Part shown: positions 1-64,000 of the stretch, piece after piece
Position numbering within the stretch: position 1 is the stretch's first letter
Layout: the number at the start of each line of letters is the position of its first letter
DNA from: Turritopsis dohrnii
Lineage: Eukaryota; Cnidaria; Hydrozoa; Anthoathecata; Oceaniidae
Reading direction: 5' to 3'
DNA length: 64,000 nucleotides
Assembly (NCBI GenBank): GCA_027922465.2
Contig: BQMF02000235.1
Coordinates: 248,001-312,000 of the forward strand
Program-made: the position numbers and the translations under genes
The notes under the pieces: model-generated
Seen by the model: only the letters and a program-made list of their open reading frames with translations
What the model was told of the DNA's origin: nothing
The model's database searches: none

Positions 1-109
1 AACATACGAGAAACGGGTGAGCAACTTCTTGTGAAGAATTTTTTATTTTATTTCTTTATAATCAGTATCTTTAGTATTTACAAGTTTATTAAATTATTCT
101 TGAATACAG

Positions 110-3100
110 CTAAAGTACCGTGGCTTCAATACAACAAGTGCAAGGAATGCCACCGCAGTGACATGATCAAACGCTATTCTGAGGAAACATGTGTGGTAAT
201 TACATTGAAAGGTTCAACGCAAAGTTTCTCTCTTTTATTATATTTGTATATACATAATGTTTTTTTGATATTTTTGAAGAAATTTTTAATCAAACCTTAC
301 CAAATATGGTTCCTCACTAGCTCGTGATGTTCATGCTGTTCATAATTTATAGGTCGCTATGATTTGTATAAATACGAAATTTATTGCAAGCACTGTCAGA
401 CCATTTATGACCCTTTCAATCTGGAATGTGTGCTGAAATCAGGGTATTGGCCTGGAAGTCCTGTTTCAATACATTGTTTAATACAAGAAGAGGTTTTTAT
501 GACATGGGATGCATTCAGAAAAAGAATGCCTGGTAGCTCTGCAAATGGTTTTCTAATAGCTCTTTTTGACATCGGTTCTGAACAAAAAAGGGTATATGTA
601 ATTGCTATTTAAATTATTAAAAAATGAGATTATTGAAAAAAAACTTTTACTGAACCATCAGTTCTTTTGTTGTTTTTTTGTCTGTTAGGATGGTAAAATC
701 AATCCAAACAATTTTTCTGCTGCATTCAAAGAGTGGAATTTTTACCGCTTTGAAAAGGATACACTTCAGGAAAAGAATTGGCTAGAATGTCCTTCTTGTG
801 AAGTTAAGCAGCATAGTGCACATGTGGATGGAAATTGCAAATTGTATCGTTACCGCTCTTCAGGAAAGTAAGTTGAGAAGTTTTGTTTAAGAGATATATC
901 ATCATCATGTATTGACCTTGCACTATTTTGTAACCTGTTATATATTTGCTTTTTTAGAGGCCAGAGGCTATCATATTATGGAAACTACTTTTTCTTTGAA
1001 AATAAAGCTGTAGACGAATATTTAAAGAAGTTGAATGGTACTGTTGGGTATAAATTGAAAAATGCAGTAAGTGATCAAGTGCTCACTTTTGCAGAACATA
1101 ATATGTTTGTCAGTTCGGATTAAATTAAAATTGTCTCTACAATAGAATCATGTTAATTATTATATTAATCTCATCATAATTTTAGGTTGAAGTTGACAAC
1201 CGGTGCGGTGGTATTTGGACTGCTGCGAGAAATGTCAAACAAAAAACTCATTCTCTGGATGAAACTGGCAATGATTTGACATCCTGCAGGCATTATATAG
1301 GCCAGAAAGCATTAAATATGTTTCAGGGTGAATTGTTTGGCTACCCTCTGTACTTAATGAAAGAGTTCATGCTAAGCAGAAATGTGTCATATTGTTTTGC
1401 TGATGTGATGTGTAAGCTATGGAAATTTGTGAAAGACCACGATTCAAATGTTTATACATCTATTAAGCCAGCCTTATCAGTTATGCATGCGAAGGGACAC
1501 TCATTTGATTGTCAGGTGCGCAATTCTGAACTTGGAGATTAATACCTAAGTTTATTCAAAAAGATGTTATACTGGTTAAAGTCATTCAAGAATTGCATTT
1601 GCAAGACATTGTTTTAATGTTCGTTTCGCACATCTTCAGTAACTTGAGACAGAGTTTGACAAATATACTAGAATTAGAATAGGATGTTACTTCTTTTCAT
1701 TATCTGTTGGCTAGCATCTACTGTATCAAATGTGTTAAAAATGAAAATGAATCTTTAGGTTCTGTGGAGTGGTGAGTGGACCAAAGGTACTGGTAAATCT
1801 ACTGGTGAAGAAACCGAACAAGTATTCAGTTTTTTATCCCGTTGTGCCAATACGACAAAATCAAGAACACCAGAAAGTATGCATTTCGTTTTTAGCTATA
1901 AAGTACATGTGTTTTTGCAATAATATCTAATAAAAAATAGCAATATTTTACTATAGACCGTGAAGAAACCATTACTGAAATGATGCTTAGTTGGAATAAA
2001 CGAAAGATTTCCTTCCATGCAAATGAATTGTTACGTAGATATAAAAAGGTTAGTAGAACTTTACTTCAATAGGTACTTCACAGATTACCTTGTGTTATCA
2101 CCATTTTATATTTCCTAAAACATCTTATATCCATTACATAATTTCTTAACAATAGACACAATCTCAGCTAGTTAAAGCCAGAACTACTGTGCAATCTGTA
2201 AAGCAAAAAACTGGTCTACACGATTTTGAGCGAATCGTTGAACATTGGATCAAAGACATTAAGTTATCGGCTTCAGGTATGTAGTTGTTTCTAATTGCAA
2301 GGACAAAAAGGTCTCTTATCGTATCGTGATAAAAATCTATTCAAGATGTTTGAATTACTTTTGAAGAGATTAGTTTTTGAGTAAACGAAAGTTTGAACGG
2401 ACACATTTTCTTACATTCTTGTTAGGTTTAATATTCTTTTGGGTGTTTTCTTTTATTGTGGCTGATAATACTATTTAAATGGAATTTTTTATGTTTAACA
2501 GCTTTTGTATAATATCATTCAGGCGTTGTTAGTCATAAAACTAAAACTCAGCTGTCGGCGAGTCAAAAGATTCTATTACTCAAGAAGGACTTGAGAGAAA
2601 ATGAAGTGCCATTGGATTTGCACTTTCCTTAAACGATTAAAAAAAATCATACTGGACGTTTTTGCAATTTGATCAAAAAGATAAAGAACTGGAACTTCAG
2701 AGACTGTTAGCTATGGAGCAACCAACTCCGGCGGAGAGTGTATATGAAAGCATCAAGGAGCAAATATGGAAGCCTCTCTTTCATCGAGACATCGAGAAAC
2801 TAGTTTTGGAAAAGACTGTCTGGGTTGCCAACATAAAAAAATAGCAGGTTTGTATTCCTTATCACATTACATTGGAAAAGTGAATAAGTTCAGACTTTCT
2901 CAAATCTAAAATTTTGCTTCTTGGCGTGAAAAAACAACAGAGAACATCGCAGAAATAACTTACTTACCTGTACTGCTTGCAACGACTTATCAAAAGTTTT
3001 CCTCTATCTCGTTACTAGACACCAGTAAAAGACGGCATGTTCTGCGTGCTAAATTAGCATCGCATACGAAATTATTTAAGGAGAAAGTGAAAGAATACTG

Positions 3101-4756
3101 CGCCTTATTTGCAATTATCGATGTAGCCGCTTTTTTATTACAATGTGAAAACGGAGTATTTCCTTGGTTGTTGAACAGGGATGATCAACTTCTGGTTGGA
3201 TCAGGTATGAAAATCTTTCTCTCTAGTACAATGTCAAAGATGTAAGGTTGTGCTGTTTGTAATTCCATAGATTTGTATGAAACGAAAATTAACCTTGTTT
3301 TGTCGATGCTTCCTTTAGCGGCAGACAGAAGGTTATGCGTAGAAGCCCATATTGCGAAGGTTCGGCTTGAAGAAGAGTTGGAACTGTTATTAACAGACAT
3401 GAGGAGCTGTTTGTCATTTTATTGTGCAAAAATCAAAGCATTAAAAGAAATAAGAAAAGAACTAGGTAACAATATCGTAAAAACGCTATTGACATTACTA
3501 ATTTCTAACTGCAGTGCAAGGAAAATAATTGCATTCTACATCTCATGCAAACAATTATGTAACCATTCCATTGATTTTAGATTTGTGTTTTAACAGTGGT
3601 GAAGAGGTTAGAGAAGTTGCAGCTAGTCAACAACCGCCCGATAGTTGTGTGAGTCTTTTTAATTCTGTTATTAAAACATTCTTTTAAAAACAAGAACAAA
3701 CTTTTCCTTAAAAATTCTGATATGATATAAATGATATAAGGATATTAATTAGTCTTTGGTAAACTCATTCGCAAGTACGTTTATTTGTCTTCAGGTTGGA
3801 GTGACTGAAGAAAAGCTGGCTCTTATCTCAAAGGGGTTGTCATATTACCACGATTGTGTTAATAAAGCCATACAAGCTTTCGGTTATTTGTTGGGTTCGC
3901 GACTAACAGTTGATCTGATGGACACAACAGAAGCTGACGAGAGTGAGTTGGAAGAACAATGTGGTGATTATAGAAACATGGATGGGTCAGAAGTAGAGGA
4001 AGATTCTTTGTCGGATGGGAACGAAAATGCCGTTGTATTGGATGGAAAACTCATATCAGAGTTAGGCTTGGACAGTGCTGAACGTTTTTTGTTGGAGAAT
4101 TTCAAGGTGGTCGATGATCAGTGTGGCATTACCACCGTTCTCATGCCAGCACTATGTTGTCAAAGTAGGCTTGCTGGAGCTAATGGTAGCAATGCATGTG
4201 TGCTAATATCTTTGTTGGTTGGGTGTTGGGTCACCGAAGATATCCTGAAAGATTTTCCGACTAAACATTTCTGGTCAAGGTTTCTTCCTCTGTTTTGTGG
4301 GTCGATAGAGTTTGCTAACATGACTTAGGAATTCCATAACCTTGATGGAAATATTGACATCGGAAAGGCCTTCAATTTGCTACCTTTAAAGTTGAAGATC
4401 TTGCATGAGGACAATTATTTTGTAGTTGGAAACGGTGGCAGTTGTTTGGCGAACTTTTTTGCAACTGCTGCCACTGATGTAAACTCGTTTTACATTATCA
4501 TTATCGACGAAAGAGCGTTTTGTTGCAAGCGGGCAAACAAAATTGGTTTTGCGTAGACAGTCACGAACATGCTGCTCATGGTGGAAAGATTGTTATGACT
4601 GACTCCCATTTGGAAGATATGTTGTTAGAAATAACATCTGAACAAACTTCAAACTTTGCATATCTCGCAAACAAACGTTCAAGACCTTTTACCCAGGAAA
4701 TCTCACAATTCCAGGAAAAAATAATTCGGAACCGATTTTCGTCAAAAATGAGGTGA
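110..4756 (+). CDS. HMGXB3-like KDZ-family transposase gene, 5' part outside window
   Basis: Multi-exon gene read from splice sites; approximate exons 110-190, 353-591, 689-867, 958-1066, 1186-1515, 1759-1876, 1957-2048, 2156-2276, 2523-2631, 2650-2840, 2930-3206, 3271-3465, 3756-4327 and 4328-4756. Cys motifs CKECH, CKHC and CPSC come first. The KDZ-type core follows: HVDGNC (first Asp, about 827), SCRH, CFADVMCKLW (second Asp), HAKGHSFDCQ and GEETEQVFSFLS (Glu). KDZ proteins are RNase-H-fold DNA transposases, and HMGXB3 is a vertebrate relative. The tail is acidic, then carries GSNACVLISLL and VDSHEHAAHGG, which look like the Cys and His motifs of a papain-like domain. Stops near 2632 and 2844 and a frame change near 4520 suggest decay, or exon limits I misjudge. 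Family call fairly sure; coding status not. Confidence 0.66.
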
Positions 4757-4912
4757 TGGGGTCGACGGACAAACGTTCACGACCTTTTACCCAGGAAATC
4801 TCACAATTCCAGGAAATAATAATTCGGAACTGATTTTCGTCAAAAATGAGGTGATCGGGTCGACAGACAAACCTTGAGGAACCTTTACCCATGAAATCTC
4901 GCAATTCCAGGG
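4671..4912. repeat. 97-98-bp tandem repeat, about 2.5 copies
   Basis: A unit starting ACAAACGTTC recurs at about 4671, 4769 and 4866 (third copy diverged). Each unit includes CAATTCCAGG and a GGGTCGACGG-like end. It overlaps the last coding bases of the KDZ-like gene and probably disrupts its 3' end. Confidence 0.85.
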
Positions 4913-4919
4913 GGGAAAA

Positions 4920-5922
4920 TGAGTCATTTCGAAAAGACGTTTTCGTTGCGATATAAATAATTTATTCCTTTTTAATCAGATACCGTTACCGTGAACTTTG
5001 AAATTATATCTGCGAAGTGTATGGTTATCTCTGACGTTTTTAAATATCTGGAAAACAAACTGGAATGACGAACGTGCATTCAGATGATGGTGATCTGAAT
5101 CCAGAGGTTTGGATACGAAAAGACAACACATTTTGATGCTTTTAACGTCCAGCAAGCTTTAAATCAACCCAGCCCGATATCAAACACTATCTTCTTAAAA
5201 GCATAACAGCCAAGCAAGCTATCCAAGTTCCTTCTATCTCATAAAGTATTAAGCATGAAAAATGAGACAATGCATATTAAATCTTTAGTTAGGCTAACTA
5301 AATTTATCTCGTTTTCCAATTAAATACTTGTGAAAAAGCTCTCATTTCACTTAACGTACAGAAAAACTGGTGTTCGAGAGGCTACGACACATATCACATG
5401 ATCTTAAGATTTACGGTGAAAAAAGAAATTGATTTGAGACAAGAGATGCGATAATAACTACGGCTGACGACAGAGAAAGTAAACAAACACAACAGTCACA
5501 CGATTCATGCAGATGCTTCTTTAATGGAATGAATTACGCAAGGAACTTATTAGGAAATTATTATCTTTGAATCTTGCAGATAGTAATCACAAATATACAC
5601 AAAACCCATGCTCAATAATTTTCGGACAAGAGTTTCAATAGGATAGGGAGTTCGCGACTTGCGGAAGGAACAGTTCATGCACAACACAACGAAGCAAAGA
5701 AGCACAACAGTTTACAGGGCTTTTCGTTAGTATAAAGAATTCTGATCGATTATCATTGTAAGGAAATTCACGTCTGGCTATGTACATCTTAAAGTTGTGG
5801 AACTTTAAGATGGTACGATCACGTTGAAGGAAAGGTTATGGTTGGCTACGAACATAAACTATTTAAAAAAGAAGTAGCCTCTTCGTCAAGGTAATGCAGA
5901 GAGAGAGCTTTCTTCGGTCGAA
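4920..5922. other. Intergenic spacer between two convergent genes
   Basis: AT-rich sequence between the end of the plus-strand KDZ-like gene and the stop codon of the minus-strand gene. I see no convincing exon, RNA gene or terminal repeat in it. Confidence 0.5.
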
Positions 5923-6113
5923 CTATGTTTCCCAACAAATCTTGCAACGCTCGTCTGACTTATATTCATTAGGGTAGACTTGGTTAAACCATACACCATC
6001 CAGTTTGTTGCGTCCCAAAGCAGTCAACCGAACTAACCAAAAGGATTCGTGTGCTTCTGGTTGTGCGTAAACGGCCACAATATTACCAGGCACCAGGTTT
6101 TTCTTTGATAATG
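5923..6113 (-). CDS. Last exon of a minus-strand gene: small beta-barrel-like domain
   Basis: Read in reverse, an acceptor (CATTATAG) precedes two bases completing a split codon, then 62 codons and TAG at 5923-5925. The peptide includes NLVPGNIVAVYAQ, ESFWLVRLTALG, LDGVWFNQ and PNEYKSDE. The W/Y spacing resembles small SH3-like or Tudor-like barrel domains common in invertebrate repeat-associated proteins; no exact family is assigned. The phase matches the donor of the exon at 7783-7971, so I place both in one gene. It is tail to tail with the KDZ-like gene on the left. Confidence 0.6.
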
Positions 6114-6199
6114 CTATAATGAACAGGGTTAAGTTTCAGAGTTTTTTTAGGAATAAGAAGGTTTGCGGAAATACACTATTTCCCTTTGGTTTTTCTCGC

Positions 6200-7660
6200 A
6201 GGATTGCCAGTAGAAATTCAATTACTATTTCAAGGTCATTGAAGGTCTTTCAAGGCCTTTTTTAGTAATTTTCAAGGTCATTTCCGGGAAAAAATCGAAT
6301 GATTCAAACAATTTCACTGAAAAAAGTAATAAGCAAGTTCAATAATTAAGGGGGTGTTCAAATGGAGAAAGATTAGCCTGGCAAAGCGAGCTGGCTGATT
6401 TTGTCTTGGGTTCACATGAGAAAAAACATTAAACTATATAAACTGTAAAGTACATATACATTTGCAATATCAAGTGGTGACCATATAGTTTATGCAAAAC
6501 TTTATAAAAAAACAGAAGTACTTTTCACATAAACGATGCAGTAGATATTAATACATATTGAACATCTTTTTTCAATCTCTATGAACCCTATATTTAAAAG
6601 GATATCTAAAGAGTGATGCTGTCAAAATTGTTTCCCTGTGTCTGCGGAAAAACAAAAAATGCAATTACAGCTTCCCATTAACATGAAACTTGAGGTAGCA
6701 AACTGTTAAACTTTGAATCTAAAATCTTGCTAGGACATCCAGTTTACATTGCCTTATTTTCTAGATTCAAAATTATCTCATCAAAGTTTTTCGAAATTTC
6801 TGCTTATCTTTCAGTGATCAACAGAAGAATGCATATCTTTAGCAATCAGTCTAAAGTGTTGGGTTTCATTAGCAGCAAGGGTCTCACTTAAAAGTATACT
6901 CTTTTGCTAATTTTATTTTTATTCAAGCTATATGATAAAAAGATGCTTATATTACAATCATTATCAAAGCAACACTGAAACAGAATACCCACACTACTGA
7001 AAAAAGTAGGTACCACCAGAATTCTTGAAAATTGTTTAACTTATTAGGATTATTTTGTTCTTCACTTTAAGTTTCACAGTTTCAAATTTCAGCCTCTTTT
7101 TGTTCTTATTTATGGAACTTTCAGTAAAATAGAAATCAATCTGTTTAAAAACAACTGGTATAAAGCATGGTTGCTGTTCCGCAATGAACCATTCGCACAT
7201 TTATTGAAGGTGAAAAAAAACAACCAATAAACTTCTAAACCATTACCAGCGAGAGAATTCAGATCATGATTTTATTATTTTATCTTATTTTACAAGAACA
7301 TTCATTAATTTTGAACGCTCTCAATTTTTGGAACAATGATTTGAGCCTCAGACTGTATTTTTAGCCAAACCTGAGGCTTGTGTTAATTGTAACATTTTGA
7401 TTGTGAGTTTATCCAAGTATAAATTATTAGATGGTTAAAATGACAATTCTTACTGTAGCTGAAGGAGTATAACTGAAAACAATTAACAGAAAAAAAATCT
7501 GTGAAAGAAAAACTTCCAAAATTTCAAGGTCATTAACAATGACTTTCCAAGGTTATTCAAAGTCTTCAAGGTCACTTTCTTAAATTCAAAGCTTTTCAAG
7601 GTTTTCAAGGTCCCCTGGCGACTCTGTTTGCTTGTGAAATTACCAAACCTATTACATTCA
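6200..7660. other. Intron/intergenic stretch with degenerate CAAGGTC repeats
   Basis: Two patches (about 6225-6290 and 7520-7620) consist of imperfect repeats of TTCAAGGTCATT-like units. The rest is AT-rich and I see no coding signal. If the minus-strand gene model is right, most of this is its last intron (6114-7782). Confidence 0.45.
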
Positions 7661-7782
7661 CATTCAAAAGAGAAATAATTCAGTTAACAATAGAATAATA
7701 GTATTGCATATCAAAATTAGGTTGGTTTTGCTGGAATTAACATTAGTTAGTACGGAAATTTGATGATAAATAAAATTCTTAC

Positions 7783-7971
7783 CAATGAGGCTAGAAACAA
7801 TTTTGAGTCCTTCCTCGCGTGATTCATCGGAAGCAGGAGCATATATAGTAGATGAACGCATATATAAATGACATATACCCTCAGTGAAAGTTTTTTTTAA
7901 AAGATTTGTGGTGTATGCCACTTTTTGCAGTGAATAATAGATATGGTTATGGTTCAAAAATAGTGGGATTA
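7783..7971 (-). CDS. Internal exon of the minus-strand gene, left side of the 20-kb insertion
   Basis: Reverse-strand exon between acceptor TGTGGACAG and donor GTAAGAATT, 189 nt (2 + 62 codons + 1). It encodes a peptide with YSLQKVAYTTNLLKKTF, GICHLYMRSSTIYAP and SDESREEGLKIVSSLI. The upstream phase-1 carry matches the donor at 27958-28020. The downstream carry matches the acceptor at 6113. The family is not recognised. The element at 7998-27914 starts 26 bp beyond the acceptor, inside the intron. Confidence 0.6.
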
Positions 7972-7990
7972 CTGTCCACAAACTCCTAGT

Positions 7991-7997
7991 CCCATGG
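7991..7997. repeat. Target site duplication CCCATGG, left copy
   Basis: CCCATGG directly abuts the outer end of the left terminal inverted repeat. The same seven bases, in the same orientation, follow the right one at 27915-27921. CCATGG is palindromic, which slightly weakens the inference. Confidence 0.65.
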
Positions 7998-8111
7998 CAC
8001 CCTATTCGGTAAACTGTAAACGATATCTATCGGAATACGCTGACCAACGGAGATCGGTACTTATCAGTTTACGCTAACGCACTGTAGCTCTGGAGATAGC
8101 GGAATACGATA
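7998..8111 (+). repeat. Left terminal inverted repeat of the KDZ element
   Basis: 114 bp beginning CACCCTATTCGGTAAAC and ending GGAATACGATA. It pairs with 27801-27914 in inverted orientation with about three substitutions. Confidence 0.85.
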
Positions 8112-9569
8112 ATAGTTGGAAGCAGTTGAACCCCCGCGTATTAAACCTGCAGGAACGGGGAATAAAGACGGGAACGATTTCAATCTTCCACCATTATTGT
8201 AGACCATGTGGGATTTAAAACTAGCATATTTCTGTTGAATTTTCTGTTTTATGTGAATTTCCATTCGTGGTTACACAAAATTTGTTTGGTAGCTGGGATT
8301 ATGACTGTTGTCAGGTTTTATCCATATAATTGATGCATTGATTGGTTATGTTTTTTCAATAAAGCTTTTATAATAAGTAACAAATTTTTGACGAGCAACA
8401 ACTGTATGGAGACTGTTTTTGAATCCTTTTGTTCTCTCCATGTACTTACACATTATATTACTTATGTAAAAACACTCTTCACAATATCCTGAGAAACTAG
8501 TCTAACTGGTCTAATATATTGGTAAGCTAATCTTTTGAGACATATTCAAACATTGAATCACAACAGAATCGTCTATAGTGTTGAAGACATTGCAGTGTCT
8601 ACAATGTTGACTATTTGAAAATATTGTTTAAGACATACACAAACATCACATTTAGGCAAAGATGGAGTGTTTTTTTTTCTTATTTTTTTGATATAGTATA
8701 GTGATAATCAACATCAAAACAAATAATGTACCTTTTAGAAATCTTCTATTGTTGATTTATATTATTCCAATCAGTATATATATAATTGTATCAAAAAATA
8801 AGAACAAAATTGGGTGGAAAAGTATGGGTTATGTTTATTTTGAACCATTCATGCAAAAGTTATATTTGGTAGCTTTCATAAGCAAAGAATCTGTTTTTGA
8901 AATAAAAAATGTTGTATTTAATACAATATATATTGTGTGCTGTGTGCTGTGATTTATCTTTTCATTTCAAAATTTAAAATTTTTAGTTGAAGTAGATTTA
9001 AAATATGGAACGAGAATAAACCATGAACAGATAGGAAATGTTGGAAGATAAGATTTCATATATTATATACCATAGATTCGCCTGGAGTTGCAAACTGTAC
9101 TTCGAGTTGAAACGAAAGTAAGCAAAAGATTTTCTGGTCTCCAATTTACATCTCCTAAACTACAGACTTGTACACCAAGTACTTTAAGTTTTTTACTGTT
9201 TTACACGTGATAAAATATTGAAATAATGATGATAATATTCTACAAATGTTCAATGTTTGCACTATGATCTTGGACTAACATTGTCAAGACATTGATAAAT
9301 ATGAAGCAATTCTTCTATAAAAAAACATTTTGCATATAACTATATTATATAGACCAAAAAGCCTTAAATCTGGCAGCTATTGTATTTGAAATGATGTGGT
9401 CTCAGTTATGTTTTGATTATGTTATGTTTTATTATGTTTACTAATCTTGAATCCTATCTTTAACCTTAGGATTTCATAAAAAAGTGGTTTTCCTACTTAT
9501 ATATCACTTATTTTGTCTTGTTGGATGTGCTATGTTTATTTTAGAAATTTTTTACTAGCATAATATCCA
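8112..9569. other. 5' region of the KDZ element
   Basis: AT-rich stretch between the left inverted repeat and the KDZ start codon. I see no convincing exon. It presumably holds the promoter and any untranslated exon of the transposase gene. Confidence 0.4.
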
Positions 9570-12500
9570 ATGCCATTTGGAAAGTCCAAAAAAGGTGCAA
9601 GAGTTGTACGTTCAACTCTTCGTCATGGTAAAACTAAAACTTTATATAAGTCTTTGAGTTACCCTCGTCCTGCTGTATCAAATACAGTAGCTTCTGTAAA
9701 TGCTTCCGATATTCCAAGCACATCAAATTCTACTGGTGCAATAGAATTTGATTGTGAAGAGCACAACATATTAGAATTTTTGGTAAATAGTGTGACAATA
9801 AAAAAACGTAGATATGAAATGATCAAAGAAAAGGAACTTGGTTCCTGGGAAGTTGAGCAAGAATCCATCTGTCAGAAGTACATGTCAAAATATGAAATGC
9901 TCATGAAATGCTGTTGCATAATTTGTGGTGATGGTTTCAAAGATTCCTGCATTTGCTGTTATGATTGTGGTCCATTATCTACTTACTGCTACAAATGCAT
10001 AGATCAAGCGCACACCAATTTTTCTTTTCACGAAGCCGTTCAACTTACAGTATGTATGGTTTATTTTCCTCAATAAAAGCATTGTTAGAATGATAATTTT
10101 ATTTTGACGTTTTGCCCTTTAATGACACCATGATTGAAAGCTTTTTGCTTTCCAAGTCACCAAAAATGTATTAGTTTTAATAAACAAATCTTTCCAATGT
10201 AAGTATAACCCAATTTTAATACTATAATTTGTGAAGTTAACATCTGTATACTGAAACTCAATAACCTAAAGATAATGTGAGTTTCGTATAAGACCTTTTT
10301 GAATTCACTTATTTAAACTTTTGTTTTCTTTAAATTCAATCTGTGTTGAATCTTCAGCCAACAATATTGCAATGCTCTTAAAAATCCTAAAAATTATATG
10401 TTGTGGAAATGGTTTGAGTGGCATGACCTATATAACCCTAAAAAAATCGATGTATACATGTATAATATTATAATTAACTTTCATAGATTAATTTCGAAAT
10501 TACACCATACAGCTTCCATAGCAGATTAATCAGTCCACATGTTGGAATTTGCAGCAAAGGTTACTGGCGTTCCATTACTACTGTTTCTGAAAGAGGTAAA
10601 TATCATCAATACAATTTGGAATATAACATAATACATCTGCATGTCACAAAATAAGTCATGCACACAGATAATTGTGAATGATTTTGTTGCAAAAGCTTTG
10701 CTTTTGAAGGAACCTTTCTCTAAACATAGTCATATTGTGGTTATTTTTCAGGTGTCATTACAGAGGTGGACGTTTGTCTCTGTGCATGTGAATCAGAAAT
10801 GGCCACTCTTATCAAATATGACTTGTGGCCATCAACTCCAACTAAACCATCTACTGCTGTCTCCATGAAACTCCTTGACATGCTCATGTCACTGCAGTTT
10901 GAAGGGAAAATCTCGTTTACATCATTTATTGATGGATTATCATGGAAAACTGGAGTGTATAACTCATCATTGGTATTTTGTGATTAATTTTTGCATGCTA
11001 TTTGCATGTATCTTTTTTTAAGATTGTGGGATGGTTTTCTGAATATCCACAAAACAGTGGATGTTCTTGTCATAGTTCATGTTGCAGTTGTGGTTTTATT
11101 TTAGCTAGTTCTTAATAACTATTTTTACTTACTTAGAAACGGGTGTTAACACGTTTCATGCAAACTGATTCACTTGATCAGTATCGACTATTTCAACGTC
11201 ACTTGAAAGAGATATGGGTCTCAAAAGCTACTGGAAATGATGACATTTGCCCTGCCTGTCCAAAGGTGTGTCTAGATATCTCTAAGTGTACCTTAAATTT
11301 CAGTTACATATTCTGCAAAAGTCATAAGAATGAGATATGTATCCTGAACTGCTATCTAAATTCAGGATAATGGAAAAGTATATTATTGCATGGATGCAAA
11401 CTTTGGACTTGTTTTGAAAAATGCAGCATCTAATTCAACTGTAGCAGCAACTGATGATCGAAAATTATTTATTCCTGATGAAGAAGTAACAGAGTTTATG
11501 GCTTCTTATGACGATAAACATTTAGACAAGGTGACACTTACAAGTACAAATGCACTGCCCACAGTAATGTGATGTAAAATTACTAGTTGTAAAAGTTGTT
11601 GTTATACTTGTTACTTGTAGGATTGTAACAACTTCCAGGCTGCCAATCACATCAGATCTAAAAGAAAAAGTTCAAAATTGAGTGTAACTGGTGTTTTTGG
11701 TCTATCTTGTCGGCATGAAATTCCAAAACTTTTTCTCAACATGCGAAATGGAGAAAGGTATCCTGGTTTGTTTTTTTACCAAGTTAATAAAGTTAGTTCA
11801 AAATATTCCTGTGTTGTTCAACTGATAATCATTTCCAAATTTATACTTCTGATTTCTTGAAGACTTGGGTATGCTGTAATGATGATGAATCAGCTTCAGA
11901 AAGAGCTTTCTGGAAAAAATATCAATGTCCATATAATCTATGATATTGCATGTGTCCTAAAAAGACATCTGGTGGTATAAAAATTATTAAGTTTATTTCT
12001 GTGGTCATGGGATTCTTTAACTGTTAATTTCTTTTGTAGTCGACAGTATTCCTTCTTTTTCACTGACTGAATGCAGTTGACATGAACTATGAACACGACT
12101 TATGACATAATGACACATTGACACAAAACTTTAGAAAAGTAAGTGTACCATCAAGATTTTCCCTGATGGTAAAATATGAAATTAAACATTCACATACTCT
12201 TTTTCATATTTATATCCCACATCAAAATATCAACTAGATACATTTTATTAAGGTCTGTTTTCTTTTCCCGATTTCAGAAAAAGGGTACCCTAGAGAAATA
12301 TTCGACTTTCACGTTTGGAATTCCAGTTTTTCATTCCTATGGCCACAAAGGTGATTGTCAGGTGAGTATCGTAGTTTACTATATTTGTAACGTGTTTTTA
12401 TTCTATGATTCATTAGTACTGCAATGACAAAATGAAACCGTTTTGACACCAGGTAGAGAACTCCATCCGCCTATTGGATGGGTTTGGGCTGATGGATGGT

Positions 12501-14154
12501 GAGTTAATGGAAAGGTTGTGGTCATATTTAAGGTTGTTTTCAAAAATAACGAAAGAAATGACGCCTGCTCACCGTACTGATTTTTTGTGTGACGCGTTAA
12601 ATCATTTTAAGAAGACTAAAGTTTTGACAATAGGTATGGGTTGATGCATTTAACATTTTTGCCTTTTTATCTTTTGAAACTTTATATTTTTCTGCAAATA
12701 TCTCCATAACTTAAAAGCGTTTCTTTTCAGGGAAAACTCTAGTTAGTTGGTACCAGAAAGCGAATGCCATATTTCAAACCAGCATCGAAGAAATAGGGTC
12801 ATTGTCGAATGGACTTGATGGTAAGAATATTTTTTATCTGTTTAATAACCTATATTTGTCAACATATATTGTTCATTTTGATACTCTAGTTTGTGTAACT
12901 GACGATTTGTTGAAGGCTTGGAAAAACGAGGAAGAATCAAAAGTGAAATGGAAAAATGTTGTTTCGGAAGGTGGGAAGTGACATTTCGTGATTGAGTTAA
13001 TGAAATACAGAATGACATTATCTGTTGTATATTTTAGAGGATGGTTGGGAATGGAATTATTATAACCAACTAAAAAAGTTTTACAACGAAACATCGTTAT
13101 TGTCAGTTAGCGCGAACATCACGGAAATTGCTAAACGTAAATCGAGAATAAGTCGGTCTGAAAAATTTATAGTTTTGTATATCACAGCTTAATATAAATG
13201 TTAAACATTGCAATACAGTGAATTTGCCTCACTTCTATTTTTGTCTAGATATGACACATCTCTCTTGGTTTTTGAGCGCACCCACGGTGTAACAACACGG
13301 TGGATGGTGGCGTCTCGAACTTATCAAATTCAGCATCGCAAGTTTCTTCAACGGAACATTAAGCAAGTCGTGGAAACATTGCATAGCAGAGCGTCGGAGA
13401 GAATGATGCTTTTATCGTTGAAGAAAAGATATGCAGGTTTCTTTGATTTTCAGTTCGTTCACAATATCGTAGTGGTTTTGATCTTTGACAACAGTATGTA
13501 TTTTCACTAGTCATATTAATTGTTCTTTTGTTCACAGATGGCTCATCAATAAGTACCAGGCTATCTAATCAGATCAATAGGATTTGTAACGAAATGAAAG
13601 CTCTTGTTGAATGCTTAAACGAGGATAGAAAACAGTTCTTAACATCACCATCCATCATATTGTACAAAGACGTATTAGATGTTAATGCAGGAATATATTT
13701 GGATGTTTTGTCACCAGAAGTAAGCTCTTTCTCGAATTTAAAGTAAAATGTTCTTAAGGGTTTCTTTTGTAGTAGTTGTAACTTTTCCATTTCACGTTCT
13801 TAGGAAAATCTTACCTCCAAAGTTCCAGTGACCGTGAAGGCTAGCTTGATACAAAGTTATATTCGTAAATGCCGTGCAATTGAAGAGCGGTCATTGGTTT
13901 GTTTCGAAATGGAAAGCACTATGAATTACTTTCAAGAGTCATCTGCAATGCTTTCTGACCTTTTAGAACGCATTGAAGGTCCCTTGAAGGTCATTGTGCA
14001 CGAAAAGTTAAGAGAACAACGCTCTATTCTGCAGGAGGTCACCGAGTTGTTCAGCCGTGCTAAGAACAGAGAACTAGAGGAAGATTTTGAAATATCCTAC
14101 TTCAGCGATAGTTCATCTAATGACTCTGATGATGATAATGACTTAAACGGATAG
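9570..14154 (+). CDS. KDZ transposase with CxC2-like zinc cluster, apparently intact
   Basis: About 14-16 exons with good GT-AG sites; clear ones are 9570-10049, 10749-10973, 11137-11265, 11366-11530, 11621-11757, 11865-11974, 12278-12361, 12453-12633, 12731-12821, 12891-12970, 13040-13137, 13250-13436, 13539-13719 and 13804-14154. The N-terminus is basic, then Cys-rich (CCCIICGDG, CCYDCG, CYKC). A CxC2-type segment follows (LCACESEMATLI, LWPSTPTKPSTA). Catalytic motifs are CMDANFGL (Asp, about 11393), IYDIAC (Asp, about 11942), FHSYGHKGDCQ and DGELMERLWS (Glu, about 12510). The C-terminus is coiled-coil-like with an acidic Ser/Asp tail. I found no stop inside the clear exons. The 9570 ATG is chosen because the basic peptide opens there after an AT-rich non-coding run. 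Confidence 0.85.
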
Positions 14155-15256
14155 ATGTAGTAGTTTTTTTAAAATCTAATAGATTGGTAGGGTTTGTTTT
14201 TTCATGTAACCCCAGATGGAAATAGACTCGATCCACTTTGCTTAGCTCATAACTTGAAATTAGGATTAATGTCTGACAGAGCTTTCTTGTTGAGCGGTTG
14301 AAGTAGTCCTTCACCTTTTATCGCCCCGAAAAACGATAACTTTTTTGAGACACGTCCAGACATGTTATTTCATGTATTATATTTTATTTCATCTATATAT
14401 TGTTATGTTATAACTTCTATCTTTTTTCGGTTCTTTTCATTCTTTAGTGATGTCTAAAACAAGGAATATGACTTCTAAGTTTTTGATGGAGTTTGTTTTG
14501 TGCGAATAAAATTGAATTACTTGTTCATTCACCACTACACTCTTTATTATCTTAAGGCGAAGTTGGAACAAAAGGAGTCTATTGTGTGTGCTGTGAGTTA
14601 TCAGTTTCGCCTCTCGTGTAGATGTGCTGTTTTGCGATAAGTTCAACTCGCCTTTTTATACTATTCAAAAGAGTTCTCGCGGATAAAGCCTGTTTTACGG
14701 CAAAGTCGGGTCATCTGACATTATCTTTGACAGATCGGGTCAATCATTTCGTGATCTTAACAAGACGTTTGCGTAAAGTTTGTGGTTTGCGAGACAGTAA
14801 AAGTTCCCAGGATGCAGTGTTTTTGTACCAAACTTCGAGTCATTGCACGTGAGTGTTCCCACATATCTCTCGTAGATCGGGTCGAGCTTTTCGCGATCTC
14901 TTGACATGACTTTGGTATAATATTTGAATATAACGTAATCTCAATGACTCGAATCACTATGGAACTCCTATTGTTTCGACTAAACTAAAATTAGAGTTAA
15001 CCAAAACTAATTTTGTCGTCAATAAAATGAAGAAGGGACCACGAAACACTTACCAGTTTAGAGTTGTGGGCATTCTACTGTTTGATGATTGGAAACCCAG
15101 TTTATAAAAATATCTTATTGAAATAAGGCCGAATTGTATCTTTTGCTCTTGAAAACAGAGTTACACAAATCTTTCTTGCAAGTCGGACATTTTTTATTGA
15201 TTTAACTCCCACTCGATGTTTCCGTAATTATTACAGATAAATTCGTAGTTGACATT
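14155..15256. other. Spacer between the two KDZ-element genes, with a direct repeat
   Basis: Contains two copies of an AGATCGGGTC...GATCT-like motif near 14731 and 14874, and an inverted pair (GAGTCATTG / CAATGACTC) near 14838 and 14941. It is the likely promoter region of the gene starting at 15257. No exon seen. Confidence 0.4.
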
Positions 15257-18200
15257 ATGACTGAGCCTCCAAAGAAGAATATCAAGAAAACTCCTGAACA
15301 GTTGCAGATTTTAGAGAACCTTTATTGTAAGGGCATGACCAACTATAAAGCTGATAATGTGACTGCGCGTGCTCTTTTGCAAGATGCCGTCGCAAACACT
15401 GGGTTAAGGGAATCGCAAATAAAAGTAAGTTAAAAAGGTTTATGTGGAGACGAGACGACGGTTAGCTTCTTTCGAAATATCAATTTTAATTGCCTGTCTA
15501 TGGTTATTATTAGGATTGGATTGATAGCAAGAGGAGAAAAAACCAGAACGTCAAACCAACCAAAATTCCCGGAAGAAGATCTTCGGGATTTGATATTTTT
15601 CGAAAGAAATACATGAAAGGTATGTTCAGTTTTGGTGATATCGTAAAACCTATGTTAACATAAACCTAGAATGTAGTTCCGGACAAACAGTTATAAAGTA
15701 ACATTTTTATCGATTTTTCTGAGGATTCATTTTGAAATCTTTTTCTAAAAGTCAATTGCGTTTCAACTTAGAAAATGATGTAGGAATAGCAGAAAGCAAT
15801 CATGCTTGGAGTTTGTTAACTGATGAGGAAAAGGAAGAGTATCGGAGTGAAGCAAAGGAAGTGGAAAAACCTGTGTTTAGCAATCTTCCAACAGATGCAC
15901 AAATTTCACATATTCGCAAAACACGAAACAAGATTGAAACTTTGGTTTGTATTTGTTTTGTCAAAATTCGACCTTCGTTTTGAATATAAACGTATATATT
16001 TTCTAACCAAAGAGTCCACACATGTTGTTTGATCGTATCTCGTATATATTGCTACTAGTATCCCGGGTAAAAACTTTTTACCGAACTTAACTTCGAAAAC
16101 ATTAGGTCAAATCCACCATTTCCGTGTACATACTCCGTGACGAAAAAATAAATCATAGAATCGCAACTCAAAAACATCCCAGGCGGCGTCGCTCGCCACC
16201 CATGTTCAGTATGCGTTGTGTTGTGAAATTTAACTCGTGTAAAAGTTTCTACAGGCATTAATTTTTTAATTCATTTCTTACATTCAGAAGATTAAAAACA
16301 GAAACAAATAGCAACATGGCTCAGAATAATATATCTATACGCAGAAGAGAAGTAACTTTAATGTAAAAAAAATGGCAATATATAACACAGAACTGTTTAG
16401 CCAGACATACGAAACCAAACATTACAAAATGTTTATTCAAAACAAATTGATACCTTCCAACTTTTTCTTTTGTTCCAAAGTTACTACTCGACTGCAACCA
16501 TTAATGAATTTTTGAAATGATATGTAGTCTGTTCTTCCCAAAACCATCAACGTCATGATTAAAACCATGAGTTTCATTTCTTTATGCTTTTTTTATTATT
16601 ACCTAAAAAATTAATACTTGAATTGTAATACCGAAAACCTTAACATGCTATAACAATATTGAAATAAAAAATAAAACAGAAAGAAAGAAAAAACAAAAAG
16701 AAAATTCAAGTACGCATTTATCCTAAAGATAAAAATTAAAAACAAAATTTGGTCTATAAAGTCAACCGATACTGTGAGTCAATACGGGTTCACTCAACAC
16801 TGGAGCTGAACAGAATAAAGACTTTTACCTGGCATACACATCCAAACATCAAATTAATAAAAATAATTGAAACAACAAAATGCCCTGCTTTGACCAAAAC
16901 CATAATTGAATACCCAGAAGATATTAAAAGCAACAAATAAAAACATAATGCTAAACTTATATACCTAGCAAGTATGTATGTAGCAGTTAACATAACACAA
17001 AATAATGAATGCCGTAAACAAATATAAACTGAAGAAAAATATACCCCAGCAATGCTTCTTTTTTGTAGTACAATCGCAATGAAATACATAATCCATTCTT
17101 TTCTTAAATAACCTTCTCAACATACCATGATTTTCATTTATACATTTATAAATTTCGTTTATAAATAGCTACACTTTTTCTTTTCTGACCTAAAAGAAAA
17201 AGATTTCAGTAAAGAACAGCTACAATACTTACTACTACTGCAACCATATTTAAGCAAACCAAAACAAAAGGCATAAATGGCTGGCAGAAAGGCATGCAGA
17301 CAAAGCATCAAACATCGTCAATAGATACAATTTTACAGCATAACACGTTCCCTACTTCCACAGCCATGAGAAAGGAAAACAGTCATAGCTGTGGGACCAT
17401 TTTTAATTGATCTGTAAATAAATAAATCAAATCAAATCTTCTTTGCTAACTATAAAAATAATAATAGCGCGCGTTACCAAAACAAATTACTCTCGTCTTC
17501 GATTCGACTAAACGAAAGAACTCATATAATAAGATATCTATTCAAAGCTATAGTATTTAATCTTTCAAAACTAAATTAAAACCATTCCTTACTGTGTAAA
17601 GAAACATCATTTTGTTCTGCATTTCTTCACTACACTTTCTTCTGTATAGCGATATTTGATAACTAAAACGTAAACAAACATTTAAATACATTTAAATACA
17701 AATGCATATACCTAACTTGTTCTTTTATGAAAATAAAATAAAAGCTTTATAATAATACCTTTTGTTGGTTCGATCTTTCTGCAGCTAATTTTTAAAAACT
17801 TCACTGCACTTCTTCTGTATATCTAAACAAACATTGTAAACAAACAACTAACTCACTTACACGTGCTACCCGATAATAAAACGTTTTATAATAATAACAA
17901 TACCTTCGTGCATACAAACCTGTGTTTCTTCGTCAGTTCTTTCGTCGATTTGATAAAACAATCAAATTTAAATTAAAATATTCGTATACAAAAAGAAACA
18001 CGTCTTCTTCGCGAAGTTTCTTGCTCACGAAATGATCGTTGACAAATTTCGAACGATTAACATTGCATTGCTCGCACTCCTCCAAAGACGTTTTTCGGCT
18101 GATTTCCACTGCGCAAGCCAAAAATAACAAAACGGAGGAGCATATACTAATTGCGAAAAATCAAAAAAATCACTCTCGCTTTGGCGTGGTTTTACGACGA

Positions 18201-20431
18201 AAAGGGAAAAAATAAGAAGGATTAGACCGTGAAAAAAAAACAAATATATCACTCTCTAAAATAAAAGTGGTATGCACAACGCGGATTATTATAATAAGAT
18301 ATCTATATATTAAAAGCCGATTCTCTGTCTGTCTGTCTGTTTGTTTGTTTGTTTGTTTGTTTGTAAGTCACGCAAAATGGTAGATTGAGTTGTGAGCGAA
18401 ATTATTTCTTTTTTTGTGTGCGACGTGAGTTTGAAGCAAATACATTGCGACCCCAATCGAACGTGACTTTTTTTGGCTGATGAACTAATAGGAATAACGT
18501 TTTGTTTTTATTATTATTGTCAGTTTTATATTCCACGTTGACTTGGCTTTGAAAACAATACATCAACTAAGAAACTAACTGATTAAACATTTTGGACAAA
18601 AAGCAGCAGTGGCAGAACGTGACAGCATGTGCGGTTTGCCAGTGTATTCTAACGCTTTCCTGACTGTCTGAGACGGGTGAACTTTTTTCGAACAATCGAA
18701 ATGTTTAAAAACCGATAGGTAAAAAAAAGAGAATCATGAAAGAAAATATTTTTTTTTTACTTTTGTCTTAATAGTTGTCTTAATTTCGTTTAATCGATTT
18801 CTTTTAATCTATTTTAATCTGATCGAACGTTTTTTATTCACTTCATTCATTTGGCACGTGCATTTTTTTCTCCTCCCGTGTGATCTTTTTAAGAAGAGAA
18901 ACCATTTTTTCACCTACTTCTGACAGCACCCATGTTAGAGCGCGTAAAACAAAAGCTAATAATAAGTTGAAAAGTTTTTTCTCTCTGCGTTTTGAGTGAA
19001 TTGTTAAACTGATACTTGATTGGTTTAAAATCGTAAATAAAAACCACGTGAAGTTCACGTTCGGAATGCATTGTGTAAAGCATTTTAAATGCGACCGCGA
19101 CAATGAACGGCTGAGTTAATAGCATGCAAGATTTGAAACACCAGGAACGTATTTCTCTTCACGTGCAAACGAGCTTTATTAAGCGATAAAGCCAGCAGCA
19201 AAGGAAGTCTTATCAATGGTTTTAAAGGGCAATAATTTGGAGCAGGTGGTCATACAACGCAGGCTGAATATGGGCGGCGAGCGACGCCGCCTTGGCGGCT
19301 AGTTATTATTATTATTAGTGCCGTGAAATGGAAACTATGGGTGTTGAACTGTTCGTCATGGATATAGATCCTGGCAGGAAGGGTAATAAAGTGACGGTAT
19401 ATGGAAGACAAAAAGGAATTGATTTTGTGGATTCTCAAAATGATTTAGAATGGCGCTTTGCATCACATGTGATGGGTATGTATATTTTTCAATGTTTACT
19501 ATGAATCATGGCGGTGTCGAGCTAGATATTTGAAAATTAATACAAATTACTACGATAAAACTTTAAACTTTATACAGACAAATTCCCTTGTTTGTTCAGG
19601 TGAGACTATCGAATCAGCTCAAGAAACAAAACACTTACGCAAGGAAGTGAGCAATTTGTTGAACCAAAAAATTTGTAAGCATTGATTAGTTTTGTTTTTC
19701 TGTTTGAATTCAAGTCTTTCTGAAGAATCCATTTTCTCATACATCATAGATTTAGCCACTGGAGGGAAACGAACAACAGTACCATATAAGCAAATAGAAG
19801 ATGGAATAGTAGTAGTCAACGGTCTTCCAGCGGGTTTCGTATTCAAGAAGCCAAGTAATTGTTCGAAAACGGAGCTAGAAATCCTAAGGAGGAACATAGA
19901 TTACATTACTTTCACAGGTATCCATAGCATTCTGAAGTTTCTTTTCGTGCGTAGTCAATATCTCGGAGGATTTGTTTTGATTTCTTTGCAGTCACCAAAG
20001 AAACAGACGCACCAACACCTACTCCGGAAGCAAATCTGCCTCTGGAACAGGTTGTCGTCACTGAAAATGCAGATTTTGCTTTTGACGATCGGAATACACG
20101 TGAAGAACAGCCTCCTGCGAAGAAAAAAACAAAAGCAACTCCCTTTATTGCTATCGATGAAACAGAACGAGCAGATCTTGATAGTGACATTCAAAAGCTA
20201 GGAGTCGATGACCTTGTACCGAATCAAGCGGGAAAAGTTGTTACCCTTCGTGAAGTTTTGGAAAAATCTCGCAACGACGAAGGTTACGTAGAAAAAATTG
20301 TAGAGCGAAGGGAAGGCAAAGGGTGCCAACAATATCTAGTCAAATGGATTGCCTATAAAACTTGCACCTGGGAACTCGCCGATAATTTACCAAAAGCAGA
20401 CTTAGAAGATTATTTCCTCAATAAGACTTAA
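15257..20431 (+). CDS. Homeodomain-like + HMG-box-like + chromodomain accessory protein (444 aa)
   Basis: Seven exons: 15257-15424, 15514-15619, 15724-15944, 19319-19475, 19600-19674, 19750-19917 and 19992-20431. All have GT-AG sites and consistent phase; the total is 1335 nt, ending in TAA. Residues ~10-66 form a homeodomain-like three-helix pattern: TPEQLQILENLY, then GLRESQIKDWIDSKRRK, with WI.SKRRK where classical homeodomains have WF.NRR.K. Residues ~75-150 look like an HMG box (SGFDIFRKKYMK, then AWSLLTDEEKEEYRSEA). Residues 396-444 are a chromodomain (GYVEKIVERR, YLVKWIAY, CTWELADNL) with the usual cage aromatics. Inferred role: chromatin or DNA targeting partner of the neighbouring KDZ transposase. 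Intron 3 carries two Helitrons. Confidence 0.82.
16179..18299 (-). mobile_element. Non-autonomous Helitron, family A, degraded 3' end
   Basis: Read in reverse, the 5' end begins TCTTATTATAATAATCCGCG at 18299 and matches the start of the autonomous Helitron at 35237. The 3' side has GGCGAGCGACGCCGCC (about 16197-16182), the same terminal hairpin as other Helitrons here, but the terminal CTAG is lost. No RepHel coding remains. It lies in intron 3 of the homeodomain/HMG/chromodomain gene. Confidence 0.7.
18302..19302 (+). mobile_element. Non-autonomous Helitron, family B, complete ends
   Basis: Starts with TC (TCTATATATTAAAAGCCGAT) after an A. Ends with a GC-rich hairpin, GGCGGCGAGCGACGCCGCC, then TTGGCGGCTAG, before a T: the classic Helitron A^T insertion with CTRR 3' end. 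Near its 5' end is a GTTT microsatellite. The 44198-54728 copy is the same family. No coding capacity was recognised. Confidence 0.85.
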
Positions 20432-20812
20432 TTTTGAGCCAACTTCGCCAGCTCACCAAACTGTTGCATCTCTAAATTAGGTTTTCTCATTGCCTAAAAA
20501 CAACAGAAAGTTGTTAAGACCATTTAAGCACGGCGAACAAATTTCCTTCTCTCTTGGTTGTATAATGTAAGCAACTCCCGCGAAATTCCCTGACAGGACG
20601 TTTTTAACAATCAGATAGATTTTCACTTTTGCCTTGTTATCAAGTTTCGCTTTGTTACTATGTTTTCTATTGTTTTATTAATTACATATATGTATTACTT
20701 GGTTCACAGTGGGATATTTAAAATTTTTAAACGAGGTTGTATTCTTAGTGACTAAGCCATAGCGCGGTTTTTAAATGATTAAATAGATAACTAAACGCGC
20801 ATGTTAATCGAA

Positions 20813-21150
20813 CACATATTTTAGTAGTACTATGCCGTCTTAAAGATAGAATTTGTGAAATGTGTTTATTTTTTGGAGGTGCATGATGGGACTTGTCAAC
20901 GAAGGGCTTTAAATCAATGTCTTTATAATAACACTTAAGTTCGAAAACGTTCGGTGCATGTGAAGATTAGGATATTGCATCCAAAGCGAACTAACATTTC
21001 AAAAACAAACACGCATTTTCATCAAACACATATTTAAGTAGTACTATGCCGTCTTAAAGATAGAATTTGTCAAATGTGCTTATTTTTTGGAGGTGCATGA
21101 TGGGACTTGTCAACGAAGGGCTTTAAATCAATATCTTTTTAATAACATTT
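20813..21150. repeat. Direct duplication of a ~120-bp unit
   Basis: A unit running from CACATATTT through AGTAGTACTATGCCGTC and GGAGGTGCATGATGGG to GGGCTTTAAATCAAT occurs at about 20813 and again at about 21027, nearly identical. It lies just downstream of the chromodomain gene. Function unknown. Confidence 0.85.
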
Positions 21151-21189
21151 TGAAAAAAAAAATTGACCAAAAATTGTGATTGCAATTTG

Positions 21190-21306
21190 TTGTAACAGTG
21201 CTGATGAAGTGGTATGTGATGATGAAGAGGAGCGGAAAAATTTCCCGTTTGATTTTCATAATAGCATTACACCCTTAGGTATGCCCCCTCATTGTTTGAA
21301 ACTCTA
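21190..21306 (+). pseudogene. Helitron helicase fragment
   Basis: About 110 bp closely matching 40208-40322 in the helicase exon of the autonomous Helitron, for example AGTGCTGATGAAGTGGTATG and CCTCATTGTTTGAAACTC. It is isolated and has no flanking helicase sequence, so it is a truncated or captured fragment. Confidence 0.8.
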
Positions 21307-21499
21307 AGTTAGGACAACTTTGATAACATTATAAAGTTTTCATACACAATTCATGGTGACGGAGTGTCAATGGGACTTGTAGTATAATGATGTAGTATTA
21401 TACGGTCCTAAAAATGGATATCGTGTAATGGTAACCATCAATGAGTGTTATTAGATATCATATCTGTAATAGAAGCTGAAAATGTCTCTGGTATGTTCC

Positions 21500-21606
21500 A
21501 AGAGATGATGAAACTATTTTTAATTTCACTCAGATTAGTTGGGTACAGCATGGACAAGAGGAGTTAACTGGTGCCGTGCCGCAAGTATTGGCACGCCTTC
21601 AGTTTG
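21500..21606 (+). pseudogene. Short coding remnant or terminal exon of unknown family
   Basis: An open frame ends at TGA (about 21606). It encodes a peptide with RDDETIFNFTQISW and HGQEELTGAVPQVLARLQ, more protein-like than its surroundings. No acceptor site was settled and the family is not recognised. Confidence 0.3.
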
Positions 21607-22091
21607 AAGCATGAAATCAGAACACGTTTTACTGAAGAAAAATTACCTAACTTTAGTCTCACAAAGATTCCAACGACGTTGCCTAAACAGCCTAGGTATA
21701 TACATATTTTTTTCAAAAACACCTATCCAACTTTTTGGAAATTTCTTAAACGACTGTGGAGAAAGGGGAAGAAAAATTAAAGCGAAAATATTTTCAAATG
21801 TCTTCTTGTCTTAAGTGAAGTTCAAATAACATTGATTGAAAATCGAAACTAGTTCTCTAAAAAAATACTCAAAATTCAAAATAGCAGAAAACTTCAGAAG
21901 AAATTAGAGTACTCGCAAAAGATGAATTGTTGCAAAAGTTTGACCAAACTTGATGCACAATATAGTTAAAAAAGCAACTTCTGTGTTTTCACGTGACGAG
22001 GATAAAAAGAACCTGCTAAGTTTAATTTCAACTGGACAGAAGATGCCGCATCAGAAAATCTTCCTGGAAATTACTTCAACTTTTGATCTTT

Positions 22092-22239
22092 AACATCGCC
22101 TCGTTTCTAATCATCATAATACTGACGTTTCTTAGCATGATAAAACGATATGATGGCATGAGGGTTATAAACTTTTATGATCACAGTTGTCATGAAAAAG
22201 AACGTCATAATCATAATGTTTCGAAACGAGGCGATATTT
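22092..22239. mobile_element. Small MITE-like inverted repeat
   Basis: ATCGCCTCGTTTC at about 22094 is mirrored by GAAACGAGGCGAT ending about 22238. The inner sequences (TCATAATACTGACGTTT / AACGTCATAATCATAAT) also pair imperfectly. About 145 bp in total. Confidence 0.6.
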
Positions 22240-22389
22240 GTAAGTAATGAAAGTGATTAATGAAAAGGTCCAAAATTGCGTAACTCTTTTTCCACCACGA
22301 CATTTTCTGCCTAGCAGAGGTTCAAATAATATATAAAACATCTACGGAATTTCTCTATCATATAACTTTGCCTTCGATACCGACGAAAA

Positions 22390-22494
22390 TTTTCGTTGAT
22401 CGTTCGTGCATGGGAGGTAACGCTTTCTAGCTGCTCAGCCTCGATTCCATGTGCTTTCTGAAACTGCATAGATAGACTATCGTAATATCTATGG
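22390..22494 (-). CDS. Possible minus-strand exon, unknown
   Basis: In reverse, an acceptor-like AACCATAG precedes an open frame with YYDSLSMQFQKAHGIEAEQL and ESVTSHARTINENF, then a possible donor (GTCGGTATCG). Codon use looks protein-like. It could belong to a leftward gene of the KDZ element; low confidence. Confidence 0.3.
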
Positions 22495-22774
22495 TTGTTT
22501 AAAAACATGTAATTTGTGTGTCAAAACAAAATGATCATCTGATACACCTATTACTACAACTTTTTTATCTGTCAACTTACTTATGACAAATCTTGCAAGG
22601 CAAAGGTATTGTTTGGCCGGATTGAAATATTTTGGTGAGACGATGATAATAGTGTACTTGATGGGACTTGAAATAATTCACGACGTTCTCAGGAACATAA
22701 GGGTAAGTGTCAGCAAAATCGCGATCCACCTCGTCTCCGATGTGTGTACAACCTTTAAATGGGCATGATACTAA

Positions 22775-22903
22775 TTACATTTCTTTTGTATTTCGAAACT
22801 CCAATTGAACTACATCAATAGAACCCAATTCATCCACTAGATCGCATTTTATTTCCCGCTTTCTTTTCTTTATAAACTTCAATAACCACGTTTCTTCCTG
22901 GAT
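22775..22903 (-). CDS. Possible terminal exon of a minus-strand gene
   Basis: Reverse-strand exon after acceptor TTTGAAG, 42 codons then TAA. The peptide includes ETWLLKFIKKRKREIKCDL and DELGSIDVVQLEF. A second reading frame is also open for ~28 codons and would join an ATGGCGTC exon near 23033, so the correct frame is unresolved. No family is assigned. Confidence 0.3.
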   Translation of the reverse strand: MQEETWLLKFIKKRKREIKCDLVDELGSIDVVQLEFRNTKEM

Positions 22904-22909
22904 CTTCAA

Positions 22910-25900
22910 ACAAAATCATTGACAAAAATAACTAACATAACATTAAAAACAATTTAAGTAGTTTAATACCTCTCATTATCATCTTTTACATCCTTGCATC
23001 TTGAAAGGTTTACCTGGAGATACGAGAGACGCCATTAACAAAAGAAAATTCCATAGTTAAATGTTACTGCATTCCGCTAATGCATAATATAAGCAGTTTA
23101 CAGAATGTGCGCTTTGAAATAACCCCTTTTGCTTACCTGGGTAAAAATTGCGATCCCCAGAATAGGACATGTTTATTTGGTGAATAACTTTCGGGAAAAT
23201 GATAAACACAATACAGAAATTTACGTAAACGAAAAACAAACTGTAGCTGAAACAAAAGCAACAACAACCTAGCATTAGTTACTGACGATCACCATATAAG
23301 TATAGCTATGTACTATACTGCAAGCAATGTTAAATAAAGACCTTTTAATTCATCACTTGCAATCCATATAAATAAATTGCAAATTACAGCGAGGAGATTA
23401 GTGGAAAAACTAGGAAAGATATCTATCTAAATAGATATCTGCTCAACTGACACTACTGACACAAGGAAAAACAAAAGCATATAAGCTACAACTAGTTCAG
23501 ACCTCCCAGAGCAAAATCAAGTAATTTTTTTATGAATTTAGGACAATTTTAGATAGTATTTTTGGACATTTTAGGGCAAAATTTGAGAAAATTTAGGACA
23601 AAGACTAAAACGTTAGGACAACTTTAGGACAATTCCCAAATTATGGACCTGTTACAGTAAACATATCTTTATTTAAACATATTAAACCATCAAAAGATAA
23701 TCAAGAGTAGATATATATATATAACGAAGAACAACATAAAGTTTCCCTTGGCTTGAGTGTTAATAAGCATAAACAACTATCAAACCTTGTATAAGTGCGG
23801 AAAAACCTAAAAATTAGGGTAAAAACAACAAGAAAACAAATGATTGTCTGTTATCTACATTTTGAGTAAAATGAAATTGCAAATGATTCGACTTTGTTAA
23901 AAGCTCGTTCTTTAGCTTCCTGATCATTACACAGGCCAACAAAGAATTTGCCCCAGATACATAAGTAGTTTTTTCACGCTGATTTCAAAAATGAAGTCCA
24001 TTTTTTGCTAACTCCTACCATGTTTTTGATATCGTTTTTCAGTTTTTTCAAATTTTAGCCAAATCCACGAATTTTAGGAAACAAATATCATACGTTTTGT
24101 TTATTATCTCAATTAAATACCACTTGAGTCTTTTAAATTGGACACTTCTAACAGTTTATATTGGCAAAACTTTTTTTATGCTTTCTTCACTTTGCTTATT
24201 AGGTGTTTTTTTTAAAAAAGTTTTCTAATTTTTCGTTTCTGAAGTTCATTTATCACATTCTTATATTCTTGTCATTCTGCCTTTTTTTTCTGACTTTACC
24301 ACTGTCTGAGTGTAGATTACAGAACGTCTGTAACCATTGTATTTTCTTGGTCTGGGCAATGAAAAACTGAAAGCTGGTATTTTCGGTGGACCACAGAGTA
24401 GAAAATTACGTAAAGATACAAATCTGGTTAATTCAAAGAACAGTGTAGAAGCAGCAGCCTAGAATGCATTTACAGAAGTCCTCAAAAAATTCCTTGGAAA
24501 TGTGTAACACATCAATTACGTATAAATAATTCACAGTTTAATTCAAAGTTTCCATGGACTTGGTTGTAACATGAGTACTAAGGTACATATTCCCTTTAGC
24601 TATTAAACAAATTTCCAGAAAATTTAGGTGACGTGAGTGAGTAAGAAGAAAGATTTCATCAAGATATTAAAACAATGGAAGAATGATATCAAGGACGATA
24701 GGGACGAAGTTATGATGGCAGATTTTTGTTGGTCGTTAAAACAGGGCTGTAGCGATACTCGTCATTCATCAGAAAATCAAACAAGAGAAAGTTTATACCT
24801 CAATACTGTGCTGTTTCAACAATGCTTTTGATTTTTAATGATAAAATCCAGGACTTTTCAAGGGCTATTTTGAAGTTTTTCCAGGACATCTTACAAGGAC
24901 AATCCCAACACTTGGAGAACATTTTAGGATACGAGACAATAATTGAAATGGTCTGATAACGCAACTGATATATTAACTGATTAGCAACAACTCTCAGTAA
25001 TCAGTAATGTCACATATTTTCTTTTGCAGGACTGTGGTTTAACACAATTAAACTAAAATCAATACTTCAATTCAATTGATAGCATATATTGTTGAGAGGC
25101 AGAACTCCAATCAAAGACAATCTATCAGAGATCATAGTCAGAAGAAGCTTTGACTAAAATTAAAGAAACTGACTATATAATTTATATTCATCCAATTAAT
25201 TGGGGTGCGTAAATAGTAAATCTTCAATATGCAGTCATGTGTGTAAATATACTTTTTTTGTTGCAGAAATATAATATAAAAGAAAGAAAGTATATATCTC
25301 TATTATTGTGTTGTTCACTGTTGTCACAATAAAAACAATTATGCTCTTCACTGTCAAACAGAAATGTATAATAGGAGCAAAGGAGAGCTGGCCAGGCTGC
25401 CATCCCATATCAACAAAAAGAGGCTTTTCAATGTTATTATTACCACATAACATAAAATAAATTTGTGGTATTCACAGTCCAAAGAAACAAAAATAACAGC
25501 AACAAACGAAAGCCAGGCTCACACCCTACCTCAAAAAGCATTACACGTCTCACTCTGCTTGATTGTTAGAGTTGTTACAAAACATTCTAAAAAAAAACAA
25601 ACAAACAACAAATCTTTGGGTGCAAATAGTGTCCCAGAAAAAAACTTTGACCCTAAATTAAAACTGATTTAAAAGTTATGTATCATGTAATTATGATTTA
25701 TCTTTGAGCTACAATATGAAAGTCTAAAACAATTCGTCTAGGCCCATCATTACAGCTGTGAAAAGCATACCTTTTTCCAAAACGATCATTGAAAAAGTAT
25801 TTACATTAGCATAAAATATTAAAAGAAAACAAACATCATTAAAATCTTTGCAAATTAAAACTAAAACTTGGCTGTCATACATGAAGGTTGTAATGACATA

Positions 25901-26160
25901 TGTCTCTCTTAATAAAGTCAGCTGTATATGACATCCCATGTGTGCATTTCAAGGTAGAGGATTCTTGGGAAAATATTGAAATAATAGATTATTAATCAAG
26001 GCATCCAGTGTGAATCCCATTCATGTGAGTGATCATTTGTTGATTCAGGTTCTACATTATAAAATAATTTTGTTGTCTGTATATTCGATCCAAATCTGAA
26101 ACCTGAATCTTAAACATCTTGTATTATTGTTTACCAATGCAAATTTATCAAAGTATGGAG
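22910..26160. other. Non-coding interior of the KDZ element
   Basis: AT-rich sequence with patches of degenerate TTAGGACAA-type repeats (23540-23645) and CAGGACTTTTCAAGG-like repeats (24850-24930). A short plus-strand frame at 24637-24831 contains VMMADFCWSLKQG but has no supported gene context. I see no other feature. Confidence 0.4.
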
Positions 26161-26164
26161 AAGT

Positions 26165-26290
26165 GCATATAGCATAGTGGTCTAAGACCTTGTATTTGTA
26201 TGCTGATTTGAAGGCAAGTGTATATAGACAAGTTTTTGTAAATTAATATTCCACAACTATGAAAATAACTGGCTCGAACCCACATCAAAA
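26165..26290 (+). repeat. tRNA-derived SINE-like or degraded tRNA sequence
   Basis: TAGCATAGTGGTCTAAGAC (about 26170) resembles a Pol III A box and D arm of a Leu/Ser-type tRNA. GGCTCGAACCC (about 26271) resembles the B box / T loop. The spacing is wide for a tRNA and no clean cloverleaf forms, so a SINE head or pseudo-tRNA is likelier than a functional tRNA. Confidence 0.4.
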
Positions 26291-26998
26291 AATATGTTGC
26301 TATTAGGCAAATGTTGAAGAAATCCTTGTGCCTGAAACAGAACTTCATTTGTCATTAGTTTTTAGTATATAAATATATAACAGAAAAAAGGAAATGTTTG
26401 TTGGATTCTTCTTTGGACTCTTCATTTGGTGCCCTTTTATGTTCTTATTATTGAAATTGTTCTTAGCAGAAACTAGTTTTAACGTTTATATATCATATAA
26501 ACATAAGTCATGCTCAGGATATGCTAGAAGTCATTGATGATTTCATCCATGATTAATGACAGAAAGTCATCTACTGTATAATTCACGTGTTATTTGTTGT
26601 TTGGACTTACTGGCTCTAAAAGTGGCATTTGCTTTTCTCAAGTCTTCAAGTTCTCTAAGTGTCATTTTTTCTAATTCATTTCCAATTATATAACCCTAAT
26701 TCTTAGATCATTATCTGGAGATTTTATACCCTCTCACTGCCTAATTTACTAACAGCCTTACTAATTCTGAGCAGCCACTGTGTGTAAATTAAGAACACCA
26801 TATAATACACTGTCAATCAAAACTATAACTCAAATTCAGCTTTGACTGATCTCCCAACAGTTATGCCTGCATTTGGTGAGTATGGATGTATATTTTCGTG
26901 TGTAATCCTTTTTGTGTTAGGAAAGTTATTCGTAATTTAGAAGCCGGATGGTACTAGACTTTAATTTGAAGTATTTGTAATTGTAAGTAATTGTATAT

Positions 26999-27079
26999 TA
27001 TTAAATCAAAATGATTTTATTGCATACAGTACATATATAATATAAGTACTGTATGCAATAAAATCATTTTGATTTAATA
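26999..27079. repeat. Perfect 34-bp inverted repeat (palindromic hairpin)
   Basis: Arm 26999-27032 (TATTAAATCAAAATG...CATACAGTAC) is the exact reverse complement of 27046-27079, with a 13-nt AT loop. Pairing extends a few more bases with one indel. Possibly a tiny recent MITE or an RNA hairpin. Confidence 0.9.
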
Positions 27080-27225
27080 AATATACCATTTACTGTTTAT
27101 ATTCAGGAAGAATTTACAGTATTAGACCTTTTTGCTTATATATAAGAAACTGTTAAGCTAGGAGTGGCATCTTCCTAGATCATATTATACTTTTAAAGAA
27201 GGCATAATGATGACCAACCAAAAAA

Positions 27226-27327
27226 GGCACTATTTCCTTTTCGTACCCCCTAACACTAAACTTAGCCCTAACCCTGACCCTAACCCTACCTCTAATCCTA
27301 TATAGGGTACGATAAGGAAATAGTGCC
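27226..27327. mobile_element. 102-bp MITE-like repeat with telomere-like core
   Basis: Inverted ends GGCACTATTTCCTTTTCG (27226) and CGATAAGGAAATAGTGCC (ending 27327) enclose CCTAACCCTGACCCTAACCC-like repeats. The CCCTAA units are internal and degenerate, so this is not a telomere. Confidence 0.75.
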
Positions 27328-27800
27328 CCAAAAGTTAAACATATATATATACATATACAATATGAAGAGGTTAATTTAATCAAAAACAAAAACATAGACT
27401 AAAAATCAAGTTTAAACAACAAAAAGGAAACCGAATATTTCTTTTTTCACCAACCAAAACAGCATATCACACCACACACCACAAAAACACCAACAAAAGT
27501 AAAATTATATATACACACACACACACACAACACACTCACACATCACCCACCAAATAACCACAGTAGCAAATAAAAACAGGACACTATCAGTTGTTAATAA
27601 CTACATCAAATAAATAAAATGTGAAAAGAAATCTTCAAACTTAGATTCAAAAAATTCTAAAGCGTCAGAATGCATAGATACTTCGTCTTTTTGTTCACCA
27701 AACCAACAATACATGATCAACCGCATTTGCAGCCGCCATTTTGATGTTCTCACCGTGTCAGCACGGTCTCTACAGACACGACATGAGCGGAAGCGAGAGT

Positions 27801-27914
27801 TATCGTACTCCGCTATCTCCAGAGCTACAGTGCGTTAGCGTAAACTGATAAGTACCGATCTCCGTTGATCAGCGTATTCCGATAGATATCGCTTACAGTT
27901 TACCGAATAGGGTG
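27801..27914 (-). repeat. Right terminal inverted repeat of the KDZ element
   Basis: 114 bp, reverse complement of 7998-8111 with about three substitutions. It is followed by CCCATGG (27915-27921), the right target-site copy. Just inside it (about 27733) is a CAAAATGGCGGC motif on the minus strand, resembling a YY1-type initiator. Confidence 0.85.
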
Positions 27915-27957
27915 CCCATGGCTGCTGATACTAAACAATTTCGATAAAATATCTTAC

Positions 27958-28020
27958 TTTCCGCACTTTGTAAGGCACGGTTTTCAGCAGCGGCATGAAC
28001 TGACCAATCTCCTGAAGAGT
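27958..28020 (-). CDS. Internal exon of the minus-strand gene, right side of the 20-kb insertion
   Basis: Reverse-strand exon between acceptor GAATATTTAG and donor GTAAGAT, 63 nt, phase 1 in and out. It encodes SSGDWSVHAAAENRALQSAE. Removing the element and one CCCATGG leaves a ~62-nt intron joining this exon in frame to 7783-7971. Confidence 0.6.
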
Positions 28021-28284
28021 CTAAATATTCATTAATACTAAGAATAGCATAACATCGTTTTATTTTGAATTTTATAACAGAGAAAAACAGTACCCTCAGA
28101 TATTATTTTATTATATTATTTCAACATATCATATTTCAAACAAATATAAAATATCCTGTAATTACTTTTTTTACCTACAGATTATTAGTTTAAATGTGCA
28201 ATAAACAATCAAAATACAGATTAAAAAGGTAAATAAAAATACCAAACAGGATGGATGTATACTGTTCTGTTCTTATGCACATAC

Positions 28285-28341
28285 CTGAATTGTCTTTGTT
28301 TAATTCCTCGACATCGTTTTCAGTTGAAGTGGCTAATGTTT
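28285..28341 (-). CDS. Internal exon of the minus-strand gene
   Basis: 57-nt reverse-strand exon between acceptor TTTCTTACAG and donor GTATGTGC, phase 1 in and out. It encodes TLATSTENDVEELNKDNS and splices in phase to 27958-28020. Upstream exons are uncertain. An open stretch at about 29270-29441 (after acceptor TTTTTCAG; PLLSWIQFSEPEAQNQIL, then an acidic tail) is a candidate. Confidence 0.55.
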
Positions 28342-28606
28342 CTGTAAGAAATATCAATATAATAATAAGTAGATGAAGAAAGAACAAAAATGTAATGAAT
28401 GAATGGGTGTTTATCTAACAATTTCAGACCATCTAAAATATGCCATATATGGTCAATAACGTCATAAATGTTTTGATTTAGATTCATAATGGCGGGAAAG
28501 GTATGGAATAGGCAGCATGCGTTGGATACCGAGCGAATTTAGATTTTGTGATGAATGGTAATAAAACATGAAGTGATGTTGCGGCCAGGAAATACGAGGA
28601 AGCATA

Positions 28607-29189
28607 CATTCCAACTCTCCCGATATGAGCGGGAGACTCCCGATCTCAAGATGCTAATCCCGATCTCCCGATGAGCCACATGATCTCCCGATATCAGGAT
28701 ATAAATAGGCCACAATATTTCAAAGTGTGCAAATTTTAATGGCAAGCTCGCAGTTCACCACATCACTCCACTATAGTGTTGTAAGCAAAGCGACAAGCAA
28801 GCGCCTGCTACAAATTGCTTGCTGTTTAGTCGGTGCCGGCATTATAGTAAAAGATAACGTATGAAAACCAACCTCGTTTTTAGGGTTGCTTTATGTTTTC
28901 TGACACAAAATGATAACAAAATAAAATTAAAAAAAGCATCCGAAAGCAAAATTGAAAGGAAAATTTTGGAGAATTCTAAAAGTTCAATGAAATGGTTAAT
29001 GGCGGCAGTCTAGTGTTGCTCATCGCTGACTAGTTTAAATCTCAAAATTATTCTTCAAAATGGCATTTTCCGGTGTTTTAGACAAAGATATATTCCAAAA
29101 TTCCCACCTCCACCCCAACCATGGTTGGCTCTCGGGTAGTCACTAAACTTAGCAAAACTCCCGATATCAGATTCTCTAGGGTTGGAATG
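28607..29189. mobile_element. MITE-like element with CCCGAT-rich left end
   Basis: CATTCCAACTCTCCCGAT (28608) is mirrored by TCTAGGGTTGGAATG (to about 29189). The left 90 bp contain repeated CTCCCGAT motifs and a matching CCCGATATCAG sits near the right end. It lies in what is probably an intron of the minus-strand gene. Confidence 0.55.
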
Positions 29190-29597
29190 TCTGAGGAAGT
29201 TACTTTTTATAATGAATCTTTTTATTATGAATCTTTTCCACTGTCATTTTATCCCTCCTTGTCTGCGCCCCAACCCCCCAACCCAAGACTACTATACTGA
29301 ACATTTCTTTTCTTTGTTTTCTTTCTAGAATCTTCTTCTTCTGGAACCTCTTCTTCTGTGCGTAGTAGCTGATTCTTAAGAATTTGATTTTGTGCTTCAG
29401 GTTCGGAGAATTGAATCCATGAAAGTAATGGTTGTCTTGCTCTGAAAAAGAAATCCAGGTAATAAAAATTTCTCATTTATGCAGCAGAACAATTCTCACG
29501 ACATGATTCTCCTTTAGGCCTTAGTTTTTGCACCTTTTTATTATTTATAGATAGCGGAATAAACAGGGGCTTTTCAAAATTTCGTAATTTTTAATAA

Positions 29598-29666
29598 GCA
29601 GGGGGATGGAATAAGGGGGGATGGAATAAGGGGGGGGTGGGTGGGTAAGTAGGGATGAGGGGGGAG
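29598..29666 (+). repeat. G-rich tract, potential G-quadruplex, between divergent genes
   Basis: Many runs of four to eight G, with two GGGATGGAATAAGGGG-type units, between the putative 5' end of the minus-strand gene (about 29.44 kb) and the first exon of the plus-strand gene (about 29.95 kb). The position fits a shared promoter region, but no core promoter motif was identified. Confidence 0.5.
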
Positions 29667-29955
29667 GGGGTACTTTTGAGATTTCTTCACTTAATGCAGC
29701 CAATCTTAAGCATGTAACGAAATTGAAATATTTAATTGGATTGGATTTTTTTCTCTGAACAATTAGTGACGTGTATTCGGGAAGTTAGAGTATAATAAAG
29801 TTTTTTGTGGTTGCCATGGTTTTCATGGTTTTGTTTTTGTTCTTTCACACATTTAAAATCACATTCATAAATATGTTAGACTTTCAAAGCAGAACATTGC
29901 TTCCTGTTAATATAAATGTGTATTTGACTTGTAATTTTCATTCTTTTTATCATTC

Positions 29956-32279
29956 TTCAGGTTTTCTGTTGTCATGGAAGATCATACATATGCTAAAACT
30001 ATTATAGAGCCAAATCTTGAACAAGTAGGGAGAGTTATGATCTTACGTAATACAGATGGATTGATCCATCTAGTTACTTTTATTTCCTTGCTATGTAGAC
30101 TGCTGTCCAATCTGGGACTGTTGAAAGTGCAGATGGAATTGATGTTTCCAACGTTGTTGAGACATTTGTCATGGTATATCAAATCATTTGTTTAATTGCA
30201 GTAGTTGCACATAATGTTGCACATAATATATATCATTTGCACAGGCGATGTTATTTTTAGGAAGGTTTTTTATATTCTTGTATTTCCTTTCATTTAGAAC
30301 GGTGTTGAATCTAGTCACAAACCTGATATTTTCCTTGAAAATACCAATGACAATGTTGTTGGTACAATTGATATGGTATATAGAATTGCTTGTTTTCTAA
30401 CTGTTTCAACAGTGGCACAGCTTTTCCTTTGCATATTTTGATTTTCCTCTGTATATATTTAGGACATTGGTGAGTCTGTAGGGGAAAATGTTATTGAACC
30501 AAGTTCTAGATATATAAATGTTGCTAACACCACTGAAGGTACTTGATTAATTCATTATAATCGATCTTTCTCTATTCAAAAAAATTGGAATTGGCAAAAT
30601 TAGTGCGCCTGTCAAAAATGCAAAGCAGTTTTAGGGAGGGTATAGAAAATGAGAAGAATCTATTAGAATTTTCACAACACTGGTATTAAAGCAAAGATCT
30701 TAGAAGAAGAATTACTTCATATATACAAGTTCCTTGCATCATAATTATTTTCATTTTCAGTACAGGCAAAAAGATTGTTGTTATTGTTATGCATTATTAT
30801 AGTTATAATGAATCCTTTTGATGGTAATGTGAATGCAATATTCAGGGGTTTCCTCCATCTTAAAATTTTATGAAGGCTGAAAATGTTTTAAATGTTTTGT
30901 CCAGGTTTAAAACTTTTTTGTTATAGATGCCAATGCTATTGTTATGAATGCAATGGAAAATTTGGTCAAGTGTGAAAAGGCTATAGATATGGAAGTCATA
31001 ATAACATCATCATTGATGGAGTCATATTTCAACAAAAAATGTAGTCTGATGTCAGCTGAAGACTCCTTGCTAGAACTGGCTGCAGCTGAATCTACTGATG
31101 GCATTTTTTATTGTGCTTTACTCAAGGTTATGGTAGATGATAAAGAAGCTTACATAGCAAGATTTTTTGAGTACAATGCTTTCAGTGGTTTCTTCTATAG
31201 TGTTGCAGCTGAGAAATTTGAGGAAGATTTAATCTTGCCATATGCAGTATATACTCCCGAGGATGTTGATTTTGAAAGGAAGCGACAATTACAGCTGTAT
31301 TCATCTTATAGAAAAGGTCCTAACATTGTTTGGACATGCCATGATGTTTTGTCAGAGCTTGTTACTTATAGCTATTGCTTTTCACTATTTAGATACCAAA
31401 GACTATCAGTCATTTAAAAGGAAAATATACGAAAAGAAAGATGGTGTCAACATAAACTTGAATAAAGTTCTTAATGAAATGAACCCTGGGGCTATTGACT
31501 GTAAATACCTAATATGCATGGTGATTAATCATAGGCAGAAATGGGAAGAATCATTTGACAGTCATGGTAGAAATAAGCAAAGGTTCGTACACAATTTTCA
31601 TTGTTCGTTAAGATGATGAAATTTAAAAAATTTTAGAAATAAGAACTTGTAAAGCATAAATTTTCTATTCAGGTATTTTCTTTGCACGCATTCCTCATCA
31701 CAAGATTGGGAAGAATCTATAATAAAATTTCGTAGTAACCCTGGTATTCTGAAAAGTGCTGTGAACATTAAATATCTTTCTAACGATGAACTATCATTGA
31801 AAGATCAATTTGCCATGTTATCTTCACTACCTAACTACCACAAATGGAAATGGTTCGGTGAAAGTAATAAGTAGGTTAAACACGAACAGAAGTTTTCTAT
31901 ACCATCAAGAAGATACCCATCATCACCTAGAAATCGTATCATACAGGCCTGGCACTTCAGAGATAACCCATATGAAATAGTACACGATTGTTTTTTTGAT
32001 ATTTTCGTTGGTCCTAAGCAAATACGCTATCCAAAGACCATTATGAAACGTCCAGTAAAAAAAGCGGCTCGTAAAAGGTCTCTAGCTGAGGTTATTGGAT
32101 ATTTTAAAACACAAGTTAGTCACCATTTTCTTTATTTGTGGAGTATGTTGATGCTGGCTTCTTCTTGGAGAACTTTAATACGAATTTGCGTTTCCTTCTG
32201 TAGATTGTGCATGAAGAAGAATTGCAACATGAAGAAAATTGCGACAATAATTTCACAGATGAAGAAACAAATGATATGG
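29956..32279 (+). CDS. Multi-exon gene of unknown family, 3' part displaced or lost
   Basis: Exons with GT-AG sites at about 29956-30042, 30099-30173, 30299-30376, 30463-30539, 30927-31585, 31674-31870, 31918-32114 and 32203-32279. It starts MEDHTYAKTIIEPN. Early exons are short and acidic, three ending in ATG|GT. The large exon encodes DSLLELAAAESTDGIFYCAL, then a frame change near 31357, then YLDTKDYQSFKRKIYEKK. Later exons contain QKWEESFDSHGR and DWEESIIKFRSN (a repeated WEES motif), RNRIIQAWHFRDNPYEIV and a basic stretch. The last exon is acidic and the LINE at 32305 sits in the next intron. No known domain recognised. It may continue at 59.3 kb. Confidence 0.5.
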
Positions 32280-32304
32280 TATGTGTATTTCTCATTTGTT
32301 AACT

Positions 32305-34250
32305 TAAGTAAGTAAGTAAGTAAGTAAGTAAGTATCAATTTATTTCAATACAGATAAGTGGAGACCACTTCAATAGAATTAATCTAAACGAAGGAAGGGC
32401 CACCACATCAAAAAGTTACAAACATCAAAATGTTACAAAATTTAACAAACAAATAAACAAATAAAAAGTAAAAAGCTAAAAAAAATGAAAAATAAACAAA
32501 ATGCTACAAAACACCTTGTGTGACAACTAAAATAAAAGTAAAATTAAAAATAACTAGCTTTTTTTTAAATTTTTTACTTATTTTAAAAATATGAGAAAAC
32601 ATTCAACATCTATCAATACTGTACATGCAACAGAAAAATTTTAGTACCAACTAAACGTAAGAAGACAAAAAATATAATTTGACTAGGTCTTTCAACCTGT
32701 TAAGTGATAAAGTTGACAAATCATCAACATCAAGGTACTTCTGAAGAAGATTCCAAGAGGCCACTGATTGGTATGTTAAAGAGTAATCTCCAAACCTAAC
32801 GGTGGAAACTTTCGGAAGACGCAAAATACCAGATTTCGCTCTTCGAGGACGAGAATAATCACGAGTAATATCAGCTAAATCAAAAGTGTCATACAACGGA
32901 GAAGGTACATTGCCGTTCAGAAGCTTATACATAAAGACAATGTTACAAAACTTGATAAAATCATGAAAAGAAAGAATTTTAAGTTGAGTAAAAAGGGGAA
33001 GAGAATGAGCATTAAAATCTGAAAATGTCATAATTCTAACAGATTTTTTGTGAAGAGTCATAATGCGTTTCGTTGAATTTTGATTTAAAGCACATACATT
33101 AGCTGAGTAAGACAAATAAGAATGAAATAATGCATAATATATTGATAAAAGAACTTCTCTCGACACAAAATGTCGCAGCTTACTTAGTGCACCATTCGCT
33201 CTAACTAACTTTTTGCAAACAAAGCTTATGTGATCACCCCAGTTTAAATTCGAGTCAATGATCACACCTAGATACTTTGCAGAGTCACTAGGATAAAGTC
33301 TAGTACCATTGATTTTAACCTTGAAATCAAATAAAGGTGGTGTACGTGTTGGTGAAAATAAAAGTAGTTCAGACTTTTTTGAATTTAGTGAAATCTTATT
33401 GGCGTTCAACCAGTTAACTAAACATTTCAAGTCAATATTCATTCTCTTTGCAAGAGACTTTAATGAGCTTTGCCGATCTAAAAGCATACTGTCATCAGCA
33501 AATAAAGTTACCACAGAAAAAGGGATAGCATGGTGTAGGTCGTTAATATAGATTAAAAATAAAAGTGGGCCTAACACTGATCCTTGGGGTACACCGTGCA
33601 AAATTATCTTAATGGACGATTTCGATCCAGAAACAGATACAAATTGCGATCTATTTGATAAAAAAGACTTGAACCAATTAAGAGCTACTCCTCGAATACC
33701 ATAGGAATATAGTTTTGAAAATAAAATATTATGGTCGACCGTATCGAACGCTTTTTGTAAATCTATCAGAACAGAGCAAGCATATTCACCAGAATCGAGA
33801 GCTTTTCTTATTTCTCTGTGAAATTTATCAAGGCAGACGATGTTGAGTGCTTAGATCTAAATCCAAACTGTAGGGGATAAAGACAATCGCTTTTTTCAAA
33901 AAATTGAACAAGCCTCTTTTGCATGAGTTTCTGATAAACTTTGTCAATATTACATAGTAGTGAAATAGGCCTATAGTTTTCAGTACTTAGTGGAGACCCT
34001 TTATTTTTAAAAACTGGAACAACCATTGCTTCTTTAAGTTTTGAAGGAAACACACCTGTTACGAAAGACAAATTAATGAGTTCTGATAAAATAACAGAAA
34101 CTTGATTTGAAACAAGATTAAGAAGCTTAAAATGAATGCTGTTGGGACCAGACACTTTGCTTTTACTAAAAGAATTGAAGATGTTTTGGACTTCAGAAGG
34201 ATCTGTGGGACTAAGAAAGATGAAACTTTTCTTAATGTTTTCGCACGTTC
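32305..34250 (-). mobile_element. PHD-EN-RT LINE ("LINE X"), 3' half
   Basis: Minus-strand reverse transcriptase in two frames: 34155-33808 (FKNKGSPLSTENYRPISLL) and 33601-32651 (HGVPQGSVLGPLL, TLFADDSMLL), with a frameshift near 33815. The 3' end is an AAGT microsatellite at 32305-32333. The 5' half (PHD and endonuclease) resumes at 57288. Reading 57.3 kb then 34.25 kb gives a continuous LINE protein, so a later plus-strand LINE split it. Confidence 0.8.
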
Positions 34251-35236
34251 TTAGCTATTAGGGAGCTGACAAAACTACAACAAAACGAAGACGACTGCAC
34301 ACAAGAGAAAAATCTCTTGGCTAAGAAGTTTGCTTTTAATGTCCATGATGGCGGATCGAGCGGACGTGTTTAAGTTCGTAATGTTGTTGTTTTATATTTT
34401 TGGTTTTTTCATGGTTAAAAGAGCCTACTATACGACATCTGATGGCATTAGTTTAACCTTGGAATTGGATGATTTATATGATGGAGTTGAGAGTCATTTA
34501 ATCAGTGTGTTCCACAGAAATAAGTTTACCATAACTTACAAAAAGAAATCTGTTGCGTCTCTCATGATATTATTATGTGGAGACGTGGAAATACATCCTG
34601 GGCCGAGAACAACACAAAGTGATTTTAGAGATCTTATGAAGAAAAAGGGTTTAAAGTTTTGTCATCAAAATATTCGAGGATTGTACGGAAAAATAGACGA
34701 AATACAAGATATTTTATTTACATATAAATTTGATTTACTTGGTTTAACAGAAACGTCTATAAACAAAGATTTTCATAATGCTGTTTTCGATGTACCGGGG
34801 TTTACTTACGTAAGATCGGACCGTAAATCCGGTAAAGGTGGAGGTGTAGGTTTGTTTATTAGAGATGGTATTGATTATATCAGACGAGAAGACCTAGAAT
34901 GTGAAGAAATTGAATCGATTTGGATAGAAATTAGATTGCGGAACACCAAACCAATACTTTTTGGAACTATGTATAAACCCCCTGATTCATCAAAATATCA
35001 GTCAAAATATTTCAACTCATTATTACAAAAGACATTACAGAAAATTGATAAAGAATCTAAAGAGACTTTGATATTGGGTGACTTAAATGTTAATTATTTA
35101 AGTAAAAATGATCATGAAATTATCAAAGAAATGTTTCAAAAAAATGGTTTTAAACAGATTCTCTGTAAACCAACCCGCGTGACTAATGACTCGTCGACAC
35201 TAATTGACTCTATTCACGTAAACAACATACAAAATA
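34250..35236 (+). mobile_element. CR1-like LINE ("LINE 2"), 5' part with endonuclease
   Basis: An open frame to 35236 encodes an N-terminal hydrophobic segment, LMILLCGDVEIHPGP (2A-like, with His where Asn is usual), then an APE-type endonuclease: KFCHQNIRGLYGK, LLGLTETSIN, GKGGGVGLFIRDGI, FGTMYKPP and LILGDLNVNYL. The frame is cut at 35236 by a Helitron and resumes at 54729: split codon A/TT, then SYKTVIPAGLSDHDFIA, the end of the endonuclease domain. Confidence 0.85.
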
Positions 35237-35359
35237 TCTTATTATAATAATCCGCGCTGTGTGTCACACTTTTATTTTAGAGAGTGATATATTTGGTTTT
35301 TCTCTCACGGTCAAATCCTTCTTATTTTTTCCCTTTTCGTCGTAAAGCCACGCAGAGGT

Positions 35360-35585
35360 GAGAGACACTTTTTTTAATGTTACGTAATGTTAGTGTGACG
35401 TTTCTTTCGGGAGACCAACACAATGCGCATAATACCTGGTAGAAGCCGAGAGACACTTCTTAAAGTTACGTAATCAGTATACACGTGTACATGATACGTC
35501 ATCTAAGTGTGACGTTTCTTTCGGGAAACCTATACAATGCGCATTTATTTTGATTGTTTTGATTGTTTTGATTGTTTTGATTGAC
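35360..35585 (+). repeat. Direct and short tandem repeats in the Helitron 5' region
   Basis: Two ~90-bp units start GAGAGACACTT, contain TTACGTAAT and TGTGACGTTTCTTTCGGGA, and end ACAATGCGCAT. They are followed by four copies of ATTGTTTTG (about 35552-35585). They may act as promoter or Rep-binding repeats; this is untested. Confidence 0.75.
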
Positions 35586-36261
35586 GTGAATGCTTTTTGA
35601 CCAATCAAAATTGGTTTCCAGAATCGGGCAAACTATAGCAACCAATTCGTTCAGAACGTAAACAAATTAATTTTTAATTTTCCAGTTAAGGACGCTTGCG
35701 AAAGATACGAAATTGCGAAATATACATTGTTTGTATTATCAAAAGCGATAGATCAGGTAAACCGTTTGTTTGAAATTTTAAAATAGGCTACTTACTGGCT
35801 GATATATGATGGTTTTCTTATTTAATTAGATCATTCTGTTTGTTGTGGTTGCTGCCCTGTTGATCGTTTGTTGATTTGTTTATACATACAAAATATACGT
35901 CAACGAGGTGAGATCTCTGAGATCTTTGTTTCATAGTAATTTAAAAATGGTAAACTTTACGGTGGTTTATCCTTTCCCAAGAGCTGTTTTATCCTTTGTT
36001 TATGTTTACAACCTATTACTCTTTCTGTCTTCTAACACTTTTTCTATTTGCATTCCAGGTTCGTTTTTTGTACGTTAGTTGAAAAGACGTTAGTTTTTAG
36101 ATAGAAAGGTTTGTTGAAGATTATTATCACAGTTTCGACTTATTTCTCTGTTTTTATTTTGTATTAGTCAGTTTGATTCTGCTTATGCCTAGATTTGTGC
36201 TGTTTATTCACAGTTGGTAGCTATTTCTTTCTTTTTTTGTTATTAGTGTTTCTGAACTGTG

Positions 36262-39200
36262 ATGTTTAATATAAGAGGCACTAATATTATTCCTGGCTTC
36301 CAAGCAGTTTTTAGAAATGGCCAGTTTGTCCTCCAGCCACCTGATCAGCAGCAAATGCGCTCTGTTATTCAGCGTCGGCATGCACATGAGGATGTGGCTG
36401 AGGCAAGGCGCCAACAGCTTCAGCAAAACATTAATATCCAGCCACCAGATATTCAGGCAGATAATGAACGTCTGAGAATCAATGGTGCGGAAAGACAAGC
36501 TCAGCATCGTCAAGTAGAAGACGATGAGCGGAGATCAGCTCGGCGAAATGCGAATGTTCGTCGCATGAGGGCTAGGCGGGCTAATCAACCCTTGCATCGT
36601 GCTGCTCGACAAGGCCAAATGCCTGAGTTACACTATCTTGGTGCCATGGACAAGATCTGTCAATTTTGTGGTGCCAAGATGTTTGCTGCGGAAACTAATT
36701 TTAAGTGTTGTCACAATGGTAAAGTTCATTTAGATAACATTTATTATCCTAATGACCTTAAAGATCTGTTATTAGGTAATAACAATCAAGCAAAGAACTT
36801 TCAAGAAAATATTCGAAAGTTCAACAGTTCCGTTGCTTTTGCTTCCATGGGTGTGAAATTGGCTGTACCGCCAGGTCGTGGTCCACCAGTTTTTCGTATA
36901 AATGGCCAGGTATGTCACCGAACGGGTAATTTACACCCACCACCAGGTGTTCCTCCATCCTATGGTCAACTTTATATTTATGATGGTATGGATGCATTCA
37001 ACGAGCGAATGGCAAGACCAGAAAATCAAGGTTGCTCCCCTGAAGTCATGCAAACTTTGCAAGATATCATTTTAAGGGAGAGTCCATATGCAGCTGCATA
37101 TAAACACATGGGTGAGGTAGAGGCGGAGGAATTGCAACTCGCAAATGAACAGAATCGTCACCCATCTGAGGTAAGTGCAAATAGATAGTTATACTCCAAT
37201 GATCTTTTTCAACTGCTTTTGATAATTTCCTATTGATTTTCAGGTAAGAATGCACTTGAGAAGTGGGGGTGACCGCCGCCGGTATAATCTACCTCATCAC
37301 GATGAAGTCGCAGCTGTTTTTGTTGGTGAAGATGGTGCACCACCATTAGCTCGAGACATTGTTGTTTACCCTCGAGATAGACCATTGCAGGATTTGCCTG
37401 CGCAATCACCTAATATCGATCCAATGGTGTATCCTGTATTTTTTCCAAGAGGAGAGTTGGGTTGGAGTTCTGACATTCCTCATGTAGCAGAATATGCAGT
37501 AGGTCAGCAACGTCGCACGACCATGCTGCAATATTACACATTTAGGTTTGCCTTTAGAGACGCGTTTAGCCCCATCTTAAAAGGTAAAAGATTACTTCAA
37601 CAATATGCCGTGGATAGCTATTGTAAAGTTGAAGCTAATCGTTTGCATTTCATACGGATGAACCAGGCAGCTCTTCGGGTTGAACAATATCAAGGCCTTA
37701 TTGATCATCTTGCCAATGTTGCAGAAAATCATGGCCTTCATGCAGGCAGACCAGTAATTCTACCTTCTTCATTTCAGGGTGGTCCAAGAGCCATGCTACA
37801 AAATTATCAACATGCTATGGCTATGGTCACTAAAATGGGAAAACCAGATTTGTTTTGCACTTTCACGTGCAATCCCAAATGGCGAGAAATTACTGAAAAT
37901 TTGGATAATGAGCCAGCACATTATCGACCTGACTTGGTTGCACGTGTTTTTAATTTGAAATTGAAATCACTCTTAGAGGATATTACTAAAAATGGTGTTT
38001 TGGGGAAATCCATTTCGCACCTGTATGTTATTGAGTTTCAGAAACGTTCTTTATCTCATGCACATATTCTTATCCATTTAGCTCAAGAGGACAAACTGCA
38101 GAATGCTGATGATATTGACAGCTTAATTTCTGCTGAAATACCAGATCCTGAACTTGAACCAGAGCTACATAACATCATCAGATCATGTATGATTCATGGT
38201 CCCTGTGGGAATGCAAATCCTAATTCAGTCTGCATGGGAGATGATGGCAACTGTACCAAGAATTTTCCAAAGCCATTCTGTGATGCAACCCAAATGAATG
38301 CAAATGGGTATCCAATGTATCGCAGACGCAACGATGGTCGTACAGTGAGGGTCAAAAACGTGGACTTGGATAATCAATGGGTTGTACCATACTGCCCGTG
38401 GTTGTCAAAAAAATACAATGCTCACATAAATTTGGAAGCATGTACCACAATAAAAAGTGTGAAATATCTCTTTAAATACGTTTACAAAGGACATGATCAT
38501 GCTAATGTTGAGATTAATGAATGTCTGGAGCATGACGAAATTAAAACATTTCTAGATGCTCGATATGTCAGTGCACCGGAAGCATTGTGGAGAATTTTCG
38601 AGTTCTCCATGAATGATAAATCCCACACTATCAAACGATTAGCTGTTCATTTACCTAATTGTCATCAGGTTTATTTTAGAGCTGGTGAGGAAGAGGCAGC
38701 TGCTGAAGGGGCATTGAAAGATAGTCACCTAACAGCATGGTTTAAGCTGAATGTGGAAGATCCTGATGCTCAACAGTTTCTTTATTCAGATATTCCATAT
38801 CATTATGTCTTTCATGACAAACAGAAAAAATGGCAAAAACGAAAAAAGACATTCAAACCGATTGTCGCTCGGTTATACAATGCCCGTCCATCAGAAGGAG
38901 AACGTTTTTTCCTTCGGGTTTTGTTGCTGCATGTTCCAGATGCCACATCATTCGAATATCTGCGTACTTTCAATGGAGTGGTTTACGACACATTCCGAGA
39001 AGCGTGTATTGCCAGAGGTCTTCTACAAGATGATGAAGAGTGGCATAACACATTGGAAGAGGCGTCAACCTTTCAAATGCCCCAACAGATGAGACAGCTG
39101 TTTGTCACGATTTTGACACACTGCGAACCCTCCAATCCCATTGAGTTGTGGAATACATTCAAGGAGCATCTGTGTGAGGACTACACTCGAACATTAGCTC

Positions 39201-40765
39201 TTGCCCAAGCAGAACAAAGAGCTTTGGGTTATATTGATAATGTCCTGAAACAATTCGGTATGTCCTTAACTCAATTTAATCTTCCAGAGTTGGTTCAACA
39301 GATCCCCGAGGAAGAAGTGGATGTAAATGTTTACATTGACAGGGCACAACAGGTAAGGCCTCAGCTTAATGAACAGCAGGTAGCTGTGGCTGATGCAATT
39401 TTGTCTGCTGTTTCAAATATGCGTAATGGTTTAGCACAACTTGAAACATTGTTTTATCTGGATGGACCAGCTGGCACAGGTAAAACTTTTACGTATAACT
39501 ATGTTATTGCAGCATGTAGAGCCAGAGGTTGGAAAGTTGCAACTGCTGCATATACAGGTATTGCAGCCACCTTACTCTCTGGTGGATGTACATTGCATTC
39601 ATTATTTCGTTTGCCTGTTCCTGTTTTAGAAAACAGCGTATGTAAGATAACCCCGACATCTAAACATGCAGAATACCTTCGGAGTATTGACCTGTTTCTG
39701 ATTGATGAAGCTACAATGGTGTCTACGCACATTTTTCATGCTATCGACAGATTACTACGTGACATCTGCGGTAGTGATGCACTTTTCGGTGGAAAGGTAC
39801 TTTTGTGGGGTGGCGATTTTCGTCAGTGTTTGCCAGTTGTGAAGAAGGCAAAACCAACTGATGTTATTGAAGTTTGCTTGACAAGTTCTGCTTTGTGGGC
39901 ATCAGTGGTAAAGTACTCACTTACCGAGAACATGAGAGCCAGGCCGGAAGAACAAGAATTCTGTAGGTGGCTATTACAACTTGGTAATGGTGAACTGCCA
40001 ACAAAACAAAATGAACCTGCTAAAGGCTCAGTCGAAATCCCTGATTGTTGCGTTGTTCCCCAAAACACTTCTATTATATCAGTGATGTATGATGGTTTGG
40101 AACATCACGAATATGCCGCCACAGCTATTTTGACACCAACAAACGAGCAATCGTTAATCATTAACAATGAGGTGTTGGACAGATTGCCAGGAAATGCAGT
40201 TTGTTATTACAGTGCTGATGAGGTGGTATGTGACGATGAAGACGAGCGGCAAAATTATCCGCTTGATTTTTTAAATAGCATCACGCCGTCAGGTATGCCT
40301 CCTCATTGTTTGAAGCTTAAAGTTGGGGCTATTATTATGCTCTTGAGGAACCTTAATATCAGGAAGGGTCTCTGTAATGGCACACGCTTTATTATCCGTG
40401 AACTTTCAGGCAATTTTATTAAAGCTGAAGTTTTGACAGGGTCAGCAGTTGGAGAAATCATTTTCATACCTAGGGTTGAACTGTCACCTTCAGATACAGG
40501 TATGCCTTTTATATTGAAACGCAGACAATTGCCTATCCGTTTGGCCTACTCTTTCACTATTAACAAGAGTCAAGGTCAAACATTTAATAAAATTGGTTTG
40601 TTTTTGCAGAGTCCGTGTTTCTCTCACGGTCAGCTATATGTCGCATGTTCCAGGGCAAAGGCATTTGATAATGTGAAAATCAAAGTTGCTGCTACTGGGA
40701 AACAAGGTTATATCAATGGAAAGATGTATACTCAAAATGTTGTCTTTCCACAAGTATTACAGTAA
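36262..40765 (+). CDS. Helitron RepHel protein (rolling-circle replicase + Pif1-type helicase)
   Basis: Two exons, 36262-37170 and 37244-40765 (donor GAG|GTAAGT, acceptor TTTTCAG, phase 0), about 1476 aa. Exon 1 is basic and Gln-rich with a zinc motif (CQFCGAKMF, CCHNGKVH). Exon 2 starts with the Helitron-like N domain (NIDPMVYPVFFPRG). The Rep domain has LFCTFTCNPKW, the HUH-type SHAHILIHL and the catalytic-tyrosine region YLFKYVYKGHD. The SF1B helicase has Walker A GPAGTGKT, Walker B LFLIDEAT, LWGGDFRQCLP, ENMRA, SFTINKSQGQTFNKIG and VACSRAK. It nicks and unwinds DNA during Helitron transposition. The first ATG at 36262 is chosen because the zinc region and helicase read continuously from it. 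No stops or frameshifts are seen, so it is likely functional. Confidence 0.95.
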
Positions 40766-41364
40766 CTTAATTCTGCATATCTTTCCTTTCATCTTTTCAT
40801 ATCCACAAAAGTATTGTATTGTTGAGTGAGTTACAAAAATACCGGAAATGAAAACACTGCTTTTCCGGTGAGCATTTTGATATCCTCACTCATTTGGAGA
40901 GTGACTATCATTGCAGTTGTCTAAAAGCGGCTTTTCGGCTAAGTTGGTATACCAACTATGTGACATTGTGTTGCTCAACTGTAGTGGTGGATTGAGTGGT
41001 GCTATTTTGTTAAATCACAGACAATTACTTTGTGGTAGTGCTGAAAATAGATGATATGCTTTTATTGTTACTGAACTATTTTACCTAAAAAACATTTTGT
41101 TTCTGTACATTTGTTTTTTTTAGGTGGAGTACAAGTCCCATTGACTTACGTTCACGTCGTGTACTCTGTTACCATGGGTTGTGCATGCTTTTTATCAATT
41201 CACCGGAAACAGATATCTTCTTATTTTGGTTTTTTAGAGTCTTCTTTGTCCTTGCATGCACAAACCATGAACCAAAAGTCAGGGCATTCATCCTGTTGTC
41301 TTTTTGGAAGTGTAATCCTTAGTTTTTTTTTCTTTTAGTGAATTAATAATAGTAAAAAATTAAA

Positions 41365-42403
41365 ATGGCTGCCTCAGCACAAAATGGTAATAATCTTTCT
41401 ACTTTTTTTCATTTTGAAATAAGAATAAAAAATGATTTTGTCACTCTTTTATTTTAGTTTCCAAAAACCCATTTGTGGAAAAAAGTAACTATTTAGTTCT
41501 TTTCGTTATATTTGGGATTATTTATGAGGTTAATGAATGTCTTTCTTATTGTAGTTGAAGTCGACGGTGAAGAAGATGGTGGTAAGTTATCAAATGAAAC
41601 TTAATATATACAAAAAAGAAAGGGTTGTCTATTTAGAACTACTTTCTTTTATATTTTAGTTGGTGATATATCCAAGAAAGGTAAAAGGACTTAATCCTTT
41701 ATAAATACTAGAATACCATCAATGTAGTAATTAGGTTATTGATACTTTTCCTTTCCTTTCAGAAGAAGAGGATTTGCTTAGAGAAGGTAAGTTCATATTT
41801 TTTTTGCTGTCTTTTGGATATTACTGTCAATCTATTGTAATTTCGTTTTATTTCATTCATAGATAAGGAGAATGGCGCAAATGGTGGTGGTTTGATATTT
41901 CCCTTCTTAACATGTAGAATGCACTTCAATAGATGTAGTATTTACACTGTGGTTCTTTTATGTTATAGGGCAGTTAGTCCAAGCAAGTGGCCAGAGTAAG
42001 CGTTTACTTTCACTAATACATGTTGGCTCTTTACAGGGACTTGATGATATTTGCATTTTTAATTTTATCTTCCTGTTTAGAATCGCAAGAGACCACACGT
42101 TGTGAGTTGTGAAGTTTTTCATATAAGCCATACTATTTGGTTTTTTATTATCTTAACTGAACTTCCTAACTTTCCTTGACTTTCTATAATTTTATTTTAG
42201 TAACAAGACAAGACTTCATCAATTATCGGAAGGTCCATCCTGGCTCGAAGTCCAGGAGGGCCTTCCAAATATGGAAGAAATATGGGGGCTGTGACCGGGA
42301 GGGTTACGTCCCCCCACAAAAAAAAAATAAAAAAATAAAAATAAAAAAAAACATTCATTATGAGATGAAGTATAAGGGGTCAGTCCTCACTGTTTTTGAG
42401 TGA
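41365..42403 (+). CDS. Micro-exon gene carried by the Helitron (132 aa, unknown function)
   Basis: Exons: 41365-41386, 41458-41484, 41555-41581, 41660-41680, 41763-41786, 41863-41889, 41969-41995, 42081-42101 and 42201-42403. The seven internal exons are 27, 27, 21, 24, 27, 27 and 21 nt, every one a multiple of three and every intron phase 1, with GT-AG borders. Joined, they give one open frame of 132 codons plus TGA. The N-terminal half is acidic and hydrophilic. The last exon encodes TRQDFINYRKVHPGSKSRRA, then QIWKKYGGCDREGY and a Lys/Asn-rich tail. The donor of exon 6 (GTTTGA) is weak and lies in a GGTGGTGG run with in-phase alternatives. No family recognised; it may be a captured host gene. 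Confidence 0.7.
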
Positions 42404-42419
42404 GGGCTGATCCCTTATA
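42371..42419 (+). other. 21-bp RNA-type hairpin spanning the micro-exon gene's stop codon
   Basis: Arm 42371-42391 and arm 42399-42419 pair at all 21 positions in RNA (two as G-U), with a 7-nt loop GTTTTTG. The TGA stop (42401-42403) is within the 3' arm. Confidence 0.75.
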
Positions 42420-42665
42420 CGGTATGGAGTTACCATACACTCAGGTTCAGTTTTCATTAAAATTAGTTTTAAAATGTCTATAATCAAATTCTCGAAATGA
42501 AAAATAATCAAGTGAACTGAACCAACAAATTAAATTTAGACCGTGAATGGCTGATTAGCGCCCACTTACTTAAGCTTCCGAATAGTTTTTCTAATTTGTG
42601 TTTTAGGGAATAATGGGTTGTTTAATCAGTCATTTGCGGTCGAGTGTATGGTAATTCCATACCAT
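42420..42665. mobile_element. Small MITE-like element
   Basis: GGTATGGAGTTACCATACAC (about 42421) is mirrored by GTATGGTAATTCCATACC (to about 42664). Each end is itself a small hairpin. About 245 bp of otherwise featureless AT-rich sequence lies between them. Confidence 0.5.
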
Positions 42666-43513
42666 AGTTTATTTTAGTTTATTTTAGTTTATTTAGTTAT
42701 TGTAGTTTATTTAGTTACAAAAAATATGTTGTTATATACGGATTACTCTTTATTTAGTCGTTACAAATCACTTGCGAATCTTATTCTATAAGTCTGTTGT
42801 TATCTAAATGAGAGTTCAGGTAGAGTTGGAATACATACTTCCTTTGATCTTTATTTCACTATGTTTTGTGAAATGACATTACAGGTTATGGTTTAAGAGA
42901 AAACTTCTTTGTCAGTTTGAGAGATAACTATTCCTTAAAGTTAGTTCATTTAGTTTATTGAGGATAAAGAGGTTATTGTCCGTGTTAAAGATAATGAATG
43001 AAATATGCTGATGTCAGCAGAAATAGAACAATGGAGCGAAATGTAAATGAATAAATAAATCTTTCCTAACTGACAAAATTGACTAACTTAATTCATTATC
43101 TTTAACTTATATTTATTCAGATTCTTTAGATTTATAGTATAGTATTGAGGTCAACTTGGTGTTGGTAGTTCATGGGAAAAACCTTTCCTGACAGTATCCT
43201 ATGGATAACCAGTATCTACTATAGTCTAGATAGCATTGTCAAGGTAATTGTGAATGAAAGTTTAGTTGGAAGATATATTGTCGGCTGCACATTTCGGATT
43301 TTAAATTCAACCTTAACTTTATTTATTTATTTTTTTAGATTCTTTGGTTTCGCTTACGAATGATATGTCATCAATTTTTAAAAATGCACTTTTCGGAAGA
43401 TCCGATAATTCCAACTGCATGCGTACGTAGATGCAATGCACTCACTATTCACCGAGAATTATCATTTCCATTAACGAAGTCGATATACACTTTTACAAAA
43501 GTGATTAAAGATA

Positions 43514-43944
43514 CCGTAATGTATCGATTAAACACTCCCTTTTCAGGAGATTTTTAAATAAACGCCCCCCTCTATTAGACGCCCCCCTCGAATAGACGCC
43601 CCTCTCTAGAGACACACTAATTAAGGCATGTAGAACTACTACATTGCATTGTTTCAGCCTCAATGTTTTCATTTTGTATAAAAATATGGAAATTTGCGAT
43701 AGACGCCTTTCTTTTTAAATTTTAAACTAACAGTTGGAAACTTTGTCTTCATTGACGATAATCTTGAAGTTTAATTTCGTATATTTTTTATCGATGTTTA
43801 TATTTAGTTTATATTTACGAAAAAGAAGAGTTCACAAAAATTCAATAGACGCCCCCTCTTTTAAACGCCCCCCTCGAATAGAAGCCCCCCTAAAAATTCA
43901 AAAAATTTAATAAACGCCCCGGGCGTCTAATCGAAGCATTACGG
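43514..43944. mobile_element. MITE with ACGCCCCC-rich subterminal repeats, TA target
   Basis: CCGTAATGTATCGATTA (43514) is mirrored by TAATCGAAGCATTACGG (to 43944). TA flanks both sides. Inside both ends are repeats of the ATAGACGCCCCCCTC kind. Confidence 0.75.
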
Positions 43945-44609
43945 TAACCTTTATTTGGTTTATTTATTTATTTATTTGTTGATGCTATCTTTGTAGTATT
44001 GTCAACACTTTTTCATGAGAATTTATGTTTCTGCTGAACACTCTATGACATTTTTTGCTCACCCTTATAGTCAGCATTTCCAAATTTTTATCCGTGTTAA
44101 AACCATCACATGCATTTTTATCAGTTCTTAATTTAATTTTTCGTGAATTGGACGCATGCTGAACATGAGTGGCGAGCGACGCCGCCTGGGCGGCTAGTCT
44201 ATATATTAATAGCCGATTCTCTGTTTGTTTGTTTGTGCGTTTGTTTGTTTGTAAGTCACGCAAAATGGTAGATTGAGTTGCGAGCGAAATTATTTCTTTT
44301 TTTGTGTGCGACGTAAGTTCAGAGCAAATACATCGCAATCCCAATCGAACGTGACTTTTTTGGGCTGATAGTCCGGGAGCTAGTGGACAGTTTTTTCAAC
44401 CCATTTGGTGCAAAAGGTTTGACCCTTTAAATAAGTTGTACACATAATTAGGTCTAAAATTTTGTTTGTCAGCTGCTGCGCTTCCGGTGGGTGTGGCCAG
44501 TGCACCAGGTGCAAAATAGTCAAATTTGCAATGAATTATGTCCATCGAGGTGCATGATTAGTTTTTGGTGAAAAAGAACCTTATGAACCTTAGCATTGAA
44601 AATATGGCA

Positions 44610-45235
44610 AATCTGACCAAAATTTCCGGGGGTAAGGTGGGGTCAGACCCCAACAAAGCTGCAAAAAGATACATTAATTTATCCCATCAAGTGCATGCAT
44701 GAAATTTTCATGGTGAGTTATCCAGACCTACGTTAGTACGAAAACAATATAACTTACCAAATTTTCCGGGGCTAAGGTGTGGTCAGATCATCATTTTGAA
44801 AATGACCCTTTTTGAAGTTATGACAACCCATTCAGTGCATAAATGAAACTTGACAAGGAGTTATGTTGATGTATAAACTTACCAAAACAAGCGAATCTGA
44901 CCAAATTTTCCGGGGTAAGGTATGGTCAGACCCCCCGCAAAGCTACAAAGGGATACGTTAATTTATCCCATCAAGTGCATGCATGATATTTTCATGGTGA
45001 GTTATCCGAACCTTCGTGAGTACGAAAACAATATAACTTACCAAATTTTCCAGGGGTAAGGTGTGGTCCGATCATCATTTTGAAAATGGCCCTTTTTGGA
45101 CCTTATGGGTTGAAGTTATGACAACCCATCCAGTGCATAAATGAAACTTTACAAAGAGTTATGTTGATGTACAAACTTACTAAAACAAGCAAATCTGACC
45201 AAATTTTCCGGGGGTAAGGTGTGGTCAGATTAGAA
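44610..45235. repeat. Subterminal repeats CCAAATTTTCCGGGG of the fold-back element, left arm
   Basis: The motif CAAATTTTCCGGGGTAAGGT with a GTGGTCAGA extension occurs five times (about 44618, 44756, 44903, 45047, 45205) within longer ~145-290-bp repeats. The right arm (48540-49020) has four inverted copies, so the arms differ by one unit. They may be transposase-binding sites. Confidence 0.75.
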
Positions 45236-45607
45236 ATTGCTTTAGAGTTAAAAAATACGCAATACCTGATGTAAGACCAAAGGTAAGCTCGTAAAATTAT
45301 CTATGATGTAGTTACAATAATTATGAGAACACTTTAACAAATGGAAAAGGAATGTACACACACATAACAAATTTGTACTTGATAAAAGATATCTATTCAA
45401 TAATATCAATTGATTGTACGTTCTGAGGTTTTAGCTATTTTCATCAGTGCCCGTTTCACCATCTGTATCATATTCATTATCGGTGTCAGATGTTTCGGTT
45501 TCCTGTACGTCTTCCTCGGCAACTAAAAAGATAAGTTTGATTACATTTTTGTTTCTTCATAGCTTTCTAATCTCCCAGATTCAATCCAAACTGACTACAT
45601 CAAATAT

Positions 45608-47215
45608 TTAAAATTTAGAAACTTTGGGCATCTTTTCAGGCAAAGATAAGTAAGAAACACCTATGAAATGGTTCAAATAGATACCTTCTTCAATTTCTTC
45701 GTGCTCTCCTACATCTTCAGCCACTACATCCAATGTTCTTGGCGATGATTCTCCTTCATACCAAATTATTTGATAGCCAGTATCTGTTAAACTCCATCCT
45801 TGCTCTAAGGGATTCATGACTGGTTGAAACGAGGATGTTGCTGAAAGCCATTGTCTTGCAATCAGATGCGTTCTTTTGATTTTCTGATGAAGAACTTTAG
45901 CACAAGGTGGTAACAAACTTGCATCCAGTTTTTTTACAAATGATAATCTTTCAGTATCTTCTTTCTGCTTGTACTTGCCTAGAAATAATTGTGTGCGAGC
46001 CTCATCAACTGAAGTGGTTTTCTTCATGCCATACATTAAACAAACAAACTTTTCCATTTCTAAGTAAACACTTGCAGGTAATTCTCTTTCCACACCGATT
46101 CGATAAAATGCATCCTGTATTTCTTCATTTTTCTCCAGGGTTTTGAATGGTCTTATCTTTCCCTTTCCACTGAAGGAAGCGGTATAATCACACCCTGTAA
46201 ATGCATGAAAAGCCGGTAGTGCATTGCAAACTTTGCTTCCCAGAGTTTGATGTAATTGGTTGATGCTTATATGTCGTAAAGTATTGTTTGATTGTTATCC
46301 AACCTCCATCCAAATTTTGATTCTATCATCAAATACATATTTGCACCCTAGCAAAATTACCAAGACATCTGTATCTACAGTGCGCAAAACAATGCTTGAG
46401 GGAGAATCGACATTTGCTAAATGATAAAGCATTCTCGTGTCAGCTTCTTCGTGACCGTTATACAAACAATCCATTTCTACTCTTTCAACTTTATTGTTTT
46501 CTACCTTGAACCTGAAGCATTCATTTCCATTGTTTGCATACAACGTTTTCTTTCCAAATACTTGAGCGTAGGACTCATGTTTCCACTCTTCTACCAAAAA
46601 AGCAATGAGAGATTCTTTAAAGTGAGAATTTCTTAATGCCCCAAGCCAGTTTGATGGACGCTTTTGAGCAGAGCCATTCACTTGATAAGAGACTTCATTG
46701 GCAGATCTAGCATCTCGTTCACAATCTTTTATTGAAGGATGTGACCATTTGTCGGAAACAAAATGGATGGTGCTACCTCTACTAGCCATTACTCTCTTCA
46801 GCAGAAACATTGCAACAGCGCCATATGAAGATGGTAAATTCTTTTGAAGATGTAAGAAGAACATTGCATCTATAATGGTAACGTCAACTGTAATCGGAGC
46901 TTCCGTTACAACAAGTGATTCTAAATGCTTCAAAAGTGATGATTTTGGTGTTTTCTGCATGATTCCATTAACATGACTCAGAGAAAGAGGTACAGGAGTC
47001 AAAGGGAATTTTAATACCTCAGCAATATCAACTTTCTTCTCTAAAGACAATGATAGTAAACTTCCGAAAACATCTCTAACCATACAAGCAGCAATTATTT
47101 TCCCATCCTTTGATGATAACCTTTTACGACCAGCCTTAGTTGCAAATGTACTTGTCTTCTGTCTTGCTATTGGCTTTTCAAATCTCTCTGGGTTATCCAA
47201 ACACTCGTCTATTTG
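45608..47215 (-). pseudogene. PIN/FEN-like nuclease-type transposon gene with a nonsense codon
   Basis: Minus-strand frame: IDECLDNPERFEKP (about 47210), IIDAMFFLHLQ, FVSDKWSHPSIKDCERDAR, HEEADTRMLYHLA, TVDTDVLVILLG, then WMEVG and TAA (about 46297). It continues in frame with CNALPAFHAFTGCDYTASF and the 161-codon tail ending at 45608. The D...EAD...DTD pattern and the FHAFTGCD motif are shared by a widespread group of invertebrate and fish repeat proteins with PIN/FEN-like nuclease motifs. An acidic exon-like stretch at about 45435-45520 may be the last exon. The stop codon is in both arms, so the copy was already dead when duplicated. Confidence 0.7.
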
Positions 47216-48162
47216 GAAAAAAAACGTTGTATGCAAACAATGGAAATGAATGCTTCAGGTTCAAGGTAGAAAACAATAAAGTTGAAAGAGTAGAAATGGA
47301 TTGTTTGTATAACGGTCACGAAGAAGCTGACACGAGAATGCTTTATCATTTAGCAAATGTCGATTCTCCCTCAAGCATTGTTTTGCGCACTGTAGATACA
47401 GATGTCTTGGTAATTTTGCTAGGGTGCAAATATGTATTTGATGATAGAATCAAAATTTGGATGGAGGTTGGATAACAATCAAACAATACTTTACGACATA
47501 TAAGCATCAACCAATTACATCAAACTCTGGGAAGCAAAGTTTGCAATGCACTACCGGCTTTTCATGCATTTACAGGGTGTGATTATACCGCTTCCTTCAG
47601 TGGAAAGGGAAAGATAAGACCATTCAAAACCCTGGAGAAAAATGAAGAAATACAGGATGCATTTTATCGAATCGGTGTGGAAAGAGAATTACCTGCAAGT
47701 GTTTACTTAGAAATGGAAAAGTTTGTTTGTTTAATGTATGGCATGAAGAAAACCACTTCAGTTGATGAGGCTCGCACACAATTATTTCTAGGCAAGTACA
47801 AGCAGAAAGAAGATACTGAAAGATTATCATTTGTAAAAAAACTGGATGCAAGTTTGTTACCACCTTGTGCTAAAGTTCTTCATCAGAAAATCAAAAGAAC
47901 GCATCTGATTGCAAGACAATGGCTTTCAGCAACATCCTCGTTTCAACCAGTCATGAATCCCTTAGAGCAAGGATGGAGTTTAACAGATACTGGCTATCAA
48001 ATAATTTGGTATGAAGGAGAATCATCGCCAAGAACATTGGATGTAGTGGCTGAAGATGTAGGAGAGCACGAAGAAATTGAAGAAGGTATCTATTTGAACC
48101 ATTTCATAGGTGTTTCTTACTTATCTTTGCCTGAAAAGATGCCCAAAGTTTCTAAATTTTAA
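47211..48162 (+). pseudogene. Inverted duplicate of the transposon gene's 3' part
   Basis: Reads on the plus strand as the same peptide as 46560-45608: GKKTLYANNGNECFRF to the nonsense codon, then the FHAFTGCD region and a 161-codon tail that is identical. The N-terminal part, including DAMFFLHLQ, is missing from this arm. Confidence 0.85.
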
Positions 48163-49468
48163 ATATTTGATGTAGTCAGTTTGGATTGAATCTGGGAGAT
48201 TAGAAAGCTATGAAGAAACAAAAATGTAATCAAACTTATCTTTTTAGTTGCCGAGGAAGACGTACAGGAAACCGAAACATCTGACACCGATAATGAATAT
48301 GATACAGATGGTGAAACGAGCACTGATGAAAATAGCTAAAACCTCAGAACGTACAATCAATTGATATTATTGAATAGATATCTTTTATCAAGTACAAATT
48401 TGTTATGTGTGTGTACATTCCTTTTCCATTTGTTAAAGTGTTCTCATAATTATTGTAACTACATCATAGATAATTTTACGAGCTTACCTTTGGTCTTACA
48501 TCAGGTATTGCGTATTTTTTAACTCTAAAGCAATTTCTAATCTGACCACACCTTACCCCCGGAAAATTTGGTCAGATTTGCTTGTTTTAGTAAGTTTGTA
48601 CATCAACATAACTCTTTGTAAAGTTTCATTTATGCACTGGATGGGTTGTCATAACTTCAACCCATAAGGTCCAAAAAGGGCCATTTTCAAAATGATGATC
48701 TGACCACACCTTACCCCTGGAAAATTTGGTAAGTTATATTGTTTTCGTACTCACGAAGGTTCGGATAACTCACCATGAAAATATCATGCATGCACTTGAT
48801 GGGATAAATTAACGTATCCCTTTGTAGCTTTGCGGGGGGTCTGACCATACCTTACCCCGGAAAATTTGGTCAGATTCGCTTGTTTTGGTAAGTTTATACA
48901 TCAACATAACTCCTTGTCAAGTTTCATTTATGCACTGAATGGGTTGTCATAACTTCAAAAAGGGTCATTTTCAAAATGATGATCTGACCACACCTTAGCC
49001 CCGGAAAATTTGGTCAGATTTGCCATATTTTCAATGCTAAGGTTCATAAGGTTCTTTTTCACCAAAAACTAATCATGCACCTCGATGGACATAATTCATT
49101 GCAAATTTGACTATTTTGCACCTGGTGCACTGGCCACACCCACCGGAAGCGCAGCAGCTGACAAACAAAATTTTAGACCTAATTATGTGTACAACTTATT
49201 TAAAGGGTCAAACCTTTTGCACCAAATGGGTTGAATAGTAGTAGTAGTAGTAATAGTAGTAATTGTTTATTTGCCATTTTAAAGAAGCACATTACAAATC
49301 AGCATAAAAGTATGATAATATTAATGGCTGGAGACCATACATATAGCCAAAGGCTAGACAAGGGTATGGCCACCAATCATTTAACAGTTGGATCAATAGA
49401 CTACCATAAACAAGTAAAAACTAATTTGCGAAAAATCAATAGTTAATAAAAGTGATGCTTTTGAAGAG

Positions 49469-52400
49469 TTAGATTAAGTTGTGCTTAGAGATGCTAGATA
49501 GGTCTGATTCTGGACAATGCAACTGAAACTCATTCCATTGAACAACAGACTGATAGATAACAGAGTTTAAACCAAATTTAGTGGTATTGCATTTAGGTCT
49601 TGATAAGAGTCCCAATAAATTACCCCTGGTGTTGTGACAATGTGGATATTTACATAGATTGTAAGTATTAATTAGAGCTGGAGGTGCAGAGTTAGAGAGT
49701 ATGTGAAAAGTAGAGATAATGTTAAGAAGTTTAACTAGATCAGAGAATTTTAGAATTTTAAGATTACGAAATAAAATAGATGAAGGAGAGTTAAATTCAG
49801 AGAAGGTAATCAATCTCATACTTTGCTTCTGAAGTCTAGAGATTCTAAGGCAAGGTGAGTTTCCCCAAACCTGACAGGCATATCTCATGTGAGTGTCAAA
49901 GAATGAAAAATAAACTTGAAGAAGAATAGATCTTGAGATAAAATGTCGAAGTTTAGAGATGATACCATTTGCTTTCCTTAATTTTACACATAACAATTCA
50001 AGGTGTTTTTTCCATGAAAGAGTGTTATCTAAGTGAACACCAAGATATTTGACTGAGTCATTGAGATCAAGGGGATGACCATTTAGTATAAGCCGTATAT
50101 TGTAGTTGGGAATCTTATGTGAGCCATGAAATAATAAGACTTCTGTCTTAGGAACATTCAGAGAGATCTTGTTAGCGCATAACCATTTGAAAAGTCTCCT
50201 TAGATCTAAGTTAAGACGTTTTTCTATAACCTTAAGGGAGGAATTTGAATAAAGAATACAGGTATCATCCGCAAATAAAGTAGCTACACTAAAGATAAGA
50301 GAGTTAGGGAGATCATTAATATAAATGATAAACAGCAAAGGTCCCAGAACTGATCCTTGAGGAACACCGTGAAAAACTTCCTTAAAATCTGATTTTTTAC
50401 CATTTAGATACACATACTGTTTTCTCCCAGTTAAATAAGATTGGATCCAACGCTTACACTTACCTCTGATACCATAGAGTTCAAGTTTGCGTAACAGGAT
50501 GTTTATGTCAACTGTATCAAAAGCTTTTCGCAGATCAATGAACACCCCACAAGAAAATTGTCCAGTATCAAGTGATTTTCTGATAGTTTCGGTAAGGGTA
50601 ATTAAGGTTTGAGTTGTGGAATGTGATTTTCTAAATCCAAATTGTCTGTTAAATATTAGGTTGTGTTTAAGAAGAAAGGAATTAAGTCTTGTGTGAACCA
50701 ATTTTTCAAAAATTTTATCAATATTAGAAAGTAGTGAAATAGGCCGATAATTATTCACATCAAGATTAGAACCTTTGTTCTTGAAAACAGGTATTACTTT
50801 GACTAATTTAAGAGTGTCTGGAAATATACCTGTTTCAAAAGTTAGGTTGATTAAAGATGATAAAACACTAGCAAGTTCATTTGGGACACAATCAAAAATT
50901 TGTCTTGGAATACTATTGTCACCAGTACTTTTGGAATGGTTTAGGGTTTTGAAAGTTTTAAGCATTTCATCATGAGTTACAGCTCTAAAAAAACAGGAAT
51001 CAGGTGAAGGATTAATGCCTTTCCAAAGTTTTTTTGAGTTTTTGATGTTATTTTCGAAGAATGTTTTGTACCTTAAGGGAAGAAATTTTCGCGGGAATTT
51101 AATTTCGCGGTTGATCAAAACGATTTTTTTCGCGGAATTTAATTTCGCGGTCCAGAAAAAAATATAATTTTCGCGGGAATTTATTTTCGCGGTCGAGAAA
51201 AAATAGTCTTTCTAAATAGTTAATTACTCGTTACATTCATCATCGATAATGAAGTCAAATGCGTTTCTATCAAAGTCTTCTTCTTTAATTTCGCGGTGAA
51301 CAAATTTCGAAAAATTTCGCGGGAATTTAATTTCGCGGTCGGTGAATTTTTAAAATTTTCGCGGGAAGAAAATTTCGCGGTTTTTTCCAAAAACCGCGAA
51401 ATTTTCTTCCCGCGAAAATTTCTTCCCTTAAGGTAATACATATTTTTACTAGTTTTTATAAGTTTAACGATAGTGTTACGATAAAATTTATATTTAATGT
51501 GTAGTTCATTTTTGATGTTATTGTTCTTACAATTAATGAATTTTTTTAAAAGAACATCACGTTTAAGTATTGATTTACGTATACCCTTAGTTATCCAAGG
51601 TTTGGTCTTATCAAGGATTTGTTTTTTGGACATCTCTCTTGTGGGAGTGAATTGATCTACGAGAAAATTAAGTTTATCAAAGAATAGATCAAAAGAGACA
51701 TTTGGATCTTTTGCATCAAGTTTCATGAAGGAATCCCAGTTGATTGATTGAAAATATTTTCTAAATTTTTCAGCATCGAAGTTTTTCCAATCTTTGTAAG
51801 TTTTAGGGATATTATTGGTTTGTTTTTCGTTTGATTTATCTAATAGTACAAATTGGGCCAGATGGTCAGAAATGCCTGAAAATAAAATTACCTGAGATGG
51901 ACTTGTAAGAATGGGGAGAAATAAAAATGTTATCAATCAGTGTCTGTGAGTTATTACTAATCCTAGTAGGTAAATTGATATATGGTAATACAAGAAAGCT
52001 ACTTAAAGTGTCAATAAAGTTAGTGACAGAATTTTCACTAGAACTTAATAGATTCAAATTAAAATCACCTAAGAGAACAAGTAACTTACCTTGGCGATTG
52101 ACAATTTCTAAGATGGGAAGAAGAAACTTATTTGTAAATTCAATTGGTGATAAGGCATGATGTCTGTATATTGATCCCACTACAATATTAGGCTTATTTT
52201 TTACCTGGATTTCAGCAAATGTTGATTCCAATAATTTTGAAGCATACATAATATTCTCAAGATCAGGTCTTCTAAAAGATGTAAGTTTATCGGAAATAAA
52301 GAGAAGGGTGCCACCATGGTTTGCTTCAGTAACAGTGACATGAGATTGATAATTAGAAATTACAGGACTATAAGGAGAAGTTGATAGAATACGTGTTTCA

Positions 52401-52867
52401 CTCACCCCTATTACATCAAATTCAAAATTAAGAGAATCAAGAAAAAGTTCTAAACTATCAAGATGTAAATTTAAAGAATTGATGTTTAAATGGAAGAATG
52501 AATAAGAAGAGGTATTGCAAATAGCTGAATTAGAAATCATAGTTTTAAAGGAAAGTTCATCATAATACTTACAATTTAACATTTCCAGATTGTCAAAATT
52601 TTGAGAAGTGTGTTGGGAGGAAAGAGTACTTAAAGACGGGTCAGGTTCAGGTTCAGGTTCAGCATTGAATGGAAAAAGCAGACAGCTACACCTATAACAG
52701 AACCAGGCCTCACTATCATCTGTTTCAATGAGCTTTTTGAAATCACTAGTGCTAAGACGATTACATTTGGGATGAACCCAGTGTTCACAAAAGTTACAAA
52801 AAATAGCATCACTTTTAATTGGTTTATCACAAATAGAACATGGATCACTATCCACTTCAACAGACAT
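49469..52867 (-). pseudogene. LINE 1 ORF2: PHD finger, endonuclease, reverse transcriptase (broken)
   Basis: It opens with a PHD-type finger (CSICDKPIKSDAIFCNFC, HWVHPKC, WFCYRC). An APE-like endonuclease follows (FHLNINSLNLH, VIGVSETRI, GGTLLFISDKL, LLVLLGDFNLNLL). The RT has NYRPISLLSNIDKIFEK, FIDLRKAFDTVD, HGVPQGSVLGPLL and TLFADDTCIL. Near 51890 the frame shifts by one in a T-rich run; at 51071-51433 a MITE interrupts the linker between endonuclease and RT. Without these two lesions the protein would be about 1000 aa, normal for CR1-group LINEs. It is closely similar to LINE X. Confidence 0.88.
51071..51433. mobile_element. MITE with CCTTAAGGGAAGAAATTTTC ends, TA target
   Basis: 363 bp. 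The ends CCTTAAGGGAAGAAATTTTC and its reverse complement are exact, flanked by TA on both sides. The interior has many AATTTCGCGG repeats in both orientations. It is inside LINE 1 ORF2. A diverged relative is at 62155-62514. Confidence 0.92.
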
Positions 52868-52977
52868 GATATCAAAATGATAATTGTTTCTCGAGCCAAA
52901 ACTTGTAATAAAAAAAAAAAAAAAAAAAAAAATAAAGTATCAAGAATGTCTTAAAACAATTAATAGAGAAAAAGAAT

Positions 52978-53895
52978 CTATTCTAAAAGTTCTTTTTGTT
53001 CAGGAAAATTACTTAGAAGGTCGTTAAGATGCGTAATTTTCATGACTTCATCATAGTCAAGAAATCTAATGTAAATTGTACCATTAAAAACCCAGAATGA
53101 ATCGATTACTTTATTCTGATGGAGAGTTTTAACTTTTCCCCAGAGATAACGATAATAGTTGCAAAGATTGTTATTGATGTAAATTTTGTCGGCAAGATCA
53201 GCTTTTTTATAGATGTCATGAGAACGGAAGTTTTTACCTTTCTTGAGAAGTTTTTCAGCGAATTTTCTGTTTACAAATCGAACGATAGTGCGTTTAGGGC
53301 CTTTTTGATTAGGTTTTTTTCGAAGTCGATGACAAGCTTCAATATCATTTGTTGAAATGTTGATATCAACTGCCTTGGCTATTTTGATAACTTTATCTTC
53401 TAAATCCTCATCACCGACTGAGTCTGGTATTCCAACAATCTCTATGTTGTTTCTTCTTATGTATTGCTGAACTTCCGCGGTGTCTATTTCTACCTCAATA
53501 AATTCATCATAGTCTGCTTTCTCGTCTTTAAATACTTTCAAATCATGTTGGATCTTTTGAATGATTACATCTTTTTCCGACAGTTCAGATTTCAGTTCCC
53601 TTATTTCAGATTTGAGAGCAGTATTTTCATTTTGCAGTTTTATCAAAAGTTCCTCTTTTACTGTGTCAATCTTAGAATATAAATCTGATTTTATAATCCT
53701 CAATTCATAATAAATCATCTCAAGTGTAATTTCTTGATCATCGTGAATAAAATTATTTATCGAGTCGTGAAATACCTCATTCTCATCAGATGGAATATCT
53801 TCTACAGTATCAGTATCAGTATCTTCTACAGTATCAGCTTTGTCTTCGACAGTATTGACAACATTTATCTGTGAACTTCTCGTTGATGCTACCAT
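52978..53895 (-). CDS. LINE 1 ORF1: coiled coil plus RRM-like nucleic-acid-binding protein (305 aa)
   Basis: Intact minus-strand frame. The first ~70 residues are acidic (repeated DTVED). Residues ~75-150 form a heptad-rich coiled coil (ELRIIKSDLYSKIDTVKEEL). Residues ~160 onward fit the L1-ORF1-like RRM and C-terminal domains (RRNNIEIVGIPDS, DIEACHRLRKK, IVRFVNRKFAEKLL). Such proteins bind LINE RNA in the ribonucleoprotein particle. Start taken at the first ATG after the 5' leader. Confidence 0.85.
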   Translation of the reverse strand: MVASTRSSQINVVNTVEDKADTVEDTDTDTVEDIPSDENEVFHDSINNFIHDDQEITLEMIYYELRIIKSDLYSKIDTVKEELLIKLQNENTALKSEIRELKSELSEKDVIIQKIQHDLKVFKDEKADYDEFIEVEIDTAEVQQYIRRNNIEIVGIPDSVGDEDLEDKVIKIAKAVDINISTNDIEACHRLRKKPNQKGPKRTIVRFVNRKFAEKLLKKGKNFRSHDIYKKADLADKIYINNNLCNYYRYLWGKVKTLHQNKVIDSFWVFNGTIYIRFLDYDEVMKITHLNDLLSNFPEQKELLE

Positions 53896-54728
53896 CTTGT
53901 TACAATGTTTGGCTCGAGAAACGCCTACTTTTTACGCGCGAATCAACTTGACACGTCGGTACTTCACGAGGTTCATCTGTCAATTGGTTGAAAAAACTGT
54001 CCACTAGCTCCCGGACTATGATGAACTAATTAGGAATAATGTTTTGCTTTTATTATTATTGTTAGTTTTATATTCCATGTTGACTTGGCTTTGAAAACAA
54101 TACATCAACTAAATACAAAGAAACTAACTGATTAAACGTTTTGGACATAAAGCAGCAGTGGCAGAACGTGGCAGCATGTGCGGTTTACCATGTATCCTAA
54201 CGCATCCTTGCCTGACTGTCTGAGACGGGTGAACATTTTTTCGAGCAATCAAAATGTTTAAAAACCGATAGGTAAAAAAAGAGTATCATGATACAAAATA
54301 TTTTTTTTTTGCTTTTGTCATAATAGTTGTCTTAATTTGTTTTAATCGATTTCTTTTAATCTATTTTAATCAGATCGAACGTTTTTTTTATTCATTTTAT
54401 TCATTTAGCACGTGCCTTTTTTTCTCTCCTCCCGTGTGATCTTTTTAAGAAGAGAAACCATTTCCCCCTTACGTTTGATAGCACCCATGTTAGAGCGCGT
54501 AACTTTTTTAAAACAAAAGCTAATAAAAAGTTGAAGTTTTCTCTCTCTACGTTTTGAGTGTATTGTTACACTGATAAAAGATTGGTTTTACCAGAGGTTG
54601 TGACTTCGAATCTGCTTCTGGTTGAACACAAGTTGTACGAGCCGTTTATAAGGAAATTTGACGTTTATTGATACAGTGATACAGAGCAGGTGGACATGGG
54701 CGGCGAGCGCCGCCGCCTTGGCGGCTAG

Positions 54729-57287
54729 TTAGTTATAAAACCGTTATCCCCGCAGGACTCAGCGACCATGATTTTATAGCTTGCGTTAGAAAAGTTAATA
54801 ATTTATCATTACCGTATGAAACTATCCGGTGTCGTGATTATCGTAAATATGACTTCAAACAATAAACAATGAATTGCTAGCTGAAGATTGGACTGCTGTG
54901 TATGAAGAGAACCATCCAAATCGCAATTGGTCCCTTATGAAAAACATCTTGAAAGGTGTTCTAGATAAAAACGCACCCTTTATAACAAAAAAGGTGAAAG
55001 GAAATAAATCTCCTTGGATGACGGCAGATATTAAAAAATTAATGAATAATCTTGATCAACTTCATCGGAAAGCCCAGAAAACTAACAAATTATCTGACTG
55101 GGATGCATACAAACGCAAACGTAATTTCGTTAAAAATGGAATTCAATGAACCAAAAAATCATTCTTCAACGACAAACTTAAAGAGACATCAGATAGACCA
55201 GAACAGTTTTGGAGAACAATCAAGCAAGCTTTTCCTACCAAGAATGCTACCACTGTAAATACATCGATATCATTCTGCACAAGTGACAATGAAACATCAT
55301 CAAAACCGAATGATATAGCAAACGGCTTTTGTACATTCTTCTCGGACATTGCAAATAAGTTGAAGCAAAAAGCTTTCGCGCTAGCTAATATCATATGGAA
55401 ACCATCGCCATCAACATTAACTTTCATAAAACCAAACTTTAGTTTTAGGGCTGTTAATGATCGAGAAGTTTTGTTTCACCTTAAAAATCTGAAACGTAAA
55501 TGTGCCGTGGGACTTGAAATTCCATCATTATTTTTAAAAGATGCCGCTTATGCCATTGCAAAGCCTTTAGCACACGTGATTAACTGTTCACTGAGTTCTG
55601 GAATAGTGCCTGATGATTTTAAAAATGCTAGAGTAGTACCAGTCCATAAATCCGGCACACGTAACAACTATGACAATTATCGTCCTATCAGCGTTTTACC
55701 CGCAGTATCCAAAATCCTTGAAAAATGTGTGCATCATCAGTTAATTAGTCACCTTGAAAAGAATGATCTATTATCAACGAGTCAATTTGGCTTCCGAAAG
55801 CAATGATCTACAGAACTTGCCACAGTTTGGTTTACGGATAAAATCAGACAAGCCATGGATACTGGAATGCTTACGGGTGCAATTTATATCGATCTTAGTA
55901 AAGCGTTTGACACCGTCGACCATGCAGGAATTATTAACAAACTACCTGATTTTGGGATAAATGGAATACCAAAAGAATGGATCACGGATTATCTTTTCCA
56001 TCGTAATCAAAAAGTCTCATACAATCAGACACTTTCCGACCCCCAACCAATTTTCTGCGGCGTGCTGCAAGGGTCTATTCTGGGCCCACTTCTGTTCGTT
56101 ATGTTTATAAACGACATTACATCATCAATTCGTGAAGCAGAGATCATAAAGTACGCAGATGACACAGTCATATTCTATTCAAATAAAGACGTACAGAAAA
56201 TTGAACAGACTCTTAATCATGAATTTAAATCTGTGGTAAAATGGTTTGAAATGAACGAAATGATAATTAATACCAAACGCGGAAAAACGGAAGTGACTTT
56301 ATTTGGAACTAAAATGCGACTGAATAAAATACGAGAAAAACCACCACTCAAAGTTCGACTAAACGATGTCGAAATCAACTACACAAAAATCTACAAATAC
56401 TTAGGACTTACGTTAAATGAATCACTGAATATGGCAGAACATATCAATAAATGTGTTAAAAAGTCGACAGCTCGCGTTAATCTCCTAAAGAAAATTCGAC
56501 CATTGTTGGACATTAAAACAGCATCGTCAATTTATAAAGTCATGATACTGCCCATACTAACATACTGCCCTTTTGCTATATTTGGTAATATTCCACATTA
56601 TCTAAAAGAGCGAATTGTGCGAATTGAATCACGAGTTGAAAGAATTGTAGGAGAACCGTTAGGTACGTCAGTGGAAATTGCACATAAAAAACGTATTGCA
56701 ACATTAGTTCACCAGTGTCTAAATGGAAATGTGTGTGTTAATTTTCAAAACTATTTCGATGTCATAAAATCAGAAATATCTACGAGAAATAATGGCGCGT
56801 TGGTCAGACTACCAAAAGTGAAGCTTGAAGCTGGTCAAAAAGGTTTTTATTTTCAAGGAGGAAAACAATTCAACATTTTACCTCATGACGTAAGATCTGA
56901 GACTGATTGTAAAAGATTTAAAGAAAAAGTAAAAAATTTATTTTAGACATTTTCAGAATTTTCTGAGCCCTCCTTCGCTACAACAATCAGGCTTCAATTC
57001 TATATCAAAGTTACTCCCCCTTTAATTTAATTTTTCTAGTTGATAATGTGGTAGCATGTCCTACTCATTTGTACCTATTATCATTTTTATTTCTCATTTT
57101 CTCATTTTTCTTTTTTTCTTTTATCTATTTTTAAATGTTATATAAAAATCTATAAATATTTTGTATTTTTATTTTCTCAAACAGGACCTCCAGAATAACA
57201 GTGTAAATAATGTATATACTTGTATATATTTTTATAACTGAGGAGTTTTATCCTGTATAAATATTAGTCAATAATAATAATAATAAT
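54729..57287 (+). mobile_element. LINE 2, 3' part: end of endonuclease and reverse transcriptase (broken)
   Basis: Continues the frame cut at 35236. RT motifs: YRPISVLPAVSKILEK, YIDLSKAFDTVDH, CGVLQGSILGPLL and IKYADDTVIFYS. A frame change near 54862 and TGA codons at about 55147 (after NGIQ) and 55804 (after FRKQ) make it dead. The 3' end is an AAT microsatellite ending 57287, typical of CR1-like LINEs. The main RT frame is 55855-56946. Confidence 0.85.
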
Positions 57288-58870
57288 GGACTGCTGGTTT
57301 TGATTTTTAAGCCACTTGGAAAAATGATGTTTTGATTCAGGGATTTTAGAACGGACTTTGGAGGCAACAGACGAAAAAAATTCATTAAATGTCTCTGAAA
57401 CTGTTAAAGGATCTGAGGTAACAGAGTTTTTTACAAGCAAGGAGATATCCTGTTCGTCTTAGAATTTTGAACTGAGATGATTTCTTTAATACCAGACCAA
57501 ATCTTTCTCAAATTATTACTGTTAGTGACAAAATACCTGTTATGACAAAGCTTCTTACTAAGGCGCAAAAGAGTAACGATACGATTACGATAAAACTTAT
57601 ATCTGGAGAAAAGGAAATCTCTCAGACCAGGGTCATCTGTATTATTGATGTCACCTAGGATACTATCTCGAATTTTCATGGACGTTAAAAGTCCTTTTGT
57701 TATCCAAGGTTTACTTTGTAAATTAGCTTGCTTTTTGGTGAGTTTAGTCAAAGGCACGTGTTTGTCATAAAGAACAAGAAAAAAGCGTTGAAAGATGCAT
57801 CAGAGTCATTATTTTTGACTATAAGAATTTCATCCCAATTATTATTGCTAAAGTCCTGATAAAATTTTCCTTGATCAAACTTAGACCAGTTTCGTACCAT
57901 ACCTTTTGGCTTAGAAGACATAGATTTCAGTTTTAAATCAAGAAAAAGAAACTGTGGTAAGTGGTCCGAGATCCCAATAGTGAGTTTACCAGAAGTTGAG
58001 GTAAAACTGTTTGCAGACAAAAAAATATTGTCAATCAAAGTGTTCGATTGGCTAGTAATACGGGTTGGTAGAGTAATATATGGTAAAAATTGATATGAAC
58101 CAAGAGAAAATTAGAATGTGAAGATATACAATCACTGTTCAGAAGATTAATGTTAAAATCTCCTAGAAGAACACAAAGTTTATTCTCTTTAGAAACTTTG
58201 TTCAGAAAAGGTGACAAAAAACTTTCATTAAAAACTTCAAATTCCATTGAAGGATGCCAAAAAACCGATTCTAGGCAGCCACTTGAGAAAAGAAGGGTAG
58301 AAAAGTCATCACGAGGAACACATGTCAATTTGTTCGAGATGTAAAGGCCTGCCCCACCCACTTCAGTTTCCGAGGTTGTGTGCATAAAATAATAGTCTGG
58401 AAAGTTGATATTACCTGATGAATTGTTATGTAGTCTAGTTTCAGTAATCCCCAAGATATCAAAAGAATGCTCAAGTAAAGCTGATAAAGAGGAAAGTTCG
58501 CTAAAGTGTTTTTCTAAAGACGAGATGTTCAAATGAAAAAAAGAAAAATTTTCTTTAGAGGGAATAGATTTAAAGTCTTCAATACTATAGTATTTACAGT
58601 TGATATGGCTAACTCCCTCAATGATTTCATCTTGATGTAGAGAACCAAATGTATTAAGGCTGTTAAGTTTTGTAAAAAAAGATTTAAGGCTACTTAAATT
58701 TTGACTATGTTGTGGGCCGTTGGAACTTTTGTCAGAAAATGGGAAAACATCCTGTCTACACGATTTACAGAGCCAAATGTCTTACAGATGTTTAGATTCA
58801 ATACCATTACACTTAGCATGTGACCATGCTTTACAAGACTGACAAAAATGTGAATTAGTTGGTCTTAGTT
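57288..58870 (-). mobile_element. LINE X, 5' half: PHD remnant and endonuclease
   Basis: Minus strand: a PHD-like remnant (CKAWSHAKCNGIESK, a stop, then WLCKSCRQDVFPF). Then 58532-58035 (ILGITETRLHN, GGAGLYISNKL, LCVLLGDFNINLL), 58038-57748 and 57757-57431 in shifting frames, and SVTSDPLTVSETFNEFF just before LINE 2. It joins the RT half at 34250 in order and orientation. 5'-truncated near 58870. Inactive. Confidence 0.8.
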
Positions 58871-59321
58871 GGTATTAAGGTTTTCCTAGTTCCGGCACGC
58901 TCTTTACAGTTGTATGATACCAGGGTTGATTAATTTGTATGCATAATGAAGAAAATCATATTTTCGAAATGATATTAGTGACAAGTTGAACGCTCATTAC
59001 ACTTGATTACAATGTGTTTACGACATAAATCGTTTTAGTGGTTACATTATTGATCGATTAAATATTAGTGTTGGCTAGTGGTTTTGTATTGTGGTTAAAA
59101 TGTTTATTATGGTTTGTTATTAAAATAATTGTTAGAAGCGCTGGCGTGAATTGAATGTAAGTTTAATTTTTCTAGATTAATGTATTGGAAGAAAAAAATA
59201 CAAGTGATATGAATGGCAGTGGAGTCAAAATCCAAGTATAAAGATTTTACTACGTTGAATTAGGGAATAGGTTATTGTTTGTTCATTTGTTTGTGTTGAC
59301 ATTATTGTACTTTACAACATT

Positions 59322-60422
59322 TAGACTTCACGGTCCAAAGTATCGTTGTATCAATATTTTTGTGGCGAACGTTACGATCATATGGAGAGAAAAGACGGCA
59401 ATATAAACATGTTGTCGTGATGAATTCTTATGACTGTGAGAGTGGTGATTTCCTTGTACGTGTTGATCTGGTTTTCGAATCAAACACTTTTTCATTTTCT
59501 TGCAAGAAAAGATTCCTTTGCTAACTTCAGGCTAACTTCAATGACTTTGTCTAGATAAATGAATTTGCTATTGTATCAGCAGTTGTCAATGATGACCAGA
59601 TTGCAGCTGAATGCAACTGTTCTACTTATGCAACAATTCTTTCTACGAATGAACCCGAAGACATTTCAGTTTCATCCTGCTGTCACTGTCGGCTGTTGCA
59701 TGAAATATTGTTAGTCACTTCTGAAACTGTTCCGTCTTATATAAATATGGAAAAAATTCGTAATGCACAATCACAAGTCGTCAATGCTGTTGTGTTGTTG
59801 CCCTCTAAATCAAGTGTTGATCGTTTTTGTGTAACAACCAGCTGCTCTACTGCATTCGTTACACTTTTCAATGTGTCTGGTACATCGAAAACAATCGTAT
59901 CATGCAGTTCGTCAGTATGCAAAATGTCTGAAGGTTATTCTCGTAATATCAAATATCTACAGAAGAGTGATGTTCTTTGTCCACATTTGGATGCCTTTCG
60001 TGCTTTTTATTTTGAACAAATGATCGCAAATACATTTGACTGTGTTGATGGTGTTACTGAAGATGATATCTTGGAATATGATGACGAAAATCCAGTTATC
60101 CTACCTGAAGAAAAGGTAGTGTTTTCATACATATTAAAATAGTTGAATACCATCCACTCGGACCGAGGATAATTCTTGTTAATGCTGAGTGGAACTAATT
60201 TGTATCCATATCATTATGGCTAAATTTTCTTGCACATATTTTGCTTTAGTGGAAAGATGTTTTTAACGTGGATACGGGTTTATGGAATTTGGGTCCAAAT
60301 TCTCCCAGCCAAAAGAAAGTTGATACAGTCCAAAACTCAAAGATGACATCTGTAAAAGAATTTCTGCTGGCGACGACTTGGAGTTTTTCCCAGAAATCGA
60401 TGATGAGAATTGTCGCTGTGAG
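59322..60422 (+). CDS. Exons of an HMGXB3/KDZ-like gene, N-terminal Cys-rich part
   Basis: The clearest exon is 59555-60115 (acceptor TTTGTCTAG, donor GTAGTG): INEFAIVSAVVNDDQIAAEC, CCHCRLLHEILL, TTSCSTAF, CSSSVCKMSEGYSRNIKYL, VLCPHLDAFRAFYF, then an acidic end. The next exon begins 60250 in phase (WKDVFNVDTGLWNLGPN) and ends at donor GAG|GTATAT; its end is open in another frame (DDLEFFPEIDDENCRCE), suggesting a frameshift. A preceding exon from about 59325 is likely but its frame is unsettled. The Cys/His spacing resembles the region before the KDZ core in HMGXB3-like proteins. No core follows; repeats begin at 60.42 kb. It could be the far part of the gene at 29.96-32.28 kb. Confidence 0.5.
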
Positions 60423-60424
60423 GT

Positions 60425-60784
60425 ATATATATTTATATATATATGAAGTCAAAAAAACTAATGCATCATATACAAGTTTTCGAGTTATTCTCTTCGTCAG
60501 GTATTTATATATATATATGTATATAAATATGTTCCCAAAGCAGCATTTTTGTAGTTTAAAAAAAATATATGTTCAAAAAAACTACATTTTAAACAACGTT
60601 TAAAAGATTTTTCGATTTTGTTAACCTGACGAAGAGAAATCGAAACGTTGTTTAAAATGTAGTTTTTTTAAACATACATGTATATAAATATATATATGAT
60701 ACGGGTGCAGCTGATATAAAACCTGAGGCCTGACGAAGAGAAATGGAAACGTTGTTACAAAATGTAGTTTTTTGAACAAATACA
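60425..60784. repeat. TATA microsatellites and inverted/direct repeats around CTGACGAAGAG
   Basis: (TA)n runs alternate with CTCTTCGTCAGG (about 60490) and CCTGACGAAGAGAAAT (about 60627 and 60730). GTTCAAAAAAACTACATTTT (about 60571) is the inverse of a block near 60650. This is probably the wreck of a retroelement terminus. Confidence 0.6.
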
Positions 60785-60842
60785 TCTTATTATAATAATC
60801 CGCGATTGTGCATACCACTTTTATTTTAGAGAGTGATATATG
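60785..60842 (+). mobile_element. Helitron family A 5'-end stub
   Basis: TCTTATTATAATAATCCGCG followed by a CTTTTATTTTAGAGAGTGAT-like block, matching 35237-35295 and the inverse of 18299-18242. It stops at about 60842. No 3' end follows. Confidence 0.8.
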
Positions 60843-60867
60843 TGACTGTCCAGGGGATTTTGATAAC

Positions 60868-61085
60868 AAACCATAAAACGTTTTTCAAAAAACGTTAAAA
60901 ACGATAATTAAACAATGGAAGAAAACGTTAAAAAACGTTTTTATGAAAAAGTAAAAACGTTTTTATGGAAACGATAAAACGTTACAAAATTCGAAAGCAA
61001 AAACGTTAAAAACGTTTTTTGTTAAAAACGTTTTTTCGTTAAAAAACGTTTTTTACGTTAAAAAAACGTTAAAACGCTTTTTAGT
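60868..61085. repeat. AACGTT-rich low-complexity palindromic cluster
   Basis: About 215 bp built from AAAACGTTTTT/AAAACGTTAAAAACG variants. The self-complementary hexamer AACGTT recurs many times in both phases. It has no coding potential. Confidence 0.8.
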
Positions 61086-61739
61086 TAAAAAAGATTACTT
61101 GTTTTGCCTCCACGATACAGATAAACTTTGAATAATAACTTTTATGCTACCTAGGAAACCTGTTTAAATTTTATTGATACTAACAATAATAATAATAACA
61201 AGAATGCCTAAAGTGTGATACGAATTATGTTTCAAAGAATATATGTTTTTTTTATTTTTCTGAGACATGCGACCTTCAATCGGAGCTACTCGTGAAAGAA
61301 ACGGGTTTAATCAGCAGTTTATGAACCCAGCGATTACCGAAACGGTAAATCTTCTGTTAGTTTTCCGTTCCGCTTCGTTCCACGAGAAGCGTGGTGTTCT
61401 GAGAAAGCGTGGTCAGAGGTAGTACTGAGAAGATCTTCATATCTGTAGATATCGTTTAAATTCTAGCATACTTTTCTTCTATGGAGTTTCAGTTCGGATT
61501 CTTCCTGAAATGTTATGGACCTTTTCATTTTATTTTTTGCTGGAATCATTTTTCTGGAAAATGTGTGGTGCTCAGTATTTTCTCAGTGTTTTCTCCAAAG
61601 TTCCACCCATCAAATTGAAACTTGCAAAGTGAATGAATGTATGTGTGACATTGATGTGAATGAATCTAGTGGTGTCAAAAGTATAATGCTGGTAGTTTGT
61701 GGTTGTGAAAATGGGTGGCGTAACAATTGTGTGTAGATG

Positions 61740-61870
61740 GTCCTAGGGGGTAGGTGATACATTGCGTGGAATCTCACTCAACTAACATATCTCATTCATT
61801 ATTGCCCCTTTGTTATCCATCTTTGTATTACAGGAGAAACAGGAAAAAGGAGAAAACAGAGATTTCAGAG
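61740..61870. repeat. Degraded copy of part of the BEN-domain gene
   Basis: GTAGGTGATACATTG, AACTAACATATCTC and TTGTATTACAGGAGAAA match, in order, segments of the BEN gene's first exon at 62977-63065. The copy has diverged and has no frame. Confidence 0.45.
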
Positions 61871-62154
61871 CAAACTACTATCAAGCTACTGTGTTTCTCA
61901 AACTGATTTCATATATCAAAGTGCTCAAACAATTACAACGTAAGTAAATACAAATCTTAAGCATATTAAAATTCTACTAAATTCACTTGCTCCCAAGGAT
62001 AATGTTAAGACTTTTTTTTTTAAACTAAAAAATTTTCCTTGTTGACAATACTGAAAGGAATATTTTGTAACTTTTCTGATAAATGGAATTCCAGGAAAAA
62101 AATTAATTCGAATTATTTTATGATTTCAAGAATATAATGATATAGGAAAAGCTA

Positions 62155-62514
62155 CCTTGAGGGAATTAATTTTGGCAGGAACTTAATTTCGCAAGATTTT
62201 TTGGGTGAAAAATTAATATTCGTGAGAACTAATTTTCGCAAAGTAATCAAATTTACATTCGTGAAAATTAATTTTCATGAGTATTGCAAGTTGTCAAAAA
62301 TAATAATTGATAAATAAAAGAAAGTCCTGAGAGTCTTGAAAACAAGAATTGAAAAAACAAGAAATTTTCACCTCAGAAAACTTAATTTCAAGAAAATTAA
62401 ATTTTGAGAATGCCTTCATTTTTAATATTTTCATGGGAATTTAATTTTGTGATTATTTCAAAAATTTGCAAAACTCATGAAATTTAATTCCTGTCAAAAT
62501 TAATTCCCTTAAGG
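62155..62514. mobile_element. Older MITE related to 51071-51433, TA target
   Basis: 360 bp with inverted ends (CCTTGAGGGAATTAATTTTG / CAAAATTAATTCCCTTAAGG), TA on both sides, and internal AATTTCGCAA/AATTTTCGTG repeats that look like decayed AATTTCGCGG units. Confidence 0.8.
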
Positions 62515-62622
62515 TAATCAGATACAACCACCTTTTTTGTTTCTTTACTACTTCTAAAATTGTTTGACTTTTTACTTTTCAGTATAGAAAAATTCATTGA
62601 ATTGAATTAGAGGTGATTGCAT

Positions 62623-63365
62623 CTAGCTCTTCATTAACTGAAATCTATGACTCCGCAATTTCAGGTTCAACTTGGCATAGCATTGATCCCAACTTTCACC
62701 ACTGCTGCCAAAACGTGACATGACCTGCTGCCTCACCCAATTAATCTTCATTGGGTCCAACTTCCGTAGCCCTTTTTTCCCAGACAAGTTAGAGTACTTC
62801 AGCTCTTCTTCAGTAAAAATTGACTTGATCAGATTGAACGCACAGTCACACAAGCTGTTTGAACTGAACAGAATCTGTGCCACAGTAAATGAATGTCCGG
62901 GTGTCATGTGTGTCATGGTGGCAGATTCTGGTTGAGCCATTGGTTGGTGCAGCAAGTTCATGTATGGCCCAGCTGGGGTAGGTGGTACATTGTCTCCTAT
63001 CTCATTTAACATATCTCCCTCACTAGTACCTTCATTTTCTCCTTGTGTTACAGGAGAAAACAAAGATGTTTGTGATGATTCCTGCTGAGCAGATGATATG
63101 TGTTGAGATATCAGCTGTGACATATCTTCACTGGGGACAATTTGGGAGTCGTCACATGAAGTTGGTGCTTGAGCAAGTTGGTTCTTGATTTGCTCCACGC
63201 ATGCTGCTATACCCGCAATGGCTTTTTCCAGTTTATCCAAGCGCTTGCCACATTCACAGTAAGGAGGACTGTTTGTGTTTCTCTGTGCACTTTCACGATG
63301 GTTTTTTTTTCTATTGATTTTTTATGTTTTTTCAGGTACTCGTCATACGATTTCAGACTGTTCAT
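62623..63365 (-). CDS. BEN-domain protein, C-terminal exon
   Basis: Minus-strand exon. From the acceptor at CTAG|ATG (63363-63365) it starts MNSLKSYDEYLKKHKK, then an A9 run where one more A would join it to NHRESAQRN, SPPYCECGKRLDKLEKAIAG, a Gln/Ser-rich linker and a C-terminal BEN-like domain: SIFTEEELKYSNLSGKKGLR, LDPMKINWVRQQVMSRFG and WDQCYAKLNLKLR. It ends at 62623. BEN domains bind DNA and chromatin factors. The homopolymer may be a read error or a real frameshift. The exon at 63947-64000 appears to belong upstream. Confidence 0.75.
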
Positions 63366-63369
63366 CTAG

Positions 63370-63946
63370 AAAAGAAATGTAGTGATTATGCGCATTTAGT
63401 CATATCATTTGTTTATAATGTTTACATTAGGGGACCATATATTTAATACTTCACTAAGTGCAGGAAAAGGAGGTACATTTTATGTGATTGAATTAAAAAT
63501 TATAGTGAACTCTTAACTGTGTGTTCTGTAACTGAAACTCCACCTTCCTTTACAAATTGTGCATTTTATGTGATTGAAGTTGTTTTATTTACTTCGTGTG
63601 TGACTGAATTACTTGCCACCTCTGAAGGGATTTCTGCCATAGTTGAATGCTATGGAATTAACAAAGGTCCTTGTAAATTATGCCAGTTCAATTCTTTCTT
63701 GTTCTTGACTATTTTAAGTGGCTCCTCCCACTCTATCTGTTATGACCCCCAAATAATGAATTTGAAAGTGTTAATTGCCTCTACAGTTAGGAAGGACAGA
63801 GTGCATTTTTTCCCCAATTAAATCAAAAGTTTCATATAACAAAGTCGTATATTAAATGTTTGTTGTGATCACTGTGGAGGAGTACAATTTAAATTAATTT
63901 ATAACACTAGTTCCTTCACAATTGGTGAAGTGTTGCTGTCACTTAC
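63370..63946. other. Probable intron of the BEN-domain gene
   Basis: Mostly AT-rich. A short reverse-strand stretch near 63620-63660 between AATTCCATAG and GTAATTC could be a small exon, but its frame is not supported. Nothing else seen. Confidence 0.35.
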
Positions 63947-64000
63947 TATCAATGCAACATCCCCAGTGTTGTTCGATACCTCGCTCTCTTCAATGCTGCT
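63947..64000 (-). CDS. Upstream exon of the BEN-domain gene, cut by the window edge
   Basis: In reverse the open frame SSIEESEVSNNTGDVALI runs to a strong donor (ATA|GTAAGTG) at 63946. Ser/Glu-rich, as in the linker of the next exon. The start lies outside the window. Confidence 0.45.

Follow-up and report, generated by a model that had tools for sequence, protein, structure and literature searches.

Two genes lying between long inverted repeats in a 64,000-nucleotide stretch of the Turritopsis dohrnii genome (contig BQMF02000235.1, here C235; this whole stretch is referred to as the window) raise the question of whether they form one mobile unit, and of what the second gene would do for it. 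Our analysis indicates that the element is very probably a giant KDZ-superfamily DNA transposon, complete and mobile as a single unit together with an accessory gene dedicated to it.

Boundaries and genes of the element

A repeat search of the window identified two inverted arms of 117 nt that were 97% complementary, in which the 114-bp terminal inverted repeats (TIRs) were 97% alike. The word CCCATGG occurs just twice in the 64 kb, directly outside the two TIRs (Table 1). Chance pairing of the TIRs was rejected given their 97% agreement over 114 bp and the presence of seven pairs in the genome. The original prediction of a complete and exactly bounded giant element is supported by the TIRs, the abutting CCCATGG copies and the KDZ gene between them. 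An Rfam search of the 64-kb window gave no matches.

The gene models are predictions made in this analysis. In gene 1, the KDZ domain (PF18758) scored 163.6 bits against a Pfam cut-off of 26.6 (E-value 7.3e-48) and CxC2 scored 40.8 bits against 27 (2.8e-10); CxC1 was slightly under its cut-off (26.4 against 26.9), and the cysteine cluster precedes the catalytic core. Residues D323, D441 and E495, the presumed catalytic acidic residues of the KDZ core, did not vary among 20 aligned KDZ proteins. With both Pfam domains above their cut-offs and these residues invariant, the predicted transposase with catalytic motifs was also borne out.

Gene 2 had been predicted to encode a homeodomain, an HMG box and a chromodomain in the same orientation as gene 1. 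The chromodomain was above its Pfam cut-off (2.3e-8), but the homeodomain and HMG box were weaker and both fell below theirs. Support for these two came from a MAT-alpha2 match (6.2e-4), confident helices in the structure model of a Clytia relative and Foldseek rankings in which every E-value was 0.001 or higher. In gene 2, exons 3 and 5 were misaligned to the Clytia protein and were set aside before the structure was modelled; the GTF2I part of the model had low confidence. A GTF2I repeat in gene 2 scored 35.7 bits in subfamily A (1.1e-8) and 29 bits in subfamily B (see below) against a Pfam cut-off of 27, matched solved GTF2I domains at best with 4.4e-9 by phmmer and had GTF2I domains as its top Foldseek matches. 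This repeat was absent from the domains originally listed. Sequence comparison related the chromodomain to HP1; one of the three aromatics was absent at the aligned positions that form the HP1 aromatic cage.

Of the 19.9 kb, some 3.2 kb was added by a later insertion, which copy C194 lacks although it aligns with 97% identity on both sides. Since this insertion lies in intron 3, the large size of gene 2 was rejected as an ancestral feature. Besides the TIR, the right arm had only short matches of 46–64 bp to the right part or the genes of subfamily B.

Table 1. Features of the element in the window, with positions counted from the first nucleotide of the window
Feature	Position	Strand	Basis or remark
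Left 7-bp target-site duplication, CCCATGG	7991..7997	.	Sequence; one copy at three of the four uninterrupted sites, CTCATGG at the fourth
Element proper	7998-27914		Ends CACCC...GGGTG
Inverted arms	7996-8112, 27800-27916		Repeat search
Left TIR, begins CACCC	7998..8111	+	Sequence, genome TIR search
Gene 1, KDZ transposase, 15 predicted exons, 874 aa	9570..14154	+	Splice model; exon pattern same in C501; Pfam KDZ, CxC2
Gene 1 exons 1-8	9570-10049, 10487-10595, 10752-10972, 11137-11265, 11366-11530, 11621-11757, 11863-11971, 12278-12361	+	Predicted
Gene 1 exons 9-15	12453-12633, 12731-12820, 12890-12970, 13038-13155, 13249-13436, 13538-13719, 13804-14154	+	Predicted
Gene 2, homeodomain/HMG box/GTF2I repeat/chromodomain, 7 predicted exons, 428 aa	15257..20431	+	Splice model; pattern and length same in C501; Pfam GTF2I, Chromo
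Gene 2 exons	15257-15424, 15514-15619, 15772-15944, 19319-19475, 19600-19674, 19750-19917, 19992-20431	+	Predicted
Later insertion, ~3.2 kb, intron 3 of gene 2	16055..19302	.	Missing from C194; not part of ancestral unit
Inverted arms in the insertion	16178-16219, 19254-19295		
Right arm, no convincing gene	20432..27800	.	Repeat search; comparison with subfamily B
Direct repeat in right arm, 144 nt	20793-20936, 21007-21150		
Palindrome in right arm, 41 nt	26998-27080		
Right TIR	27801..27914	-	Sequence, genome TIR search
Right 7-bp target-site duplication, CCCATGG	27915..27921	.	Sequence; uninterrupted sites

Genomic copies and target sites

The T. dohrnii assembly (435.9 Mb in 891 contigs) contained 27 TIR matches, 14 of which formed seven convergent pairs. 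Both genes were present in six of these pairs, and the seventh was an internal-deletion derivative. The expectation that the repeat would recur as inverted pairs around the same two genes thus held for these six, but not for the 13 unpaired matches, many of which are remnants. Four of the unpaired matches were on contigs that also hold the two genes (C194, C351, C148 and C513), four were short or decayed ends (C448, C547, C521 and C361), and the other five were on C53 (two), C215 (two) and C328.

The copies fall into two subfamilies, A and B, that are ~74% alike in the longest stretch that aligns and differ by ~0.65–0.72 substitutions per synonymous site. Between the window copy and C501, dN/dS was 0.148 (NG86) and 0.137 (YN00) for the KDZ gene and 0.196 (NG86) and 0.175 (YN00) for gene 2, and both genes are under purifying selection between the two subfamilies. 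Among the five paired B copies, gene 2 was broken in C186 and C542 and the KDZ frame in C305; both genes were broken in C194.

Matching 7-bp duplications flanked three of the seven pairs (the window copy, C501 and C305) and were missing in C186, C366, C542 and C405. The three duplicated words, CCCATGG, GCCTATG and GAGGTTT, had no evident common motif. For the window insertion, to which the empty-site evidence pertains, the joined flanks were found uninterrupted at four places in the same genome, three with the single CCCATGG that had been anticipated at empty sites and one with CTCATGG. These sites are paralogous, and the window copy is nested in another repeat, of which the genome has five copies or more. 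Together, the target-site duplication and the uninterrupted paralogous sites show that the window unit has moved by transposition. Disruption of a host reading frame was rejected, as the site lies in a repeat and, in the joined flanks, the open frames that cross the junction were all short and none was identified.

Distribution and possible role of gene 2

A genome search with the gene 2 protein, in which all 61 candidates were scored, located gene 2 on 11 contigs, 10 of which also carry the KDZ gene. The 11th, C145, was rejected as the host gene from which gene 2 derives; its copy has decayed, and its surroundings align with subfamily-B element sequence. All occurrences of gene 2 found in the T. 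dohrnii genome thus belong to the element or to remnants of it. When three gene-2 sequences were used for a profile search, in which the 7995 candidates with the most shared words were scored, the sole find was a Clytia protein, whose GTF2I score was slightly under the cut-off (26.4 against 27). This relative lies on a contig of 1,787,385 bases, and no Clytia KDZ protein was assigned to a contig of such size; the two-gene linkage was seen in one genome, that of T. dohrnii.

We propose that the KDZ protein would use an RNase-H-type D/D/E mechanism to cut at the 114-bp TIRs and would join the element to a target cut with a 7-bp stagger. The gene 2 protein may act in trans as a chromatin adaptor, in which the homeodomain, HMG box and GTF2I repeat would bind DNA and the chromodomain would bind a modified or silenced chromatin state. 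Such an action could keep the element expressed against host silencing or steer it to particular chromatin.

A rival and less probable reading is that gene 2 serves mainly to direct insertion to selected chromatin and not to counter silencing. Chromodomains of chromovirus integrases steer insertion in this way, and both the HP1-like chromodomain and the location of the window copy inside a repeat are consistent with it, although a single nested insertion provides no statistic and the three target words share no evident motif. It is unlikely that gene 2 is instead a host gene taken up by chance with no role in the life of the element. Accessory genes with unassigned functions are frequent on giant DNA transposons (PMC12477816, partial text), and Clytia has a gene 2 relative for which no KDZ linkage was found; on the other hand, gene 2 has been kept under purifying selection across the two diverged subfamilies, the search with its protein found no separate host copy, and a GTF2I profile matched only two places in the genome, both in the element, although this was a weak search because an intron splits the domain. 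An origin of the 20-kb units through segmental duplication or recombination, or through joins made in assembly, is highly improbable: four pairs lack matching duplications, flanks are shared between C542 and C305 (~600 bp), C351 and C501, and C521 and C361, and the average read N50 of the assembly, ~9 kb, is shorter than the element (PMC9835754, partial text), but exact 7-bp duplications occur at three unrelated sites and a non-transposition origin of the window copy is refuted by its duplication and uninterrupted paralogous sites.

Known KDZ elements and an additional gene in subfamily B

The element has the traits of the KDZ superfamily, namely the KDZ domain, CxC cluster, acidic residues, TIRs and, in three of seven pairs, a duplication of ~7–8 bp. 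Compared by descriptions, fungal Kyakuja elements share with it a KDZ transposase that bears a cysteine cluster, 7-bp duplications and CA...TG ends, but are described without TIRs, whereas the present element has 114-bp TIRs and an animal host (PMC12730594, partial text). As the original prediction had stated, accessory chromatin genes are known on fungal KDZ elements; the second gene of Kyakuja is of the TET/JBP type, to which gene 2 is unrelated (PMC12730594, partial text). Zisupton and Cryptococcus KDZ1-3 likewise combine a KDZ domain with long TIRs (139–241 bp in KDZ1-3), but their target duplications are 8 bp in Zisupton and KDZ1 and 4–8 bp in KDZ2 and KDZ3, in contrast to 7 bp at the three sites found here, and the partial texts name no homeodomain/GTF2I/chromodomain gene for them (PMC12810828, PMC12730594). 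Among algae, Ectocarpus has giant KDZ elements of up to 30.3 kb and Chlamydomonas an active one of 31.7 kb; these resemble the present element in size, nested insertions of other elements and accessory genes, the latter being mostly of unknown function and, in the partial text, without such a domain set (PMC12477816).

Algae and fungi were already known to have giant KDZ elements and accessory genes on KDZ elements, including chromatin-linked TET/JBP and methyltransferase genes (PMC12730594, PMC12477816, partial texts), and the present animal element extends this known type. In the literature searched, mostly outside subscription journals, we found no report of a GTF2I or chromodomain gene on a KDZ element of an animal. 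In the present case, a giant animal KDZ element has exact boundaries, several copies and uninterrupted sites, and its accessory gene has been retained by selection in both subfamilies. It also widens the chromatin-linked accessory genes of DNA transposons beyond those two types and adds a predicted subfamily-specific pseudokinase.

By sequence and fold search, gene 2 shares the GTF2I repeat with the TFII-I family (GTF2I, GTF2IRD1 and GTF2IRD2). TFII-I proteins have several such I-repeats, whereas gene 2 has one (in A, B and Clytia each), combined with a homeodomain, an HMG box and a chromodomain and carried on a transposon. The transposon link of GTF2IRD2, a fused hAT transposase, is a separate story (PMC10641963, partial text). 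Because the accessory protein has a repeat deemed part of a factor that one paper calls vertebrate-specific (PMC10721858), the origin of TFII-I becomes testable. A speculative and rather improbable extension is that GTF2I repeats are a mobile-element domain, that KDZ transposons of early-branching animals bore an accessory gene combining this repeat with DNA-binding domains and a chromodomain, and that vertebrate TFII-I proteins descend from a domesticated relative.

A third gene, which had no place in the original prediction, was present in all seven closely similar subfamily-B gene loci. A decayed kinase hidden in subfamily A was rejected, as tblastn gave no match at 1e-3 in C235, C194 or C405. 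When the third gene was aligned to MARK3, the positions that we take to be the kinase motifs HRD, DFG and VAIK had HNH in place of HRD, Ile in place of the DFG Asp and a retained VAIK-type Lys, and its product is predicted from this alignment to be a catalytically dead kinase.

Boundaries and copies of the element

The element in the window is a bounded insertion with a target-site duplication and belongs to a multi-copy unit that encloses two genes, a KDZ transposase (gene 1) and a homeodomain/HMG box/GTF2I repeat/chromodomain protein (gene 2), both predicted models. We searched the genome (435,911,712 bases in 891 contigs, denoted C with a number, with the window at C235:248001-312000) with an empty-site query of 500 bases, in which 250 bases of each flank were joined with CCCATGG once. 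Nine matches were obtained, of which four were uninterrupted (C382, 99%; C343, 98%; C445, 94%; C67, 93%), and the rest were two matches to the separate halves of the window site and three partial matches (C328, C162 and C241). The single CCCATGG anticipated by the original prediction was confirmed in three of the four uninterrupted sites, with CTCATGG in C445. Since the flanks were found joined elsewhere with the target word once, the window element was inserted into a copy of a repeat.

Coordinates of features in the window and, where a contig is named, elsewhere in the genome
Feature	Position	Strand	Description
KDZ fragment	1186-1539	+	another KDZ transposase (Pfam KDZ 6.1e-13), 34% like gene 1 in the matched part
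Open frames adjoining this fragment	2910-4325		zero Pfam matches
Repeat hosting the insertion	about 6217-7998 and 27915-30259		at least four further copies (C382, C343, C445, C67)
Inverted arms	7996-8112 and 27800-27916		97% complementary
Element proper	7998-27914		19,917 bp; ends CACCC...GGGTG; CCCATGG flanking each side
Insertion in gene 2 intron	16055-19302		about 3.2 kb; partly recurs near the empty site in C67
Helitron	37226-40762	+	frame of 1179 codons; Helitron_like_N and PIF1 helicase domains
Open frames present in two copies	45611-47254 and 47140-48159	- and +	opposite orientation; identical over long stretches; no strong Pfam match; possibly a palindromic element
BEN-domain open frame	62626-63321	-	1.2e-6
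Third gene of subfamily B	C501 element 15037-16101	opposite	intronless frame, 355 aa; Pkinase 5.1e-23
Palindromic derivative	C178:232000-237500		KDZ-gene and kinase-gene fragments mirrored on both arms

The 114-bp terminal inverted repeat (TIR) of the window copy had 27 matches genome-wide, 14 of them in seven convergent pairs (C235, C405, C186, C501, C305, C366 and C542). The predicted complete two-gene unit recurred, with both genes enclosed in six of the seven pairs, but inverted pairing was not general, as the other 13 matches were unpaired. C405 (4.4 kb) retained both ends at 97-98% similarity to the window element, with the middle absent. Together with C235 and C194 (genes broken and right part lost), it constitutes subfamily A, and the five other paired copies, which resemble one another at about 97-99% in the majority of aligned blocks, form a sister subfamily B, to which C148 and C351 were added by gene matches. 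A and B shared about 74% identity in the longest alignment block, and a genome search with the B TIR returned 27 rows and no new pairs. C513, which has both genes and a TIR 82% like that of B, may represent a third, older lineage. Because insertion flanks were common to C351 and C501, to C521 and C361, and on one side to C542 and C305, there were fewer independent insertions than contigs.

Duplications of 7 bp were found in three of the seven pairs (CCCATGG in C235, GCCTATG in C501 and GAGGTTT in C305), and a matching duplication was absent from C186, C366, C542 and C405. Given that the read N50 of the assembly averaged about 9 kb (PMC9835754), which is below the element length, the near-identical B copies lacking duplications are possibly assembly joins; recombination between copies is the alternative.

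Two constrained genes

The gene 1 model had 15 exons and 874 aa in subfamily A, where one intron was set by comparison with B, and a model built separately from C501 gave 873 aa with a matching exon pattern. Pfam domains KDZ (7.3e-48) and CxC2 (2.8e-10) were detected. The closest of the 18 related database proteins were hydrozoan (Hydractinia, 60%; Clytia, 42-48%), followed by Priapulus (38%), amphioxus (34%) and fish (mostly 31-34%), and a KDZ tree of 20 sequences grouped T. dohrnii with Hydractinia at a support of 1.0, with the hydrozoan group also joined at 1.0.

For gene 2, the A and C501 models each had seven exons and 428 aa. Its Pfam matches were GTF2I (1.1e-8) and Chromo (2.3e-8), with HMG_box_2 (0.052) under the cut-off, and phmmer against solved structures identified GTF2I domains (4.4e-9), HP1-type chromodomains (5e-5) and the yeast MAT-alpha2 homeodomain (6e-4). 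At the positions that we take to be the HP1 cage, the Trp and the second Tyr were kept and the first Tyr was replaced by Gly, with a Tyr adjacent. The sole database relative was a Clytia hemisphaerica protein (P0001; 44% over 66% of the query) with no chromodomain, whose AlphaFold model shows confidently predicted helices at 13-63 and 79-124, the remainder being of low confidence. Foldseek ranked GTF2I domains first, followed by HMG boxes and homeodomains, with all E-values at or above 0.001 and probabilities near 1 for many. In the T. dohrnii genome the GTF2I profile had two matches (C542 and C235), each inside an element, and in 14 control genomes it had none. TFII-I has been termed vertebrate-specific (PMC10721858).

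Both genes are under constraint, with dN of 0.10 and dS of 0.68-0.72 for KDZ and dN of 0.13 and dS of 0.65-0.72 for gene 2 between the window copy and C501. By model, both are open in the window copy. Among the five paired B copies, the KDZ frame was open in four (all except C305) and gene 2 in three (C501, C305 and C366), leaving both open in C501 and C366. Gene 2 had 63 matches on 11 contigs and KDZ at least 103 on at least 13 contigs (52 of 197 candidates scored). Among the matches listed, they occurred together on 10 contigs and gene 2 stood without KDZ on C145, a remnant in which KDZ was not found within the 7.5 kb read. KDZ occurred without gene 2 on C547 (exon 1 only), C178 (palindrome fragments) and C423 (a more distant KDZ, 58% alike).

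Putative roles and comparison with known elements

The KDZ protein would cut and paste the element at its TIRs by D/D/E chemistry, and the gene 2 protein may act as a DNA- and chromatin-binding helper. For the latter we favor anti-silencing or expression control over targeting, although the evidence fits both. The element resembles Kyakuja in its 7-bp duplication and CA...TG ends but differs in its TIRs. Ectocarpus is known to have giant KDZ elements that contain nested insertions and accessory genes, and an active 31.7-kb KDZ element has been described in Chlamydomonas (PMC12477816). In fungi, TET/JBP genes are found on KDZ elements (PMC12730594). A literature search, mostly of papers available without subscription, yielded no published animal KDZ element that carries a GTF2I/chromo gene.

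Kinase-like gene of subfamily B

Subfamily B carries a third, kinase-like gene, whose frame begins without Met. Its product is a predicted pseudokinase, lacking the acidic HRD and DFG residues when compared with MARK3. Among 24 rows at 1e-12, seven contigs had the frame at 99-100% identity (C186, C351, C366, C501, C148, C542 and, for residues 1-255, C305), with two 82% fragments in C178; it was not found in A copies, and C513 had no match among these rows. Nucleotide identity of the frame between copies (99.1-100%) was not clearly above that of neighboring noncoding stretches and thus gave no sign of selection on the frame. The other 15 rows were 26-28% alike. Kinase-like frames of about 335-359 codons, 26-28% like the pseudokinase of the element, were found genome-wide (e.g. 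C104, C61, C25, C34, C96 and C785), several in near-identical pairs or sets, and are possibly other mobile kinases.
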